From Spirulinaceae cyanobacterium SM2_1_0 (lineage in GTDB: Bacteria > Cyanobacteriota > Cyanobacteriia > Cyanobacteriales > Spirulinaceae), in NCBI GenBank assembly GCA_012031265.1, contig JAAUTY010000021.1:1-64000 (forward strand): DNA of 64,000 nt, read 5' to 3'. Positions 1 through 64,000 of this stretch are shown one piece after another. How positions within the stretch are numbered: position 1 is the stretch's first letter; the number at the start of each line of letters is the position of its first letter. Made by a program: the position numbers and the translations under genes. Below the pieces are notes generated by a model that was not told where the DNA came from, did not search any database, and saw nothing but the letters and a program-made list of their open reading frames with translations.

Positions 1-164
1 AGCTCGCTTTCAATGCTCATCTCTGGCAATTGGATTTACCAGATTGTCGGGCTTTGAATGCCCAACTGCGTGCTCTTAATCCTCATAAGCGTCACTTTTA
101 TGAGCGCGGTCTTCGTGCTCAATCCCTTCTACAGTCTCGCTTTCAGCCTCTTGTCACCCTTTGA
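1..164 (+). CDS. C-terminal end of an unidentified protein, cut by the window edge
   Basis: The frame beginning at base 3 stays open from the left edge to a TGA at 162-164, giving 53 residues. The composition looks like real coding sequence: Leu, Arg and Gln-rich, with a stretch reading LRALNPHKRHFYERGLRAQ. The start lies outside the window. I do not recognise the family. The other two forward frames stop earlier or look random. There is too little here to assign a function. Confidence 0.45.
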   Translation, partial: LAFNAHLWQLDLPDCRALNAQLRALNPHKRHFYERGLRAQSLLQSRFQPLVTL

Positions 165-215
165 AGGGTCTCCCAATCCTCAACCTGTTATCGGGAGAGC
201 GATTGACTGGGTTGA

Positions 216-234
216 GGGCGCGGCAACCGCGCCC
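216..234. repeat. Short perfect hairpin (GC-rich extragenic palindrome)
   Basis: GGGCGCGG at 216-223 and CCGCGCCC at 227-234 form an eight-base stem with a three-base loop, 52 bases after the stop of the partial first gene. No T tract follows, so it is not a clear intrinsic terminator. It resembles small dispersed palindromes common between cyanobacterial genes. The rest of the gap up to 367 shows nothing else. Confidence 0.5.
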
Positions 235-367
235 CTACCGAATTGGGTCATTATTTCGTGAAAATTCATCAGCCAGGCGACGCGCTCAACCGATACTGGG
301 TTTGCACACCCAAAGCCATCACCGCCCGCCTCATCGCAGAGTCATGACACGAAAAGGTGAGAGAAGG

Positions 368-820
368 TTATTCTCCAACCAGCCGCAACGCCTCCGCCTT
401 GAGAGCATCGCTCAGATAAAAGCTTGCCCCCTCCAAAGCCTCAATGACCGGTCGCAACTCTGGGATAATCCCCCGCTGCTTCGCCACGACCAATACACCC
501 AACGTTCCCGTCAGCGCCAACCCCAAATTGCGGGCGACCTTCCGAGCGCGCCGATCGTCAATGATCAAACGGTGTTGCCGTTCGTAAGCTAGGGCGATCG
601 CCTCCGCCTCGCCGTCATCAACCAACAACTTGAGAGCTGCCACCATCCCGCGATCGGTCGGTACGACAACCTCCAGCCAGGACAACGCAACACCAAACTC
701 CGCCTGCACCGCCGGAGGCAACAAAACCTGCGAAAACACAGCGGGTAGGATCTCCAGGCGTTCGATCCGCTCCAGGCTAATCAAGCAACCGCTATCCGTC
801 ACGACAACGTCCGGACTCAC
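368..820 (-). CDS. DUF3368-type PIN-domain toxin
   Basis: This 150-residue protein begins VVVTDSGCLISLERI, the usual opening of DUF3368 PIN-like nucleases, where the early Asp is a metal ligand. A second acidic cluster, DDGEAEAIALA, lies near residue 70, and IIDDRRARKVA near residue 87 completes the typical acidic site. Family members are presumed RNases of type II toxin-antitoxin systems. The start is GTG and overlaps the stop of the upstream UPF0175 gene by four bases (GTGA), so the two should be translationally coupled. The length is normal and all expected acidic positions are present, so it is probably functional. The RNA target is unknown. Confidence 0.85.
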   Translation of the reverse strand: MSPDVVVTDSGCLISLERIERLEILPAVFSQVLLPPAVQAEFGVALSWLEVVVPTDRGMVAALKLLVDDGEAEAIALAYERQHRLIIDDRRARKVARNLGLALTGTLGVLVVAKQRGIIPELRPVIEALEGASFYLSDALKAEALRLVGE

Positions 821-1041
821 AGCCCCAGATCAGCCCTCAACTCAGCCGGTGAATAGGCAAAAACCGGCACCCCCTCCCGGCCGAGAATTTCCATAAACGC
901 CCGCTTCGAGTAGCCCGCGATCTGAGCCGCTTGTCCGAGCGAGACCTTCCCCACCTCATAGAGCTTGACCGCCAGCAGCACCTTCACCTCAGCCGCCGAC
1001 AGATCAAGCGGTATCTCAACCCTAAACTCAGTCACGGGCAT
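817..1041 (-). CDS. UPF0175-family antitoxin
   Basis: A 74-residue protein with the UPF0175 pattern: a short beta-strand start (FRVEIPLDLS), then a helix-turn-helix-like segment where YEVGKVSLGQAAQIAGYSKR is the family core. The C-terminus ends PAELRADLGL. In this family the protein is thought to bind DNA at its own promoter and neutralise the adjacent DUF3368 PIN protein. It precedes the toxin gene and overlaps it by four bases, the usual antitoxin-first order. Both genes are intact. No operator palindrome was identified upstream. Confidence 0.85.
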   Translation of the reverse strand: MPVTEFRVEIPLDLSAAEVKVLLAVKLYEVGKVSLGQAAQIAGYSKRAFMEILGREGVPVFAYSPAELRADLGL

Positions 1042-1173
1042 ACTCTCGCTCCAGCCTCAATCATGATCGCCCCAGCGCCGCCTCGCCAGCGCTATTCAGG
1101 ACTCTGAACTCTACTCTATCTTTGCTGCCGCCGCTTGCACCATCGCTTCCAGCCCGTTGAGAAAAACCAGTCG

Positions 1174-2022
1174 CTACTCGCCGGGTTTGCGGGCAGTAAG
1201 TAGGCCGAAACGCACCAGACCGCTGGCATAGCCTTGCCGCATCAACCACAGGGCGATCGCGCCCCGCAGTGTGTCCGGGCCGGCTTGCAAGATGCCAGGC
1301 CAAGTGCGGGGGTCAAGGGCGCTGCGGATCACCTCATCCCAGAAGGGGGCGACCGCCGTTGACCAGTCGTCAGCCCGGAGTTGCACGAAGCCGCTGTCAC
1401 TGGCGATCGCCTCATACTCGGGCAGCGAGATGACGTAGGGCAGATAATAGACCTCGTAGATCGCTTGCAGATGGCGCTGCTCAGCCGCCGTCAGCGGGCC
1501 AGCCAGCGAAGCGGTGGGTCGGTGGCACCAGGTGGCTAGCAGCAGTTGCCCACCCGGCTTGAGCACCCGGTAGCACTCCTGCAAAAAGGCGGCCTTGTCC
1601 GGCATATGCTCGCCGCTCTCCAGCGACCAGACCAGATCGAAGTTGGCCGTTGGAAACGGTGTCGCTAGGGCATCAGCGACCTGGAAACTGACGCGATCGC
1701 CCAACCCAGTCGTCATCGCTCGTTGTTGGGCACGCACCGCTTGTACAGGACTGAGGGTGATGCCCGTGACCGACGCGCTGTATTTCTCCGCCAGGTAGAG
1801 GCTGCTGCCGCCAATGCCACAACCGGCATCGAGAATGCTGGTAGGAGCGGCGATGTCCGCCCAAGCCAGCAGCGCTTCGATCAAATCAATCTGGGCCTGA
1901 CGGCGCTCAACCCGATATTGACCCGTTGGGCCGTAGTAGCCGTGGTGCATGTGCTCGCCCCAGGTTTCCTCCCAGAGCGCGCTCGAGGCGTCGTAGAATT
2001 GGCGGATTTGTTCGGCGGTCAT
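1174..2022 (-). CDS. Gamma-tocopherol methyltransferase (SAM-dependent)
   Basis: This 282-residue class I methyltransferase closely resembles, from memory, Synechocystis Slr0089, the gamma-tocopherol methyltransferase of vitamin E synthesis. Diagnostic stretches are FYDASSALWEETWGEHMHHG at the N-terminus, the SAM-binding motif I ILDAGCGIGGSSLYLA near residue 64, VWSLESGEHMPDK near residue 130, and RVLKPGGQLLLATWCHRPT. The enzyme would methylate the chromanol ring of gamma-tocopherol at thylakoid or plastoglobule-like membranes. It starts 58 bases after a PfkB-type kinase gene on the same strand, so the two may share a transcript. A related cyanobacterial quinone methyltransferase is the main alternative. 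Confidence 0.8.
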   Translation of the reverse strand: MTAEQIRQFYDASSALWEETWGEHMHHGYYGPTGQYRVERRQAQIDLIEALLAWADIAAPTSILDAGCGIGGSSLYLAEKYSASVTGITLSPVQAVRAQQRAMTTGLGDRVSFQVADALATPFPTANFDLVWSLESGEHMPDKAAFLQECYRVLKPGGQLLLATWCHRPTASLAGPLTAAEQRHLQAIYEVYYLPYVISLPEYEAIASDSGFVQLRADDWSTAVAPFWDEVIRSALDPRTWPGILQAGPDTLRGAIALWLMRQGYASGLVRFGLLTARKPGE

Positions 2023-2080
2023 GGGTTTTGCAGCTTAGCAGAGTAGGGATGAGGGATGGCAACAGGCTAACCGGTGGGTT

Positions 2081-3112
2081 TCAACTGCTTTCTTCGAGCA
2101 AAACCTGCAACGCAGCTTGCATCTCCGGGACGCTGGTGGTGGCGGTGCCAAACTGGCGCACGACGATGCTCGCGGCGAGATTACCCAGCACCGCCGCTTG
2201 CCAATAGGAGCCACCAGCGCAGAGTGCCAGGGTCAGCGCTGCCACGACGGTATCGCCAGCCCCGGTGACATCGAAGACATCGGTGCGATTGAAAGCGGGG
2301 ATATGTTGTAAGTGACCCTGGCGATCGCCCAAGGTCATCCCCGCTTCGCCGCGCGTGATCAGCATCTGCTCCGCCTGGGTCAGGGCCAACAGGTCATGGC
2401 TGGCTTGCTGGACGCGCGCCGGACTGTCGATCGGGTAGCCGACAGCGAGTTCGGCTTCTGGGAGGTTGGGGGTGAAGAGGGTCGCCTGCTGATAGCGCGC
2501 CAAATCTTTCTGAGCATCGACGATGACGCGATCGCCCTTCAGGCTCGCCGCGATCACAGGCGCGGTCAGCACGCCATCGCCATAGTCCGAGCAGACGACG
2601 GCTTGGACTTGGGGGACGCGGGCGGCGATCGCTGCCGCGAGCTGCTGCTGCAATTCGGGGTCGGGCAGGCGATCCGACTTGCGATCGACCCGGACGATCT
2701 GTTGGGTCACCGACTGGCGGGCATGACCAGCGATGCGGGTTTTGGTCACGGTCGGGCGGTCGGGATCAACGAGCATCCCGGTCGTATCGATTCCCGCCGC
2801 TGCAAAAATGCTGCGCAGCGCCTCGCCCTGGCTGTCTTGACCAATCAGACCCACAACTCTAACGCGAGCACCGAGCTTGGCGAGATTGTAAACGGCATTG
2901 GCACCCCCGCCAGGGATCTGGCGGGTAGACTCGTGGCGCAGGATCAGCACGGGCGCTTCGCGCGAGAGCCGCTCGACCTGACCGGTGAGAAACTCATCCA
3001 GGGTTAAATCACCGATGACGAGCACCTCGGTGTCGGCGAAGCGGTCGAGGAGGGCGCGGAGTTCGTCATAAGCTTCCGCCAATTGGGGGCGAAAGGCGGC
3101 AAATTCGGTCAT
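2081..3112 (-). CDS. PfkB-family carbohydrate kinase, HldE/RfaE N-domain type
   Basis: A 343-residue PfkB-fold kinase. It shows the N-terminal substrate motif (IPGGGANAVYNLAKLGARV, about residue 60) and the C-terminal DVTGAGDTVVAALTLAL, with the catalytic Asp and anion hole in GAGD. Sequence order and VLVIGDLTLDEF match the kinase half of D-glycero-beta-D-manno-heptose-7-phosphate kinase (RfaE/HldE). The adenylyltransferase half is absent, as in stand-alone heptose kinases. The Met at 3112 was chosen over a start at 3250 because the extra residues look non-coding and would reach toward the divergent ppk promoter. Probable role: a sugar phosphate step in heptose-nucleotide or cell-envelope synthesis. 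The exact substrate is not provable from sequence. Confidence 0.75.
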   Translation of the reverse strand: MTEFAAFRPQLAEAYDELRALLDRFADTEVLVIGDLTLDEFLTGQVERLSREAPVLILRHESTRQIPGGGANAVYNLAKLGARVRVVGLIGQDSQGEALRSIFAAAGIDTTGMLVDPDRPTVTKTRIAGHARQSVTQQIVRVDRKSDRLPDPELQQQLAAAIAARVPQVQAVVCSDYGDGVLTAPVIAASLKGDRVIVDAQKDLARYQQATLFTPNLPEAELAVGYPIDSPARVQQASHDLLALTQAEQMLITRGEAGMTLGDRQGHLQHIPAFNRTDVFDVTGAGDTVVAALTLALCAGGSYWQAAVLGNLAASIVVRQFGTATTSVPEMQAALQVLLEESS

Positions 3113-3261
3113 CGTCAGCCAGTGGCAAGGAAAGTCATGCTGCCTTTTGAATTGTAGGGGAGGCAGGCCACGAGGCTGAAAATTTGCGGCGATCACTGCC
3201 CGGGAATATTCCCAGCTCGGGATACGATTGGGGGCAGAGTCCGCGCCCAAGTTTTATTGTT

Positions 3262-5430
3262 ATGTCGAATACACAGACCGTTGACGAGAAGTTGTCCGAT
3301 CTAGCCAAACCTGAATATTATTTCAACCGCGAATTGAGCTGGCTCGAATTCAATGATCGCGTCCTGCACGAAGGACTTGATGAGCGGACATTACTGCTCG
3401 AACGCTGCAAATTCCTAGCCATCTTCAGCTCCAACTTGGACGAATTCTTTATGGTGCGCGTCGCGGGCCTGCAAAAGCAGGTCGCTGCCGATGTCAGCAA
3501 GCTGACCCCCGACGGCAGGACTCCTGCCCAACAGTTGGCTGAAATTCGCGAGCGGTTGCTGCCGATGGTGCAGCAGCAAGCCGAATGCTTCGAGCGACAG
3601 CTCCGCCCGCAACTCGCCGCAGCGGGTGCTCACGTCACCAACTACGTCGATCTTGCGCTCGAACAGCGCAAGTATCTGCACGATTTCTACGAAGACCAAA
3701 TCTTTCCTGTCCTGACGCCGCTGGCCGTCGATCCCAGCCATCCCTTTCCCTACATTTCTAACCTCAGTCTCAACCTCGCCGTCTTGGTCAAAGACTCCGA
3801 GACCGAAGAGGAATTTTTTGCCCGCATCAAAGTGCCGCGTGTGCTGCCGCGCTTCATCGAACTGCCCGAACACCTACGCCAACCGACGACCGGCGATCGC
3901 CCACCCGTCTGGATGGGGGTGCCACTGGAACAAGTGATTGCCCATAACCTCGACTCCCTCTTCCCCGGTCTCCATGTCCAGGAGTGCTATCCTTTCCGGG
4001 TGACTCGCAACGCTGACATTACTGTCGAAGAAGATGAAGCCGATGATCTGCTCCTCGCCATCGAGCAGGAACTCCGCAAGCGGCGCATCGGCGGCTCGGC
4101 AGTGCGGATGGAAATCCAGAAAACCATGCCCGACGCTGTGCGCCAGACACTCATGCGCGGCCTGAACCTCGAAGATACCGATGTTTATGCGGTTGAAGGC
4201 ATCTTGGGCCTCGGCGACCTGATGAGTTTTATGAAACTGCCGTTGCCAGAGCTGAAAGAACCTAGCTACACACCGGCTGTACCGCAGCGCTTGCAGCGCT
4301 TTGTGGAAACGGAGGAAAGTTCGCGCGTTCTCGATCTGGATGAGGGCGAAGATTTTTTTGACGTGATTTCCCAGGGCGATCTCCTCGTCCACCACCCCTA
4401 CCAATCCTTTTCGGCGTCCGTTCAGCAGTTCATCACCCAGGCAGCCCGCGATCCCGGTGTCTTGGCGATCAAAATGACCCTCTATCGCACCTCCGGCGAC
4501 TCGCCGATCGTCAAAGCGCTGATCGCCGCCGCTGAGAATGGCAAGCAAGTTGTCGCCCTAGTGGAACTGAAGGCGCGCTTCGATGAAGAAAACAATATCC
4601 AGTGGGCGCGCACCCTGGAGCAAGCCGGTGTTCATGTCGTCTACGGCCTGGTGGGCTTGAAAACCCACACCAAGATCGTGCTTGTGGTGCGGCACGAAGC
4701 GCGCAGCATTCGCCGCTATGTCCACATCGGCACCGGCAACTACAACCCGAAGACGGCGCGCCTCTACACCGACCTTGGTCTGTTTAGCTGCCAGTCGGAG
4801 CTGGGGGCTGACCTCACTGATCTGTTCAACTACCTGACCGGCTACTCGCGACAGCGCTCTTACCGCAAGCTGCTGGTGTCGCCGGTGAATATGCGCGATC
4901 GCCTCGTCGCCTTGATCGAGCGCGAAATTGACCACTGCCGCCAGGGCCGCAGTGGCCGCATCGTCGCCAAAATGAATTCGCTGGTCGATCCCTACTTGAT
5001 CGATACCCTCTACACCGCCTCACAAGTCGGCGTCAAAATTGACCTGATCGTGCGGGGCATCTGCTGTCTGCGACCCGGTATCGCTGATCTGAGTAGCAAT
5101 ATCCAGGTCATCAGCATCGTCGGTCAGTTGCTCGAGCACTCGCGCATCTTCTACTTCCAAAACAATGGCGAAGATGAGGTCTTCATCGGCAGTGCCGACT
5201 GGATGCCCCGCAACCTCGATCGCCGGGTCGAAGCCGTCACCCCTGTGGAAAACCCGCAGATTCGTCAGGATATCCAGGAAATCTTGGGCATTATGCTGGC
5301 TGACAATCGCCAAGCCTGGGAGCTTCAATCAGAAGGTAACTATATTCAGCGGCGACCGGCCCCGGACGAACCGGTGCGGAGCGCGCAGCAACTCCTGATG
5401 ACGATGGCTCACAATACCACTCATTCCTAG
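3262..5430 (+). CDS. ppk: Polyphosphate kinase 1
   Basis: A 722-residue protein with the full Ppk1 architecture. An N-terminal helical domain opens YYFNRELSWLEFNDRVLHEG and includes SSNLDEFFMVRVAGL. Two phospholipase-D-like catalytic lobes follow. The phosphohistidine region reads HIGTGNYNPKTARLYTDLGL, with KTHTK just before it. SRIFYFQNNG and IGSADWMPRNLDRRVE form the C-terminal catalytic part. Ppk1 reversibly transfers the ATP gamma-phosphate to polyphosphate, the phosphate store of cyanobacteria. The ATG at 3262 is preferred over 3184, which would add 26 atypical residues. It is divergent from the sugar kinase gene. All expected motifs are present. Confidence 0.97.
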   Translation: MSNTQTVDEKLSDLAKPEYYFNRELSWLEFNDRVLHEGLDERTLLLERCKFLAIFSSNLDEFFMVRVAGLQKQVAADVSKLTPDGRTPAQQLAEIRERLLPMVQQQAECFERQLRPQLAAAGAHVTNYVDLALEQRKYLHDFYEDQIFPVLTPLAVDPSHPFPYISNLSLNLAVLVKDSETEEEFFARIKVPRVLPRFIELPEHLRQPTTGDRPPVWMGVPLEQVIAHNLDSLFPGLHVQECYPFRVTRNADITVEEDEADDLLLAIEQELRKRRIGGSAVRMEIQKTMPDAVRQTLMRGLNLEDTDVYAVEGILGLGDLMSFMKLPLPELKEPSYTPAVPQRLQRFVETEESSRVLDLDEGEDFFDVISQGDLLVHHPYQSFSASVQQFITQAARDPGVLAIKMTLYRTSGDSPIVKALIAAAENGKQVVALVELKARFDEENNIQWARTLEQAGVHVVYGLVGLKTHTKIVLVVRHEARSIRRYVHIGTGNYNPKTARLYTDLGLFSCQSELGADLTDLFNYLTGYSRQRSYRKLLVSPVNMRDRLVALIEREIDHCRQGRSGRIVAKMNSLVDPYLIDTLYTASQVGVKIDLIVRGICCLRPGIADLSSNIQVISIVGQLLEHSRIFYFQNNGEDEVFIGSADWMPRNLDRRVEAVTPVENPQIRQDIQEILGIMLADNRQAWELQSEGNYIQRRPAPDEPVRSAQQLLMTMAHNTTHS

Positions 5431-5740
5431 CTCGGTGATGTGAATTTGGGAGCGGTCGTGTACACGTCACGCGCTGAGCAATGTAGTAGGCTGAAGGCAG
5501 GGTTTAGCGGTTCTCACCCAGGTAGCCATGCCACGCCGTCGGCTGACTCCGCGCGGCGATCGCCTGGGTCACTCGTCAATTGCGTCACCGCGAGGTGGCG
5601 ACTGGAAGCGGTTGATGTTGAGAAATGGGATGGGTGGCTCGGCGATCGCCACTGGCGGGAACTCGAGCGCCAGGCTCTGCGTGCAGGATTAATGTGTAGC
5701 GCCACCGGTAGCCATTGACGAGCAATGGCGAGTCCGCAGT
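5431..5740. other. Intergenic gap, no gene recognised
   Basis: About 310 bases lie between ppk and the adenylate cyclase. Several short open frames run through it, but none has a recognisable motif. It contains two HIP1 octamers. A promoter for the cyclase would be expected in its right half, but no convincing -35/-10 pair was found. Confidence 0.5.
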
Positions 5741-7807
5741 ATGAGTGATTCTCTCGCCCCACCAATTATCGTTCCGCCTCACATCCACTACTTGGTACTG
5801 GACGCTGAGCTACGAATTCAGGGGATCTCCGCCGGGGTCGAACAGTTCGTAGAAGATCTTGAATGCCTGCAAACCGGCATCGACATTCGTGAGGGCTTCC
5901 CGGAACTCTTCGGCTGCGAGGACGTGCTGACCGAGATTCTCGCCGGCGAACCGCTGCCTTTCAATATCAAGGGCATCATCCGCACCTCGCCGCGACAGGA
6001 CTTGTTCTACGTCGATCTCTACTTCCGCCAGTACTACCCGACCCCTGGCGGCGCGCCGGGGTTGCTGCTGTTCATCGAGAATGTCACCGATAAGATGACC
6101 CTCGAACAGACGCTGGTGCAGAGTACCAACGAGACCAGCCTACTGCTCAATGCCCTGACCGCGTCCAAGGACTACATCAATCGCATCGTCACCTCGATCG
6201 CCGACGCGCTGATCGTCACGACAACCTCGCAAATCATCAAGACCGTCAATCAAGCCACCGAGAAGCTATTCGGCTATAGCCGCACCGAGCTAATCGACCA
6301 GTCGCTGTCGCTGCTGATCCAAGACGCCGAACCGGTCTTTGCTGAGTTGGCGGCGATCCTCGAAGATAGTGGCAGTGGGGAAGTGGCGCGCAATCTCGAA
6401 GTGACTTGTCGCACCCAGAGCGGCTCGAAGCTGACGGTGGCCTTCTCCTGCTCGCTGATCCAGACCGAGACGGAGGATAGCGATCGCCGTCTCGCCCTCA
6501 GCCAGGACTTGGTGTACATCGGCCGCGACATCACCGAGCGCAAGCGCACCCAGCAGCGACTGGCGGTGCAATATGCGATCGCCAATATCCTCTCGGCCTC
6601 CGCCACCCTCGAAGAAGCGACGCACAATATCCTCGCCGCGATCGGCGAGCGTCTGCAATGGTACATCGGCGAACTTTGGATTCCGTCGGGGGAAGATGGC
6701 TTGCGCCTCGTCGGTGCCGATTTTGTGCCCACGAGCCGCACCTACTGGCAGGCACTCCCCTCCCGACCCGCTGCTGCCCCACAGCTCTGGCGCGTTGATC
6801 TCTGGTTTACGCCCGATGCCAAGGCCGACGAGTTTATCGATGTCAGCAACCGGGTCGTGCTGGCAACCGGTGAAGGCCTGGCAGGTCGGATTTGGCAGAG
6901 CGGCTTCCCGGACTGGATTGTCGATGTGGTGCGCGACAAGGATTTTGGCCCCGACTCCTTTGCCGCCAAAGCCGGTCTGCATTCAGCGCTCGCCTTCCCG
7001 ATTCGCAGCGGTACGGAGATGTTGGGCGTGATGACCTTTTTCGGCAGTGAGCAGTTGCCGCCCGACGAAAACTTGCTGCAAATGATGGCAGCGACGGGGA
7101 ACCAGCTCGGTCAATTCATCAAACGCAAACAGGCCGAGTCAGCACTCCGCGAGCAACAGCAACGGACAGAAAAACTGCTGCTCAATATCCTGCCGCAACC
7201 GATTGCCGAGCGCCTCAAGCAAGAAGTCACGACGATTGCCGACAGCTTTGATGAGGCAACGGTGTTGTTCGCCGATCTGGTGGGCTTTACGGAAATGGCG
7301 GCGCATTATCCGCCGATCGAGCTGGTTGAGAAGCTGAATCTGATCTTTTCGATCTTCGACCTCTTGACCGAGCAGTACGGGCTGGAAAAGATCAAAACCA
7401 TCGGTGATGCCTACATGGTGGTGGGCGGACTGCCAAAACCGCGCCCCGATCATGCCGACGCGATCGCCAACATGGCGCTGGATATGCTGGAGGCGATCGC
7501 CCAAGTCAACCGCGAGACGCAGCAAAACTTCGTGATCCGCATCGGCATCAACACCGGCTCCGTGGTGGCAGGCGTCATCGGCACCAAAAAGTTTATCTAC
7601 GACCTCTGGGGCGATACTGTCAACATCGCCAGTCGCATGGAGTCCCACGGTCTGCCCAACTCGATCCAGGTCACGGCCTCGACCTACGAGCGCCTCCAAG
7701 ATCACTATCAATTTCAACCGCGCGGCCCGCTGGAGATCAAAGGCAAGGGCAAAATGATCACCTATCTGCTGCTCGGACGCGCCAACTCAGCAGCGATTCA
7801 GGGCTAA
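5741..7807 (+). CDS. PAS-GAF class III adenylate cyclase
   Basis: A 688-residue cytosolic sensor cyclase. An N-terminal PAS-like region (about 15-125) precedes a PAS domain with KTVNQATEKLFGYSRTELID (about 150-260), a GAF domain (about 275-460) and a class III cyclase domain (about 485-685). In the cyclase domain the metal-binding aspartates sit in VLFADLVGFTEM and KTIGDAYMVVGG. Lys in EKIKTIGDA and Asp in YDLWGDTVNIASRME occupy the adenine-specifying positions, so ATP to cAMP is predicted rather than cGMP. The Arg of the same segment is the transition-state residue. All are present. A second cyclase with a very similar catalytic domain lies at 25454-27196. Confidence 0.92.
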   Translation: MSDSLAPPIIVPPHIHYLVLDAELRIQGISAGVEQFVEDLECLQTGIDIREGFPELFGCEDVLTEILAGEPLPFNIKGIIRTSPRQDLFYVDLYFRQYYPTPGGAPGLLLFIENVTDKMTLEQTLVQSTNETSLLLNALTASKDYINRIVTSIADALIVTTTSQIIKTVNQATEKLFGYSRTELIDQSLSLLIQDAEPVFAELAAILEDSGSGEVARNLEVTCRTQSGSKLTVAFSCSLIQTETEDSDRRLALSQDLVYIGRDITERKRTQQRLAVQYAIANILSASATLEEATHNILAAIGERLQWYIGELWIPSGEDGLRLVGADFVPTSRTYWQALPSRPAAAPQLWRVDLWFTPDAKADEFIDVSNRVVLATGEGLAGRIWQSGFPDWIVDVVRDKDFGPDSFAAKAGLHSALAFPIRSGTEMLGVMTFFGSEQLPPDENLLQMMAATGNQLGQFIKRKQAESALREQQQRTEKLLLNILPQPIAERLKQEVTTIADSFDEATVLFADLVGFTEMAAHYPPIELVEKLNLIFSIFDLLTEQYGLEKIKTIGDAYMVVGGLPKPRPDHADAIANMALDMLEAIAQVNRETQQNFVIRIGINTGSVVAGVIGTKKFIYDLWGDTVNIASRMESHGLPNSIQVTASTYERLQDHYQFQPRGPLEIKGKGKMITYLLLGRANSAAIQG

Positions 7808-8021
7808 TGTTCCGACGGCTTATCCGGCTAAATCTCGGCCCAGCTTGGCAACCCCAGCGCCTGCTGGAAGCGCACGGTGAGGTCGAGAATGTCGTCTCGG
7901 CAAGTTAACCTTTTGTTATCAACGACCGAGGCGCGCCAGGGTGCAGATCAGCCCGCAGCACACGAGTCGCTAGCCGGTTAAAAATGGCTGAACGAGCCGT
8001 GGCTTCCTCGCTTAGCTCCGG

Positions 8022-9239
8022 TTAGCCGCCCGCGCAACCTTGGACAAAATCGTAGATCTGATGGGCGATCGCCAACTTCGAGCGAGTAGCCAGTGACCGC
8101 TGGCGACCATCGGCCGCTAAAAGCACCATGCGATTGGTCTCGCTGCCAAACCCCGCGCCCGGTTGGTCGATGGGATTGGCGGCGATCGCCGTGAAGCCCT
8201 TGCGCCGCAACTTTTCCCAAGCCGGTGCGACGATCTCACCCGTCTGAGCCGCAAAACCGAGGAAAACAGCCGGTTGTCGCTGGCGTTGACCGAGTTCCGT
8301 GGCAATGTCCGGCGTTGGCTCCAAGGGCAGTGCTGCCGGTAATTCTTGCTTCGGCAGCTTGACCGCCGCCATCTGCACCGGGCGCACATCGGCGACCGCC
8401 GCCGCCAGCACCCACCAATCGGCGCGATCGCAGACATCCAACACTGCCGCCCGCATCGCGGCGGCGCTCGTCACCGCCTGAGTGTGCAACTGCGGGCTGA
8501 CCGGCAGAGGAATCACCAGCGGCCCGTGAATCAGGATCACATCAGCGCCTCGGTGTAGAGCTGCCTGCGTCAGTGCCACGCCCATCTTGCCACTGGACGG
8601 ATTGCCGAGAAAGCGGACGGGATCGAGGTGTTCGCGGGTGCTGCCAGCCGTGATCAGTACAGTCTTGCCCGCGAGATCGCGATCGCCCCCCGTATGCAGC
8701 AGCGACTGCACCGCCGCGATCAGTTCCCGTGGCTCAGCGAGCCGACCCGCACCCACGCGATCACAGGCGAGCCGACCCGCACCGGGCGCGATCGCCTGGT
8801 AGCGGCGATCCTGTTGCACCTGCTGCCAGTTGCGCTGCACGGCGACCTGCTCCCACATCTCCGTGTTCATCGCCGGAGCGAGCAAAACGGGGCAACGGGA
8901 GGCGAGCACCGTGTTGGTCAGCAAATTATCGGCTGCGCCTTGTGCCAACTTCGCAAGGGTGTTGGCAGTCAGGGGCGCAAGCAGGAAAACGTCAGCCCAT
9001 TCGCCGAGTTCGATGTGGAGGGGGCGGCCCTGGCTGGGTGACCAGAATTGGCGATCGCCATAAGCTGGATGGCGGCTGAGGGTGGCGAGAGTCAGTGGCG
9101 CGATGAACTGCTCAGCCGCCATGGTATAGATGCAGCGAATCTCGCAGTCCGCTTGCGCGAGCTGCGAGATCACCTCACAAACTTTGTAGGCGGCGATGCC
9201 GCCGCCGACGCCGATTAGAACATGTGACCGTTCAGACAC
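8022..9239 (-). CDS. coaBC: Bifunctional CoaBC: phosphopantothenoylcysteine decarboxylase / phosphopantothenate-cysteine ligase
   Basis: A 405-residue enzyme of coenzyme A synthesis. The flavin decarboxylase half (CoaC) begins VLIGVGGGIAAYKVCEVI and carries the active-site His (PLHIELGEWAD), the PAMNTEMW motif and the active-site Cys in RLACDRVGAGRLAEP, where families usually read CGD rather than CDR. The ligase half (CoaB) begins near residue 190 with VLITAGSTREHLDPVRFL and keeps the Asn in GNPSSGKMG and the Lys in AAVKLPK. It follows the DUF2555 gene by 24 bases on the same strand, a likely two-gene operon. A 17-base direct repeat (8737-8753 and 8767-8783) encodes the doubled AGRLA motif. 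Confidence 0.95.
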   Translation of the reverse strand: MSERSHVLIGVGGGIAAYKVCEVISQLAQADCEIRCIYTMAAEQFIAPLTLATLSRHPAYGDRQFWSPSQGRPLHIELGEWADVFLLAPLTANTLAKLAQGAADNLLTNTVLASRCPVLLAPAMNTEMWEQVAVQRNWQQVQQDRRYQAIAPGAGRLACDRVGAGRLAEPRELIAAVQSLLHTGGDRDLAGKTVLITAGSTREHLDPVRFLGNPSSGKMGVALTQAALHRGADVILIHGPLVIPLPVSPQLHTQAVTSAAAMRAAVLDVCDRADWWVLAAAVADVRPVQMAAVKLPKQELPAALPLEPTPDIATELGQRQRQPAVFLGFAAQTGEIVAPAWEKLRRKGFTAIAANPIDQPGAGFGSETNRMVLLAADGRQRSLATRSKLAIAHQIYDFVQGCAGG

Positions 9240-9263
9240 CCGCTTGCATCTGGAAGAGGAAGG

Positions 9264-9488
9264 TTAAGCTTCGTCAAATTCCTCAATGTCAAGCAGATAC
9301 AGATACGGTTCAACCAGCTCCGTATTGTGGAACGCGACCGCCCGCAATACGTGCCAGTCTTTGAGCGCTTCAAACGGATTGGCATAGTCGTCACGCTCCA
9401 GACGACCGGCCAATTGAGCAACTTCGTCGGCATCAATCGCCGCCAAATCCTCTTCAGTCAGATGTGGCATCGTCAGCATGGCTGGCAC
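9264..9488 (-). CDS. DUF2555 family small cyanobacterial protein
   Basis: A 74-residue acidic protein; MPHLTEEDLAAIDADEVAQL and RDDYANPFEAL followed by DWHVLRAVAF match the cyanobacterial DUF2555 family. Family members are of this size and have no known biochemical function. The start may be Met 1, 4 or 7; family members usually begin close to MPHLTEED. It is transcribed toward coaBC with a 24-base gap, suggesting co-expression. No membrane segment or metal motif is visible. Confidence 0.85.
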   Translation of the reverse strand: MPAMLTMPHLTEEDLAAIDADEVAQLAGRLERDDYANPFEALKDWHVLRAVAFHNTELVEPYLYLLDIEEFDEA

Positions 9489-9617
9489 CTCTCGAACAAC
9501 CCCTACTGCCTCATCTTACTGCCGAAGTCAGGCTGAGATGCGGGGTGACGCCGTTCTGCAACTATATTTAATGTCTTCTTAAACTAGCGACAGACGCTGG
9601 GTCTCACCAATCGCGAT

Positions 9618-11315
9618 TCAAGCGCGACCCGGGCGACGCAAGCGACGCAGGCGGCGAAATTGGGCTTGGAGCTGGGGCAAATCCGGGTCAGCATCGCCAT
9701 AGCGCCAGCGGACATAGGCTTGGACGATCTGGTGTGCCGGTTCCGAGATGGGCGCTTGTTGCTGCTCGCCGACCCGGCGGGCATATTCCAAGGGTGTCTG
9801 GGCCGGATCACGGGCAACCCCGCGCGTTGCCAGTTCGCGCACGAGTTGCTGGTAAAGCCGTTCCATCGGTGGCAGGCGGCGTAGACGCTGGAAGTCTAGC
9901 CAGTCGCGCCATCGCTGCCAGACCAACCAGAGACCGAAGCCACTGGCGAGGGCGGCGATCGCCCCTGTCAATAAGCCAATCGCACTCCCCGAAAAGAAGC
10001 GCCAAAGTCCCGCCAGGAGGCGCACTAAGGCTTGCATGGTTCCCAACCACAGCCAACTGAGAAAGGCGGTGATCGGTGAGGGCAACCAGCCCGCCACCCA
10101 GCGCCAAAACTGCTGCAAGACGCTGAAGGTTTCGGTGTCCTCCACCGAGGGCGGGATCAGCTCGCGACCCGGCACCGGGTCAAAGGTAAACCAGCCGTGG
10201 TTGGGAAAGTAGACTTCAGTGAGCGCAAAAGCATCGGTATTGCGAATTAGGTAAAAGCCCGTGAAGGGGTTGAACTGACCCGGAATGTAGCCCGCGCTGA
10301 GGCGAGCGGGAATGTCGAGCGATCGCAACATCACCGCCAGCACCGTGGCGAAGTGATCGGGGAAGCCGCCGCCATTGCGAAGAAAAGCCGCCACCAGATC
10401 CTCCTCAGGTTCGGCTTGGAGAAATGGCAGCACATCATACTGTTGCTTCAGGGCCTGCGCCAAAAACAGGGCTTTTTCGTAGGGGTTGGTGAGGGGCTGA
10501 TCGGCTGTGGCGAGCAGCGCCTCTGCTTCGGCCCGCGCCTGGGCTGCTACGTCATCGGGGACTTGGAGGTAGCGGCGACGGATCGGTTCTTGGTAGTCTG
10601 TGCCAGCATTGCCGAGCACCGTGCGATCGCGAATCGGGACATCGGAGATGACGGTGTAAGTCAGGTCAACCGAGAGAATGCCGGGAGCGCGGATGATGCC
10701 CTGGCTATCGATGCCGACTTCGGGGGTGGGGAAATAGAGAGTACGCGGTTGCGAGAGCGCCGGGATCAGGTTCGGTAGATCGCGCACGACCGTCACGGTT
10801 TGAATCACCGGGCGCGTTTCGCTCTCGGAACCAGGCAGCCCGAGAAAGAAGCGGTACGTCCAGGCAGGGCGCTCGACAGGAATCAATTCGTCGGGGTCAG
10901 AAATCTCCCAGCCGCTGCCGGTGTAGCGATCAAAGGCGATCGCCCGCCAGAAACCCGGAGCCTGCGATCGCACCCGCATCACGATTTGCGGCTGCAATGG
11001 CGCACCGGAGTCAGCCTCGAGCTGATTCACACGGCTGCGAAAGCCGTAGTAAAGCTCGCCCGCGCCGCTCTCTTCGCCATCGCCGGTGCCACCAGCCTGA
11101 TTCGTGCCTTCAACATCTGTCTGGTCGCCACCGCGCACGCCAGGGTTGAAGATGCCCCGAGTTTGCTCGGTAAAACGCTGGGTCTCCAGCTCAGCCGCGC
11201 CGCTGACGGGGAGCGTCTGCAACTGATAGCCCGGAAAACGCGGCATCAGTGCAAAAATGGCCAAGCCCAAGGCCAGGATCAGCGCCATCAGTAGTCCCAA
11301 GTGGCTCCAGCTCAC
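9618..11315 (-). CDS. Transglutaminase-like (TgpA-type) protein, C-terminal part of a frameshifted gene
   Basis: This frame holds 565 residues from an internal Met. It starts with a membrane segment (LLMALILALGLAIFALM), then a long extracytoplasmic region, and a transglutaminase-core domain whose Cys position is changed: GGGFPDHFATVLAVMLRSL has Phe-Pro where the active form usually has Cys. The His and Asp steps read ALTEVYFPNHGWFTFDPVPG. Further membrane segments and a DUF4129-like tail (LERLYQQLVREL region) follow. Reading upstream in the same frame continues sensibly (ALIFDYRARLGFDQQ) into the neighbouring N-terminal fragment, so the true protein would be roughly 770 residues. The changed Cys suggests a non-catalytic transglutaminase fold. 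Confidence 0.8.
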   Translation of the reverse strand: MSWSHLGLLMALILALGLAIFALMPRFPGYQLQTLPVSGAAELETQRFTEQTRGIFNPGVRGGDQTDVEGTNQAGGTGDGEESGAGELYYGFRSRVNQLEADSGAPLQPQIVMRVRSQAPGFWRAIAFDRYTGSGWEISDPDELIPVERPAWTYRFFLGLPGSESETRPVIQTVTVVRDLPNLIPALSQPRTLYFPTPEVGIDSQGIIRAPGILSVDLTYTVISDVPIRDRTVLGNAGTDYQEPIRRRYLQVPDDVAAQARAEAEALLATADQPLTNPYEKALFLAQALKQQYDVLPFLQAEPEEDLVAAFLRNGGGFPDHFATVLAVMLRSLDIPARLSAGYIPGQFNPFTGFYLIRNTDAFALTEVYFPNHGWFTFDPVPGRELIPPSVEDTETFSVLQQFWRWVAGWLPSPITAFLSWLWLGTMQALVRLLAGLWRFFSGSAIGLLTGAIAALASGFGLWLVWQRWRDWLDFQRLRRLPPMERLYQQLVRELATRGVARDPAQTPLEYARRVGEQQQAPISEPAHQIVQAYVRWRYGDADPDLPQLQAQFRRLRRLRRPGRA

Positions 11316-11932
11316 AGCCCTAGATCGGCGTGGGGATCGCCGCTCGCCAGCAGCATGATCGCCCTGGCGGGTACGACGCGGCTGCTGATCGAAGCCGAGA
11401 CGGGCGCGGTAGTCGAAGATGAGGGCGGGGAGGCGATCGCGAAAAACAACAGCAGCATCGGCGCAAAGGTCAGCGTCTCACTGAGCGTCGCCGCCGCCCC
11501 GACGAGGATCAGCCCAATCACGAGCGAGTAGCCGAGATCCTTACGACGGGGCTGGTCAAAGCTATGCAGCACTTGCAGGCGAATCAACAATTCGGCTAAA
11601 ACCAAGCGCGTATCGTTGAGATTGGCTATGAGGTCGCCGAGGAAGAGCACCAGAGCGCCAAGCATCCCGATGGCGATCAGAAACTTAGCCGCGACATTAT
11701 GCTGGCGGCGGCGCAACCAACTCCAGACACCGCCGATGGCGCTGAGCGGCAGCGCCCAAACACTCAGGCGCGTGCTAGCGGTCACATCGACCGCAATGAT
11801 GCCAATGCTCACCACCAGCTGGGTCAGCAGGCGCAAGCTCAGGGATTCTTCGGGGACGGCGGCTGGCTCGAGCGTGAGCCGTTCCTGAAGTGATCGCCAG
11901 GTGAGGAAAGGCTGCCAGCGGAGGCTTCTCAT
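11312..11932 (-). CDS. N-terminal membrane part of the same TgpA-type protein, cut by a frameshift
   Basis: From the Met at 11932 (MRSLRWQPFLTWRSLQERL) this frame encodes several hydrophobic segments (LLTQLVVSIGIIAVDVT, LIAIGMLGALVLFLGDLI, SLVIGLILVGAAATL), as in the DUF3488/TgpA N-terminus. After FAIASP the frame turns into Ser/Thr-rich nonsense and stops at 11312. Adding one C to the C run at 11427-11430 (GGGG on the plus strand) restores ALIFDYRARLGFDQQ and joins it to the downstream part. It is either a real frameshift or a homopolymer sequencing error. The four-base overlap with the downstream frame should not be read as operon coupling. Confidence 0.75.
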   Translation of the reverse strand: MRSLRWQPFLTWRSLQERLTLEPAAVPEESLSLRLLTQLVVSIGIIAVDVTASTRLSVWALPLSAIGGVWSWLRRRQHNVAAKFLIAIGMLGALVLFLGDLIANLNDTRLVLAELLIRLQVLHSFDQPRRKDLGYSLVIGLILVGAAATLSETLTFAPMLLLFFAIASPPSSSTTAPVSASISSRVVPARAIMLLASGDPHADLGL

Positions 11933-12061
11933 ACCCAGTTGCCCGTGGGGAATGCTGCGCCTACCAGCGTAGCAACCGGAGCCAAAAATGGGGGGGGGAG
12001 AAGGCGAGCGAGGCAATTATTTTTCGATGATGACGGTGAGCGAGTCAGCACAGGGCAGCGC

Positions 12062-13600
12062 TCAAGTTGACTCGTCGGTCAGCAAATACCAGGCGGGCAG
12101 GAAGTAGTTAGCAATGACATCGTCAATATCCCAGAAATCGGCGTAGCTGTCGCCAGCACAATAGCAACCGACAAATAGCAGCAGCAAGTCCTGGAACGGT
12201 AGCTCACCCGCTGGCGGGTTGGTATAGAGCTGATTGAGGGCATTCTGGAAGTAGAGCAGATTGGCGACGAATTGCCCGAAAACACCGCGTCCGTTCACCA
12301 AACTCGGTTGGTAATGGTCGGCATAGGCGGCAAAAAAGATTTGGTAGAGCTGGGCGATCGCCTGCTTCAAACTCGCCCGAGCGGCTAGCGAAGTATCGCC
12401 CCATTCCTGGAGCAGCTCACACTCCAGCGGCGACTCGCTCAGTGCGGAAATGTTCGCGGTCAGCAGCGGTGACAACACCTGCAAGAAGAGAAAATCGGCA
12501 TCCAAGAGGCTTAAATCTAGCTTGGTCGGTGATGATTTGAACAGCGATGAGGAGGGCATGGTTTCGGGGCGATCGCGATGTTGCCAGAGCCATTTGAACT
12601 CGTGCGCGTCAGCCAACATCTCCCCCAGTAGGTGCGAAAAGATCAGTCCCAGACGCTGCTGCACCTCGGCGTGAAAAAATTGCTCGGCGGCGGCCGCATC
12701 CAGGACAGCGTGCCCCGACTGCCAGCGCAACACCTCTCGCAGACTGAGCGGCCCATCCGGCGTATAGGCGGTTTCGCCCGCGCGCAGTGGCTCGTGGCAA
12801 GTCTGTAAAATGGTGTAGTCGCTGGACAACTGTGTGAGCGGCAGTTGCCAGAAGTGTCCCCAGATGTCATGGATGATGAAGGCTTCGGCCTTTTGCGTCG
12901 GGACGATGACCAGAGAGCGGGCGATCGCCGCCGCCATGACCGCCGGAGTCTCGCCAGTTTGTGCCGCCAAATGCTCCAACCAGTTGCGGTCAATTTGCCC
13001 GGGCGTAATCTGTCCGAAGCCGGGAAAGCGACCGAAGCGTGCGAAGTGGAAGCGCTGGAGTTGCCGCAGCCAGGCTGCTAGCTGTGCCTGCTCGACGGCC
13101 GTGAGCGCTTGCCAGAGGGTGCGATCGCGCAGTTGCTCGCCCTCAAAATCGACCGCCACCACGATCACCATCGCCGTCGCCAGGGCACTGACAGCCGCGA
13201 CCGGCAACGGGAGCGCGCCGCAACAGTGGGTTAATAGGTTACAGGCGGCGGTGGGGGTGGCCAACTGGTCGGTCGTTGCGAGGACAGCGGCAATGAGGCG
13301 GCGCTGCTGAGCGATCGCTGCCTCAGCCCGAGCACGCTGCTGTTGCAACTCCGCCGCAAAGGAAGCTGGCAAGGCCAAGCGCTGGCAGAGTTGCTGACTG
13401 AAATCAGTCACCTGCCAACTTGGCGGCAGCGCATCCGGGCGATAGCTGCTGAGCGTCGGCGAATCCAGGGTTCCCGCGATTTTTTGGTTGCCGAGGGCGT
13501 GATAGTGGCGGAAGTTGTCAGCCGCTTGCGCGAGACAGCGGCGAATGCGAGGGGGGAATTGCGGGGGCAGCGAGGCGATCGCGCTGAACAGGGTGACCAA
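12062..13600 (-). CDS. Unrecognised cyanobacterial protein (main frame)
   Basis: A 512-residue frame with good coding character that I cannot assign to a family. Visible features are a hydrophobic stretch (LATAMVIVVAVDF, near residue 145), a His/Trp motif HDIWGHFWQLPLTQL near residue 245, and a mainly helical, Leu/Ala/Gln-rich composition without a signal peptide. The C-terminus is aromatic and acidic (DSYADFWDIDDVIANYFLPA). The first Met at 13600 is probably not the true start: another frame beginning at 13751 looks coding up to about 13605, where a one-base shift would join the two into a protein of about 562 residues. Confidence 0.65.
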   Translation of the reverse strand: MVTLFSAIASLPPQFPPRIRRCLAQAADNFRHYHALGNQKIAGTLDSPTLSSYRPDALPPSWQVTDFSQQLCQRLALPASFAAELQQQRARAEAAIAQQRRLIAAVLATTDQLATPTAACNLLTHCCGALPLPVAAVSALATAMVIVVAVDFEGEQLRDRTLWQALTAVEQAQLAAWLRQLQRFHFARFGRFPGFGQITPGQIDRNWLEHLAAQTGETPAVMAAAIARSLVIVPTQKAEAFIIHDIWGHFWQLPLTQLSSDYTILQTCHEPLRAGETAYTPDGPLSLREVLRWQSGHAVLDAAAAEQFFHAEVQQRLGLIFSHLLGEMLADAHEFKWLWQHRDRPETMPSSSLFKSSPTKLDLSLLDADFLFLQVLSPLLTANISALSESPLECELLQEWGDTSLAARASLKQAIAQLYQIFFAAYADHYQPSLVNGRGVFGQFVANLLYFQNALNQLYTNPPAGELPFQDLLLLFVGCYCAGDSYADFWDIDDVIANYFLPAWYLLTDEST

Positions 13601-13605
13601 AGCCC

Positions 13606-13751
13606 TGTAGCTCTTGCCAGATTTTTTGCAAGCGGGCTTGCCAGCGTTCGTGTCGAGCGGTGTCCGGCGTCAGGCACTGCAAGCCGCTGGTGAGGGCTAG
13701 GGCATCCGCCAATAGGGCTTGACGGCGGGCGTCAAACGGAGGAGCAGGCAT
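13606..13751 (-). CDS. Probable N-terminus of the 12062-13600 protein, in a shifted frame
   Basis: From the Met at 13751 (MPAPPFDARRQALLADALAL) about 48 residues read as good coding sequence up to IWQELQG. The frame then degrades (FGHPVQRDRLAAP) and ends at 13518. Removing one base within 13595-13605 joins LQG to VTLFSAIASLPPQ of the main frame. The segment is listed separately because the two frames do not connect in the sequence as given. It may be a real frameshift mutation or a sequencing error. Confidence 0.5.
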
Positions 13752-13810
13752 GATTATTATGCAGTTCGGTAAGGAGTCAATCAACGCCGCCCTCGGTGTC
13801 GTGGTCGGCG

Positions 13811-13921
13811 CTAGTACAAGAGGGCGGAAATGAGATGCCTATTCAAAATCCCCAGGCTTCCCGTATTGCAGGCACTCAAAACTCAAAACCCAGAACTCAA
13901 AATTCCGCGTAGCGGTACTAG
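13811..13921 (+). repeat. 111 bp dispersed repeat (family A), copy 1
   Basis: Begins CTAGTACAAGAGGGCGG and ends CCGCGTAGCGGTACTAG, so the outer seven bases are perfect inverted repeats and the next ten are partly so. The interior carries AACTCAAAAC-like motifs. Other copies of exactly 111 bases are at 31110-31220 (reverse), 40084-40194 (reverse) and 63355-63465 (same orientation). No coding capacity: a MITE-like element. Confidence 0.85.
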
Positions 13922-14399
13922 CCCGCCACAAAATTGGTCTTGAGAGCAGGGTGATTCGCTCTCAAACTACAGGCTGCGGAGCAATAATTTCGGAGGCGGA
14001 TGACATTTTCCGAGAGGGCATCCCACTTTGGCAAGCTTCAGGCCTTTTGAATTCGCGATCCTCCCCAACCCTCTGAAACCATCCATTCGCCAGAAGTAGC
14101 CGAAGCCATTGCTGAGCCTGGGATTTAAATCCCAGGCTCAGAGCGGAAACTCGTTGAAACAGGTTCGGCGTTCGGTGCGGAGTGCCGGGAACCGGGAGTC
14201 TTGGGGCTAGAACCGAGTCGGCTGGGGCCGACTTCAGCTTTGAGCCAAGCTTTTGAATGCTGAGTGTGGGCGGCAAATAAACGCCAGTCAGCAAACATGA
14301 AGGGAACATCCCAGTTTCGTAGCCCTGCGCTCCATTGAGTCTGGCTTCGCCCCTACCGACAATGATGACGTTATTGACGGCGTGTTGTCCTAGGCGGTG
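13922..14399. other. Intergenic stretch with no gene, holding a long palindrome
   Basis: This 478-base stretch has only short frames without recognisable motifs. Its one clear structure is the perfect palindrome at 14112-14141. The segment from 14180 to 14260 is rich in AGTC/GCCG-like simple patterns. It may be a patchwork of degenerate extragenic repeats. Confidence 0.5.
14112..14141. repeat. 30 bp perfect palindrome
   Basis: CTGAGCCTGGGATTT at 14112-14126 is followed directly by its reverse complement, with the centre TTTAAA and no loop bases. It could form a cruciform or an RNA hairpin, or be bound by a dimeric protein. No T tract follows on either strand, so terminator function is not supported. 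It lies 259 bases downstream of the end of the 14400-15542 gene on the minus strand. Confidence 0.8.
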
Positions 14400-15542
14400 C
14401 TAGAAACTTTGACCTACGTAGAGTGATCGCGTTTCACCGCGCCGTTCAACGATTGCCACCTGATTCGCAGCCGAGACCAAACGCCAGCCCGTGTCGCCAA
14501 TGGTTTCATCAATGCTCACACGCTGTGTCGTGCCCTCGACTTCAAACAGGGCCGCCGAACGATTGCCCGACTCCAACAGACCAACAAGTTTGTAATTGCC
14601 CATTTCGCCGTCGCTCGCCACCGCCCAATCCTCGGCAGGCGACTCCAACTGCGAGAGAGACGGCAGCTCTGGCAATGGCTCAAACCGAGGCAGCGCCGCT
14701 TGGAGATTCCCAATCGTGGGTGCTGCCGCCGTCGTCGGTGCCTCATTCGGCACAGAGCCGGTAGGACTAGGGCTGGCTGGAGCTGAGTTGGCGGTGGTGC
14801 GGTTCCCGTTGGGCGATCGCTCGCCTGTCGGCGTCGGTACCACCGTAGCTGCCCGATTGGTGTTCGGTGGGTAGACCGGGATATAGACCCGCTCAATTGT
14901 ACGGGGCGCTTGATTGGGCAGGGCCGGCAGTTGACTCGCCAGCGGCTGACCGCTGGAACCGTCGGAATCCTGCGCCACGCTGCGATCACGCTCAATCGTT
15001 TTCAGCGAGCGCAGCATATAGCCGATGAAGCGGCCGTCGTCGCCGGAGCGCGGCAGCATGGTTCCGGTCTCGGACGGCAGACCTGGCAGTGTCCGCTGCC
15101 AGGGCAAACGGTTTTGGAGTGCTAGACCAGCGGTCACTCCGGCCAGCGCCAGACAAGCTAGCCCAAACAAAATTTTGTCCATGTGCTGCCGCCAGAGCAA
15201 CTGCCAGTAGGCAAGGCTGAGGGTCACACGGGGCGATCGCGACGGTTGGCGTTTGCCGGGAGGGGTGCGGTTAGAACGACTCTTGACCGAGGTTGGCATT
15301 TTCAGCGGTGCCGCTGTCAACCCAGCGGCTAGCCCGGTTGCGGGTTGGGGCGACGATGCAAACGGAGCGGTCGCCGTCGGCAGTTTACTTCCTCCCGCCA
15401 GAATGCGATCAATGTCGCCAAACAAATCGTCCATCAACGCCTCCGCGTCCGCCTCAACGCGCTGGGCGGTCAGCGGCGGTGTCGCCACGGTCGCGGTTCC
15501 ATTGCCCGCTGACAGCAAATGCGTTTGGGTTCGATCGGCCAT
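14400..15542 (-). CDS. Single-pass membrane protein with GspC/PilP-like C-terminal domain
   Basis: A 380-residue protein. It has a charged cytoplasmic N-terminus (about 1-125, with the acidic helix ALMDDLFGDIDRILAGG), one membrane span (ILFGLACLALAGVTAGLAL, near 135-153), and a long Pro/Ser/Thr/Asn-rich periplasmic linker. A compact C-terminal domain reads YKLVGLLESGNRSAALFEVE and then WRLVSAANQVAIVERRGE and YVGQSF. That domain resembles the homology region of type II secretion GspC and type IV pilus PilP, small beta domains that bind secretins or partner proteins. No pilus or secretion genes adjoin it, so a role in type IV pili is only an inference from family likeness. Confidence 0.65.
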   Translation of the reverse strand: MADRTQTHLLSAGNGTATVATPPLTAQRVEADAEALMDDLFGDIDRILAGGSKLPTATAPFASSPQPATGLAAGLTAAPLKMPTSVKSRSNRTPPGKRQPSRSPRVTLSLAYWQLLWRQHMDKILFGLACLALAGVTAGLALQNRLPWQRTLPGLPSETGTMLPRSGDDGRFIGYMLRSLKTIERDRSVAQDSDGSSGQPLASQLPALPNQAPRTIERVYIPVYPPNTNRAATVVPTPTGERSPNGNRTTANSAPASPSPTGSVPNEAPTTAAAPTIGNLQAALPRFEPLPELPSLSQLESPAEDWAVASDGEMGNYKLVGLLESGNRSAALFEVEGTTQRVSIDETIGDTGWRLVSAANQVAIVERRGETRSLYVGQSF

Positions 15543-15917
15543 GAGCGCTCTCCTCTACCACCAATTACACGGACAAACTCAGCAAGCAATGCTGACATTC
15601 GCCTCTCTCTGTCAAGAATATCTCAAGTTTCAAGCTCTGAAAGAGATTCGGCATGATTGCCCCCGCTGTCTCGCCATCGTACAAAGATACCGGACTGCAT
15701 CGCAATCCCTCGTGTCGCCGGTCAGGGGCGATCGCCATTTGTCGCCGCCCGGTCATCACCCCATTACCCTCTAAAATCATCGCCACCTGGCTCAGCCATC
15801 GGCACACTCCCTTTTTTCGCCGCGACTCAACGCTGAATGGTAAAGTAAACGATCGTCGCTCACTGATAATTTGAGCATGGGAGCAAGCCACCGATTGGCT
15901 TACGGAGGAGGAACGGC
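15543..15917. other. Divergent promoter region between the GspC-like gene and fabD
   Basis: A 375-base gap with no credible gene. On the plus strand, GGAGGAGG at 15904-15911 is a strong Shine-Dalgarno for fabD. An AT-richer patch near 15836-15850 (GGTAAAGTAAACG) may hold a -10 element, but no clear -35 was found. Confidence 0.4.
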
Positions 15918-16802
15918 ATGATGCGAACGGCTTGGATATTTCCCGGTCAAGGCTCACAAAAAGTTGGCATGGCTGTAGATTTAACCAACTTACCGACTGC
16001 TGGGGAGAAATTTTCCGAGGCCGCAGCACTGCTCGGCTGGTCAGTGCTAGCGGTTTGTCAGGGCGAGGCTGGTGATCTGGCTCAGACTCGCTACACACAA
16101 CCCTGTCTGTACGTGGTCGAAGCAATTTTGGCAGACGCGCTGCTAGCCCGCGATCACCAGCCCGAGCTCGTGGCTGGACACAGCCTCGGGGAATACAGCG
16201 CCCTCTACGCCGCCGGGGTCTTCGACTTCGTGACCGGCTTACAACTGGTCAAGCAACGAGCGGAACTGATGGCCGGAGCGGCCGGAGGCAAGATGGCGGC
16301 GCTGATCGGCTGCGATCGCGAGCAACTGCAAGCCGCCCTCACCGCCACAGCCGAGGTCGTCCTCGCCAACGACAACAGCGATGCCCAAGTCGTCATCTCC
16401 GGAACGCCGGCGGGGGTTGATGCCGTGCTCGCCCAAGTCCAAGCCAAGCGGGCTGTCCCGTTGGCGGTCTCTGGCGCGTTCCACTCACCGCTGATGGCAG
16501 CGGCAGCGGGCGAGTTCCAAACTGCCCTGGATGCCGTGCCCTTCAGGGAGGCGCGCTGGCCTGTGCTCTCCAACACCGACCCCATACCAGAGCAATCGGG
16601 AGCCGCCCTAAAAACGCGCTTGAGCCGCCAGATGACTGGTTCGGTACGCTGGCGCGAAACTATGGCCCAGTTTGCCAGTGCCGGTCTGGAGCAGGTGCTA
16701 GAGATCGGCCCCGGTCAGGTATTGACCGGCTTGTGCAAGCGCGGCTGTCCGCAACTCCAACGTCTCAATGTTAGTAATGCAGCGGCAGTGACCGCGCTCT
16801 GA
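15918..16802 (+). CDS. fabD: Malonyl-CoA:ACP transacylase
   Basis: A 294-residue FabD that moves malonyl groups from CoA to acyl carrier protein for fatty acid synthesis in the cytosol. It opens with WIFPGQGSQKVGM, carries the nucleophile Ser in GHSLGEYSALYAAG and the catalytic His in SGAFHSPLM, and the Arg/Gln positions are present (QRAELM; TQPCLYVVEA). Length is normal. Two adjacent ATGs (15918, 15921) follow the strong GGAGGAGG site by 6 and 9 bases; either could be used. The fabH/plsX genes often found beside fabD are not in this window. A recombinase-family gene follows after 54 bases on the same strand. Confidence 0.96.
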   Translation: MMRTAWIFPGQGSQKVGMAVDLTNLPTAGEKFSEAAALLGWSVLAVCQGEAGDLAQTRYTQPCLYVVEAILADALLARDHQPELVAGHSLGEYSALYAAGVFDFVTGLQLVKQRAELMAGAAGGKMAALIGCDREQLQAALTATAEVVLANDNSDAQVVISGTPAGVDAVLAQVQAKRAVPLAVSGAFHSPLMAAAAGEFQTALDAVPFREARWPVLSNTDPIPEQSGAALKTRLSRQMTGSVRWRETMAQFASAGLEQVLEIGPGQVLTGLCKRGCPQLQRLNVSNAAAVTAL

Positions 16803-16856
16803 GTGTTTGCGGCTCGGCGTCGTTACGGTCATCAGCAGAGATTATGGTGAGAAACC

Positions 16857-18170
16857 ATGCGGATTGCGCTCTATGCTTACCGTGAACCGCTCTTGGACAC
16901 CGCGACACCCGTGCCAGTGCCCAACCTGGCGATCGCTTGTGAATACCGCGATTGGGGCGATCGCCACCAGTGGCAGCAGTTGCTCGCCGAAGCGCACCAG
17001 CAGCCGCTCGATTACGTCTGGGTGCAGACACTGGCGGCGCTCGGAGCTGACCTCGCCGAAGTGCGCGATCGCCTCGCCGCATTGCAGGCCCTAGAAATTG
17101 AGCTGCTCATTGCCACCGACGCGCCGGGATCAGCCGCGCCACTCAACGATCAGTCCGTCGCCAGCCCAGACTTCATCGCCCTGCTCAGCGAGGTGCAAGC
17201 CGAACAACGCCGCCGCGCCCTACGCCTCGGGCACGCCCGCAACCGGGTGCGAGCACTGCCGCCGCCGGGCAAGGCCGCCTACGGTTATCGGCGCGGGCGC
17301 GATCGCTACATCCTCGATCGCAGCACCGCGCCGGTTGTCAAAGCCTTTTTTGAGCGCTACCTGCTCTATGGCTCGCTACGCGGGGCCGTGCGCTACCTGG
17401 AGCAAAAATTTGGCAAGAAAATCTCGCCAACTACCGGCCGCCGCTGGCTGAGCAATCCGGTGTATCGCGGCGACACCGCCTACGGCACGGGTGAAACCAT
17501 CCCTGATACCCACGCCGCAATTCTCAGTCGCGAAGAAGCCGCGCAGCTTGATCGCTTGCGGCGTCGCAACCAGCGCCTGCCCCCCCGGACGGCGAGCGCG
17601 CCGCGATCGCTCGCTGGTCTCGTGCGGTGCGCCGCCTGCCACAGCCCGCTGCACGTAGCGCGGGTCACCCCGGCCTCAAGCAAAAAGGCTGAATATCTCT
17701 ATCTGCGTCCCGCCACCTGCCCGCAACAACCCCACTGCCCTGCCTTGCCCTACGAGGCGGTTTTGCAAGCGACGATTGCGGGCATCTGTGCCGAGGTGCC
17801 TGCTGCGGTGGCCGCGATCGCTGCGCCTGACCCCAGCGCGATGCAAGCCGCGATCGCCATCCAGAGCGAGCGCCAGCAAGTGATTCTTGCCCAGTTGCCC
17901 ATTTTGGAAGCGCAAGGCATTTTAGATCCAGAAACGGCGGCCCTCCGCCGCTACAAGTTGCAAACGGAGTTGGCCGACTTGCAGGCAAAAGTTGACCAAC
18001 TGCCCCCAGCCAATTTGGCGGCGATCGCCACCACCATCTCGTTGCCGCAGTTTTGGCTCGATCTCTCGGAACCCGAACGCCGCTTCTACCTGCGCGAGTT
18101 TGTCCAGCAAGTGCTCATCGTGCGCTCGCCCGACGGCCACTGGCAGGTGCAAATTCAGTTCATTTTTTAG
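16857..18170 (+). CDS. Recombinase-family protein (large serine recombinase homologue) without visible catalytic serine
   Basis: A 437-residue protein with the large serine recombinase layout. A short N-terminal resolvase-like domain begins MRIALYAYREPLLDT. A recombinase domain follows (KAAYGYRRGRDRYILDRST, then LYGSLRGAVRYLEQKFGKK and RRWLSNPVYRGDTAYG, about 138-215). A zinc-ribbon (LVRCAACHSPLHV with later Cys pairs, about 255-300) and a C-terminal helical region complete it. In active enzymes the N-terminal strand usually reads ARVS, with the nucleophile Ser. Here that position is EPL, so strand exchange looks unlikely. Similar proteins are, from memory, conserved on many cyanobacterial chromosomes, suggesting a domesticated role. 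It is not beside a phage or excision element. Confidence 0.8.
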   Translation: MRIALYAYREPLLDTATPVPVPNLAIACEYRDWGDRHQWQQLLAEAHQQPLDYVWVQTLAALGADLAEVRDRLAALQALEIELLIATDAPGSAAPLNDQSVASPDFIALLSEVQAEQRRRALRLGHARNRVRALPPPGKAAYGYRRGRDRYILDRSTAPVVKAFFERYLLYGSLRGAVRYLEQKFGKKISPTTGRRWLSNPVYRGDTAYGTGETIPDTHAAILSREEAAQLDRLRRRNQRLPPRTASAPRSLAGLVRCAACHSPLHVARVTPASSKKAEYLYLRPATCPQQPHCPALPYEAVLQATIAGICAEVPAAVAAIAAPDPSAMQAAIAIQSERQQVILAQLPILEAQGILDPETAALRRYKLQTELADLQAKVDQLPPANLAAIATTISLPQFWLDLSEPERRFYLREFVQQVLIVRSPDGHWQVQIQFIF

Positions 18171-18235
18171 CCGCCCCATCTGGCCTGAACCACGACGCTA
18201 ACCGTTTGGGGCCACGCCTGATCCATTCACACTGA

Positions 18236-21200
18236 CTACTCCGCTTCACCGGGCTGGCGGTGCGGCAGGATGATATAGAACTGGCTCCCCCGACCCAACT
18301 CGCTTTCGGCCCAGATGCGACCGCCATGACGTTTGACGATTTCGCGACAGATTGCCAGCCCCAGGCCGGTGCCGCCTTTCTCCCGCGAGTCCGAGGCATC
18401 CACCTGCTGGAAGCGTCCGAAGATACTTTCGAGCTTGTCAGCCGGGATGCCGCGCCCCTCATCGCTGACACAGAGCTGAACCTGGCGATCGCCCCCAGTC
18501 GCGGCCAGCCGGATGCAACTATCGGGGGGCGAAAACTTGATGCTATTGCTGATCAGATTGGTCAGTGTCTGCAAAATCTGATCCGGATCGACCCACAGCG
18601 ACAGATCTGGAGTCGTCGGTGCGACGAGTTGCAAGCGCACTGAAGCTGGGTCGGCCATCGCCTGCATCGTTTCGATCGCCTGCGTCAACAGGGTGACAGC
18701 CTGACAGTCTTGTTTCACGATCTGCACACGCCCCGACTTCATCCGCTCAAGATCGAGGATGTCATCGATCAGGCGACTGAGGCGGTCAGCATTATTCACA
18801 GCAATATCGAGCATCCGGCTGCCCTTGCCCGAGAGTTTGCCAAGGTGACCCGTGGCCAACAGACCAAGCGAACCGCGAATCGAGGTCAGCGGCGTGCGCA
18901 GTTCATGGCTGGCAACGGAAAGAAATTCATCCTTCATCTGCTCAACCGCCTTCCGTTCGGTAATGTCCATGAGCGAGGCCAAGATTGCCGCCTCGCCTTC
19001 CCAACTGATCGCCACCGTCCGCACTTCCACAATGCCAGGGTTGCCACTGGGACGGGCGATCGCTACTTCAGCCGCCTCAGCCGCTTGCAAGGGCAAATCC
19101 AGCAAGTGGGTGCGAACCAAATCCGTCGCCCCACCCAGGATGCTGGCGGCGGCGCGATTGATGAAGCGCACCTCCCCGCTGGGGGTATAGACGACCATGC
19201 CGTAGGTATTGCTGTCAACAGCGCGTCGCAGTTGCTCTTCGCTGTGGCGCAGCGCCGCTTCCACGCGCTCGCGCTCAGTGATTTCTTGCTGGAGGTGCTG
19301 GTTCGCGACTTGCAGTTCCGTCGTCCGTGCTGCCACCAGTTCTTCCAGATTGCCCAACAGTTGTGCCTGCGAGAGAGCAATACCGATTTGGTCAGCAAAT
19401 TGTTGCAGTAGCTCGATCTCCTCACTCTGCCATTGGCGCGGTGCGCTGCACTGGTGGATGGTCAGCTTGCCCCAGAGTGCCGCCTGGACGAAGATCGGCA
19501 CGATCAGCTCCGCTTGGACTTGCCAGGTGTCAAGGAAATGGCGTTGGTCAGCATCCAGCTCTGTATCAGTGACATCAGCGATCGCAAGGGGCTGCCCCTG
19601 CTGGCAAGCCTGCCACTCAGCCGCCATCCTCCTCAAAACCACATTTTGAGCGTGCAGCGAGGGCCACTCGGGCAACACTGATTCTTGAACAATCTTGCCT
19701 TCACTAGCGCTCGTCTGCACAACAATCAGCACCCGATCGGCAGCGAGCAGGTGACGGACTTCCTGGGTTGCGGTCTGGAGGACTTCTTCGAGGTCAAGCG
19801 ACTGGCGGATCTTGAGGGTCAGCTCTGACAACAGTTGTAGGCGCTGATAGGCGCGTTGCAGGCGCTGCTCGACTTCGACGCGAGCGGTGATGTCGATGCC
19901 CACCGACACGGCAGCGCGCTGAGCATCATACTTCTGAGCGACGACCAGGTAGTGGCGCGTGCTGTCTGTGATCCACAACTGCGTGGAGGTCGAAGCTGCC
20001 TGGACGGGGCTATGGAAGAACTCGGTGATAAAGTCAGTAAACTCCGAACCGCGACTCATGAAGCCCAAGGGACGGTCAATGAAGTCGTCGGGTAGGCGCT
20101 GGAAGGACTCTGCTAGCAGGCGATTGACGCCGAGGTAGCGGGGGGTGCGATCGCCCTCCGGGTCAAAGCTTAGCCAAGAGACAAAGCCGGGAACCGCGTC
20201 GAGAACCGCTTGCAATTGTTCCGTCGAGGTGGCAAGTTCGGTTTGGATGCGAATGCGATCGCTAATCTCCGCCCGCAGCGTCTCGTTGGCGGCGCGGACT
20301 TGTGAGGTGCGTTCAATCACCCGCTGTTCGAGTTCGCTAGCGAGCAACTGGAGTTGCTGCTCGGCGCGGACGCGACCGCTGATGTCTCGTGCTACCCAGA
20401 GCGCCGTCTCATTGGGCAACGGCGAAATGCTGGCATTGAACCAAGTCGGCTCACCCGCGATCAGGAGCTGGTATTCCAAGGTCGCGGTCTCGCGGCTGTC
20501 GATCGCCGTCATCACCGCCTGCCAGAAGGCCTCGCGCGTCGTCGCCTGGAAAAACTGCGCACAGGTCGCGTCCACAGCCGCCGTCCCCGTCACATCAGCA
20601 CGAGCGCGTCGGGTTGGCATGACCTGGATATGCTGCTGTCGCGGTTCGATCGCGAGCACGATGTCATCCATCGCCTCAAAAACACTGCGGAGTTCCGCTT
20701 CGTTGGCGCGCAGCTTCTGTTCCATCAGCTTGCGTTCGCTGATGTCCCGCGCCACCAAAATCGCCATGTCTTTCCCGAAAGGCGAAATACAAGCATCCAG
20801 CCAGCATTCGGATGCCGCCAGCGGCACACTGTACTCCACTTGTGCCGACTGTTGGGTGTCGATGACGGTTTGGAGATAGCGCAGCAAGCGATCCGCGAGC
20901 GGCAGCGGCAGCACATCGTGGAGGGTGCGACCGACCATTTCTTCGGGCGGCCGGACGAGCGAATTTGTGGCTGTGGGAGCAATTTTCAGGCAGCGGCCCT
21001 GGCGATCGCGAATCAATACCAAATCCGTCATCGCGGCAAAGATCGCCCGCATCTCGGCCTCGGAGTCACGCAACGCCTGCTCGGCCCGCTTGCGTTCGTT
21101 GATATCCTCGACCATGCCGACCAAAAAGGCGAGCTGCCCATCTTGCCAGACCGGGCAGAGGGTTAGCCGCCCCCAGAGCACCTGCCCATCGGTACTCAGA

Positions 21201-23347
21201 TAGCGCTTTTCCAACTGGTAGGACGGGAGTTGGCCGCTGACGACGCGCTCGAACAACTGGCGATCCGCCGCGATGTCCTCCGGATGGGTGTAGTCGTCGA
21301 AGGCAAGGCAGCAGAGCATCTCCGGCTCGTAGTTGAGAAAAGCCGCCAAAGCTGGGTTGGCTTGCAGCAGGTCACCCTGAGTATTGACCAAGCCGATGCC
21401 AATCGCGGTACTCTCGAAAATGGCCCGGAAGCGGGCTTCACTCTCGCGCAAGGCCGCCTGCGCTTGTTGGATCTGGCTGATGTCACGAGTGACAAAAAGG
21501 ACTGTTTCTGGGGAAAGTGGCGACATTTTGCCCGAAAACCAGCGCATCCGACCATCCAGTTCAAGCTGGTAGTCAAAGCTGTAAGTTGTCTGGGTTTCGA
21601 GCGCACGATTAATCGCCGTCAGATGGCGGTCAGCTAGGTCGGCCGGCAGACTGTCGTGGAGGGACTGGTTGATCTTGTCCCCAGCTGAACGAACCAATAA
21701 GTCAGGGTTGTGGGTGGCGAACTTGAGGCAGCGGCCGTGGCGGTCGTAAACAATTACGAGGTCATCCATCGCCGCAAATAGCGCTTGCAACTCGGCTTCG
21801 ACGCGCTTATGTTGCAGCACCGTGCCGAGTTGGGTGGCGATCGCCGCGATCAGCTCCACCACGCGCTCATCATCCTCATCGATTCCCGTCTGGTCAGCCG
21901 CTTCAAACTGGCAAAAGAGCAAGATCGCCAGCACCTGTCCCGGTTGCACCACAGTGTCCCGGTTGATCGGCGGTGCGACAATTGGCACCGCCAAACTAGC
22001 GCGGGGTGTGAAATTCGAGTCGAGAGGGCGCTGCAAAATATCGCGCTCCGCCGCTACATCCGCACAGTATTCCGGCTCGCCCCGCTGCCAAACCCGACCG
22101 GGCAAGCCCTCACCCGCCGCAAATTGTTGCTCCCTTCCAGCCGCATGGAAGTCGGCCATCTTTTGGCGTATCGCCGGTAGGGCTTGGTCGCGGCCGTACC
22201 AGGCCGGATTCACTTGCAGCCGTTGTTGGTCAGCCGTCGGTAGCCAGACCTCACCGTAGCCCCAGCCGCTAGCCTCACAAACACGACTCACGGCGACTTG
22301 CAGGGCCTGCTCGAAGTCGGGAGCGGCGGCGATCGCCTGCGTCACATTCAGCAACAGCTCCGTTTCCCGTTGGGCGCGCTGGCGCTGCTGCTCGGCCTGC
22401 TCAGCCGCGAGAAAGCTGCCGAGGCTCTCAGCCATGAGTTCAACGATTTCGCGCTCGCTAGCATTGAAGTCTTGCTCGCGAGCCTCGACGGACATGAAGC
22501 TCAGGGTGCCGTAGATCGCGCCGCCCAGCCAAATCGGGGTACTGAGATAGGACTCAAAGCCAAACACTGTGTAGGCGGCAAGCTGAAGCAGGGTTGGATC
22601 ACGACTCGCTTGGCTGCACGCCAAGGTCTTTTGCTGCGCCACAACAACACTACAGTAAGTATTGCTGAGCGGTGCGGTCATGCCAACGGGCAGGTCGTCG
22701 CGATCAGTATGTGCAGCGGCGATGCAGTATTGCCCGTCGGTGATGCGACTGATGACGCCATTCTTGAAACCCAACATCGCGCAGCCCGACTCGAGATAGT
22801 CCGCGAAGAGTTGTTGCTTCCTGGCGTAGGTGCTGGTACTAAGGCGGTGGAGTTCCTTGAGGTTGTTGCTGAACTGGCGCAATTGCTGGTTGCGATCGCG
22901 CAGGTGACGTTCGGCGGCTCGCAAGCGCAGTTGGTTATCGACTCGGGCGATCGCCTCGAGCGGGTGAAAGGGTTTGGGAATATAGTCCACCCCTCCGACG
23001 GCAAAAGCCCGCGCCTTATCGACGCCTTCATCCAGCGCGCTGACAAAAATGACCGGAATGTCCCGTGTCCGCTCATCAGCCTTGAGTTGCGCGCAAACCT
23101 CATAGCCATCTAGCTCCGGCATCAAGATGTCGAGCAGAATCAGATCCGGGGGCACAGCGCGCGCCCCCGAAATCGCCAGACGGCCACTGATCGCCGGACG
23201 AGCACGATAGCCGTGCTGGTTGAGCAGGCCGACCAACAGACGTAAGTTAGCCGGTGTATCGTCAACAACCAAAATGTCACCCGGGGGGGGTGTATGGGTC
23301 GGGACAGGCTCTGTGGAAGCGAGATTGCGGTTAGAGGCTGGGGGCAT
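18236..23347 (-). CDS. Giant REC/GAF/PAS histidine kinase
   Basis: A 1703-residue cytosolic signalling protein with no membrane segment. In order: receiver (about 22-140, phosphoacceptor in LLDILMPELDG, Lys in YIPKPF); GAF (about 170-315); second GAF (about 335-530); a run of four or five PAS domains (about 540-1170, recurring ARDISERK/TRDISQIQ linkers); a third GAF (about 1190-1340, ADRVLIVVQT); another PAS (about 1370-1480); a HisKA domain with SHELRTPLTSIRGSLGLL; and an HATPase ending DEGRGIPADKLESIF and GGTGLGLAICREIVKRHGG. All kinase boxes are present, so autophosphorylation is expected. The leading receiver may take input from another kinase. Ligands are unknown. It is divergent from the EAL gene. 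Confidence 0.9.
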   Translation of the reverse strand: MPPASNRNLASTEPVPTHTPPPGDILVVDDTPANLRLLVGLLNQHGYRARPAISGRLAISGARAVPPDLILLDILMPELDGYEVCAQLKADERTRDIPVIFVSALDEGVDKARAFAVGGVDYIPKPFHPLEAIARVDNQLRLRAAERHLRDRNQQLRQFSNNLKELHRLSTSTYARKQQLFADYLESGCAMLGFKNGVISRITDGQYCIAAAHTDRDDLPVGMTAPLSNTYCSVVVAQQKTLACSQASRDPTLLQLAAYTVFGFESYLSTPIWLGGAIYGTLSFMSVEAREQDFNASEREIVELMAESLGSFLAAEQAEQQRQRAQRETELLLNVTQAIAAAPDFEQALQVAVSRVCEASGWGYGEVWLPTADQQRLQVNPAWYGRDQALPAIRQKMADFHAAGREQQFAAGEGLPGRVWQRGEPEYCADVAAERDILQRPLDSNFTPRASLAVPIVAPPINRDTVVQPGQVLAILLFCQFEAADQTGIDEDDERVVELIAAIATQLGTVLQHKRVEAELQALFAAMDDLVIVYDRHGRCLKFATHNPDLLVRSAGDKINQSLHDSLPADLADRHLTAINRALETQTTYSFDYQLELDGRMRWFSGKMSPLSPETVLFVTRDISQIQQAQAALRESEARFRAIFESTAIGIGLVNTQGDLLQANPALAAFLNYEPEMLCCLAFDDYTHPEDIAADRQLFERVVSGQLPSYQLEKRYLSTDGQVLWGRLTLCPVWQDGQLAFLVGMVEDINERKRAEQALRDSEAEMRAIFAAMTDLVLIRDRQGRCLKIAPTATNSLVRPPEEMVGRTLHDVLPLPLADRLLRYLQTVIDTQQSAQVEYSVPLAASECWLDACISPFGKDMAILVARDISERKLMEQKLRANEAELRSVFEAMDDIVLAIEPRQQHIQVMPTRRARADVTGTAAVDATCAQFFQATTREAFWQAVMTAIDSRETATLEYQLLIAGEPTWFNASISPLPNETALWVARDISGRVRAEQQLQLLASELEQRVIERTSQVRAANETLRAEISDRIRIQTELATSTEQLQAVLDAVPGFVSWLSFDPEGDRTPRYLGVNRLLAESFQRLPDDFIDRPLGFMSRGSEFTDFITEFFHSPVQAASTSTQLWITDSTRHYLVVAQKYDAQRAAVSVGIDITARVEVEQRLQRAYQRLQLLSELTLKIRQSLDLEEVLQTATQEVRHLLAADRVLIVVQTSASEGKIVQESVLPEWPSLHAQNVVLRRMAAEWQACQQGQPLAIADVTDTELDADQRHFLDTWQVQAELIVPIFVQAALWGKLTIHQCSAPRQWQSEEIELLQQFADQIGIALSQAQLLGNLEELVAARTTELQVANQHLQQEITERERVEAALRHSEEQLRRAVDSNTYGMVVYTPSGEVRFINRAAASILGGATDLVRTHLLDLPLQAAEAAEVAIARPSGNPGIVEVRTVAISWEGEAAILASLMDITERKAVEQMKDEFLSVASHELRTPLTSIRGSLGLLATGHLGKLSGKGSRMLDIAVNNADRLSRLIDDILDLERMKSGRVQIVKQDCQAVTLLTQAIETMQAMADPASVRLQLVAPTTPDLSLWVDPDQILQTLTNLISNSIKFSPPDSCIRLAATGGDRQVQLCVSDEGRGIPADKLESIFGRFQQVDASDSREKGGTGLGLAICREIVKRHGGRIWAESELGRGSQFYIILPHRQPGEAE

Positions 23348-23857
23348 GGGCAGTGAGTCGAGCGGATTGAGGCTGGTAGTCAGTTAGGGTAGCAACGGTG
23401 ATCACAAAACGCTAGGAGCTATCTAATCGTGGGGCTAAGGGCGTCGTCTGCCATTCAGACTGAGCAGAGTCGTACTGCGCAAGCTCTCTCGACTCTGGCA
23501 CCACCGCGCTGTGAGGGCGAAAAAGCCGCAGCACCGGCTAGTCGCATGGTGGGGAACGGAGCAGCCGGTCAGGAGCCAACTGAAGCGCGTCGGACTGCGA
23601 TGAGCCTGGGCGGCTGGCGTGCTTCAACTCATTCTACAAATTCCTTGGGCAACGATACTGAATCAGATCTCTCCGTACATTCAGTTACGTATCACTGTCA
23701 AATCTTTGTGTGCTGACCATAGACCTTCCCAGGATTTTCACAATTGCCAGCTTAAACTGAGCACAAGACATAGGCATAGCCACCTATTCACCGGCGATAC
23801 CGGGACGGTGAACCAGTCTGACAGCCGGTCAAGTTGTTTTGAGCTTTAGAATTTGCA
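23348..23857. other. Divergent intergenic region between the giant kinase and the EAL gene
   Basis: A 510-base gap with no convincing gene. The half near 23640-23790 is AT-richer than the surroundings and is the likely site of the EAL gene promoter. No clear operator palindrome or intrinsic terminator was seen. Confidence 0.45.
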
Positions 23858-24982
23858 ATGTCAAGCGCTAATAGCCACCTAACCAGTTCTCTTCTAGATT
23901 CAGACCCTCTCAGCCTTGCCACTGACGCCATGAGCTGTGAATTGGTGAATGCGGCAGTTAGCCATCAACTGCGAACCTCACTCACCTCGATTCAAGCGTC
24001 ACTGGGTTTACTACAGAGCGGCAAGGTTCATCCAGAGAGCGATCGCGGGCAGCGATTGTTAGATATTGCGGTCAATAATGCCCAGCGCCTGATGCGCTTT
24101 ACGACGGCGCTCGAGGCCGATGCCTCCCTGTTAGGGTCGGGGATGCCAGCGGCTAATCTCGCCCGCTTGCGCCTCGAGAGCGAACTGGATGCGGCCTGGG
24201 AGTACCAGGAATTTGAGGTCTTTTATCAGCCCATTGTTTGCACCCGCACCAATCGCATTGTCAGCTTTGAAGCCCTCGTCCGCTGGCAGCATCCCCAGCG
24301 CGGCCTGATTTCGCCTGCGCTCTTCATACCCGTCGCCGAAGAATCGGGTCTGATTGTGCCCTTGGGCGAGTGGGTGCTGGAGCAGGCTTGTCGGCAATTG
24401 CGTCTTTGGCAGGAGCAGTTTTCAACACCGGAGCCGTTAGCGGTCAATGTCAATCTCTCACCCCGCCAGTTGAGCCACCCTGATCTGGTGGAGCGGGTGC
24501 AGCAGATTTTGCAGCGCACGGGCATCGCGCCGAAGTGCCTGCATCTGGAGATTACCGAAAGCGCGCTGATCTCGGATTCGGAGGCGGCGATCGCCATGCT
24601 GCATCAGCTCAAGGCCCTGGGCGTGCAACTCTACCTCGACGACTTCGGTACCGGGTATTCCTCACTGTCACGCCTGCACGAGTTGTCCGTGGATGTGCTT
24701 AAGATCGATCGCGCCTTCATTGCCCAGCAACAATGGTCGCTCGTCTGTGGCATCCTCTACCTCGCGGCTGGACTGGGCCTGGGTGTGGTGGTCGAAGGCA
24801 TCGAGACGCCGGAAGAGCTGGAACGCGCTCGCAACATCGGTTGCTATCGCTGTCAGGGTTATCACTTTGCCCGGCCGCTGGGTGCGGCCGGTGCCACCGG
24901 GTTGTTGCGGCGCTACAACGGGCAGGCTTGTCAGCCGAACCGGCCACAGGGAGAAGATTGGCAGTGCAAGAGTTGCTGTTAG
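23858..24982 (+). CDS. HisKA-like dimerisation domain fused to EAL c-di-GMP phosphodiesterase
   Basis: A 374-residue protein. Residues about 30-85 form a histidine-kinase dimerisation helix pair with an H-box-like SHQLRTSLTSIQASLGLL and RLLDIAVNNAQRLMRF, but no ATPase domain follows. Instead an EAL domain runs from about 105 to 350. Its catalytic set is intact: FEALVRWQHP, NVNLSPRQL, LEITESAL, YLDDFGTGYSSLSRLHEL, KIDRAFI, VVEGIETPEEL and RCQGYHFARPL. It should hydrolyse cyclic di-GMP to pGpG. The dimerisation helices closely match those of the divergent giant kinase next door, so the two may heterodimerise or share an origin. The C-terminus is Cys-rich (CKSCC). Phosphorylation of the His is unproven. 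Confidence 0.9.
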   Translation: MSSANSHLTSSLLDSDPLSLATDAMSCELVNAAVSHQLRTSLTSIQASLGLLQSGKVHPESDRGQRLLDIAVNNAQRLMRFTTALEADASLLGSGMPAANLARLRLESELDAAWEYQEFEVFYQPIVCTRTNRIVSFEALVRWQHPQRGLISPALFIPVAEESGLIVPLGEWVLEQACRQLRLWQEQFSTPEPLAVNVNLSPRQLSHPDLVERVQQILQRTGIAPKCLHLEITESALISDSEAAIAMLHQLKALGVQLYLDDFGTGYSSLSRLHELSVDVLKIDRAFIAQQQWSLVCGILYLAAGLGLGVVVEGIETPEELERARNIGCYRCQGYHFARPLGAAGATGLLRRYNGQACQPNRPQGEDWQCKSCC

Positions 24983-25007
24983 GCCGGGGCGGCGGCGTTG
25001 ACGGCGG

Positions 25008-25409
25008 CTAAGATTTGAAGCCGAGGCGCTGGCGAGCGCGACCGAGGAAGCTGCGATCGCGAAAATTTTCCTTAAACTGCCGAAACTCCCCGGCATCCAG
25101 CCATAGCCCCCCACAGCGGGGACATTGCTCATACCAGAGGCTGTGTTCGTCGAGATCGAGGATGTGGGTCATCTTCAGGTAGCAGCGCGGGCAGTGGCGA
25201 TCGCCCGCTGGCGAGGCAGCCACAGCGGCGGCAGCCGGGTCACGCCCGCCGCGATCTAGGACTTCGGAGCCTTCGATCGCCTTGAGTTGTTCGGCTTCCG
25301 ACGCATCAAACCACAGCCCCCCGCAAGCCTCGCAACGATTCACCTCAATTTCTTCAAACACGACCGACGCCAGCGAATGATCACAGTGGGGGCAGCGCAA
25401 CGCATTCAT
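25008..25409 (-). CDS. Tandem TFIIB-type zinc-ribbon protein
   Basis: A 133-residue protein with two zf-TFIIB modules. The first has CPHC and CEACGGLWFDASEAEQL; the second has CPRC and CPRCGGLWLDAGEFRQF. Each should bind one zinc ion through four cysteines. A low-complexity Ala-rich linker joins them and the tail is basic (RARQRLGFKS). Such proteins are widespread in bacteria and of unknown function; nucleic acid or protein binding is the usual guess. It is convergent with the EAL gene, with a 25-base gap, and lies 44 bases downstream of the MASE1 cyclase on the opposite side. Confidence 0.85.
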   Translation of the reverse strand: MNALRCPHCDHSLASVVFEEIEVNRCEACGGLWFDASEAEQLKAIEGSEVLDRGGRDPAAAAVAASPAGDRHCPRCYLKMTHILDLDEHSLWYEQCPRCGGLWLDAGEFRQFKENFRDRSFLGRARQRLGFKS

Positions 25410-25453
25410 AGCAGCCTCAAGGGGGAAGGACGAGTCTCTCGCGCTTCATCGTA

Positions 25454-27196
25454 TCAAGGCGCGACCGATAGCGAGGAGGTTTTCGGCAGACGTGGGGGCG
25501 GGGACAAGGATTTGCGCCCCAGCAGCAAATAGGTCTGCATATAGCCCTTACCCTTGATTCGCACCAGTCCGCGCCGCTGCCAGTCGTAGTCGCGGTAGAG
25601 GTGCTTGTAGCTGGCGTGGGTGGCTTGGATCGCGCCGACTAGACCGTGCGACTCCATGCGGCTCGCGGTATTCACCGTGTCACCCCAGAGGTCGTAGATG
25701 AACTTGCGACGACCGATGACCCCGGCGATCGCTGGGCCGCTGTGCATGCCCAGTCGCAGGCGCAGCGGTTGTTGCTCAGAGTCAGTGAACTGGGCGATCA
25801 CGGCCTGCATATCCAGGGCCATCTCCGCTACCGCGCGGGCGTGGTCAGGTCGGGGTTCGGGCAGACCGCCGACGACCATGTAGGCATCGCCAATCGTTTT
25901 GATCTTCTCTAGCCCGTGGCAGTCGGCGAGGGAGTCGAATTCAGAAAAAATATCGTTGAGCAAGATCACCAACTCCGTCGGTGAGAGTCGCTCTGAGAGC
26001 CGTGTGAAGTCCACGATGTCGGCAAACAGCACCGTCGTTTCGCTGAAGTTGTCGGCGATCGTCGCTGGCCCTTGCTTGAGGCGTTCGGCGACTGGCGCGG
26101 GCAGGACATTGAGCAGCAGGCGTTCTGACTTTTCTTTTTCCTGACTCAGGGACTCGGCGATCGCCTCGCGCTCGGCGACCACCGCCGCCAGCGTCAGCGA
26201 GGTCAGGGCAAAAGTGCAAATGTAGGCTTGCAGCGAAATGAAGCTGGCATCCCCCCCTAGCCCATTGGCAAACGGCCCGCGCCCATTGAGCAAGCCCCAG
26301 GTGGCGGCGCTGGTGATCACGAGCACCGTCAGCGCCACACTTGCCCGCCCAAAGCGGAAGGCCGCCCAGATCGCCAGCGGAAAGGGTAGATAGGCGAGGA
26401 GCAACGGCGTCGGCGAGATAAAGACCAGCCAGCTCACCACCAGGAGCAAACCCAACCACAGTAACCCTTCCAGCCACTGTCGCAGCGGCCAATGCGGCCA
26501 GCGTGGTTGGAGCATCAACAACAGGGGGGTCAGCGTGAGGATGCCGGTCGCATTGCCGATCCACCACTCCAACCAGAGGCGCTCGCTGCCCAGCCAGGGG
26601 ACGCCGAAGGCATAGTGCAGATTCAGCAGGCCGACGGTGGCGCTGACGGCTGAGCCGAACGCACCAGCCAAGACGATCAGCAGCCACACGTCCCGCAGGC
26701 GCGGCAGGTGCTTGCGGCAGCCGCTCTGTTCCAGCCAGACGGTTCCCAGCCAGATTTGCAGGCTGTTGTTGGCGGCGGCGATCGCGTTGTACTGCCAGCT
26801 GACATCGCTGGCGAAGGTGAGGGCGAATGTCCCCAGAGCGATCGCCGGCCAAAACCGCCGCCCCAGCAGCAACAGCGCTGCTTGGGCGAAACCCGCCGGA
26901 AACCAGAGCGGCCAGATGCTCACCGTATTGTTCTGGATCGGGATCGCTAGAACTAGGTGCGTGATCAAGGCATAGGCGATCGCCAGCGACAGGAGGGTGA
27001 AACTGTCGCGTCCTCGGCGTCGCCAGAACTGGGACTGTCGAATGTGACGGGGCCAGTGCTGACTCAAGGTCGCAAATCTCTGTAAAAGCGGGGATTGCTG
27101 CACGCGCGCTCTGCCCTTCCCTTGCCTCTCCAAGTATAGGCGAGACCCCCAGCCCCAGCTTGCGCGCTTTGGCGGCAAGACTGTAGCATTCAACAC
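25454..27196 (-). CDS. MASE1-domain membrane adenylate cyclase
   Basis: A 580-residue integral membrane cyclase. A basic N-terminus (about 1-65) leads into a MASE1 sensory domain with about eight membrane segments (ISLAIAYALITHLVL-like first helix, WPLWFPAGFAQAALLLLG, then WWIGNATGILTLTPLLLML, to about residue 350). A class III cyclase domain follows (about 375-575). Metal aspartates are in VLFADIVDFTRL and TIGDAYMVVGG; Lys in EKIKTIGDA and Asp in YDLWGDTVNTASRMES specify ATP. It is closely related to the catalytic domain at 5741-7807 but has a membrane rather than soluble sensor. It is divergent from the guanidine riboswitch; the start codon lies about 23 bases from that transcript's likely -10 element. 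Confidence 0.9.
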   Translation of the reverse strand: MLNATVLPPKRASWGWGSRLYLERQGKGRARVQQSPLLQRFATLSQHWPRHIRQSQFWRRRGRDSFTLLSLAIAYALITHLVLAIPIQNNTVSIWPLWFPAGFAQAALLLLGRRFWPAIALGTFALTFASDVSWQYNAIAAANNSLQIWLGTVWLEQSGCRKHLPRLRDVWLLIVLAGAFGSAVSATVGLLNLHYAFGVPWLGSERLWLEWWIGNATGILTLTPLLLMLQPRWPHWPLRQWLEGLLWLGLLLVVSWLVFISPTPLLLAYLPFPLAIWAAFRFGRASVALTVLVITSAATWGLLNGRGPFANGLGGDASFISLQAYICTFALTSLTLAAVVAEREAIAESLSQEKEKSERLLLNVLPAPVAERLKQGPATIADNFSETTVLFADIVDFTRLSERLSPTELVILLNDIFSEFDSLADCHGLEKIKTIGDAYMVVGGLPEPRPDHARAVAEMALDMQAVIAQFTDSEQQPLRLRLGMHSGPAIAGVIGRRKFIYDLWGDTVNTASRMESHGLVGAIQATHASYKHLYRDYDWQRRGLVRIKGKGYMQTYLLLGRKSLSPPPRLPKTSSLSVAP

Positions 27197-27218
27197 TGTC
27201 CCCGTTAGCGAGCATTGC

Positions 27219-27224
27219 TATAAC
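27219..27224 (+). promoter_or_regulatory. Candidate -10 element for the guanidine operon
   Basis: TATAAC at 27219-27224 lies 60 bases upstream of the riboswitch and is the best sigma-70 -10 match in the gap. No good -35 sits at 16-18 bases, so the site may need an activator or be an imperfect guess. It overlaps the region from which the divergent MASE1 cyclase must be transcribed. Confidence 0.3.
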
Positions 27225-27283
27225 TGACGCCAAGCGCTACAAAGTTTCGGCAGTGCGAATGGCATGTCAGTCGCGTCAGGTTG

Positions 27284-27428
27284 GCGAGGCACAGTCCAGA
27301 TTAAAATTTGTGCCTCTAGGGTTCCGGCTGGCAGTCTGCGAGCGCCTGGTCCGAGAGAGGCGAGCCAGCCCTGAAGGTGAAATAGTCGCTGAGGTGCAGG
27401 TTACACGGCGGGACAAAAGCCCGGGAGG
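27284..27428 (+). promoter_or_regulatory. Guanidine-I (ykkC) riboswitch
   Basis: A hairpin, GAGGCACA (27286-27293) with TGTGCCTC (27309-27316), is followed at once by the conserved TAGGGTTCCG, then CTGGTCCGAGAGAG and ACACGGCGGGACAAAAGC with CCGGGAG. These are the invariant blocks of the ykkC class I guanidine aptamer, in the correct order and spacing. The downstream genes encode guanidine hydrolase, its nickel chaperones and an importer, exactly the regulon known for this class. The aptamer 3' strand AAGCCCGG (27417-27424) can instead pair with CCGGGCTT (27461-27468), giving a mutually exclusive fold. No T tract follows that alternative hairpin, so translational control or a non-canonical mechanism is possible. 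Confidence 0.93.
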
Positions 27429-27508
27429 AAGCAATGGTTGCAGAACTGTTTGCCGCACTTCCGGGCTTAAAACGTTTGACCGCTAATTATTTCATCCAGG
27501 AAAGCGCC

Positions 27509-28702
27509 ATGACCGATTCACTGCCCTTTCAGCCGCCGATCCCCGACGCCAATGGTCACTTCAGCGAGGCCCAGCGCGCCCTCGAACGCGAGCGCCAATT
27601 GCCTCTGACCGGCTGGCAACAGGAGACCGAGCGGGGGTTGGAACTAGGATTGGAAGCAGCGACGAGCATTCGCGATCGCACGATTCCCACCTTTTCGCGC
27701 GGCGAACTCCCTCACTACGCCGGCATCAACACCTTCATGAAAGCGCCTTACCTGGAAGATGTGCGGCAGGTCGGCAACTATGATGTGGCGATCGTCGGCG
27801 TGCCCCACGACTCCGGCACGACTTATCGCCCCGGCACGCGCTTCGGCCCCCAGGGCATCCGCCGCATCTCGGCCCTCTACACGCCCTACAACTTCGAGCT
27901 GGGCGTCGATCTGCGCGAGCAAATCACGCTCTGCGATGTCGGCGATATTTTCACGATTCCCGCCAATAACGAGAAGTCCTTTGACCAAATTTCCAAGGGC
28001 ATCGCTCACATTTTTGAGTCTGGGGCCTTGCCCATCGTCCTCGGCGGGGACCATTCGATCGGCTTCCCGACTGTGCGTGGCGTCTGTCGGCATCTGGGCG
28101 ATCGCCGCATCGGTATTATCCACTTCGACCGCCATGTCGATACCCAGGAAACTGACCTTGACGAGCGGATGCACACTTGCCCCTGGTTCCACGCGACGAA
28201 TCTCAAAAATGCCCCGGCACGCAATCTCGTGCAACTCGGCATCGGCGGTTGGCAGGTGCCGCGCCAAGGTGTGAAAGTCTGCCGCGATCGCGCCAGCAAC
28301 ATTCTCACCGTCACCGACATCACCGAGATGGGCCTCGATGCCGCCGCCGAGTTCGCAATCGAGCGCGCCACCGACGGCACCGACTGCGTATGGCTCAGTT
28401 TCGACATTGACTGCATCGATGCCGGTTTTGTCCCCGGTACCGGCTGGCCTGAACCCGGCGGCCTGCTCCCCCGCGAAGCCCTGGGCCTGCTCGCCCGCAT
28501 TGTCCAAAAAGTCCCCGTCTGCGGTCTGGAAGTCGTCGAGGTCTCGCCGCCCTACGACGTCAGCGACATCACAGCACTGATGGCGACCCGCGTCATCTGC
28601 GACACACTGGCGCATCTGGTGCTCTCCAACCAACTGCCACGCGCTGAAAAACCCGGCTATATTCACCCCGAAGCCGAACCGGAAACGGTGGCTTGGACTT
28701 AG
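27509..28702 (+). CDS. gdmH: Nickel-dependent guanidine hydrolase (ureohydrolase family)
   Basis: A 397-residue arginase/agmatinase-fold enzyme matching the Synechocystis Sll1077 guanidinase group, which hydrolyses guanidine to urea and ammonium. Metal-ligand motifs are GGDHSIGFPT, HFDRHVDTQETDLDERMH with the following TCPWFH typical of this clade, and SFDIDCIDAGFVPGTGWPEP. The N-terminal extension before the core is also typical. The ATG at 27509 has AGGAAAG at 27498-27504. An in-frame ATG at 27434 has a strong GGAGG five bases upstream, inside the riboswitch, and would add 25 residues; both remain possible. Dedicated HypA/HypB genes follow, consistent with nickel loading. An agmatinase assignment is less likely given the riboswitch. 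Confidence 0.93.
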   Translation: MTDSLPFQPPIPDANGHFSEAQRALERERQLPLTGWQQETERGLELGLEAATSIRDRTIPTFSRGELPHYAGINTFMKAPYLEDVRQVGNYDVAIVGVPHDSGTTYRPGTRFGPQGIRRISALYTPYNFELGVDLREQITLCDVGDIFTIPANNEKSFDQISKGIAHIFESGALPIVLGGDHSIGFPTVRGVCRHLGDRRIGIIHFDRHVDTQETDLDERMHTCPWFHATNLKNAPARNLVQLGIGGWQVPRQGVKVCRDRASNILTVTDITEMGLDAAAEFAIERATDGTDCVWLSFDIDCIDAGFVPGTGWPEPGGLLPREALGLLARIVQKVPVCGLEVVEVSPPYDVSDITALMATRVICDTLAHLVLSNQLPRAEKPGYIHPEAEPETVAWT

Positions 28703-28757
28703 AGAATTTGCTGTTGATAATCAGTCATTAGAAGCGAGAACTGCTCCCGTTTTTCTC

Positions 28758-29153
28758 ATGCACGAAGTTGACATGACCAAGGCTTTGATTCAAACCCTCC
28801 AAGACTGGTGGCAAGCGCAACCGGACATGCCCGAAATTCGCGCCGTTCACCTCACGATCGGGCAGTTTACCTGTGTCGAACCCGCCAGCTTGCAATTCGC
28901 GTTTGCGGCTCAGACTCAGGACACGGAGTTGGCGGGGGTCGCCTTGCGGATTCATGAGACGTCGCTGATCGCCTACTGCCACTCTTGCCAGCAGGAATAT
29001 CGTCCCGCGATTGGGCAACAGTACGCCTGCCCGACCTGTCATGCGCCCCTGGACGACATTCGCTCCGGTCGCGAACTCAAGATCGACCACATCGAATACC
29101 GCCAACCCGCGTCTGTGGCTCGCGAATCGTCCAGGCCTGTATCACCCAGTTGA
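28758..29153 (+). CDS. hypA: HypA-type nickel chaperone for guanidine hydrolase
   Basis: A 131-residue HypA homologue beginning [10 protein letters not shown], where the first His and following Glu form the nickel site of the family. The zinc domain has CHSC and CPTC pairs (about residues 75-95). HypA normally delivers nickel to [NiFe] hydrogenase, but this copy sits between gdmH and a hypB, with no hydrogenase genes in the window. In Synechocystis the equivalent pair is reported to activate the guanidine hydrolase. It lies 55 bases after gdmH, on the same strand. The tail ([11 protein letters not shown]) is slightly longer than in many HypAs. Confidence 0.93.
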
Positions 29154-29170
29154 GAGGAAGTTTCAGAACC

Positions 29171-29953
29171 ATGCACCAAACCTTTAGCGCTGCGCTCGAG
29201 ATGAATCTGCTCCACGCGAATCAAACCGGAGCCGACCACAATCGCGCCCATTTTGATCAATGGGGCATCACCTGTTTGAACATCATGAGCAGCCCTGGCG
29301 CGGGCAAGACGGTGTTGCTAGAACGCACACTGACGGCGCTGCAACCGGAGCTGGCGATCGCCGTCATCGAGGGCGACATGACCACCGAGCTAGATGCCGA
29401 ACGCCTGCGCCGCTCTGGCAGTCCGGTGCTGGCGATCAATACCGGCCGCGCCTGTCATCTAGACGCCCAGATGGTCGCGGGGAGCCTGCACGTCCTGGCG
29501 ACGCAGTATCAACCCCAAAGCTTTGACCTCGTGCTCGTGGAAAATGTCGGCAACCTGGTCTGTCCGGCAGAATTTGAAGTCGGCGAGCACGCCAAGGTGG
29601 CGCTGCTGAGCCTGACCGAAGGCGAGGACAAGCCGCTGAAGTATCCGATTATGTTTCGCGAGGCCGACTGTGTGTTGCTGACGAAGCTCGATCTCGCGCC
29701 ACACCTGGATCTCGACCTCAACCAGGTCATCGCCAACGTCCGCCAGGTGAATGCCCAGGCCACGATCCTGCCCCTGTCTGGCAAAACGGGGGTGGGGATG
29801 GACGCTTGGTATGACTGGGTGCGATCGCAAGTTCAGGCCAACTCTGCGGGCGCATCTCCGTGTTACAGCCCTCACCCTAAATCCCTCTCCCAGAGCGGGA
29901 GAGGGACTTCTAACTCCCCTTCTCCCGGCTTGGGAGAAGGGGTCGGGGGATGA
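29171..29953 (+). CDS. hypB: HypB-type nickel-insertion GTPase for guanidine hydrolase
   Basis: A 260-residue GTPase. The P-loop [16 protein letters not shown] is near residue 38; [15 protein letters not shown] holds the switch I Asp; [18 protein letters not shown] contains the Cys/His nickel site at the dimer interface; and [12 protein letters not shown] provides the guanine motif. The N-terminus ([20 protein letters not shown]) has no His-rich metal store. The ATG at 29171 follows GAGAGGAAG by about a dozen bases and the hypA stop by 17 bases. The last 27 or so residues are encoded by a palindromic repeat (29869-29955) that also supplies the stop codon, so the natural C-terminus was probably around [11 protein letters not shown]. 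Confidence 0.93.
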
Positions 29954-29955
29954 GG
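29869..29955. repeat. Palindromic extragenic repeat fused to the hypB 3' end
   Basis: Two hairpins, CCCTCTCCC/GGGAGAGGG and CCCCTTCTCCC/GGGAGAAGGGG, are framed by outer ends CCTCACCC and GGGGATGAGG. This layout is a common cyanobacterial extragenic repeat. The hypB frame reads through it and stops at TGA inside GGATGAGG. The interior resembles the core of the family B repeats at 32094 and 37992. Confidence 0.75.
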
Positions 29956-30060
29956 GTAATGGCGACGCTAGAGCGGGATGCCTCCTACACCCTACGCCAT
30001 CCCTAGCAACCGCACCCTTGATTTTTCCCTGTTCACCCGATTGCCGTTTACATACCGTTG

Positions 30061-31113
30061 ATGACAATGAAATTTCGCCGCTTGATTTCCTTTTGCGCCC
30101 TTTTTGTCGCCAGCTTGTGGCTGATCGCCAGTTGCAACCAAGCGCCAGATACGGCAGGAACGACCGACACTACAGCCAGTGCCGACAGCGATGCGCCGCC
30201 GCTGGTGCTGGGCTACAGCAACTGGGCGGGCTGGTGGCCTTGGGCGATCGCCGAAGAGGAGGGGCTATTTGAAGCGAATGATGCCAATGTCGAACTGCGC
30301 TGGTTCGATGGTTATCTGGAATCCCTGCAAGCCCTCGCCGCCGGTCAGATCGACGCCAACTCCCAAACCCTCAACGATACGATCGCCTTCACCATCGACT
30401 CGGTGGAGCCGCAAGTCGTCGTCCTCGTCAATGACAACTCGGCCGGAAACGATAAGATCATCGTTTCGGAAGAAATCAATACCATCGAGGATTTGCGCGG
30501 CAAGCAAGTGGCGCTGGAGGAAGGGCTGGTCGATGACTTCTTGCTCACTCTGGCGCTTGAAGATAATGGCATGTCCCGTGAAGACGTTGAAATCGTCAAC
30601 CTGGAAACCGGTGCCGCCGCCGCCGCCTTCGCCTCGGAGCAGGTGGATGCGGTCGGGGCCTTCCCGCCCTTCTGGCTCACCGCCCTGGAACGAGAAGGCA
30701 GCAAGGAATTGCTCAGCTCGGCAGAATACCCCGGCGCGATTCCAGATCTCTTGGTCGTCAGTCAGTCGGTGATCGAGGAGCGCCCCGACCAAGTGCAGGC
30801 GCTGGTCAATACCTGGTTCGATGTCCGCCAGTTCATGGCTGACAATCCGGAGCGGGCCGACGAGATCATGGCCGATCGGGCGGATGTTTCGGTCGAGGAG
30901 TTTCAGCAGTTCAAGGAAGGAACCCGCTTCTTTACGATCGAGGACAACCTCGAAGCCTTCAGCGAGGGTGAGGGGATGCAGCATATGCCCTACGCCGCCG
31001 AGCGGATGACGGAGTTCATGCTGGAGGTGGGCTTGATCGAGGCAGAACCAGAGCTGGAAGGGATCTTGGATGACCGCTTCGTCCAAGCCTATGCCGAAAG
31101 TCAGGAGAGCTAG
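30061..31113 (+). CDS. Guanidine ABC importer, substrate-binding lipoprotein
   Basis: A 350-residue NMT1/SsuA-like binding protein. A lipoprotein signal peptide ends in a lipobox, LIASCNQ, so the mature N-terminal Cys would anchor it to the outer face of the inner membrane. A Thr/Asp-rich linker precedes the domain, which begins LVLGYSNWAGWWPWAIAEE, with aromatic residues suited to a cationic ligand, and continues with FDGYLESLQALAAGQIDANS. Equivalent genes follow gdmH-hypA-hypB in Synechocystis, where the transporter is under the same riboswitch. Guanidine as ligand is inferred from this context. The ATG at 30061 is preferred to the TTG just before it. The TAG stop is part of a 111 bp repeat end. 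Confidence 0.88.
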   Translation: MTMKFRRLISFCALFVASLWLIASCNQAPDTAGTTDTTASADSDAPPLVLGYSNWAGWWPWAIAEEEGLFEANDANVELRWFDGYLESLQALAAGQIDANSQTLNDTIAFTIDSVEPQVVVLVNDNSAGNDKIIVSEEINTIEDLRGKQVALEEGLVDDFLLTLALEDNGMSREDVEIVNLETGAAAAAFASEQVDAVGAFPPFWLTALEREGSKELLSSAEYPGAIPDLLVVSQSVIEERPDQVQALVNTWFDVRQFMADNPERADEIMADRADVSVEEFQQFKEGTRFFTIEDNLEAFSEGEGMQHMPYAAERMTEFMLEVGLIEAEPELEGILDDRFVQAYAESQES

Positions 31114-31220
31114 TCCCGCTATGCGGAGTTCTGAGTTCTAAGTTTTGAGTTCTGAGTGCCTGTAATCCGAGAATCCTGGGGATTTTGAACGGGATTCTTA
31201 TGGCTGCCGTCTTGGACGAC
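31110..31220 (-). repeat. 111 bp dispersed repeat (family A), copy 2
   Basis: Reverse-orientation copy starting CTAGTCCCGCTATGCGG, whose TAG is the stop codon of the binding-protein gene. The far end is degraded: CCGCCGTCTTG is followed by GACGAC instead of TACTAG. It occupies the gap between the binding-protein and permease genes, inside the importer operon. Confidence 0.8.
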
Positions 31221-31257
31221 AACCCCGGGCGATCGCCCCAGATTCACCTCGCGAGGA

Positions 31258-32070
31258 ATGGAGTCAATGCCAAAAACAAAGAGCTTGCCCCCGACAGTCT
31301 TCTGGCGGTTAGCGGAGGACATTCCCCGACCGCTGTCCTGGACGCTGCTGACGCTCTCGATCCTTGTGCCCTTTTGCCTCTGGTGGCTGGCGGCGATCGC
31401 CCTCAACTCCCGTTTCTTACCCGCCCCGCCCGCTGTGCTCACAGCGATCATCGGTCTCTGGCAAGATGGCCTGCTGCTCCAAGATGCCACCGCTAGCTTT
31501 CTGCGGGTGACGGCTGGGTTTTTGCTCGGTGCGCTCCTCGCCGTGCCCTTGGGCATTGGCATGGGAGCCTTTGCGAGCATCCGCGCCCTGGCCGAACCGG
31601 CGATCGGCATTCTGCGCTATATGCCCGCCCCAGCCTTCATCCCGCTGCTGATCCTCTATCTCGGCATTGATGAAGCGCCAAAGATTACGCTCATTTTCAT
31701 CGGCACGCTGTTTTTCAACACGCTGATGATTATGGATGCAGTCAAGTTTGTCCCCAAGGATTTGATCGAGACAACCTATACCTTGGGGGGCGATCGCCGC
31801 CAAGTGCTGACTCAGGTGATCGTGCCTCACGCGATTCCCAGCATCATTGACGCCTTCCGCATCAACATCGCCGCCGGTTGGAATCTGGTCGTGGTCGCGG
31901 AACTCGTCGCCGCCGAAGTTGGACTCGGCAAACGCATCATCATCGCCCAAAAGTTTCTCCGCACCGATGATATTTTCGCCTGTCTGCTGATTCTTGGTCT
32001 CATCGGTTTTGCGCTCGATCTCGGCTTCCGCGCCCTCTTGTACTGGAGCTGCCGCTGGACTTTTGATTAG
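31258..32070 (+). CDS. Guanidine ABC importer, permease
   Basis: A 270-residue SsuC/NrtB-type inner-membrane permease with about six membrane segments. The first is LLTLSILVPFCLWWLAAIAL; others include VTAGFLLGALLAVPLGIGMG and FACLLILGLIGFALDLGF. The cytoplasmic EAA-type loop, which contacts the ATPase, is near ETTYTLGGDRRQVLTQVIVP with the following HAIPSI (about 180-205). Met at 31258 or 31267 may be the start. It is the partner of the binding protein upstream and of the ATPase at 38180. In this genome the ATPase is separated from it by about 6 kb, including an antisense kinase gene. Substrate assignment rests on context. Confidence 0.88.
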   Translation: MESMPKTKSLPPTVFWRLAEDIPRPLSWTLLTLSILVPFCLWWLAAIALNSRFLPAPPAVLTAIIGLWQDGLLLQDATASFLRVTAGFLLGALLAVPLGIGMGAFASIRALAEPAIGILRYMPAPAFIPLLILYLGIDEAPKITLIFIGTLFFNTLMIMDAVKFVPKDLIETTYTLGGDRRQVLTQVIVPHAIPSIIDAFRINIAAGWNLVVVAELVAAEVGLGKRIIIAQKFLRTDDIFACLLILGLIGFALDLGFRALLYWSCRWTFD

Positions 32071-32093
32071 CCGCTGCTGGTGAATTGACATCT

Positions 32094-32250
32094 CATACCA
32101 GATCCTGCCTGTGGAACCCAAGAATTGTATCCCTCATCCTCAGCCCTGCTCCCAAGCCGGAAGCAGGGAGCCAGAAGCCCTCTCCTCGCTTGGGAGCGGG
32201 TTGGGTGAGGGTTTTGATTTTCGGGGCATAGATACTGGATTTAGTATGAC
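32094..32250 (+). repeat. Dispersed repeat (family B), left copy
   Basis: Starts CATACCAGATCCTGCCTG and ends near GATACTGGATTTAGTATGAC; the outer ends form imperfect inverted repeats. The interior CTCCCAAGCCGG and GGTGAGGGTTTTGATTTT blocks match the right copy at 37992-38144 in the same orientation. Together the two copies bracket the 32317-37746 kinase gene. Confidence 0.8.
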
Positions 32251-32316
32251 ACCAATCCATATCGTGAACCCCAAAAATTGCCCCATCGGGAGGGTTTCAA
32301 ACCCTTTCCTACCGTC

Positions 32317-35300
32317 TCAACCCATCACGCCAGCCAAAGGAAGTTGAATGATGAAGGTGGTTCCTATACCGAGGGTGGAATGCACCATCAGCTTGCCGCC
32401 GTGTTTTTCTGCGACAATCTGGCGGGCGATCGCCAACCCCAGTCCCGTCCCTTTACCCACCGCTTTGGTGGTAAACGACGCCTCAAAAATGCGTGCCTGT
32501 GTCTCGGCATCAATACCCGCGCCATTGTCTGCGATCTCGATCTGCACCTGGTCGCTGACAACCCCTGTTCGCACCGTAATCCGCTGAGGATTGTCTTTGA
32601 GGTCGGCGAACGAACGCTTCTGCGCCGCTTCATCAAACATATCGACCGCATTCGCCAGGATGTTCATAAACACCTGATTGAGCTGACCGGGAAAACAGAG
32701 GACTTCTGGCAGATTGTCATAATCGCGGTTGATTTCAATCGCCGGACGCTGTTCGTTGGCCTTCAGGCGATATTTCAGAATCAGCAGCGTGCTGTCCAGC
32801 CCGGCGTGCAGATCGCTGGCGACTTGGCAATCAGCGTCAGCGCGCGAGAAGATGCGGAGGCTGGTGCTGATCCCTTTGATGCGATCGCAACCCAACTGCA
32901 TCGAATCCAACTGCTTGGGCAGATCTTCGAGCAGAAAATCAACCTCAAGCTCCTCAAGCGTTTCCTCAATCACTGCACCCGGAGACGGAAACTGCTCTTG
33001 GTAAAGCTGTAAACAGGTCAAAATATCTTTGATAGAATTGTCAACCTCTATTAGATTGCTGGTGATGAAGCCGAGTGGATTATTGATCTCATGCGCCACA
33101 CCGGCAACCAGATTGCCCAGAGATGCCATCTTCTCACTTTGAACGACTTGCAGTTGGGAGCGCTCGAGCTGCTGGGCATAATCACGGGCTTTTTGGTAGA
33201 GCTGCGCATTTTCCAGTGAAATCGCCGCCTGAGTGCTGAGGAAATTCAGCACAGCCAGCCGCTCCTGATCAAAAACATCGCGTGCCACCCGGTTTTCCAG
33301 ATAAACGATCCCCCGCAAGTGACCCCGCTCGACCAGCGGCAGACAGAGGGCGCTCTGCGGCATCTGTTCAATCACATAGCGGTCGATGACGGGGAGGTCG
33401 GTGTCGGGAGCCGCGATCCAGACGGTCTCGCTGCGTTTGACATACTGGAGCAAGCGGACGGGCAGATCCGTCCGGTCAGCGAGGGGGATGGACAGCAGTT
33501 CCGTGCTCTCTAGGGTGGCGATCGCCCGCAACTGCAATTCGCCCGTCTCGTCGAGCAGGAGCAATGCGCCGCGATCGCCCCCCGAATTCTGCAAAATAAT
33601 CCGCGTCAGTTGATTCAATAGCTCATCGAGTTCGATAGCGCTGACGAGCACCTGCGAAGCCTGAAGCACCGCCGCGAAATCCAGAGCCAAGTTGGTGCTG
33701 CTGCTGTTGGAATCAGACGCCTCAGTTGAAGCCGCGTGAAAGTTCAGAGTCGGAACAGTAGCGGCAGCCAAAGTCTCCCAAGGATTGAGCGCGGGCACAG
33801 TGGGCTGCAAAATCGGCTGTAGCAGGCCGGGGTAGTTGCGTTCGAGCTGATCGGTTTTTGCCTTAGCACCCCAGCGAGCGTAGCAATAGTAGGCGGCTTG
33901 GAGGTAGCTAGCCGCGACTTTCTCTTTGCCCCAGTCGAGATAGAATTTTGCCGCTAACTCATTCGCTAAGCCTGCTTCCTGGAGGTATTCATTAGCTTGT
34001 GCCGCTGCGATCGCTTGGTCATACAAATCTATTGCCTCCGCTTTGTTACCGAGGACTCGGTAGCGCTCGGCTGCGACCAATTGCCATTTGTGCGCGTGGT
34101 TCATCGGGGCATGACGTACCCAGTGCTGCTGCAATTTCGTTTGGTTTTCCTCAACCCGTTGCAGAGCGACGGCACGCTCCTCCGGTGACGACGGCAACGA
34201 CGCTAAAGCCGCCAGTGAGTCATAGAAATAAAACGCTGGTTCGCCAACCGTGCTAGCACCCGCCGCGCAATATTGCTGGGCTTCAGCCGCATGGCTTTGG
34301 GCCTGTTCGATGTCCCCAAACCAGTAGCCCAGCATGAGTTTGTAGAGATGGAAAACGAATAATCCGTAAAAATCACCCATCGATTGGAGTCGCCGCAAAA
34401 CCTCCCCCTCTTGCATGGACTCGTCAGAGAGCAGACGGCGATCGGCAGCCAAACCGAGTAAATTCAGCGCCGATTGCCAGTAGATTTGCATCCAGTTTGC
34501 AATCACCAACTGGTTGAGTTTCACGATTCCCTGGTAATGCCTGTCAGTGCTCTCTTCTAAGGCTGCCAGAGGCTGGCTACACCAAAAGGCATTGAAACAG
34601 AAGATATGGGCTGTGTAGCCAGCATACTCCAGGTTGCCCGACTCTAGAGCAGTCGTATACCCGGCTTGCAATAATGGCAGTGTCTCCTGAGTATGAAATT
34701 GGCGATGTAAGATGGATAATCCCATCACCGCCAAGACTTCAGGCTGGATGACTTTGACCTCAAGTTTTTCGGCGACCTTGACCGCCACCTGACCAAACTG
34801 AATCGCCGTCTCAACATCTTGCAAGACGTTGCATAAAATAAAGCCATAGCAAACATAAGCCGCGGCCGAGGTCGGTGCATTCCCGTATTCGATGGAGAGT
34901 TTGACCGGGATCGCACCTAGGAGCGGCAATAAAGGCGATCGCGAGATGAAGGCGGCGGCAAAAATACTCGTCGTAATCTGGAGGATGGCGATTTTCTCCC
35001 GATCGGTCATGACCGGGAGATTGACTAAATCAGCGATGGGGCGATCAGCGACGAGTGCTTTGACTTCTTGTATCGCCGCCTGGATATCAGCCGCAGTCGG
35101 TGCGGTCGGCAAGGTCAGCCCCAGTTGTTCCAGAATTTCTAGGGCGATCGCGATGCCTTCAGTCGGTTGGTTATGCGAGATCGTGAAGAGAATCCGCAAC
35201 CGATAGACCTGAACCTGATCAAGGAGAGAGCGGGCTTGTTGGATCACCGTAGTGACGAACTGCTCCAGCGCCTCGCCATCGCCACAGTAGGATGCCATTT

Positions 35301-37746
35301 CTGCCGCTAGCTCGTGCAGCCTGAGCGCTAAATCATACTGTTGTTGCCAAGCATCGCTCGCGAGCAGTGATAGGCCGACGGCGATGTAATTCCGCGCCGC
35401 TTGATAGGCCGTCGCGGCTTTGGCTTTGCGGGCAGCGGTCAGATTCAGTTGGGCGAGTTCCTGGTGTTCGGCCGCGTTCGTGATCAGAGCAATGCCGTGG
35501 TTCAAGTGACCGACCAGTTCAAAAATGTGTTCGTCCTGAGCTGATGACGCGGCCTGTTGCCGCAGCAGTTGCCCGATGTGGTAGTGAGTGGCGGTTTTCT
35601 CGTCGTCGGGAATGAGCGCATAGGCCGCCTGCTGCACGCGGTCGTGCAGGAAGCGGTAGGTCACGGTGATGTGCTCATGCTCAGGCAGCCCACTGTCCTG
35701 GAAGAACTTGTACGTCTCGCTTTCCGGCACCACTAGACCTTCTTGGAGGGCGGGCCAGAGGTCAGCGGCGATCGCATTGGCGGGGCGATCGCAGACCACC
35801 GTCAGCGTCTCCAGCTCGAATCGGTTGCCCAGACAAGCCGCCAGTTGCAAAATTGCCTGAGTCTCAGTGGGCAGCCGTCGCAGCCGCGTCACCATAAACT
35901 CAACCACATCGTCCGTCAGGGCCGCCTGCCGGACGGCCGATAGGTCGCATTGCCAGTAGCCAACCGCCACATCGAAGCGGATGTGCCCATCCTCATGCAG
36001 CCCCTGTAGGAATTGGGTACTGAAGAAGGGATTGCCTTTCGTCTTTTGCCCCATCAACTGCGCCAGTGGCTGCGCCGCTGCCGTTGGACATCGCAAGGTA
36101 TCGGCTACGAGCTGCATGACATCGGCCTCGCTCAACGGAGCCAGCGTCAGCCGCTCGAGGCACACACCCTGCTGTTCGATTGCCGCCAGTGTCAACATCA
36201 AGGGATGCGCTGGAAATACTTCGTTATCCCGGTAAGCACCCAGCACGAGCAAGTAGCCTCCGGCTGACTCATCTAGCAGCCGCTGCAACAAGTTGAGTGA
36301 GGCAGCATCCGCCCACTGCAAATCATCCAGAAAAATGACCAGCGGCTGCTCCGGAGTGGCAAAGACCTGCACAAACTTGCCAAAGAGCAAATTGAAGCGG
36401 TTCTGTGCAGCACTGCCTTCTAGCTCGGTTACCGCAGGCTGTGTGCCAATGATCTGCTCCAGTTCTGGGATCATCTCGATGATCACTTGCCCGCTTTCAC
36501 CCAGAGCCGCCGCAATTTTCGCCCGCCAAGCCGCCAGCTTGTCGTCGGTTTCGCCGAGTAGTTGCTGGACCAGACGGCGGAAGGCCTGCATGAAAGCCGA
36601 AAAAGGCGTACTACGGTTGAACTGGTCAAACTTGCCCTTGATGAAGCAGCCGCGTTGTCGGGTGATCGGTTTGTGGACTTCGTTGATCACCGCCGTTTTG
36701 CCAATGCCAGACGAGCCAGCTACTAACAATAGCTCGCTGGCACCCGCCGCAACGCGATCAAAGGCGGCGAGGAGGGCTTCGACTTCAGCTTGGCGGCCGT
36801 AGAGTTTTTCGGGGATCAGGAAGCGATCGCTCCGGTCTTGCGTGGCCAACTCAAAGGGTTCGATACGACGACTGGTCTGCCATTGCTGCCAGCAGCGTTC
36901 CAGGTCATGCTGCAAACCGAGGGCACTTTGGTAGCGATCTTCAGGGTTTTTCGCCATCAGCTTGTCCACGAGGTCGGCAACAACCGCCGGAACTCCAGGC
37001 TGCAAGTGATCAACGCGGGGCGGCTGTTGGGCGAGGTGGCAATGTACCAGAGCCAGCGGCTCCTCTGTGGGAAACGGGAGTTGACCGGTGAGCAGCTCAA
37101 ATAGGGTGACGCCGAGGGCGTAGAAGTCAGCCCGGTAGTCGAGGCCCCGATTCATGCGGCCAGTCTGTTCCGGAGCGAGGTAGGCGAGGGTGCCTTCGAG
37201 ATCGCTGAGCGGTTTCAGCGCTAGGGTTTCTTTCGGGAGCAGCGAGGCGATGCTGAAATCGATCAGCTTGATTTGCCGACTCTCCGGCTGGATCAAGATG
37301 TTGGCGGGTTTGATGTCTTTGTGAATAATGCGGTTTTGGTGCAGGCTGTGCAGCGTGGTCACGATTTGGCTGGCAAATTCGAGGACTTCTAGCCAAGGGA
37401 GTGCCTGCCTCTGTGCGTAGTCGCGCAGTGAGATGCCGCCGCAGTCCTCCATGACCAGGGCATAGCTGTTACCATAGGGTTCGAGGCTGTAGTAGCACGG
37501 AATGCCAGGAAGGCTGAGGTTTTTGGCGATCGCATACTGATTATGAAACCGCAGCAACTCGTTGAAGCGGGGGTGCTCATTGGCTAGCAATTTAACGATG
37601 ACGGGTGCATCGCGACCCTGGGTTGTTGCCTGACTGTCATGCTCAGGGTCAGTGGCCGGAACCGCTCGGTAAACAGCGGTTGTGGTGCCGGAGTAGAGCT
37701 GTTCGACAAAGCGGTAGCCGGGTAGCGGGCGGTTGGAGGTTGGCAT
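32317..37746 (-). CDS. Trifunctional Ser/Thr kinase, AAA ATPase and histidine kinase
   Basis: An 1809-residue protein of a class frequent in cyanobacteria. A protein kinase domain (about 8-285) has the catalytic loop IIHKDIKPANILI (HKD for HRD) and LIDFSIASL in place of DFG; the glycine-rich loop is weak (LYSGTTTAVYRA). An AAA/NACHT-like ATPase follows (about 315-590) with Walker A LVAGSSGIGKTAVINEV and Walker B-like LVIFLDDLQWAD. A helical TPR-like region (about 650-1300), a GAF domain (about 1370-1520), a HisKA with LVAGVAHEINNPLGFI and an HATPase (IEIADNGAGIDAETQ, KGTGLGLAIARQIV) complete it. The Met at 37746 is chosen because kinase homology begins just after. It is antisense to, and splits, the importer operon. 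Confidence 0.9.
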   Translation of the reverse strand: MPTSNRPLPGYRFVEQLYSGTTTAVYRAVPATDPEHDSQATTQGRDAPVIVKLLANEHPRFNELLRFHNQYAIAKNLSLPGIPCYYSLEPYGNSYALVMEDCGGISLRDYAQRQALPWLEVLEFASQIVTTLHSLHQNRIIHKDIKPANILIQPESRQIKLIDFSIASLLPKETLALKPLSDLEGTLAYLAPEQTGRMNRGLDYRADFYALGVTLFELLTGQLPFPTEEPLALVHCHLAQQPPRVDHLQPGVPAVVADLVDKLMAKNPEDRYQSALGLQHDLERCWQQWQTSRRIEPFELATQDRSDRFLIPEKLYGRQAEVEALLAAFDRVAAGASELLLVAGSSGIGKTAVINEVHKPITRQRGCFIKGKFDQFNRSTPFSAFMQAFRRLVQQLLGETDDKLAAWRAKIAAALGESGQVIIEMIPELEQIIGTQPAVTELEGSAAQNRFNLLFGKFVQVFATPEQPLVIFLDDLQWADAASLNLLQRLLDESAGGYLLVLGAYRDNEVFPAHPLMLTLAAIEQQGVCLERLTLAPLSEADVMQLVADTLRCPTAAAQPLAQLMGQKTKGNPFFSTQFLQGLHEDGHIRFDVAVGYWQCDLSAVRQAALTDDVVEFMVTRLRRLPTETQAILQLAACLGNRFELETLTVVCDRPANAIAADLWPALQEGLVVPESETYKFFQDSGLPEHEHITVTYRFLHDRVQQAAYALIPDDEKTATHYHIGQLLRQQAASSAQDEHIFELVGHLNHGIALITNAAEHQELAQLNLTAARKAKAATAYQAARNYIAVGLSLLASDAWQQQYDLALRLHELAAEMASYCGDGEALEQFVTTVIQQARSLLDQVQVYRLRILFTISHNQPTEGIAIALEILEQLGLTLPTAPTAADIQAAIQEVKALVADRPIADLVNLPVMTDREKIAILQITTSIFAAAFISRSPLLPLLGAIPVKLSIEYGNAPTSAAAYVCYGFILCNVLQDVETAIQFGQVAVKVAEKLEVKVIQPEVLAVMGLSILHRQFHTQETLPLLQAGYTTALESGNLEYAGYTAHIFCFNAFWCSQPLAALEESTDRHYQGIVKLNQLVIANWMQIYWQSALNLLGLAADRRLLSDESMQEGEVLRRLQSMGDFYGLFVFHLYKLMLGYWFGDIEQAQSHAAEAQQYCAAGASTVGEPAFYFYDSLAALASLPSSPEERAVALQRVEENQTKLQQHWVRHAPMNHAHKWQLVAAERYRVLGNKAEAIDLYDQAIAAAQANEYLQEAGLANELAAKFYLDWGKEKVAASYLQAAYYCYARWGAKAKTDQLERNYPGLLQPILQPTVPALNPWETLAAATVPTLNFHAASTEASDSNSSSTNLALDFAAVLQASQVLVSAIELDELLNQLTRIILQNSGGDRGALLLLDETGELQLRAIATLESTELLSIPLADRTDLPVRLLQYVKRSETVWIAAPDTDLPVIDRYVIEQMPQSALCLPLVERGHLRGIVYLENRVARDVFDQERLAVLNFLSTQAAISLENAQLYQKARDYAQQLERSQLQVVQSEKMASLGNLVAGVAHEINNPLGFITSNLIEVDNSIKDILTCLQLYQEQFPSPGAVIEETLEELEVDFLLEDLPKQLDSMQLGCDRIKGISTSLRIFSRADADCQVASDLHAGLDSTLLILKYRLKANEQRPAIEINRDYDNLPEVLCFPGQLNQVFMNILANAVDMFDEAAQKRSFADLKDNPQRITVRTGVVSDQVQIEIADNGAGIDAETQARIFEASFTTKAVGKGTGLGLAIARQIVAEKHGGKLMVHSTLGIGTTFIIQLPLAGVMG

Positions 37747-37991
37747 GGGATTTGGCTTTTGGTATCGGATACGGACGCCGTACATGGAGGAGGTGACGCG
37801 CGCGATCACGAGTTGCTCATTGACGGCGGGACACTGTTGGGCATTGACTGGCAATATCGGCTTTGACTTGGGCGTATGGCTGTCTGCCCAGGGTGCTGAA
37901 GTGATGCACTACTAACATTCGCATCAACAATATTTAGGATAAATTTAAGTTGTGAAAAACTTGTGAAGGCTACTGGCGATCGCGATCACGG

Positions 37992-38144
37992 CATAACACC
38001 AGATCCTGTCTGTGAAACCCAAGAATTATATCTCTCATCCCCAGCCCGGCTCCCAAGCCGGGAGCCAGAAGCCTTATCGCCGCTTAGGAGAAGGTCGGGA
38101 GAGGGTTTTGATTTTTGGGGCATAGATACCAGACTGGGTATCAC
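37992..38144 (+). repeat. Dispersed repeat (family B), right copy
   Basis: Starts CATAACACCAGATCCTGTC and ends near GATACCAGACTGGGTATCAC. It shares with the left copy, in the same orientation, ACCCAAGAATT, CTCCCAAGCCGG and GAGGGTTTTGATTTT plus GGGGCATAGATAC. It lies between the start of the kinase gene and the ATPase gene. The rest of the 37747-38179 gap shows no gene. Confidence 0.8.
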
Positions 38145-38179
38145 CTCCCCTCGCTATCCTGCGCTCTGAATACAAAACG

Positions 38180-38968
38180 ATGCACCTCGAAATCCGCAAT
38201 TTATTCAAACATTTCCCAACTCCACAAGGCCCATTATTGGTCTTGAAAAATATCAATCTGCACGTCGAGTCCGGCGAGTTCGTCTGCGTTGTAGGGGCTT
38301 CGGGATCGGGCAAATCGACCCTGCTGCGGCTGGTTGCCGGTCTTGACTTACCCAGCTCCGGCTCAATTGCCGTAGACGGGGCGACAGTGACCGGGCCGGG
38401 AGCTGATCGTGGCATGGTTTTCCAGCGCTACACGCTCTACCCCTGGCTGACGGTGCAAAAAAATGTTGAGTTTGGATTGAAACTACAAGGCGTCGCGGCC
38501 GCCGCTCGCCGAGAGCAAGCTTCCTATTTTCTCGAAGTCGTCGGCCTGACTGAGTTTGCCACCACGCTCCCCAAGGAACTGTCCGGCGGCATGAAACAAC
38601 GGGTGGCGATCGCCCGTGCCCTGGCCTGCCAACCGAAGATTTTGCTCATGGACGAGCCATTTGGGGCGCTGGACGTGCAGACCAAGGAGACAATGCAGCA
38701 GTTTTTGCTGGAACTCTGGCAGCGTACCCACTGCACGATTTTGCAGATCACCCACGATGTCGAGGAAGCAGTTTTTCTGGCGCAACGCATCTACGCCCTG
38801 AGTGCGCGGCCGGGCGAGATCGAGTGTGAGTATCAGATTGAATTGCCGGGCGATCGCGACTATCGCCTCAAGCGCCAGAGCCAATTCCAAAGCTATGTTG
38901 CTGAAATCATGGATCTGTTGCGCGGTCAGACCAATGTGGAAGCGACGGCGATCGCACTGGTCTCCTAA
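38180..38968 (+). CDS. Guanidine ABC importer, ATPase
   Basis: A 262-residue SsuB/NrtD-type ATPase. Walker A is [13 protein letters not shown] (about residue 40), the Q-loop is MVFQRYTLYPWL, the signature is [16 protein letters not shown], Walker B is ILLMDEPFGALD, and the switch His is in QITHDVEEAV. It pairs with the permease at 31258 and binding protein at 30061, whose closest family relatives are encoded contiguously with such ATPases. Here it is stranded behind the antisense kinase gene, so it needs its own promoter or read-through past about 6 kb; the right family B repeat ends 35 bases before its start. Confidence 0.9.
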   Translation: MHLEIRNLFKHFPTPQGPLLVLKNINLHVESGEFVCVVGASGSGKSTLLRLVAGLDLPSSGSIAVDGATVTGPGADRGMVFQRYTLYPWLTVQKNVEFGLKLQGVAAAARREQASYFLEVVGLTEFATTLPKELSGGMKQRVAIARALACQPKILLMDEPFGALDVQTKETMQQFLLELWQRTHCTILQITHDVEEAVFLAQRIYALSARPGEIECEYQIELPGDRDYRLKRQSQFQSYVAEIMDLLRGQTNVEATAIALVS

Positions 38969-39314
38969 CAAGTAATGGTGCTCAACCCGCGTGTGGTGAG
39001 GATTTCGAGCATTGAGACTGGACGAGAACAGTAACCCATCGCCATCGCGGGTGTCGTCTTGCTGGGTAACCCCCAATGGGGTCGCACCCAATTGGGCACT
39101 GGACGCTTAGAAGGTGACAATCGTGCTGAATCCCTGACACATCAAGGGTTTTGATGTATTTCATGGCAATCACCAGAACCCTTTATCTCACAAGGCGGCG
39201 CGGCCAAAAATACAGTAACAAAGCCTGTGCATTAACTACCGCGTCCGCTGCGCTGAATGGTTAGGCAACGCCTACCCGCGTGCAGTACTCTGAGTCTGGC
39301 AGAGATGAGTGCGA
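38969..39314. other. Intergenic stretch, no gene recognised
   Basis: This 346-base gap lies between two convergent genes. It contains a small inverted repeat CATCAA/TTGATG near 39138-39155 followed by AT-rich bases, which might be a weak terminator. Nothing else is supported. Confidence 0.4.
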
Positions 39315-39944
39315 TCATGAACAATTTTCAATTCTTAAAATTTGTTTTGCTGTCAAGCTGAATTCAGGGAAAGTAGCTGAGACAACAGTTTGGCTTCCCT
39401 GGAATAATTGAATTTCATACTCTCCATCCACTAATGTGCAAATGGAAAGGGTAGGTTGTTTTGGCTTTCCAATATGCCGAATACCCCCTAATCCAGCATA
39501 GTCTGCAATCCAATACTCAGGAATTCCCAGGGCTGCATAGTCTTCAACTTTGCGGGCATAATCGTTCTGCCAATTACTACTGACGACTTCCGCCACAAAC
39601 TTGATTGAATCCCCCCTAGTTATAATTGATTGCTCCGACCAGAGCAGTTCGTTGACAAGCTCAGTGCGGTCAATAACTGCAACATCAGGCCGAAACGCAG
39701 TTGCACCAATATTGGAAGGACGAAGTAATCCCCGTTGGAGAACAAACCAAGGCAAACTTGCCTTGTCGATTTGAATGCAGGCTTTCGCGGTAATAAAGGC
39801 AGCAACCTCCTCGTGTTTGCCGGTTGGTTCCAAGTCAAACACCTCTCCGTCGATTAATTCATAACGATTATCGTCACCATAGAGAGCTAGAAACCCGTCA
39901 AAGCTCTGCTGTATCGGTCGATCAGTTGCAATTGCCATGGCCAT
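39315..39944 (-). CDS. Uma2 family (DUF820) putative endonuclease
   Basis: A 209-residue Uma2 protein of the PD-(D/E)XK nuclease fold, expanded in cyanobacteria. The family pattern is clear: RYELIDGEVFDLEPTGKHEE, then FRPDVAVIDRTEL with the catalytic Asp, KFVAEVVSSNWQNDYARKVE with Glu and downstream Lys, and YAALGIPEYWIADYAG. The C-terminus (LFQGSQTVVSATFPEFSLTA) is complete. Cellular function of the family is unknown. The gene is visibly more AT-rich than its neighbours, consistent with horizontal acquisition. A hairpin at 40021 lies just upstream of its start. Confidence 0.9.
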   Translation of the reverse strand: MAMAIATDRPIQQSFDGFLALYGDDNRYELIDGEVFDLEPTGKHEEVAAFITAKACIQIDKASLPWFVLQRGLLRPSNIGATAFRPDVAVIDRTELVNELLWSEQSIITRGDSIKFVAEVVSSNWQNDYARKVEDYAALGIPEYWIADYAGLGGIRHIGKPKQPTLSICTLVDGEYEIQLFQGSQTVVSATFPEFSLTAKQILRIENCS

Positions 39945-40020
39945 TCAGCCCCAACTAGATAAGCCCAGTTTAGCAAAATGGATAGGTAATGCTGCTAAAC
40001 CGCTCCATCTGAACAAAGCA

Positions 40021-40049
40021 GGCAGGCAAGATTTCCTTGCCTGCCTTTT
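40021..40049 (+). terminator. Rho-independent terminator-like hairpin
   Basis: GGCAGGCAAG (40021-40030) and CTTGCCTGCC (40036-40045) form a ten-base stem with a five-base loop, followed by TTTTGCTT on the plus strand. This is the best intrinsic-terminator shape in the window. No plus-strand gene ends nearby: the closest, the importer ATPase, ends 1 kb upstream. It may be a relic or end an unannotated transcript. Confidence 0.55.
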
Positions 40050-40083
40050 GCTTAGCTCGCATAACGGTGAAGTTGTGCGGCGG

Positions 40084-40194
40084 CTAGTACCGCTACGCGG
40101 AATTTTGAGTTCTGAGTTTTGAGTGATGAGTGCAGACAATACAGGCATCCTACGGCTCCTGAATGGGCATCTCATTTCCGCCGTCTTGTACTAG
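40084..40194 (-). repeat. 111 bp dispersed repeat (family A), copy 3
   Basis: Reverse-orientation copy with both ends intact: starts CTAGTACCGCTACGCGG and ends CCGCCGTCTTGTACTAG. Same length as the other three copies. It lies in a gene-free stretch. Confidence 0.85.
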
Positions 40195-40560
40195 TATCCT
40201 TTGTATCCTCACTGAGATCTCTCGCCCGTCCGCTCCAACGTGTTGTTAGCTGGCTGGCAATAAGCAGATTGAGTAAAAGTGTGATACACCCAAATGTGTC
40301 GGAGCCTGAAGCGGTTAAACGTCAATTGAGAACTTTTGGTCAAAGCTGAAGTCAATTCTCAGAACCCTGGGAGCGTGGACGTATCCAGTCCTCGTGGATG
40401 CGATCACTACAGCCTTTCAAGAAATCTCTGAAGCTGACATTAGAGGTGGGTTCACCCATTGCTGCTGCTGTACCTTGGGATTCTGAAATCCGCTATATAA
40501 TCATGCTTATTCTCTAAGTTGGTTGCTAGGCATAACAAGTTTTGTTTCACAAAGGACAAT
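40195..40560. other. Intergenic stretch upstream of the DUF1993 gene
   Basis: About 366 AT-rich bases without a recognisable gene. A short frame ending VKRQLRTFGQS at 40349 could be debris of an older gene but shows no family motif. The promoter of the DUF1993 gene should lie in the last 150 bases; none could be defined with confidence. Confidence 0.4.
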
Positions 40561-41079
40561 ATGGAAAAGCAGCGAATTACGGCATTGCAAACTATCTTCA
40601 GTTCAAGACTCGACACCCTGAGCCATCTCTTGGGGGTTGCAGAGGATCATTTTACAGAAGATGTCGAGTCGCTCTTACAGAGTCGGATTGCGTCCGATAT
40701 GCTTCCCTTCGGCACTCAAATCGCATTCACCTGTAATCAGCCTCGCAACTTTTCCTTGTGGTGCTTAGGTCAAGCAGACGATCATTTAAATCCTGACATT
40801 GCCTCTTTGACCGAGGCTCGGGACTGTATTGCAATGACGCAAGAACTCCTCGCCAGCATCCAGGCTACCGATGCTCAGCTTAGGGAGATTAAGCGCATCG
40901 AGCTGGGGGAAGGGACATATCTAGAATTGTCGGGACTTGCCTATGTCGATGATTTTTTGCTGCCCAATTTTTACTTCCACCTAACCACCGCCTACGACAT
41001 CATGCGGATGGCTGGGGCACCGATTGGCAAGCGCGATTTTATGATGCATTTGGTGCCTTGCTTGAAGCAACACGGCTGA
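40561..41079 (+). CDS. DUF1993 domain protein
   Basis: A 172-residue protein matching DUF1993, a mainly helical family of unknown function. Shared features are the early ARIASDMLPFGTQI-like segment (here SRIASDMLPFGTQIAFTCNQ), a middle section with repeated acidic helices, and the strongly conserved end LLPNFYFHLTTAYDIMR with GAPIGKRDF. The fold is related to DinB-like four-helix bundles, but no metal-binding His triad is obvious. The ATG at 40561 is preferred to the TTG at 40519 because the extra residues are atypical. No operon partner. Confidence 0.82.
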   Translation: MEKQRITALQTIFSSRLDTLSHLLGVAEDHFTEDVESLLQSRIASDMLPFGTQIAFTCNQPRNFSLWCLGQADDHLNPDIASLTEARDCIAMTQELLASIQATDAQLREIKRIELGEGTYLELSGLAYVDDFLLPNFYFHLTTAYDIMRMAGAPIGKRDFMMHLVPCLKQHG

Positions 41080-41161
41080 TGGTCCGACACCCTGGGCAAA
41101 CGCAGGCATCAGTGAACCGGGGCGGTTGTGAGGCTGGCATTGAGGCTGGCGGCGATGAGTT

Positions 41162-42004
41162 CTAAAATCTCGCGGGCCTGAGCGGGCAGACTGGATCGCT
41201 GACTGAAGAAGCTGAGAGTGCCGTAGCGCTGGCGATCGCCCCCAGTGGCGTGCCTAGATAAGCTTGCGGTTGCAACGTTTGCACCAGCGGCAGCGTGCTC
41301 AAGTCGGGATTGTTGGCGAGTGGTGCGGCGATTTGCGTCTGTTGAGTGTCCCAGACGAGCGTTTCGGGTGTTTCGCTGAGGAAGAGTTCACGGCGATCGC
41401 GCCAGAACTCATGACTTGCTTGTACCGCTTGGATTGTGCAGCGATCGCCGCCGATCTGACTCACCCAGCCCGTCTCGCTACCCAAGAGTTCACAGCCGAT
41501 CTGCAAACTGGCCGCGCAGCGATCCGCGAAGCTCGCCGCCGGTTGTACATGCAGGCGGTGGATGGCCGCCAAGGCAGCAGTGGCCTGCTGTGCTCGGCGT
41601 TGCCAACGCTGGCGACCGAGGTGGATATCGAGACGAACCAAGACTTCCTCGATCTGGATGGGCTTGTTCAGGTAGTCGATGCCACCGGCCTGAAAGGCGC
41701 GCGCCCGATCGATGCTTTCATTGAAAGCGCTGAGAAAGATGACCGGTGTAGCGGCAGTACGCGGATCACTTTTTAAGCGCTCACAAACCTGGTAGCCGTC
41801 CATCCCCGGCATCTTGATGTCGAGGAGAATAATGTCGGGTGGTCGCATCTGTGCGGCCTTGATCGCCATATTGCCATCAATGACAGCCCGCACTTCGTAG
41901 CCGCGATCGCTGAGTAGTTCCGAGAGCAAACGCAGATTGTTGGGCGTGTCATCCACGACCAAGACGCTACCAATAGCGACCTCTGATGGAGCAGCGCTGT
42001 TCAT
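41162..42004 (-). CDS. Response regulator with GAF output domain, C-terminus frameshifted
   Basis: As given, 280 residues: a receiver domain (about 10-128; VLVVDDTPNN, phosphoacceptor in LLDIKMPGMDG, Lys in YLNKPI) and a GAF domain (about 145-270). After YLGTPLG the frame turns into low-complexity residues. In the next frame the expected GAF end appears, GDRQRYGTLSFFSQRSS then AREILELIAASLNASL, with a stop at 41109-41111. Adding one base to the C run at 41239-41243 restores a 298-residue protein. It is the last gene of a three-gene minus-strand signalling cluster, 64 bases after the hybrid kinase, and is a likely phosphorylation target of those kinases. Confidence 0.8.
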   Translation of the reverse strand: MNSAAPSEVAIGSVLVVDDTPNNLRLLSELLSDRGYEVRAVIDGNMAIKAAQMRPPDIILLDIKMPGMDGYQVCERLKSDPRTAATPVIFLSAFNESIDRARAFQAGGIDYLNKPIQIEEVLVRLDIHLGRQRWQRRAQQATAALAAIHRLHVQPAASFADRCAASLQIGCELLGSETGWVSQIGGDRCTIQAVQASHEFWRDRRELFLSETPETLVWDTQQTQIAAPLANNPDLSTLPLVQTLQPQAYLGTPLGAIASATALSASSVSDPVCPLRPARF

Positions 42005-42068
42005 GTCGGTGGGACTGCAAAACTCATCGTGTCAATATCATACGCGCTCAAACTCGCCTAACCGGAAA

Positions 42069-44432
42069 TTATGGGTCTTCCGGAGCGATCGCCGCCGAAC
42101 CCGCTAAGGCATCAATAATCCTGTCGTAGCGAAAGTTATCCGCCCAACTGGCGATCTCCGTTACCGCAGCCGTCGCCTCGGCAGGTAATTCAGCTAGCAG
42201 GGTGTGGATGTCTTTGGCGCTGGCAGCAAAGCTGGCTTCCTCAAGCTGACTACGCCAAGCGTCGGGTTGTGCAGCAAGCAGCGTCGCAATATCTACCGTC
42301 GCTGTCACGGCTGTTGGTTCGGTCTCTGGCTCAGCCACCGCTGCCGGTTCCTGGTAGAGATACTCCACCCCGATGAAATGGTTGAGGCGCTCGAAAATCA
42401 TCTGTTCCTGGAATGGCTTGGTGACAAAATCGTCGCAGCCGGCCGCAATCACCGCATCGCGATCGCGCTCGAACACACTCGCCGTCAACGCGACAATCGG
42501 CGTGCGGGGGCGCTCCGGCTGCTCGGCTTCCTGGGCGCGGATGGCGCGGGTCGCCCCGAAGCCATCCAAAATCGGCATCTGCATATCCATCCAGATAAAA
42601 TGCGGCTGCCAGCTTTCCCAGGCTTCTACCCCCGCTTGTCCATCCGCCACGGCTTTGACCGCAAAGCCGAGCGGTTCGAGGAGTTCGATCAACAGTTGGC
42701 GATTTTCCCAGCGATCTTCGACGATCAGAATGCGATAGGTCGGCTGACCCGGCACGAGGCCGATCGCACGCGGTCGTTCGACGGCTTGTAGCGCATCACC
42801 CTGAGCCGCATAGACCGGGATCGTGAATTGAAAACAAGTCCCCTCGCCGACCCTGCTCTCAACGTGCAGCTCGCCTCCAAGCACATTGACAAACTGGCGG
42901 CTGATCGTCAGACCGAGGCCCGTCCCTTCGGTCGCCTGCTCCCCGGTTTCAGTTTGGTCAAAGGCGTTGAAGATGCGGGTCAGGTCGTCAGGGGCGATGC
43001 CTGGCCCGGTGTCCCGCACCGCGAAACGCAGATAGGAGCGATCCTGAGACGATTGGTCAACATCGGCCGCGACCTGTAATGCCACTTCCCCGCTCTCGGT
43101 GAATTTGATCGCGTTGTTGAGCAGGTTGATCAAAACCTGGCGCAGTTTTTTGGGGTCGGTGCGGAGGTAGCGGGGCAAGTTCGGCTCGGCATCGAAATAG
43201 AGAGCCAGTCCCTTGGCTTGCGCTTTGTAATACAGCATTCCCTTGAGCGTATCGAGCAGCTCAAAACAGTCAAAATCGCGCTCTTGCAAGCTGATTTTGC
43301 CCGCTTCGATCTTGGAGACATCGAGGACATCGTTGATCAACTGCAACAAGTGTTCGCCGCTGCGGTTGATGATGCGGATATGTTCGCTATGGCTGGCCAG
43401 AGTGTGGGTCTGGTGCAGCGCGAGATCCCGCTCCATCAGTTGCGCGAAGCCGAGGATGGCGTTGAGCGGTGTTCGCAGTTCGTGACTCATTTTGGCGAGA
43501 AAAGAGCCTTTGGCGCGGCTGGCTGCCTCGGCATTTTCCTTGGCTTGCTGGAGTTCAGCGCTGCGTTCTTGGACGCGCTCGATTAAATAGTTCAGCGAGA
43601 TGGCGAGTGAGCCAATTTCGTCAGCGGGGTTGACCGCCTCTAGGGAAACGCGCTGATTGAAGTCGCCATGACGAGCGGTGCGGCGGGCGACGTGGGTAAT
43701 GTAGCTGAGCGGGCGGCTGACGGTGCGGGTGACGCGGATCGCCACAAAACCGGCGATCGCCACTGCCAGCAAGCTACTCGCCACGATCAACCCTTTCTCA
43801 ATGCCCTGTGCCCGCTCGAGCTCGAGCGCGGCTTCACGGGCTTGGCGCTGGGCGCTGCCGAGCAGTTCCTCTAGCTCCAGGGCGAGAGCGTCGAAGTCGG
43901 TGCGGAAGTTGGAGCGATTCAGCGCTTGCAGTTGGCGACGGACGAGCGTATTGTCCCAGTCTGGTGGCAGTTGGGGGGGGATGAAGGCTTGGCTGCGCTG
44001 GGCATAGACCCCCAGTTTGCTGACATAGCCGTCGATAAACTCGGTGAATTGGTCAGGATCAGTCGCCAGCCAAGCGGGGTCGCTAGCCACAAACTCATCC
44101 AGGCGGCGCTGCAAGGCGCGAGTATTGGCAAGGCTTTTACGTAAGCGGTCTTCGCTGTCGCGCAGTTGATCGGGTTCGTCGAGGAGGGAGGGCAGCAATG
44201 CCCCGGCAAGCTGGGCGCGTTTGACTTCCCCTTTGAAATCGGCGAGCAATTGCGCCTGGATGCTGGCATCCGTCAGTTGCTGGATGCCCTGTCCTTGGTA
44301 ATAGTCGGCGATGAGCATCCCGGCGAGCGTACCAACGAAGCCAAAACCGATCGCCGCGCCGTAGCCGAGGGCGATTTTCTGGGCAATGCGGAGGGTGTGG
44401 AGACGCTGACGCCAGGTTTGCCAATACTGCAT
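42069..44432 (-). CDS. Membrane hybrid histidine kinase (HAMP-HisKA-HATPase-REC)
   Basis: A 787-residue kinase. Two membrane segments (about 23-45 and 213-235) enclose a helical periplasmic sensor of about 170 residues. A HAMP domain (about 235-290), HisKA (SHELRTPLNAILGFAQL, about 318), HATPase (NAIKFTESGEVALQV; DTGPGIAPDDLTRIF; EGTGLGLTISRQFV) and C-terminal receiver (about 565-690; IWMDMQMPILDG, FVTKPF) follow. The last 90 residues resemble those of the neighbouring kinase and may be a docking or degenerate transfer module. It sits between a paralogous kinase and a REC-GAF regulator, all on one strand with gaps of 96 and 64 bases, suggesting one operon and a phosphorelay. Confidence 0.92.
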   Translation of the reverse strand: MQYWQTWRQRLHTLRIAQKIALGYGAAIGFGFVGTLAGMLIADYYQGQGIQQLTDASIQAQLLADFKGEVKRAQLAGALLPSLLDEPDQLRDSEDRLRKSLANTRALQRRLDEFVASDPAWLATDPDQFTEFIDGYVSKLGVYAQRSQAFIPPQLPPDWDNTLVRRQLQALNRSNFRTDFDALALELEELLGSAQRQAREAALELERAQGIEKGLIVASSLLAVAIAGFVAIRVTRTVSRPLSYITHVARRTARHGDFNQRVSLEAVNPADEIGSLAISLNYLIERVQERSAELQQAKENAEAASRAKGSFLAKMSHELRTPLNAILGFAQLMERDLALHQTHTLASHSEHIRIINRSGEHLLQLINDVLDVSKIEAGKISLQERDFDCFELLDTLKGMLYYKAQAKGLALYFDAEPNLPRYLRTDPKKLRQVLINLLNNAIKFTESGEVALQVAADVDQSSQDRSYLRFAVRDTGPGIAPDDLTRIFNAFDQTETGEQATEGTGLGLTISRQFVNVLGGELHVESRVGEGTCFQFTIPVYAAQGDALQAVERPRAIGLVPGQPTYRILIVEDRWENRQLLIELLEPLGFAVKAVADGQAGVEAWESWQPHFIWMDMQMPILDGFGATRAIRAQEAEQPERPRTPIVALTASVFERDRDAVIAAGCDDFVTKPFQEQMIFERLNHFIGVEYLYQEPAAVAEPETEPTAVTATVDIATLLAAQPDAWRSQLEEASFAASAKDIHTLLAELPAEATAAVTEIASWADNFRYDRIIDALAGSAAIAPEDP

Positions 44433-44528
44433 AGTGATGACGAAAGCGACGCGGAATCGGCCAGGTGAATCGGTGCTGACTTGCGCCGACCGCTCTGGGC
44501 ATCATCGGGCGAGTCAAGAGAACATAGT

Positions 44529-47039
44529 TTAATCTTCAGGGTTAATTTCACCACTCTGGACAGTCACGGCAAATTCGACCACGGCATCAAAGCGGAAATT
44601 GGTCAGCCAATGGTCGAGGGTCGTCGCTAGGCTATGACTAGCAGCGGGTAGCTGATCACGCAAGCGCTCAATGGTTTTGGCGTTGGCTTCGAGGGCGGCC
44701 TGGTTCAGAGCATTCAGCCAGTTGGCGGGCATTTGTGCCGCCTGTTGTTGGAGCCGTGCTAGGTTTTGGGCTGGCAAGGCAATGTCACTGTTCACCGGGG
44801 CAGCGGGGCTGCTGGCGGCATAGGTAAATTCGACGCCCAGGTGCTCGCTGAGTTTGCGGAAAATCAGCGCGGCATGGCAAGGCTTGCGGACGCAATCATC
44901 GCAGCCCGCTGCCAGGATCGATGCCCGCTCTTCCTCGAAGGCACTGGCGGTGAGGGCGACAATCCGCGTCTGTCCGGCAGTGTCTCTGGTCTTGATTGCA
45001 CGCGCCGCTGCATAGCCATCCATGACTGGCATTCGCATATCCATCCAGATGAGGTGCGGTTGCCAGTCTTCCCAGATGGCGATCGCCTCGCGCCCGTCAG
45101 CTGCCTCCCGTACCTCGAAGCCGACTGAGGTGAGGAGTTGGACCATCAGTCGGCGATTTTCCCAGCGGTCATCGGCGACGAGCAGGCGATAGGGGACTTG
45201 GCTGGGGGCGAGGGCTTGCACCTGCGGGCAGGATGCGGTGTCCATGTCCACCTCAGTAGGCAGCATGGCGGCTGTACAAGGCAGGACAAAAGTGAAGCAG
45301 GTGCCCGCGCCGACTTGGCTCTCGACTGCAATTTCGCCACCCATGAGTTGCACGAACTGGCGGCTAATCGGTAAGCCGAGGCCGGTGCCCTCGCCGCTAG
45401 TGCGGCCGGTCTCGGTCTGTTCAAAAGCCGCAAACAGCTTCGGTAGCTCCTCTGGGGCAATACCTGCTCCGGTGTCGGCGACGCTGAAGCGCAGATAGGT
45501 GTCGGCGGTGGTGTGATTGCCTTTGGCCGTCGCGGGTAAATCTGCTGCGGTGGCCATCTCGACCCGGAGTGTCACCCGGCCGATGGCGGTGAATTTGATA
45601 GCGTTGCCGAGCAGGTTGACCAGTACCTGACGCAGCTTCACTTCGTCGGCGGCGATGAAGCGGGGCACCTCGGTGGCGCGATCGCAGTGTAGTTCCAGTT
45701 GCTTTTCGTTCGCCCGCAGGCGCAGCATCGCCATCAGCGAGTCGAGCAAGGCGTGCAGATCGAAGTCATTGATGACTAGCTCGGTGCGACCGGCCTCGAT
45801 CTTGGCCATCGAGAGGACATCGTTGATCAGTGTCAACAGATGTTCGCCGCTCTGGTTGATGATGTTGAGGTTCTGGCGTTGGTCGTCGCTGACGCTGGCG
45901 TCGCGGCTGAGGAGTTGCGCGAAGCCGAGGATAGCATTGAGGGGTGTGCGCAGCTCGTGGCTCATATTGGCGAGAAACTGGCTCTTGGCGTAGTTGGCGG
46001 CTTCGGCGGCTTCTTTGGCTTGTTCGAGGGCGGCATCGGCTTCGTGGCGTGTCCAGGCGATCGCCATCAGCTCGCCGATGAAGCGCAGGAGTTCGATGTC
46101 TTCCTGGAGCCAATCACGACGGGTGCGCACGGCATCGAGGCCGATGAAGCCTACGGTCTGATTGAGGTGAATCGTGGGCACGAGCAGCAGCGACTGGATC
46201 GATTGGCGCTGCCATTCGCGCTGTTCCACAGCCGCGGCTGGGGGCAGGTCGGCGACATCTGCAACCGGTACGGCGCGGCCCTGCTGGCACTCACTGTGCG
46301 TCCAGGGGAAGTTTGCAATCGAGACTTGCTGAGACTCGTCGATAAAGGCTTGAATCCCGGGCGCACACCACTCATGAGTACAGGTGGCTTCGCGACCGTT
46401 GGCACTGTAGCGAAACAGATAGCTGCGATCGCAGCGTGTGAAGCGGCCGATGGCATGGAGGGCGAAGTCGATGGCAGCATCCAGATCGCGGTTGAGCAGG
46501 GCGCGGGCGACTTGGCTCAGCAGGCGATCGCGGGCCATCTGACGCTTGAGGATCGCTTCGGCCTGACGGCGTTGTTGGCGATCTACCTGCCGCTTGGCCT
46601 GCTGTAGCGCTAGTTGGCGCTGCAAACCAGCGAGACGAGCCGGGGTTTCGCGGCATGGCGGGGCAGCGACCGGCGTGATATTCAACACGGCTTGCACAGC
46701 CCCAGCGGCGGCAGCATGATACCCAGCAATGCTCAGATGGCTGCCGCTCAAGGTGTCGCGCTGGTAGGTGGCAGCGGGAAAATTCCCCAAAAGTGCGGCG
46801 CGAATCGGGTGCGACGCTGCCGGTACGCCCCGCAACGGCAGGAGCTGCGGCAGACTAAGACCAATCACGGCGTCAGGGCTTGGTTTGTCGAGCAATTCGG
46901 CGAAGGCCTCATTGCAACCGCGAATGGTGGTGGTCGCGTCTGTCCAGACCAAGGCGGTATCCAGGGCATCCAGCACTGCAACCAGGTCATTTGGAGATGG
47001 CAGGGAGGTGGTGGACGATGAAAACGGACGTTCGAGCAT
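44529..47039 (-). CDS. Soluble hybrid histidine kinase (PAS-GAF-HisKA-HATPase-REC)
   Basis: An 836-residue kinase without membrane segments. A PAS domain (about 15-125), a coiled-coil linker (about 130-175), a GAF domain (about 180-345), HisKA with SHELRTPLNAILGFAQL (about 366), HATPase (NAIKFTAIGRVTLRV; DTGAGIAPEELPKLF; EGTGLGLPISRQFV) and a receiver (about 625-745; IWMDMRMPVMDG, VRKPCH) are seen. Its C-terminal half is a clear paralogue of the next gene, with the same RWENRRL segment at the start of the receiver, implying tandem duplication followed by a sensor swap. It is the first gene of the signalling cluster. The signal is unknown. Confidence 0.92.
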   Translation of the reverse strand: MLERPFSSSTTSLPSPNDLVAVLDALDTALVWTDATTTIRGCNEAFAELLDKPSPDAVIGLSLPQLLPLRGVPAASHPIRAALLGNFPAATYQRDTLSGSHLSIAGYHAAAAGAVQAVLNITPVAAPPCRETPARLAGLQRQLALQQAKRQVDRQQRRQAEAILKRQMARDRLLSQVARALLNRDLDAAIDFALHAIGRFTRCDRSYLFRYSANGREATCTHEWCAPGIQAFIDESQQVSIANFPWTHSECQQGRAVPVADVADLPPAAAVEQREWQRQSIQSLLLVPTIHLNQTVGFIGLDAVRTRRDWLQEDIELLRFIGELMAIAWTRHEADAALEQAKEAAEAANYAKSQFLANMSHELRTPLNAILGFAQLLSRDASVSDDQRQNLNIINQSGEHLLTLINDVLSMAKIEAGRTELVINDFDLHALLDSLMAMLRLRANEKQLELHCDRATEVPRFIAADEVKLRQVLVNLLGNAIKFTAIGRVTLRVEMATAADLPATAKGNHTTADTYLRFSVADTGAGIAPEELPKLFAAFEQTETGRTSGEGTGLGLPISRQFVQLMGGEIAVESQVGAGTCFTFVLPCTAAMLPTEVDMDTASCPQVQALAPSQVPYRLLVADDRWENRRLMVQLLTSVGFEVREAADGREAIAIWEDWQPHLIWMDMRMPVMDGYAAARAIKTRDTAGQTRIVALTASAFEEERASILAAGCDDCVRKPCHAALIFRKLSEHLGVEFTYAASSPAAPVNSDIALPAQNLARLQQQAAQMPANWLNALNQAALEANAKTIERLRDQLPAASHSLATTLDHWLTNFRFDAVVEFAVTVQSGEINPED

Positions 47040-47416
47040 GAGGATAGAGTTAGCAACCGCGCTTCTAAACGGCTGAGCAGTGGAGCGAAGCGGCGAGCAC
47101 CCAAGAAAAACTCATTTCGCTCGAGTATAAGCGAAATGACTGAGGTTCGTCAGGGGGAGAAATACGGGACATGCAGCCGCGCGGTGGGTGTGATCGCTAG
47201 ACCACAGTGTTGTGATCGCGGTCGCCAGCGACTTTTTGGCTTGGCTGCCGATCATTCCAGTGCAGCACTGTAAAAAGTTCTCGCGATCGCGGTTGACAAA
47301 CCAGAATTTTTATGAGTAAACGTCAAATGCCCGACTTATTGTTATCGAGTCGGCCGCATGAAGCAGGACGTGACCGTTAGCATGGGGAGGTGACCTGCTA
47401 CCGATGGAGTGACCTG
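47040..47416. other. Divergent intergenic region
   Basis: A 377-base gap between the kinase cluster and a small secreted protein gene on the opposite strand. A possible sigma-70 pair for the plus strand is TTGACA near 47292 with AT-rich bases 17 downstream, though the -10 is poor. No gene is supported. Confidence 0.35.
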
Positions 47417-47707
47417 ATGCGACGACGCCTGCTGTTCATTTTGCTGGGCGTGATCGCCCTGCCGCTCACCGCGATCGCCCAGGCTGAAACGCCGGTTGAT
47501 TCTGAAGCTAGTTCACCTACTAAAACACCCGCCGTCACACGGACAGCGGGCGATCACGAGCTGATATCGCCGGACGCGACGCCAGAACAGCTCGGTCAAG
47601 TGGCAGGCGAGGCGATCGGAGTCATGGACACCACAGAATGGCACCCCTACGCCCCAACAGTCCGCCTCAGCATCGAAATGGTGATCGACTGGTCGGTGGT
47701 TCGCTAG
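47417..47707 (+). CDS. Small secreted protein of unknown function
   Basis: A 96-residue protein with a clear Sec signal peptide: MRRRLLFILLGVIALPLTAI and a predicted cut after AQA, near residue 23. The mature part is short and acidic (VDSEASSPTKTP; HELISPDATPEQLGQVAGEA), with no cysteines and no family motif I recognise. The ATG at 47417 is chosen because it places the positively charged n-region at the start; a GTG at 47390 would add nine residues. It is convergent with the DUF4079 gene, only three bases away. Confidence 0.65.
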   Translation: MRRRLLFILLGVIALPLTAIAQAETPVDSEASSPTKTPAVTRTAGDHELISPDATPEQLGQVAGEAIGVMDTTEWHPYAPTVRLSIEMVIDWSVVR

Positions 47708-47710
47708 ACG

Positions 47711-48175
47711 CTAGAGATTGCTGAGGATCTTCTGAACAATATTGACGCCTGAAACTGCCTGCCAGCCGAACAGCCCCAGAATAGTGATGTTGAGGGTGAT
47801 GTGGGTATAGCGCGCCACAGCGTTGCCTTTCTGCATCAGCGGCGAGAGCGAGGCTGAGACCGCGACGAGGCCGGTCATCGCCAAGCCAGCGATCAAATGT
47901 GGGCCGACGAAGAGTTTGCCGTTGTTGATATAAGTCGCCGCCATGCCGCCGAGCGAGCCGAGGACGAGGAGGGCGAGCAAGATCGAGCCAACCTTATAGT
48001 GGCGGGTGTTGAAGTTTTTGCCGATCAGTTCTTTGCGCGTCTCTTTGTCCGCATTGCGGGTGCGACGAATCTGGATGCCGAGATAGAGCGCATAGACGGA
48101 GAGGGCGAGCAGTGCCCACATCAGGATGGGGTGAAAAAATTGTGAATAGACCGCGATCGGTTCCGGGATAGCCAT
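47711..48175 (-). CDS. DUF4079 integral membrane protein
   Basis: A 154-residue protein with four hydrophobic segments: FFHPILMWALLALSVYALYL, VGSILLALLVLGSLGGMAA, LIAGLAMTGLVAVSASL and ITLNITILGLFGWQAVSG. A short conserved-looking cytoplasmic stretch, NADKETRKELIGKNFNTRHY, separates the first two. This pattern, with His residues at helix ends, matches the cyanobacterial DUF4079 family, whose function is not established; the His arrangement invites comparison with b-type cytochromes. The ATG at 48175 is preferred to an earlier start at 48202. It lies 181 bases after the ABC-F gene on the same strand. Confidence 0.85.
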   Translation of the reverse strand: MAIPEPIAVYSQFFHPILMWALLALSVYALYLGIQIRRTRNADKETRKELIGKNFNTRHYKVGSILLALLVLGSLGGMAATYINNGKLFVGPHLIAGLAMTGLVAVSASLSPLMQKGNAVARYTHITLNITILGLFGWQAVSGVNIVQKILSNL

Positions 48176-48356
48176 AGCAGTTGTCTCTCCAAGATTGCAC
48201 AAGGACAGGGTTGAGCCTCTTCACTAAACTTAACATGGTCGCCGTAACGCCGGTGCAGGTCATCAATCTTGGGCAAATCATCCTCTACAACCTGCTCAAT
48301 ATTCAACCGCAGCAACTGTGCGATCGCCTGTCGCTGCGATCTTGCCTCAGCTTGGC

Positions 48357-50084
<1,728 letters not shown>

Positions 50085-50243
50085 GGGGGTGCCTATAGTC
50101 CGCCGCTGCCACTTTAACAATCTTCATAATTCCCTGACAAGTCGTGATCAGCCGGGAATGGGCAATTTCCTGTGATCGCGCATGAGCCGAACTGTGCTGG
50201 AGAGGGTTGAGCGGTTCAAACTACGTCATTTTGCGGCGTTGAC

Positions 50244-50819
50244 TCACGCTGACCAGACGGTTTGCAGTTCGAGGCAAAACCCCGCTAGCAGCGGTTCCCC
50301 TGACAGGGTTGCGGGTGCTGACAACATGACGGGCGGGCGATCGCTCACTTAGACCTCCACAGTCCGGGTCTGAGGATCGATCAGCCACCCCAACGCCAGA
50401 CCATTTTCCAGATACTCCTGCATTTTCTGGCGCACTGTCGGGAGCGAATCGCTTTTCGAGACCAGTTCGATGGCAAAGTCGGGACAGAGTGGCAGAAAGC
50501 CCTGACGCTCTGTCTGGCTCAAGGTTTGCCAGCGTGCCAGGCTGACCCAGCTCGCATCGGGCGATCGCACCGCTCCGTTGGGAAGCCGAAAGCCGGTTGA
50601 GGAGTTGTACGCTTTGCCCAATTGGCGCTGCCGATTCCACCACCAAAGTTGACCCTCAATATCTAAATCACGCTCGCCCGTGTCTCCTCCAGTGGGTGGC
50701 ATCGCGATCACGACTCCTGTGGCCGTTAACTCCAGGCGACAGTCGCGATTCGCCGCTGCCAACTGTGCGAACTGCTCATGGTTGAGATGTAGGGTGGGCG
50801 GGACATTGAGCGAGACCAC
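50244..50819 (-). pseudogene. Uma2 family gene broken by an in-frame stop
   Basis: From 50819 the first 156 residues are a good Uma2 protein (LTATGVVIAMPPTGGDTGE, RSPDASWVSLARW, DFAIELVSKSDSLPTVRQKM, ALGWLIDPQTRTVEV). A TAA at 50349-50351 then ends it, where relatives usually have a Tyr beginning YRP. The same frame continues past the stop with the expected family ending, LSAPATLSGEPLLAGFCLEL and QTVWSA, to a natural TGA at 50244-50246. A single nonsense change therefore removed about 34 residues. The catalytic core (Asp, Glu, Lys) precedes the stop, so some function could persist, but it is best read as a recent pseudogene. Confidence 0.8.
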
Positions 50820-51180
50820 AATCCATCGGCTCCGGTCGCGTCATGCCTTCAATTTAGCATTGGACGCCAGCGGGCTGAGGGGCGATCGCCACCACGGGTA
50901 CGGCCGGTACACGGAATAATCGGGGTTGCCGACCCGCAAAATTGCGAAAAAGTCTGAAATTTCGTGCTTTCAGCGGTTCGGATGCGGCAGACAGCACTTA
51001 GAATGATTCAGTGAAACTGACGGTAAACTCGTGAAACGCTGAGTCTATCAGCTTTTCAGAAGTTTGACGCCGGGGATTCTGCTGGGTTAATCTCGGTTCA
51101 AGCCATTCGTCCCGTCCAAGCACAGCAGGATGGATAACCCTGTTGTACCCAAAAATCAAGAGATATCAGGAGCTTTTCGC
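50820..51180. promoter_or_regulatory. Upstream region of the HU gene
   Basis: A 361-base gap without a gene. TAGAAT at 50999-51004 is a plausible -10 with a weak TTCGGA 16 bases upstream, which would give an untranslated leader of roughly 170 bases. AGGAG at 51168-51172, eight bases before the ATG, is the HU ribosome-binding site. Confidence 0.35.
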
Positions 51181-51456
51181 ATGAATAAAGGTGAATTAGT
51201 CGATAAAGTCGCCGATAAGACGGAAGTGACCAAAAAACAGGTCGATGCAGTCATCACCGCGACCGTCGAAGCCATCATGGAGGCAGTCTCCGATGGTGAA
51301 AAAGTGACGCTAGTCGGCTTCGGCTCTTTCGAGCGGCGCGATCGCAGGGCGCGCGAGGGCCGCAACCCCAAGACAGGCGAGAAGATGGAAATCAAGGCGA
51401 CGCGCGTTCCTGCTTTCTCAGCCGGTAAGCTGTTCAAAGATAAAGTCGCGACCTAG
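51181..51456 (+). CDS. hup: HU-family nucleoid protein
   Basis: A 91-residue HU protein. It begins MNKGELVDKVADKTEVTKKQ and shows the beta-arm region VGFGSFERRDRRAREGRNPK with TGEKMEIKATRVPAFSAGK, including the conserved arm-tip RNP motif that intercalates into DNA. HU homodimers bend and compact DNA. The ATG at 51181 follows AGGAG by eight bases. The cobalamin gene cobD starts 29 bases downstream on the same strand and may be transcribed with it. Length and residues are canonical. Confidence 0.96.
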   Translation: MNKGELVDKVADKTEVTKKQVDAVITATVEAIMEAVSDGEKVTLVGFGSFERRDRRAREGRNPKTGEKMEIKATRVPAFSAGKLFKDKVAT

Positions 51457-51485
51457 TTCGCCGAGCCACTCTGGCTCTGATTGCC

Positions 51486-52559
51486 TTGAATCGCTCTCGA
51501 CCCACGCACGGCGGCAACCTCACCTGGGCTGCGCGACAGGCAGGCTGTGCCTCTGATGCTATTTTGGATTTTTCGGCAAGCATTAATCCGCTTGGCCCGC
51601 CTGCGAGTGCTCTGACGGCGCTCCAGGCGAGCCTCCCTAGCATCACGGCTTACCCTGACCCCGATTGCACGGCACTCCGCCTGGCGATCGCCCGCACCCA
51701 CCAGCTCGCCCCCGCATGGATCTTGCCGGGCAACGGCGCGGCAGAGCTACTCACTTGGGCAAGCCGCGATCTCGCCGCCTGCGCTCAGACCCGCTACCTA
51801 GTTCCCGGCTTCGCAGACTATCAACGCGCCTTGTCTGCCTTTGGAGCGGCAAGTCAGCCCGACTCGCTGAAACTCCCTGACTGCCTGCTCCCAGATTTCA
51901 CCCGGGGTGATCGCCCCCCGCAACAGTGCGGGCTGCTGCTCAATAATCCCCACAACCCCACCGGCCGGCTCTGGTCGGCCGCACAGTTGCAACCGTTGCT
52001 GGCGCAATTTGCCTTGGTGGTCGTGGATGAAGCCTTTATGGATTTCCTACCGCCTGAGCAGCAGGAAAGTTTGATTGCACAGATCACGACGCGGCAAAAT
52101 CTGGTCATCCTGCGTTCCTTGACCAAGTTTTACAGCCTGCCGGGGCTGCGGTTGGGTTATGCGATCGCCCACCCCGACCGCTTGAAACGCTGGCAGGGCT
52201 GGCGTGATCCCTGGTCGGTGAATAGTCTGGCGACTGCCGCTGGGATCGCCGCCCTTCGTGATACTGATTTCCAAGCGCAAACCTGGCACTGGTTACCGAC
52301 TGCTCGACAACAGCTCATGGCCGGTCTACAAGCCTTGCCCGGTTTAACCCCGCTGGCTGGCGCCGCCAATTTTCTCCTCGTGGCGACGGAATATTCTAGC
52401 TCGGCCTTGCAAGCGATTCTACTCAAGAAGCATCAAATTCTGATTCGCGATTGCTTGAGTTTTCCGGAGTTGGGCGATCGCTACTTCCGCGTTGCTGTCC
52501 GCACCGAGACCGAAAACCAGCGTCTCCTCAGCGGACTGCGGGCGATTCTGGCAGATTGA
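51486..52559 (+). CDS. cobD: Threonine-phosphate decarboxylase (CobD type), PLP-dependent
   Basis: A 357-residue fold-type I PLP enzyme. The N-terminus RPTHGGNLTWAARQAG and LDFSASINPLGPP are hallmarks of CobD/CobC, which supply the aminopropanol arm of cobalamin. Other PLP motifs are NNPHNPTGRLW, VVVDEAFMDFLP, the Schiff-base Lys in RSLTKFYSLPGLRLGYA, and a C-terminal Arg in YFRVAVRTETEN. A TTG start at 51486 is used because the motif begins within a few residues and no ATG fits. The nearby cobK supports a cobalamin role. Histidinol-phosphate aminotransferase is the main alternative, but the HGGN motif argues against it. Confidence 0.85.
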   Translation: MNRSRPTHGGNLTWAARQAGCASDAILDFSASINPLGPPASALTALQASLPSITAYPDPDCTALRLAIARTHQLAPAWILPGNGAAELLTWASRDLAACAQTRYLVPGFADYQRALSAFGAASQPDSLKLPDCLLPDFTRGDRPPQQCGLLLNNPHNPTGRLWSAAQLQPLLAQFALVVVDEAFMDFLPPEQQESLIAQITTRQNLVILRSLTKFYSLPGLRLGYAIAHPDRLKRWQGWRDPWSVNSLATAAGIAALRDTDFQAQTWHWLPTARQQLMAGLQALPGLTPLAGAANFLLVATEYSSSALQAILLKKHQILIRDCLSFPELGDRYFRVAVRTETENQRLLSGLRAILAD

Positions 52560-52642
52560 ATTCCCTCCCAGGCTCTTGCCATCAGCAGGCTGAAATTCGC
52601 TTTGCTGAGCAAAGGTCTGTTCACAGCCCACCAGGTAGCAGA

Positions 52643-52736
52643 GTCATCGCGATACAAATCCCGCTCAATCTTGACGAATCCCTGCTTGATGAAGCCGGCC
52701 AAATCACTAATCTCGAAAACCGAGAAGAACTGCTCC
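52643..52736 (+). pseudogene. Possible remnant of a VapB-like (DUF2191) antitoxin
   Basis: The frame reads IPLNLDESLLDEAGQITNL and then ENREELLQ before it enters the inverted-repeat element at 52737. This resembles the N-terminal ribbon-helix-helix of VapB/DUF2191 antitoxins (a start like MRT.I.LDDELLEEA followed by a Glu/Leu-rich helix). No start codon is in the expected place, and no toxin gene follows, so it is at most a truncated relic. The likeness covers only about 27 residues. Confidence 0.35.
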
Positions 52737-52867
52737 AGGACTTACGCAGTTCAAGACAGAAGACACTGTTGGTAGCGGCAGAATCCCCCTGTCCCCCTTA
52801 TCAAGGGGGGTGGCGAAGCCGGGGGGAGCTTTCAACCCGCTGACGTTTTATTCAGTGCGTAAGTCCT
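52737..52867. mobile_element. 131 bp MITE-like element with 12 bp perfect inverted ends
   Basis: AGGACTTACGCA at 52737-52748 and TGCGTAAGTCCT at 52856-52867 are perfect inverted repeats bounding 131 bases with no coding capacity. The interior contains CCCCCTTATCAAGGGGGG, a common cyanobacterial extragenic palindrome. Ends of this type are familiar from small non-autonomous elements mobilised by IS transposases in cyanobacteria. The left end lies in an antitoxin-like fragment and the right end overlaps the cobK stop codon. Confidence 0.75.
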
Positions 52868-53624
52868 AACCGCAACCGAGCGTCGCTTGCAACCAAGCGA
52901 TCGCGCCCTCAACTTCAGCAACCCGCTCACCCGGCGGCAACGGCGGACGCTGCACCATCACCACCGGCAGGCCCAGCTCGCGCGCGGCGATTAACTTGGC
53001 AACGGTTGCTTCACCACCACTATTTTTGCTGACGATCGCTTCAATGCGATGACTTTGCAAGAGCGATCGCTCGGCTGCGAGGGTGAACGGCCCGCGCTGG
53101 AGCAGGAGCTGACCCGGCGGTTGCGGTTGCTCTGGCGGCGGCGGCTCGATGGCGCGCATCAGAAACCAGAGCTGGCGGAGGTGAGCAAAGGCGGCGAGTT
53201 CTTGCCGACCGATGCTCAGAAAAATCCGCGTCGCTAATCCCGGCAACAGGGCGGCGGCAGTAGCGTGGCTATCGGCCGCGAGCCAGCGATCGCCCGTCAC
53301 CGGCTGCCAGGCTGGACGCACCAGTTGTAAGTGCGGAATTCCCGTTTTAGCCGCCGCCGTCGCGGCATGGTGCGAGATTTGAGCCGCAAAGGGATGGGTC
53401 GCATCGATGAGGGCAGCAATCTGCTGCGTTTGCAGATATGCCACTAACCCGGCCACACCGCCAAAGCCGCCAACGCGCATCGGTATGGCTAGGGGGTTGG
53501 GCTGCTGCGTGCGACCGGCGAGCGAGGCGATCGCTTCAATCTCTGGCCGCTCAGCGAGGCGCGCCGCCAGGTGCCGCGCCTCGCCCGTCCCCCCCAAAAT
53601 CAAGACGCGTGAAGCTGTGGTCAT
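52866..53624 (-). CDS. cobK: Precorrin-6A reductase
   Basis: A 252-residue CobK that reduces the precorrin-6 macrocycle with NADPH in cobalamin synthesis. It begins VLILGGTGEARHLAARLAER, the glycine-rich dinucleotide motif. ALIDATHPFAAQISHHAATA is the family hallmark, and IVSKNSGGEATVAKLIAARE lies near the C-terminus. The stop codon TAG is formed by the end of the adjacent inverted-repeat element; the protein ends WLQATLGCG, close to normal length. It is convergent with cobD, 306 bases away, supporting a cobalamin gene neighbourhood. Confidence 0.92.
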   Translation of the reverse strand: MTTASRVLILGGTGEARHLAARLAERPEIEAIASLAGRTQQPNPLAIPMRVGGFGGVAGLVAYLQTQQIAALIDATHPFAAQISHHAATAAAKTGIPHLQLVRPAWQPVTGDRWLAADSHATAAALLPGLATRIFLSIGRQELAAFAHLRQLWFLMRAIEPPPPEQPQPPGQLLLQRGPFTLAAERSLLQSHRIEAIVSKNSGGEATVAKLIAARELGLPVVMVQRPPLPPGERVAEVEGAIAWLQATLGCG

Positions 53625-53996
53625 TGCCAGTCAATCATTACAATCGCCACACCAGCAGTTTCACGGGATGGCGACAAGCAGTGTAGCAGGAAAGGTGACA
53701 TTCAAAGCGGGAGTGGCTTCATTTTGCCGTCGCCTCGGTCACTCGTCATGCAACCAAACTTAACCCCCAACATAGTAACCGGTCGATAAAATATAATCAT
53801 GCTGCCGCAACCTTTCATCGTCGTCCCAGTCACCAAACGCAACACCTATAAATCCCTGGCAATACTGAGGCAGTCGTGGATTGGGTTGATGACTGAAAAC
53901 CCTGTGTCAACTCTGGCTGCTATTGGGTTTCGCTGCGTCTAACCCGACCGCAACCGAGAAGGCTCTGGCGACTTATTCATTGCGCTCGTCTTACCC
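53625..53996 (+). other. Upstream region of the ABC exporter genes
   Basis: A 372-base gap between divergent genes. TATAAT at 53792-53797 is a perfect -10 hexamer on the plus strand, but no matching -35 lies 16-18 bases upstream. No cobalamin riboswitch signature was found beside cobK. No gene is supported. Confidence 0.4.
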
Positions 53997-54758
53997 ATGA
54001 CCTATCCCTCAGAGCGGCACAGAGAATCTGGCAATTCGGTTGTGCTTTCTTCAGTATCAACGCTCTTCCAGATGCGTGGCGTGACCAAGACCTATGTGAT
54101 GGGGGAGGTGACCGTTCAGGCACTGAAGGCGGTTGATCTGGAGCTAACAGCAGGCGAATTCGTCGTCTTGCTCGGCCCCTCCGGGAGTGGCAAATCGACG
54201 CTGCTGAATATTTTGGGCGGTCTGGATGTGCCGACGAGCGGGCAAGTGATCTTCCAAGGTCAAGACCTGACGGCGGCAGGCGATCGCGTCCTGACCCGCT
54301 TCCGGCGTCAGAGCGTTGGCTTCGTTTTCCAATTTTACAACCTCATTCCCAGCCTGACCGCCCGCGAAAATGTGGCGCTGGTGACCGACATCGCCCCGCA
54401 GCCGATGCATCCCCGGGAAGCATTGGAGCGAGTGCATCTGGGTCATCGCCTCGACCACTTTCCCGCGCAACTTTCCGGAGGTGAGCAGCAGCGGGTGGCG
54501 ATCGCCCGGGCGATCGCCAAACGACCGCAAGTCCTGCTCTGCGACGAACCCACCGGCGCGCTGGATTTCCAAACCGGCAAGCTGGTGCTCGAAACCCTCG
54601 CCGAGGTCAATCACGAACTGGGCACGACCACCGCCGTGATCACCCACAACGCCGGGATTGCCGCCATGGCGGATCGCGTGCTCACGATGCGGAGCGGGGC
54701 GATCACGACCGACAAACGGAATGAGTACAAGGTATCGCCTGCCGAGTTGGAGTGGTAG
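53997..54758 (+). CDS. ABC exporter ATPase (LolD/MacB/DevA type)
   Basis: A 253-residue ATPase with Walker [15 protein letters not shown] (about residue 58), Q-loop [17 protein letters not shown], signature [17 protein letters not shown], Walker [13 protein letters not shown], and switch His in VITHNAGIA. The QFYNLIP and SGGEQQR segments are typical of ATPases that serve FtsX-like permeases. The cognate double-FtsX permease and periplasmic adaptor genes follow at 55315 and 57674, after an antisense four-helix-bundle cassette. The family N-terminus would begin around residue 24 ([10 protein letters not shown]), so a later start is possible. The cargo is unknown; lipids or glycolipids are typical. 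Confidence 0.9.
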
Positions 54759-54922
54759 GGGAATTTGGTTTTGAGTTATGAGTTCTTAGTTTTGGGTTGG
54801 GAGGTTTCAGCTTTTGGTTTTGAGTTAAGGGATTTTGGTTTTGAGTTTTTGGTTGGACAATCTCTGCCCATTTAAAATCTTCTTCTTACCCAAAACTCAA
54901 TATTAAAAACTCAAAACTATTT
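54759..54922. repeat. Degenerate TTTTGAGTT repeats flanking the four-helix-bundle gene
   Basis: On the plus strand GGTTTTGAGTTATGAGTT, TTAGTTTTGGGTTGGGAGG and several TTTTGAGTT units follow the ATPase stop codon. On the other side of the cassette (about 55271-55312) the complement appears: ATAACCCAAAACCCC and AACTCAAAACTCAAAACC. The gene at 54923-55270 is thus bracketed by inverted, low-complexity repeats. Confidence 0.65.
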
Positions 54923-55270
54923 CTAAAGAGTTTCTTTTGTAGTTTTAACGATAGAGGTCAGAATGCGAATCAATTCATCAGCCCGGGCAATTTCGCTAGT
55001 TACATCTATCTCAACTAGCTGAGATTCTCTGAGTAGACGAAGCCAGTATTTAGTTTCCCTTGCCTCTTTGGAAGCAACTGACATTTTTGCCAAAAAATCC
55101 TTTCGGCTTTGACCTGCGCTTGCCTCCTCCACATTAGCCCCGATACTCGTCCCACTCCGCAGCAATTGTTTAGACAAAACATACTCCCGACGCTCCTGTA
55201 GCTTTTGGTACAAACGAATTACAGATAACGCAAACTGAAAACTCTTCCTCTGAATCAAACTCTCAGCCAT
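54923..55270 (-). CDS. Four-helix-bundle protein (23S rRNA intervening-sequence / S23 family)
   Basis: A 115-residue helical protein of the S23/IVP family: FQFALSVIRLYQKLQERREY, then LSKQLLRSGTSIGANVEEAS with the conserved Arg-Ser-Gly-Ser-Ile-Ala/Gly-Asn core, AGQSRKDFLAKMSVASKEAR and ETKYWLRLLRE. Members form homopentamers and are encoded in 23S rRNA inserts or as stray genes; the Avd protein of diversity-generating retroelements has the same fold. No reverse transcriptase is nearby. The start at 55270 (MAESLIQRKSFQ) suits the family. The gene is AT-rich compared with its neighbours and lies antisense inside the exporter operon. Confidence 0.9.
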   Translation of the reverse strand: MAESLIQRKSFQFALSVIRLYQKLQERREYVLSKQLLRSGTSIGANVEEASAGQSRKDFLAKMSVASKEARETKYWLRLLRESQLVEIDVTSEIARADELIRILTSIVKTTKETL

Positions 55271-55314
55271 AACCCAAAACCCCACTCCCCAACTCAAAAC
55301 TCAAAACCTTCCCC

Positions 55315-57681
55315 ATGCCCACCCTAAACCAGAAACTTCGCCGCGACCTGCTGCACCTAAAGGGTCAGGTGGCGGCGATCATGCTGATTGTCGTCTGCGG
55401 CATTGCCTGTCTCGTGACAATGCTGAGTGCCTATGATTCGCTGCAACTTTCGCAGCAAACCTACTATGATCGCTATCGCTTCGCCGACATCTTCGTGCAG
55501 CTCAAACGTGCCCCCGATGCCCTCGCCGCGCGCATTGCCGAAATTCCCGGCGTGCAGCAGGTGCGAACCCGTGTCGTCGTCGATGTCAACTTGGATGTCC
55601 CCAGTCTTGTCGAACCGGCGATCGGACGCTTGATCTCACTGCCGTCGTCGCCTGCGCCCGTGCTCAACGATCTCTTTATCCGCCAGGGGCACACCATCGA
55701 GCCGGGACAGCGGGATCAGGTGCTGGTGAGCGAGGCCTTTGCCCTCGCCAACGAGTTAGCCATTGGCGATACGATCGGCGCGGTGATCAATGAGCGGTGG
55801 CAGCCACTCCGCATCGTTGGCATTGCCCTGTCGCCGGAATATGTGTATGAGATCCAGGGCACCGAGCTGTTCCCTGACAATCAGCGCTTTGGCATTCTCT
55901 GGCTCGATCGCGAAGCGCTCAGTACCGCCTTTGATCTCAAGGGTGCCTTTAACGATGTGTCGCTATCGCTGACGCCGGATGCCAATCCCGACGCCGTGAT
56001 TTTTCAGCTCGATCAGCTCTTGGAACCCTATGGCGGCCTCGGCGCTTACGGCCGCGAGAGTCAGGTCTCCCATCAATTTCTCGACAATGAAATTCAGGGC
56101 TTAGCGGTCACGGCTGTGACCATGCCGACGATCTTTTTGGGCATTGCCGCCTTCCTGCTCAATCTGACCTTGAACCGTTTGGTCAGCACGCAGCGGGAGC
56201 AAATCGCCGTGCTCAAAGCCTTCGGCTACAGCAACCTGGCCGTGGGGCAGCATTACCTGCAACTAGTGCTGGTGATCATGCTCGGCGGCACTGGGGTGGG
56301 GATGGTGCTGGGAATGTGGCTGGGGCGAGCGATTACGCAGTTCTATACCCAGTTCTACCACTTCCCGTTGTTGCAATATCGTGTCGAGCCGTCGCTGTGG
56401 TTGACCGCGATCGCCGTCAGCGGTGGGGCCACGCTGCTGGGAACCTTAACCGCCGTCCGGCGGGCCGTCTCGCTGCCGCCTGCGGAAGCGATGCGCCCGG
56501 AACCGCCTGCCCAGTATCGCCCGACACTTTTGGAAAGCCTGGGTTTGCAGCGCCGATTGTCGCCCGTCGCGCAGATCATTCTTCGCAACCTCGAGCGCCG
56601 ACCTTGGCAAGCCGGTTTTGCCATCCTTGGCATTGCGGCGGCGATCGCCATCTTAGTCATCGGTCGCTACTTTGAAGACGCCACTAACACCATCGTCGAT
56701 ATGCAGTTTCGCCAGGTGCAGCGCGAGGATGTCACGCTGGTATTCAATGAACCTCTGCCGAGTCGCGCCCGCCACGAGCTGACCCAGTTGCCGGGGGTGC
56801 TGCGGAGCGAGCCATTTCGTGCCGTGCCCGTGCGCCTGCGCTTTCAACACCACGCGGAGTTGGGCAGCATCACGGGGCTGGAAGCGAATCGCGAGCTGCG
56901 CCAGCTCCTGACCCGTGATTTAGAGCCGGTCAGCTTACCCGACGCGGGCGTGATCCTGACCACCAGCCTCGCCAAAAAAATGGGGATTACGCAGGGGGAC
57001 TCACTCACGGTTGAGGTGCTGGAGGGCGATCGTCCCATCCGCATGGTTCCCGTCGCGGGCCTCGTGGATGAATTGGTGGGTCAAGGGGCCTACATGGAAA
57101 TCGGGGCACTCAATGAACTCTTGCGCGAAGGCCGCACAATTTCTGGCGCTTACCTCGCTGTGGATGCCGCCCAACTGGACGCCCTGTACGCGCAGCTCAA
57201 GGAAACGCCGGCCGTGGCGAGTGTGGCATTGCGCGATCGCCTGATCCAGGGATTTGAGGACACGGTCGGCAGCAGTCTGGTCGTCTTCACCACAGTGTTG
57301 ATTATTTTTGCCAGCATCATTGCCTTTGGCGTCGTCTACAACGTCGCCCGCATCGCCCTCTCGGAGCGCAGCCGCGAACTGGCGACGCTCCGCATCATCG
57401 GCTTCACCAAGGGCGAAATTGCCGTGATCTTGCTGGGTGAGCAGGCGCTAGTAACGATCCTGGCGATCCCCCTCGGTTGGGCAATGGGCTTCGGTCTCGC
57501 CGCGCTCACCAGTCAGGCCTTTGCGAGCAGCGAGTTGTTCCGTTTCCCGCTCGTTGTGTCCACCGCCAACTATGCCACCGCAGCCTTCGTCATTACCCTT
57601 GCCGCGCTCGGCTCTGGCGGGTTGATTCGTCGCCAGCTCAACCACCTCGATTTAATCGCCGTCTTGAAAACTCGTGAGTGA
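55315..57681 (+). CDS. ABC exporter permease with two FtsX domains
   Basis: A 788-residue inner-membrane protein. The first membrane segment (VAAIMLIVVCGIACLVTML) is followed by a large periplasmic domain (about 45-255), then a three-segment FtsX block (about 260-400) ending TAVRRAVSLPPAEAMRPEPP. A second such unit starts at about 420 (GFAILGIAAAIAILVIG), has a second periplasmic domain, and ends in VVFTTVLIIFASIIAFGVVY and SRELATLRIIGFTKGEIAVI. Two tandem FtsX units in one chain mean it may act as a monomer, unlike DevC. It pairs with the ATPase upstream and the adaptor downstream, whose start overlaps by eight bases. Confidence 0.9.
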   Translation: MPTLNQKLRRDLLHLKGQVAAIMLIVVCGIACLVTMLSAYDSLQLSQQTYYDRYRFADIFVQLKRAPDALAARIAEIPGVQQVRTRVVVDVNLDVPSLVEPAIGRLISLPSSPAPVLNDLFIRQGHTIEPGQRDQVLVSEAFALANELAIGDTIGAVINERWQPLRIVGIALSPEYVYEIQGTELFPDNQRFGILWLDREALSTAFDLKGAFNDVSLSLTPDANPDAVIFQLDQLLEPYGGLGAYGRESQVSHQFLDNEIQGLAVTAVTMPTIFLGIAAFLLNLTLNRLVSTQREQIAVLKAFGYSNLAVGQHYLQLVLVIMLGGTGVGMVLGMWLGRAITQFYTQFYHFPLLQYRVEPSLWLTAIAVSGGATLLGTLTAVRRAVSLPPAEAMRPEPPAQYRPTLLESLGLQRRLSPVAQIILRNLERRPWQAGFAILGIAAAIAILVIGRYFEDATNTIVDMQFRQVQREDVTLVFNEPLPSRARHELTQLPGVLRSEPFRAVPVRLRFQHHAELGSITGLEANRELRQLLTRDLEPVSLPDAGVILTTSLAKKMGITQGDSLTVEVLEGDRPIRMVPVAGLVDELVGQGAYMEIGALNELLREGRTISGAYLAVDAAQLDALYAQLKETPAVASVALRDRLIQGFEDTVGSSLVVFTTVLIIFASIIAFGVVYNVARIALSERSRELATLRIIGFTKGEIAVILLGEQALVTILAIPLGWAMGFGLAALTSQAFASSELFRFPLVVSTANYATAAFVITLAALGSGGLIRRQLNHLDLIAVLKTRE

Positions 57682-59116
57682 GCAAAAAACCATGCCCCAG
57701 TCTCAACCGAAGCATTCCCAGGCGATCGCGACGCCGAGTTCTCCCGATTGGGCGACGAAGAATGGTGATCGTCCGCCAACCCGCCGCCCCCGCCTGCCGC
57801 GCGGCTGGCCCTACTGGCTCGCCGGTCTGGGACTGGCTGGGTTAGTCGCCCTAGCGCTGCGACCGTCTGCCGTCCCGGTCGATCTGGGTGAGGTCGAACG
57901 CGGCACCCTCTGGGTCACGGTGGCGGCCGAGGGTCAGACGCGGGTGCGCGATCGCTTTGTGGTCGCCGCGCCGGTCGCCGGTCGCCTCGCCCGCATTGAT
58001 CTGGAGCCGGGGGATACAGTTGCGTCGGGAGAAGTGGTGGCACAGATCGACTCCCTGCCGCTGGACAGTGAAGTCAGAGCCGCGCAGGCGCGGCTGCGGG
58101 AGCTGGAGGCACAACGCGCCGGTGTGGAAACCCAGCGCCCGAAAGCGGCCGCCCTCGCCCAAGCGCAGGCAAATATTGACGCGGCGATCGCTCGTCAACG
58201 GCAAGCCGCCGCTGATGTCGAGGAAGCGACAGCAAATCTAGCCCAAGCCCGACGCGACCGCGATCGCGCCCGCACTTTGGCCGCAGCGGGTGCGCAGTCA
58301 CGTCAAGCACTAGAAGCGGCGGCACTAGCCGTCACCCAACAGGAGCAAGCCGTCCAAGCCGCGCGGCAGCGGGTTGAGGCGGAGGCGGCGAATGTGGCCG
58401 CCGCGCGCAATGCATTGACCGTCTTGCAGCGGGAGCAGGACGACCCCGACTATCTCGTCGATGTCTATGACGCGCAAATTGCCGGCGTCAGAGCCGAATT
58501 GCTCAACCTGGCTGATGAAGCCCGGCGCACCACGGTCGAAGCGCCCGCCGCCGGCCGCGTCCTCCGGGTGTTGCAAGAAAGTGCCCGCTTTGTCCAGGCT
58601 GGCGAACCATTACTAGAAATTGGCAATGCAAATCAACTGGAGCTGGTGATTGACATCCTCTCCACCGATGCCGTGCAGGTGGAACCCGGTGATTTGATCG
58701 AAATTGACCATTGGGGGGGGGAGAGCCAGCTTCAGGCGCGGGTGCGCTATGTGGAGCCAGCCGCTTTTACTGAAATTTCCGCCTTGGGAGTCGAAGAGCA
58801 GCGGGTAAATGTGATTGCCGACTTTGTTGATCCGCCCACGTCGCTCGGCGATGGCTATCGTGTCGAGGCCGAGATTGTCGTCTGGGCAGGCGACGCGGTG
58901 GTTAAAGTTCCCCAGAGCGCCCTCTTCCGCTGCGACGAACAGACCTGGTGTACCTTCGTCGTTGAGCAGGGTCGGGTACAATCTCGCCCGGTGGTGATCG
59001 GCGAGCGCAACGATTGGGAAGCGGTTGTTGAGCAGGGATTGAGCCTTGGCGAGTCAGTGGTGCTGCATCCATCGGAAGCCATCGAGTCTGGTCAGCGGGT
59101 GCGCGATCGCCAGTAA
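57674..59116 (+). CDS. Periplasmic adaptor (membrane fusion) protein of the ABC exporter
   Basis: A 480-residue HlyD/MacA-type adaptor. A single N-terminal membrane anchor (WPYWLAGLGLAGLVALAL, about 44-62) leads to a lipoyl-like domain (VAAPVAGRLARIDLEPGDTV), a long Ala/Gln/Arg-rich coiled-coil hairpin (about 130-270), a returning lipoyl half (VEAPAAGRVLRVLQESA) and a beta-barrel C-terminus (KVPQSALFRCDEQTWCTF). It would bridge the permease to an outer-membrane channel of the TolC type, absent from this window. The GTG start at 57674 overlaps the permease gene by eight bases; an ATG at 57692 is the alternative. Confidence 0.9.
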   Translation: MSEQKTMPQSQPKHSQAIATPSSPDWATKNGDRPPTRRPRLPRGWPYWLAGLGLAGLVALALRPSAVPVDLGEVERGTLWVTVAAEGQTRVRDRFVVAAPVAGRLARIDLEPGDTVASGEVVAQIDSLPLDSEVRAAQARLRELEAQRAGVETQRPKAAALAQAQANIDAAIARQRQAAADVEEATANLAQARRDRDRARTLAAAGAQSRQALEAAALAVTQQEQAVQAARQRVEAEAANVAAARNALTVLQREQDDPDYLVDVYDAQIAGVRAELLNLADEARRTTVEAPAAGRVLRVLQESARFVQAGEPLLEIGNANQLELVIDILSTDAVQVEPGDLIEIDHWGGESQLQARVRYVEPAAFTEISALGVEEQRVNVIADFVDPPTSLGDGYRVEAEIVVWAGDAVVKVPQSALFRCDEQTWCTFVVEQGRVQSRPVVIGERNDWEAVVEQGLSLGESVVLHPSEAIESGQRVRDRQ

Positions 59117-59238
59117 CACCCATTGCTGGTTCAAAAGGAGCAATGTTGAGCAGAGCAGCCAGAGGCTTATCCAGCGGGGCGGTCTTCACTGGTCAGCCGG
59201 TCGCTACAATCGCAGATCACTTCGCTGGCCCCGCCCCC

Positions 59239-59489
59239 ATGCCCAAATGGTTCAACACCGCCGACCCTTGCAAAGCCGACAGCCACTATATGCTCTCCCC
59301 CACGGAGCGCTTGCCGGAAATAGCGAGGCTGGCACTGGCTCAGGAACGGGCGGCGGGTGGCGAATACACCGTCGTCATGGTCTCATGGGGATTGAGCTAA
59401 GGGTCTGGCGAGACGGACGACCTGACCCACTCGCGGCTGGCTTGGAGCAGATTGATGCCTATCTCGCCGGTCTTGGACTCGGCTGGGGC
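59239..59489 (+). pseudogene. Remnant of an AAA-ATPase-like gene with its centre deleted
   Basis: From ATG 59239 one frame reads MPKWFNTADPCKADSHYMLS and PTERLPEI, the standard opening of a cyanobacterial AAA-like ATPase family, but then jumps to ALAQERAAGGEYTVVMVSW, skipping the segment that should carry the Walker A motif. From about 59388 a second frame gives IELRVWRDGRPDPLAAGLEQ and IDAYLAGLGLGWG, the C-terminal PD-(D/E)XK-like end of the same family. So both ends survive while the P-loop and several hundred central residues are lost. Identification rests on remembered family sequence. Confidence 0.6.
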
Positions 59490-59600
59490 GTCAAATCACG
59501 GCCATTCGCGGTTAGTTCCTGGTTGTCAGTCTGGTTGTGCAGAGACTGCCAGCATGGCAGCAGCAGCCGGCCGAGATACTTGGAGTGCCAAACGCCACGC

Positions 59601-59822
59601 TCACCGGAGCACCGCCAGCTCGCGTTGGGTTTGCTGGAGCCAGCGTTCGCGGGATTCTTGCGTGACCCAGCCATCAACGATCGCCGCCTGGAGCTGCGTA
59701 AACGATCGGGTATCGTCTAGGGTGCAGCCACTGCGTAGCAAGTTGCGAAGCTGATGCTCAGCCTCAGCGCTCAAGTGGTTTGAATGCATGGCGTGGCGGA
59801 CAATCTCGACAATGCTACCCAT
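59601..59822 (-). CDS. Small conserved cyanobacterial protein
   Basis: A 73-residue protein, MGSIVEIVRHAMHSNHLSAE and then AEHQLRNLLRSG, LQAAIVDGWVTQESRE. The pattern is a short helical protein that I recall as a common small hypothetical in cyanobacteria, often in several copies per genome; its function is unknown. It has good coding character and no membrane segment. The ATG at 59822 is preceded by a purine-rich site (AAGGAGAT on its strand). It may be associated with mobile or toxin-rich regions, but nothing here proves it. Confidence 0.7.
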   Translation of the reverse strand: MGSIVEIVRHAMHSNHLSAEAEHQLRNLLRSGCTLDDTRSFTQLQAAIVDGWVTQESRERWLQQTQRELAVLR

Positions 59823-60437
59823 GGATGATCTCCTTACTTGCAGACAGAGGTGTGAATCTAACGTCGTTCGCCTAGCCCGTGGGATTACTGATGAACGTTC
59901 TCATAAAGTTATACAGGCTGCTTAGCAACCATTTCGCATATCGCGAGCTTAAGTGTTTTCCGATGCCTGTACTGCCGCCCAAAGACAGGTTTGGGCATGT
60001 CATCCCCCTTGGGCACTCTACTTCGTTGGATCAATCACTATTGCATACATCGAGAGAGTCGTGATTCTTGCTGGCTGGAGGCAACCCCTAGTATCGTGTT
60101 GTGACGGGGGGGGCTGACAGGGTTGAGTTGCCGGGTGAGCGAGAGTATTGGCGCTAGTCAGTTCGTCGCAACCCCTTAGCCCACCGCCATTTTACTGATT
60201 TTTTTCGGTGGCACGGCGATCGCCCTTACCGGCAAGCCGCGATTTCAACCCTCCTCAGGTAGAAGGAAAGGACGGACTTGGCTCCGGCTGCCAGCTCCCA
60301 GAGCCACACGGGTTGGCTCCGCCAATTGTCGCAAAGCTGGGACATCATTCCCCCGTCGGGTCGGCGACGCTGCTCAAAATCACGCCGGTCTGTCCGAAGG
60401 ACAGATAGCGATTGCGACAATCCTCAAGGTTTGTGCC
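59823..60437. other. Gene-free stretch upstream of the PEP-CTERM membrane protein
   Basis: This 615-base gap has no convincing gene. Near 60180-60215 CCACCG and CGGTGG could pair across about 20 bases, with a T-rich loop. Around 59980-60010 CCAAAGACAGGTTTGGG could form a small hairpin. No promoter could be fixed. Confidence 0.4.
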
Positions 60438-63275
60438 ATGAAACTTCTGCTTCACGCGCTCTATCACGCCATCTTCTGGTCATGGAATTTTGTTTTTCTG
60501 CTCGTTGTGGGGGCGGGCATCTTGCCACATGTTGGCGTCCCGCTCGCGCGCGCTATTTGGGCCGGCGAAGTCGAGCCAGTGTTTTTGCTGCCGCTATTCG
60601 GTTTAGTCGCGATTCCGGTTGCTTGCACTTGGCTGGGCTGGCAGCGCTTCCGGCGGCGACCACTGGAGTTGATGCGTCTGTTCTATGGTGTCGAAGCTCC
60701 AGCCTTTACGCTCTGCCTGGTGCGACTCTTTTTGCTCCGCGATCTCACGCCTGGCAGCACGCTGGTTGTGGTTACGGTGTTGCTGGCGATCGCCGCCTTC
60801 GGTCTGGAGTTGCTGGCGGGTTATCGCGGTCGCGAGCCGCAACGTTCTCAGGCTGAGGGCGATCGCCGTTCACCCCTACCGGCTTATTTACAAACCAGCG
60901 CCACCACGATGATGCTGTTGGTTGGGGCTTGGGCGAGTGCGTTGCTGCTGATCTATGCCACCCCGGCCGCGAAATTTGTGCTTGACGCCTTCTTCAGCTT
61001 CCACTGGTTGCGAGGCCTCTGGTGGGCGATCACGAATGATCCGGGTTCTACAGTTAATAGCTTTGTCCTCTTCTCACTGTTCTTTGCTCTCAGTTCGACC
61101 TTGTTCCTCGCCATGCCGTCGGCGTTTGGTGCGCTCTATCTGCACTCGGGGCAGCGGATCTGGCGAGCTTTTGCGCGCGATCGCGGTCGTCGTCGCCTGA
61201 CCCAAGTTACGCTCGGAACCCTCACGGCTTGGCTAGTGCTCTTCATCGCCCTCAATCAACAGCCGCAGGTCGCCGCCTTTGCCCGCCTCGAAGGCAATAG
61301 CGCCGATAGTTTCCAGGCCCGCCACGCCCTGCTTGCTGAAACGGAGAGTCTGCGCGCTGGTCTAACCAACGCTTATCTCGCCTCCTATCGCTACCTGGGC
61401 AGTCGTCACGAGGGTGAGGTGATCGCCCAGCTCTATCGCAATGCCTTCGCGCTCCCTGACCCGCTCGCCAATACGATGCAAGTGCTGCATGATACCCTGC
61501 TCTCGCCGTTTCTCTACCAGGGCAGTTTCAGCGATGAAAACAAAGCGGCGAAGCTCTACGCTGATTTCTTTGACCAACCAATCCAGAAAGGCGAGCAGGA
61601 TGCCGTTTTGCGGGCGCTGCAATCCACCGCGATCCTCGACGATGCCAATGCTGGGACGCTCAACATTGATCAGCGTAAGGTGTTGCTCGCGGAGCAGCAG
61701 GTGACGGTGACGGAGCAGGGCGACTGGGCGGAGGTGGAATTGTACGAGGTGTATCACAATCAGACATTTGACGAAGAGGAAATTTTCTACGCCTTCTCGC
61801 TGCCGGAGACGGCGGTGGTGACGGGGGTATGGCTGGGTGATACGGGCGATCGCGATCGCCGCTTCCCCTTCCAGGTCTCGCCGCGCGGTGCCGCGCAGCA
61901 GGTCTACAATGAGCAGGTCAATCGCGTGCGTCCGATCGATCCAGCGCTGCTGGAGCAAGTGGGCCCGCGTCACTACCGGCTGCGCGCCTTCCCAATCCCG
62001 CCCCAGCGGCGCTCCTGGGAAATCGAGCCGCTGGCGCGACCGACCGAGATGCACCTCTGGCTGACGTATAAAGTGATGCGTCAGTCTGAAGGTTGGCCGC
62101 TGCCGCAACTGGGCGAGCGCCGCAACATCTTCTGGACAGAGGCGACGCAACGCCGTCGTAATGGTGAATCCGTGGCAGGCTGGGGCGATCGCTGGTTAGA
62201 AGCCAGCTTACCCGCAAGCTCAGCCCCCCCGCGTCCGCACACGGCAACCGTGGCCGGCTACCGCGTCACGGCCCAGCCGCTCGACCCAAAAACGGCAACG
62301 GTAGCCCTGCCAGCAAGCAATTTGGCGATCATCCTCGACACCTCCTACAGCATGGCGGCGCAACGGCAGGCGGTGCAGCAATCCTTGGCTTGGTTGCAGG
62401 CGCAGGGTTGGACGGATGGTGACGCCACCAATGGCGAAGCGGACTTATATGTCGCACAGGCAGATGGCTTGCCCCCGCAACGGTTCAACAACCCGGAAAG
62501 CTTTGACTGGTCGCATCAACCGACTTATGGTTCGTTGTCGCTCACTGAGTTGCTGACGCAATTCACCACGTTGCGAGACGACGCGCGCTACGATGCCGTG
62601 CTCATCCTCACCGATGCGGGCAGCTACGAGTTAGCTGAGGACGAGGCAGAGGTCCCCGCACTCGCGGAACCGTTGTGGCTGGTTCATCTCGGCGGCGAGT
62701 TTCCTGCCGGTTACCAAGACGAGATTCTGGAGCGGATGCAGGACACACAAGGCGGTGTGGCAACAAGCTTGCCAACCGTCTTCGAGCGCTTGGCGGTGGC
62801 AGCCACGCAACAGGCGCAGCTCGCCGGAACGCCGGTCGAGTTGGCCAATGTTGCCGATGGCTATATTTGGACATTGACCCCGTTGGCGAATGACTCGGAA
62901 GCAGCGGCAATAGAAGCAGTGGCAACAGACGAGTTTGTGCCGCTGGCGGCGCGACAGTTGGTGCAGGGCTTGAGCCGGGCGGCGGCGGATACACTGGCGC
63001 AACTGGACACGATCCATGCGATCGCCAAGTCCACAGCGATTGTCACGCCCTACTCCTCAATGGTGGTGCTAGTCAACGATGAGCAGCGCCGCGCCCTTGC
63101 CGCAGCGGAGGCCGCAGCGGATCGCTTCGCGCGTGAGGTTGAAGCTGGTCAGGAGCAACTGGTCAAACCCTTCAGCCCGCTACAAGCCGGGGGAGCGGCT
63201 TCGGTGCCGGAACCGGGAATGGTACTAGGCATGGGGGCGATCGCCTTGTTCTTGGTCAGTCGCCGCCGCCAATAA
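60438..63275 (+). CDS. PEP-CTERM family integral membrane protein (TIGR02921 type) with VIT and VWA-like domains
   Basis: A 945-residue protein. The N-terminal part (about 1-280) has seven or so membrane segments (FWSWNFVFLLVVGAGIL first; LTAWLVLFIALNQQ last). The soluble part starts with a helical region, then a VIT-like domain (VTVTEQGDWAEVELYEVYHN; FSLPETAVVTGVWLGD, about 430-560) and a VWA-like domain (LAIILDTSYSMAAQRQAVQQ, with the DxSxS metal site, about 630-770). It ends with a PEP-CTERM sorting signal: VPEPGMVLGMGAIALFLVSR and RRQ. This matches TIGR02921, linked to exosortase-based sorting. No exosortase is in the window. The biological role is unknown. Confidence 0.88.
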   Translation: MKLLLHALYHAIFWSWNFVFLLVVGAGILPHVGVPLARAIWAGEVEPVFLLPLFGLVAIPVACTWLGWQRFRRRPLELMRLFYGVEAPAFTLCLVRLFLLRDLTPGSTLVVVTVLLAIAAFGLELLAGYRGREPQRSQAEGDRRSPLPAYLQTSATTMMLLVGAWASALLLIYATPAAKFVLDAFFSFHWLRGLWWAITNDPGSTVNSFVLFSLFFALSSTLFLAMPSAFGALYLHSGQRIWRAFARDRGRRRLTQVTLGTLTAWLVLFIALNQQPQVAAFARLEGNSADSFQARHALLAETESLRAGLTNAYLASYRYLGSRHEGEVIAQLYRNAFALPDPLANTMQVLHDTLLSPFLYQGSFSDENKAAKLYADFFDQPIQKGEQDAVLRALQSTAILDDANAGTLNIDQRKVLLAEQQVTVTEQGDWAEVELYEVYHNQTFDEEEIFYAFSLPETAVVTGVWLGDTGDRDRRFPFQVSPRGAAQQVYNEQVNRVRPIDPALLEQVGPRHYRLRAFPIPPQRRSWEIEPLARPTEMHLWLTYKVMRQSEGWPLPQLGERRNIFWTEATQRRRNGESVAGWGDRWLEASLPASSAPPRPHTATVAGYRVTAQPLDPKTATVALPASNLAIILDTSYSMAAQRQAVQQSLAWLQAQGWTDGDATNGEADLYVAQADGLPPQRFNNPESFDWSHQPTYGSLSLTELLTQFTTLRDDARYDAVLILTDAGSYELAEDEAEVPALAEPLWLVHLGGEFPAGYQDEILERMQDTQGGVATSLPTVFERLAVAATQQAQLAGTPVELANVADGYIWTLTPLANDSEAAAIEAVATDEFVPLAARQLVQGLSRAAADTLAQLDTIHAIAKSTAIVTPYSSMVVLVNDEQRRALAAAEAAADRFAREVEAGQEQLVKPFSPLQAGGAASVPEPGMVLGMGAIALFLVSRRRQ

Positions 63276-63354
63276 ATGGCACGCTCACAATGATCGGGTT
63301 CGCTGGCTGCCGACTCCGGCAAGCCAGCGGCGCATCTGACTTTACGGGCAACAA

Positions 63355-63465
63355 CTAGTACAAGAGGGCGGCAATGAGATGCCTATTCAAAATCCCCAGG
63401 ATTCCCGGATTGCAGGCACTCAGAACTCAAAATTTAGAACTCAAAACTCCGCGTAGCGGTACTAG
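63355..63465 (+). repeat. 111 bp dispersed repeat (family A), copy 4
   Basis: Starts CTAGTACAAGAGGGCGG and ends CCGCGTAGCGGTACTAG, nearly identical to copy 1 and in the same orientation. The terminal CTA on the plus strand is the TAG stop codon of the DUF4114 gene on the minus strand. It fills most of the gap between that gene and the PEP-CTERM gene; the rest is non-coding. Confidence 0.85.
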
Positions 63466-64000
63466 CCGAGATTGACCTGGACGATGATGTCGTTGAAGTC
63501 CAAGTCGCCGCCGCCCGGGAGATCCTCGAAGCCAAAAATATTGTCACCGAGCAGCCGGACGTGATCAACACCATCCGGGTTAGCAGCGGTGAAGGCAAAG
63601 TAGGCTTGCAACTCCAGACCGGGGGTATTGTCGGGATTGTTATTGATGAATGCAAACGGATCGCCGTTGACAATCAGGAATGGGGCATAGAGGGCATTGC
63701 CCGCGAGGCTGGCACTGAAACTGGAGATGCTCTGATTGTTCACGAAGAGTTCAATGCTGCCGACTCGCTGCTGGATCGCGGCCTGGGCATAGCCCGCTTG
63801 ACCGGGCGCGATGCCACCGATGGAGCCGCTGACATCATCGATGCGATAGAACCCGGCAAAGTTGCTGAAGACGGCCTCGCGATAGACGGTGAAGCTGGCA
63901 TTAGTGACGCCGGAGCCGAGCAAATTAATCACTTCCAGTCCTTGGGTCTGAAGGTCGCTACCCAAGGGCACGGCTGCTGTGGTCTGTTGAATCGTCAAGA
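63462..64000 (-). CDS. DUF4114 domain protein, N-terminus beyond the window
   Basis: At least 178 residues, open to the right edge. The C-terminal pattern FGFEDLPGGGDLDFNDIIVQ is the Asp-rich hallmark of DUF4114, a probable calcium-binding beta domain of secreted and surface proteins. Upstream residues are Gly/Asn/Ser-rich beta-type sequence (GSGVTNASFTVYREAVFSNF). No start with a ribosome-binding site is visible, so this is probably only the end of a longer protein. The stop codon is formed by the end of a family A repeat. Family members are often extracellular; the PEP-CTERM gene next door may be incidental. Confidence 0.8.
   Translation of the reverse strand, partial: LTIQQTTAAVPLGSDLQTQGLEVINLLGSGVTNASFTVYREAVFSNFAGFYRIDDVSGSIGGIAPGQAGYAQAAIQQRVGSIELFVNNQSISSFSASLAGNALYAPFLIVNGDPFAFINNNPDNTPGLELQAYFAFTAANPDGVDHVRLLGDNIFGFEDLPGGGDLDFNDIIVQVNLG

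Follow-up and report, generated by a model that had tools for sequence, protein, structure and literature searches.

How did a gene for a large signaling kinase come to lie, in reverse, between the permease and ATPase genes of a guanidine importer, and what has become of the control of the ATPase on its far side? Both questions arise from the window analysed here, a 64,000-nucleotide stretch (positions 1 to 64,000 of contig JAAUTY010000021.1, assembly GCA_012031265.1) of Spirulinaceae cyanobacterium SM2_1_0. The favored reading, to which we assign a probability of roughly 0.6, is that the kinase gene was inserted backwards at a repeat in the spacer, that a terminator after the permease gene decouples a self-promoted ATPase gene from guanidine, and that the kinase has no relation to guanidine.

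Layout of the interrupted operon

The guanidine operon of Synechocystis sp. PCC 6803, sll1077-1082, is described as gdmH-ghaA-ghaB followed by the genes of an ABC importer (PMC10094980, PMC8390497). The locus in the window resembles this operon, as there described, in riboswitch class, in gene order up to the permease and in having a homologous ATPase; it differs in that sll1080-1082 lie within one operon, whereas in the window permease and ATPase are parted by two repeats and an antisense kinase gene of 5.5 kb. The features are as follows.

27305..27429, + strand: Guanidine-I riboswitch aptamer, upstream of gdmH (Rfam RF00442, 82.4 bits, E 3.6e-13, threshold 63)
27434..28702, + strand: gdmH, Ni-dependent guanidine hydrolase-like protein of the arginase family (Pfam Arginase, E 6.6e-76)
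28758..29153, + strand: hypA-type nickel chaperone, ghaA (TIGR00100, above its cut-off)
28985..29953, + strand: ORF with hypB-type nickel chaperone, ghaB (tblastn to the hypB region of relatives)
30058..31113, + strand: importer substrate-binding protein, SsuA family (TIGR01728, 262.8 bits, cut-off 163.5)
31109..31217, + strand: repeat of the second dispersed family, in the binding-protein/permease spacer (42 or more genomic matches)
31258..32070, + strand: importer permease (Pfam BPD_transp_1)
32094..32250, + strand: left MITE-like dispersed repeat (repeat matches, alignment, terminator-like stem)
32317..37854, - strand: HstK-type dual kinase gene between permease and ATPase (Pfam and motif stretches)
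37927..37956, - strand: candidate kinase promoter, a promoter-like pair (by consensus match alone)
37992..38144, + strand: right MITE-like dispersed repeat, 35 bp upstream of the ATPase start
38180..38968, + strand: importer ATPase, split from the operon (Pfam ABC_tran)

The aptamer is the sole Rfam match at or above the gathering threshold in the 64-kb window, and behind it gdmH, hypA, hypB, the binding-protein gene and the permease gene follow in order on one strand. The gdmH product is 80-89% identical to gdmH of the compared relatives, and the permease is 76% identical to that of Planktothrix rubescens. The binding protein may start at TTG 30058 or at ATG 30061. A partial reverse copy (29869-29956) of the repeat family that also flanks the kinase gene supplies the codons for about the last 28 residues of the hypB ORF. 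The ATPase, with its ILLMDEP stretch, is 75% identical to the ATPases found directly 3' of the permease in four relatives (G126, G176, G190 and G052); here it does not directly follow the permease but lies 6.1 kb away, with the antisense gene between. The order and coordinates of binding protein, permease, antisense kinase and ATPase in the preliminary description of this locus stand.

The importer genes in relatives

Contiguity of permease and ATPase is the rule in relatives, and the kinase gene is the extra element in the window. Across the order, 97 of the 98 other permease loci have the ATPase gene behind the permease gene, on its strand and at a distance of 640 bp or less (median gap 82 bp). 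This count takes in 40 fetched relatives, all of them contiguous, and excludes 39 permease rows at 40-48% identity, taken as another transporter. The permease search behind it spanned 195 genomes, 85 of them without a match (65 of these not among the genomes listed); one genome, G160, has an ATPase but no permease match and so falls outside the 98 loci. In a second collection, which overlaps the order-wide set, the ATPase follows the permease at 75 of 80 loci, and four of the remaining five end at a contig edge. Gaps of 640 bp or less cannot accommodate a kinase gene. The split is a derived state, and the earlier proposal that a kinase gene interrupts an importer block contiguous elsewhere is borne out. 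None of the relatives compared has the kinase at this position. Neither of the two observations named beforehand as refuting was made: distant lineages with the same kinase here and no contiguous importer form did not turn up, and the repeats did not prove unrelated. A literature search, made outside the PNAS 2025 study PMC12704784, found no paper naming a split guanidine operon.

Contig ends aside, the true exceptions besides the window are two. In Spirulina sp. SIO3F2, of the same family (within which the importer comparison covered members other than G196), the ATPase gene is unlinked and stands by itself, its neighbors on the two sides reading as mtnA and dnaK. In the second genome, G142, the guanidine operon is without an ATPase gene; its closest ATPases are 46%, 44% and 41% identical and resemble the motors of nitrate and sulfate importers. 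A split inherited in common with SIO3F2 was considered and set aside: in the tree of binding protein plus permease, the clade of the window, SIO3F2 and locus L074 is rejected (p-AU 0.0009; the clade was chosen after a first FastTree, and the test used a quick tree). On this test the two splits look independent.

Binding protein and permease place the window with Planktothrix. In the ATPase tree that same grouping is not rejected (p-AU 0.33), and the ATPase may therefore well be the operon's own gene. The two trees place the window differently, but not significantly so. A foreign origin of the ATPase does not emerge from the trees: FastTree places it weakly with L074 and SIO3F2 (0.607, 0.728), and the more careful tree does not resolve its position.

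The kinase gene and its flanking repeats

The kinase itself is an ordinary HstK-type Ser/Thr-histidine kinase, unusual in its location alone. It comprises 1845 amino acids if the first start codon is used, but translation may in fact begin at ATG 37746; for most of the listed homologues the alignment starts at a residue in the range 19 to 54 (for partial ones later). Pfam identifies Pkinase, AAA_16, GAF and HATPase_c, with a long middle region free of matches; HisKA is sub-threshold (20.9 against 26.9 bits), and a HEINNP stretch is present. The Ser/Thr kinase, AAA and histidine kinase parts recognized earlier are therefore all there, but the count of three domains falls short, as Pfam adds GAF. 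Pkinase, GAF and HATPase_c all exceed their Pfam cut-offs, so the protein fits the definition of HstK / cbSTKIII kinases; as these are described in PMC2176072, it shares their N-terminal Ser/Thr kinase and C-terminal GAF and histidine kinase, and differs only in the antisense location of its gene within a metabolic operon.

In composition the kinase gene is close to the window as a whole (GC content 0.565 against 0.589; HIP1 density 1.99 against 2.14 per kb). A recent in-genome duplication was rejected, the best paralogue being 40% identical; the nearest relatives found are 57-58% identical. HstK-type genes are widespread, occurring in 149 of 195 genomes. The surroundings of 21 HstK-type homologues were compared in 15 fetched regions, 11 of the window's family and 4 of other families, and suggest no donor site: kinase neighbors, as blocks or single genes, are common only to three same-genus pairs (G071/G088, G166/G109 and G141/G057), plus a few scattered single families. 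No empty site for the insertion was found, the genus being represented by one genome. Two of the shared families reach into the window: a Uma2-type gene (39315-39944) has a homologue, only 42% identical, near the kinases of G052, and the genes at 42069-44432 and 44529-47039 belong to a homologue family that is also found near a kinase of G137.

Alignment shows the two repeats that flank the kinase gene to be homologous, and both point the same way, as first proposed: one block of 76 nt is 87% identical, another of 90 nt 81%, and identity over 150 aligned columns is 84%. They belong to a dispersed family with a 157-bp form; with 40 of 87 first-look candidates scored, its matches in the genome number 41 or more, and with 40 of 287 scored, those of the second family number 42 or more. 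The ends are imperfect terminal inverted repeats, read by eye, near TGATnCCnAATCC and GGATTnAGTATG; an alignment of 40 rows, 39 of them distinct copies, gave no clear target-site duplication. Judged by its sequence, the family is MITE-like, being short, non-coding, present in many copies and ended by inverted repeats. Small dispersed repeats of cyanobacterial genomes are likewise short, palindromic and present in tens of copies; here the 157-bp form turned up in its own genome, and the matches in 2 of 12 other genomes of the family Spirulinaceae are weaker and cover mainly the core. The arrangement also recalls TIME-COMPs, MITE-bounded composites in which, as described in PMC13367494, a short, non-coding element that ends in inverted repeats stands as a direct copy on either side of a gene, a likeness known here from sequence at one locus.

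Two accounts of the part played by these repeats were weighed. Among the 39 other listed genomic matches of the right copy, the left copy scores highest (150 bits, the next being 114), the two form a sister pair in the repeat tree (support 0.817), and they lie 23 bp from the permease end and 35 bp from the ATPase start. Outside the repeats the spacer thus amounts to 58 bp, against about 35 bp in two contiguous family members. The preference of the right copy for the left makes a repeat-mediated insertion plausible, in which a repeat copy in the permease-ATPase spacer would have served as the target of recombination or transposition. The repeats may instead be bystanders, the kinase gene having come by another route before or after them, and to this we would give a little less than an even chance. 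The genome is rich in dispersed repeats of both families, repeats occupy three spacers and the hypB end of the operon region, and chance alone would give each genome about 1.1 same-orientation pairs at a distance of 1-8 kb with 41 copies (4.8 with 87). The left copy is, moreover, closer to a copy on contig C19 (165 bits) than to its partner. Against this stand the 36 bits by which the right copy prefers the left and the nearness of both to the importer genes. On the earlier suggestion of entry by recombination between repeats, the close relation of the two copies and the dispersal of the family pull in opposite directions.

An assembly artefact, in which contigs were misjoined at repeat copies, appears extremely unlikely. 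The assembly does consist of 149 contigs, some copies of the repeat sit close to the end of a contig, and the right repeat has a 40-base identical run in common with one other copy. But the longest identical run between the flanking copies is 15 bases, that of the left copy with 37 other distinct copies compared is at most 27, and a misjoin would have had to set the kinase gene exactly between ancestral neighbors with both correctly oriented.

Transcription signals and the meaning of the split

The favored reading has an HstK-type kinase gene inserted, reversed and in this lineage alone, into the permease-ATPase spacer of a riboswitch-controlled operon. The left repeat contains a terminator-like stem (32183-32211) with the T-rich tail TTTTGATTTT, and its fold (32128-32224) reaches -52.4 kcal/mol (z -4.33), with 0 of 200 shuffles as stable; the fold of the right repeat (38029-38115) is -32.4 kcal/mol (z -1.29), no better than that of shuffles, 23 of 200 being as stable. 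A scan for terminator-like sites returned 4, where shuffled sequence would yield 6.5, so that the number of sites is not significant and the fold alone is. The left repeat is thus a likely transcription terminator, whose hairpin and T-rich tract would end the riboswitch-led transcript after the permease gene. No second Guanidine-I riboswitch precedes the ATPase gene, in agreement with the earlier view that it is without the riboswitch leader.

The ATPase gene would then depend on a promoter of its own, within 37855-38179 or close by. With the transcript ended after the permease and such a promoter in place, binding protein and permease would respond to guanidine and the ATPase would not; the ATPase is probably cut off from the guanidine riboswitch. 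Guanidine control might persist by read-through, in which case the long antisense transcript would also repress the kinase under guanidine. The importer genes do share a strand, and intrinsic terminators are often leaky. The stretch from 37330 to the ATPase start, moreover, yielded no promoter-like site on the plus strand, a result that also weighs against a promoter of the ATPase gene's own. A transcript from the riboswitch would, however, have to pass the -52 kcal/mol hairpin with its T-rich tract, then 5.5 kb of antisense gene and a second repeat, and read-through seems unlikely.

Recruitment of the kinase to importer control or to nitrogen signaling, as also raised in the preliminary description, is very unlikely. 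Kinase and ATPase could share 37855-38179 as a divergent promoter region, and expression of Anabaena HstK is reported, in PMC2176072, to depend on nitrogen source. Against recruitment, the pairing occurs in none of the compared relatives, and HstK-type genes are common and keep neighbors only in same-genus pairs. NtcA-type sites follow the consensus GTA-N8-TAC; the window has three matches, at 22826, 23675 and 55198 (1.81 expected by chance), none of them near the kinase or ATPase gene. NtcA control of the locus was discarded on this ground. Recruitment to nitrogen signaling is not directly supported. The kinase is most likely unrelated to guanidine.

The unlinked ATPase of SIO3F2, the missing one of G142 and that of the window together suggest that the ATPase is the member which this operon keeps only loosely. 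Multitask ATPases of ABC importers are not tied to the operon of one importer, and the ATPase here is likewise off-operon, though motor sharing is in this case conjecture only. It is a doubtful but conceivable extension that the motor has repeatedly been freed from guanidine control because it serves, or can be replaced by the motors of, other importers. If so, the kinase insertion would count among the tolerated ways of arriving at a two-input importer, with a guanidine-responsive binding protein and permease and a shared motor that is not responsive. The locus offers a natural experiment in operon breakage, one transporter subunit lying away from the riboswitch and the others still under it, and it opens the questions of whether ABC importers require co-expressed motors and whether dispersed repeats serve as insertion targets and ready-made terminators.

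The importer locus and its relatives

On the + strand of the window a Guanidine-I riboswitch, the sole Rfam match at gathering threshold in the 64 kb, is followed by gdmH, hypA, hypB and the binding protein and permease genes of the guanidine importer. The importer ATPase gene starts 6.1 kb beyond the permease, with a minus-strand kinase gene between the two:

27305-27429, Guanidine-I riboswitch (Rfam, at gathering threshold), heading the guanidine operon
27434-28702, + strand, gdmH, 3' of the riboswitch
30058-31113, + strand, importer binding protein, after hypB
31258-32070, + strand, importer permease, after the binding protein
32317-37854, - strand, kinase gene of at most 1,845 codons; domains Pkinase, AAA_16, GAF and HATPase_c
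38180-38968, + strand, importer ATPase

With this single riboswitch match, the ATPase appears to have no Guanidine-I riboswitch leader of its own, as the preliminary description had held. A MASE1-nucleotide cyclase gene (25454-27196) on the opposite strand points away from the riboswitch.

Comparison of the locus in relatives showed a contiguous importer to be the rule; in each of the 40 fetched relatives the ATPase comes after the permease, and no kinase separates them. A sample of 195 genomes of the order yielded 98 permease matches of at least 56% identity, the window's own left out (39 permease rows at 40-48% identity were set aside as another transporter), and at 97 of these loci the ATPase lies no more than 640 bp away on that strand, with a median gap of 82 bp. 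A second collection was contiguous at 75 of 80 loci (gaps 3-635 bp), and four of the five non-contiguous loci have a contig end within 272 bp of the permease match. The 40 relatives lie within the 98 loci, and the 98-locus and second sets overlap. These counts uphold the proposal that a kinase gene entered between formerly adjacent importer genes, and on this comparison of gene orders the split is to be read as the derived state. Misassembly at repeat copies appears an unlikely source of the split, since the two repeats that flank the kinase gene (32094-32250 and 37992-38144) have no run of more than 15 identical bases in common, and the left copy none of more than 27 with the other copies compared; the right copy shares a run of 40 with one.

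The kinase gene and the dispersed repeats

The kinase matches the HstK (cbSTKIII) dual kinases of cyanobacteria, which combine Ser/Thr kinase, GAF and histidine kinase domains (PMC2176072). Matches at E 1e-280 or better occur in 149 of the 195 order genomes; the nearest relatives are 57-58% identical, the paralogue in the same genome 40%, and the composition of the gene is close to that of the window. Across 15 regions with 21 such kinases, common neighbours were confined to three same-genus pairs and scattered single families. The kinase carries HKDIKPAN, GSSGIGKT, HEINNP and GKGTGLGL, and the ATPase too has stretches of the kind typical of catalytic sites; with these present, both genes look intact. 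The suggestion that the kinase was recruited to nitrogen signalling was not borne out: no NtcA-type site was found near the gene, and the sole hint is that HstK expression in Anabaena is reported to vary with nitrogen source (PMC2176072).

The flanking repeats are genuine homologues, which confirms their suspected relatedness. They belong to a dispersed family: with 40 of the 87 candidates scored, the genome has at least 41 matches, and weaker ones occur in two of 12 other genomes of the Spirulinaceae. In an alignment of 39 distinct copies a palindromic core is framed by terminal inverted repeats that are imperfect, and the repeats are called MITE-like; no target duplication was established, and a subset of copies has longer flanks in common. 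For 41 randomly placed copies, about 1.1 pairs of neighbours in the same orientation would be expected at distances of 1-8 kb (4.8 for 87), so bracketing by same-orientation repeats is not in itself remarkable. Counted in favor of a link to the kinase insertion are that the right copy matches the left one better than any other in the genome (150 bits, against 114 for the runner-up), that the two are sisters in a tree of 20 distinct full-length copies (support 0.817), and that the spacers outside the repeats are only 23 and 35 bp; counted against it, the left copy matches a copy on contig C19 better (165 bits) than it matches the right copy. The earlier idea of kinase entry by repeat recombination is favored by the kinship of the pair and weakened by the dispersed family, the chance pairs and the C19 match; the repeats may plausibly have been agents of the split.

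The hypB ORF ends in a partial copy of this dispersed repeat in reverse orientation (29869-29956), which supplies its stop and roughly its final 28 residues. A second dispersed family, at 31109-31217, 40083-40191, 63358-63466 and 13814-13922, is represented by at least 42 matches in the genome, with 40 of the 287 candidates scored.

Transcription of the separated ATPase gene

The left repeat folds at -52.4 kcal/mol with a z of -4.33, a stability that none of 200 shuffles reached, and its hairpin lies just 5' of TTTTGATTTT; from this arrangement, the guanidine-controlled transcript probably ends at the hairpin and TTTTGATTTT. Terminator-like pattern matches are no commoner than in shuffles (4 versus 6.5), and the right repeat folds weakly (z -1.29). 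The ATPase would need a promoter in 37855-38179, where a promoter scan recognized none; the scan gave overlapping minus-strand promoter-like pairs at 37956-37927, suited to the kinase. From the terminator onwards, we infer that the ATPase would be decoupled from guanidine control.

Behind the ATPase lies a Uma2-type gene (39315-39944), for which the genome has just two relatives, at 44% and 37% identity. Relatives 74-77% identical to it occur no more than 9 kb beyond the guanidine permease, on its downstream side, in Spirulina sp. SIO3F2 (L153), in Aliterella (L090, the same as L208) and at L147, where the gene is cut by a contig end.

Other departures of the ATPase from the operon

The fifth non-contiguous locus of the second collection is that of SIO3F2 (loci L153 and L220), of the window's family, in which the operon runs from the riboswitch through gdmH, hypA, hypB and the binding protein to the permease, and the ATPase (72% identical) is on a different contig, between mtnA-like and dnaK-like genes named from reading their translations. 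No Guanidine-I riboswitch was present in the 19.9 kb searched for this ATPase. The sole exception among the 98 order loci comes from a different family: G142, whose genome is a single contig, has the riboswitch and all genes through the permease (locus L260, permease 7488-8279). No such importer ATPase was found in its genome, the best ATPases being 46%, 44% and 41% identical and lying in contexts that look like nitrate and sulfate importers; the presumed nitrate-type context holds an ATPase with a fused binding-protein-like part, along with its partner. At another locus (G160, L259) a 74%-identical importer ATPase stands at 7020-7763 with gdmH nearby on the opposite strand, and neither binding protein nor permease was recognized in 12 kb around it.

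The importer was found in four genomes of the family (the window's, G052, G176 and SIO3F2), two of them split; G196 lay outside the search. A tree of binding protein plus permease groups the window with Planktothrix (G190, so labelled from its shared genus code) and joins SIO3F2 to the two Spirulina-type genomes that have a contiguous importer. Grouping the window, SIO3F2 and L074 as a clade was rejected in this quick tree (p-AU 0.0009), by which the two splits appear to be independent. Around the window the ATPase tree has poor resolution, and window plus Planktothrix is not rejected there (p-AU 0.33).

The window thus has a broken permease-ATPase link, SIO3F2 has lost the link through relocation, and G142 lacks it. 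The operon split in the window is real and specific to its lineage, and the gene that causes it is an ordinary kinase gene. The locus is an instance of operon breakage, not a new kind of system, and shows one of three routes by which the ATPase of this importer has left the operon.
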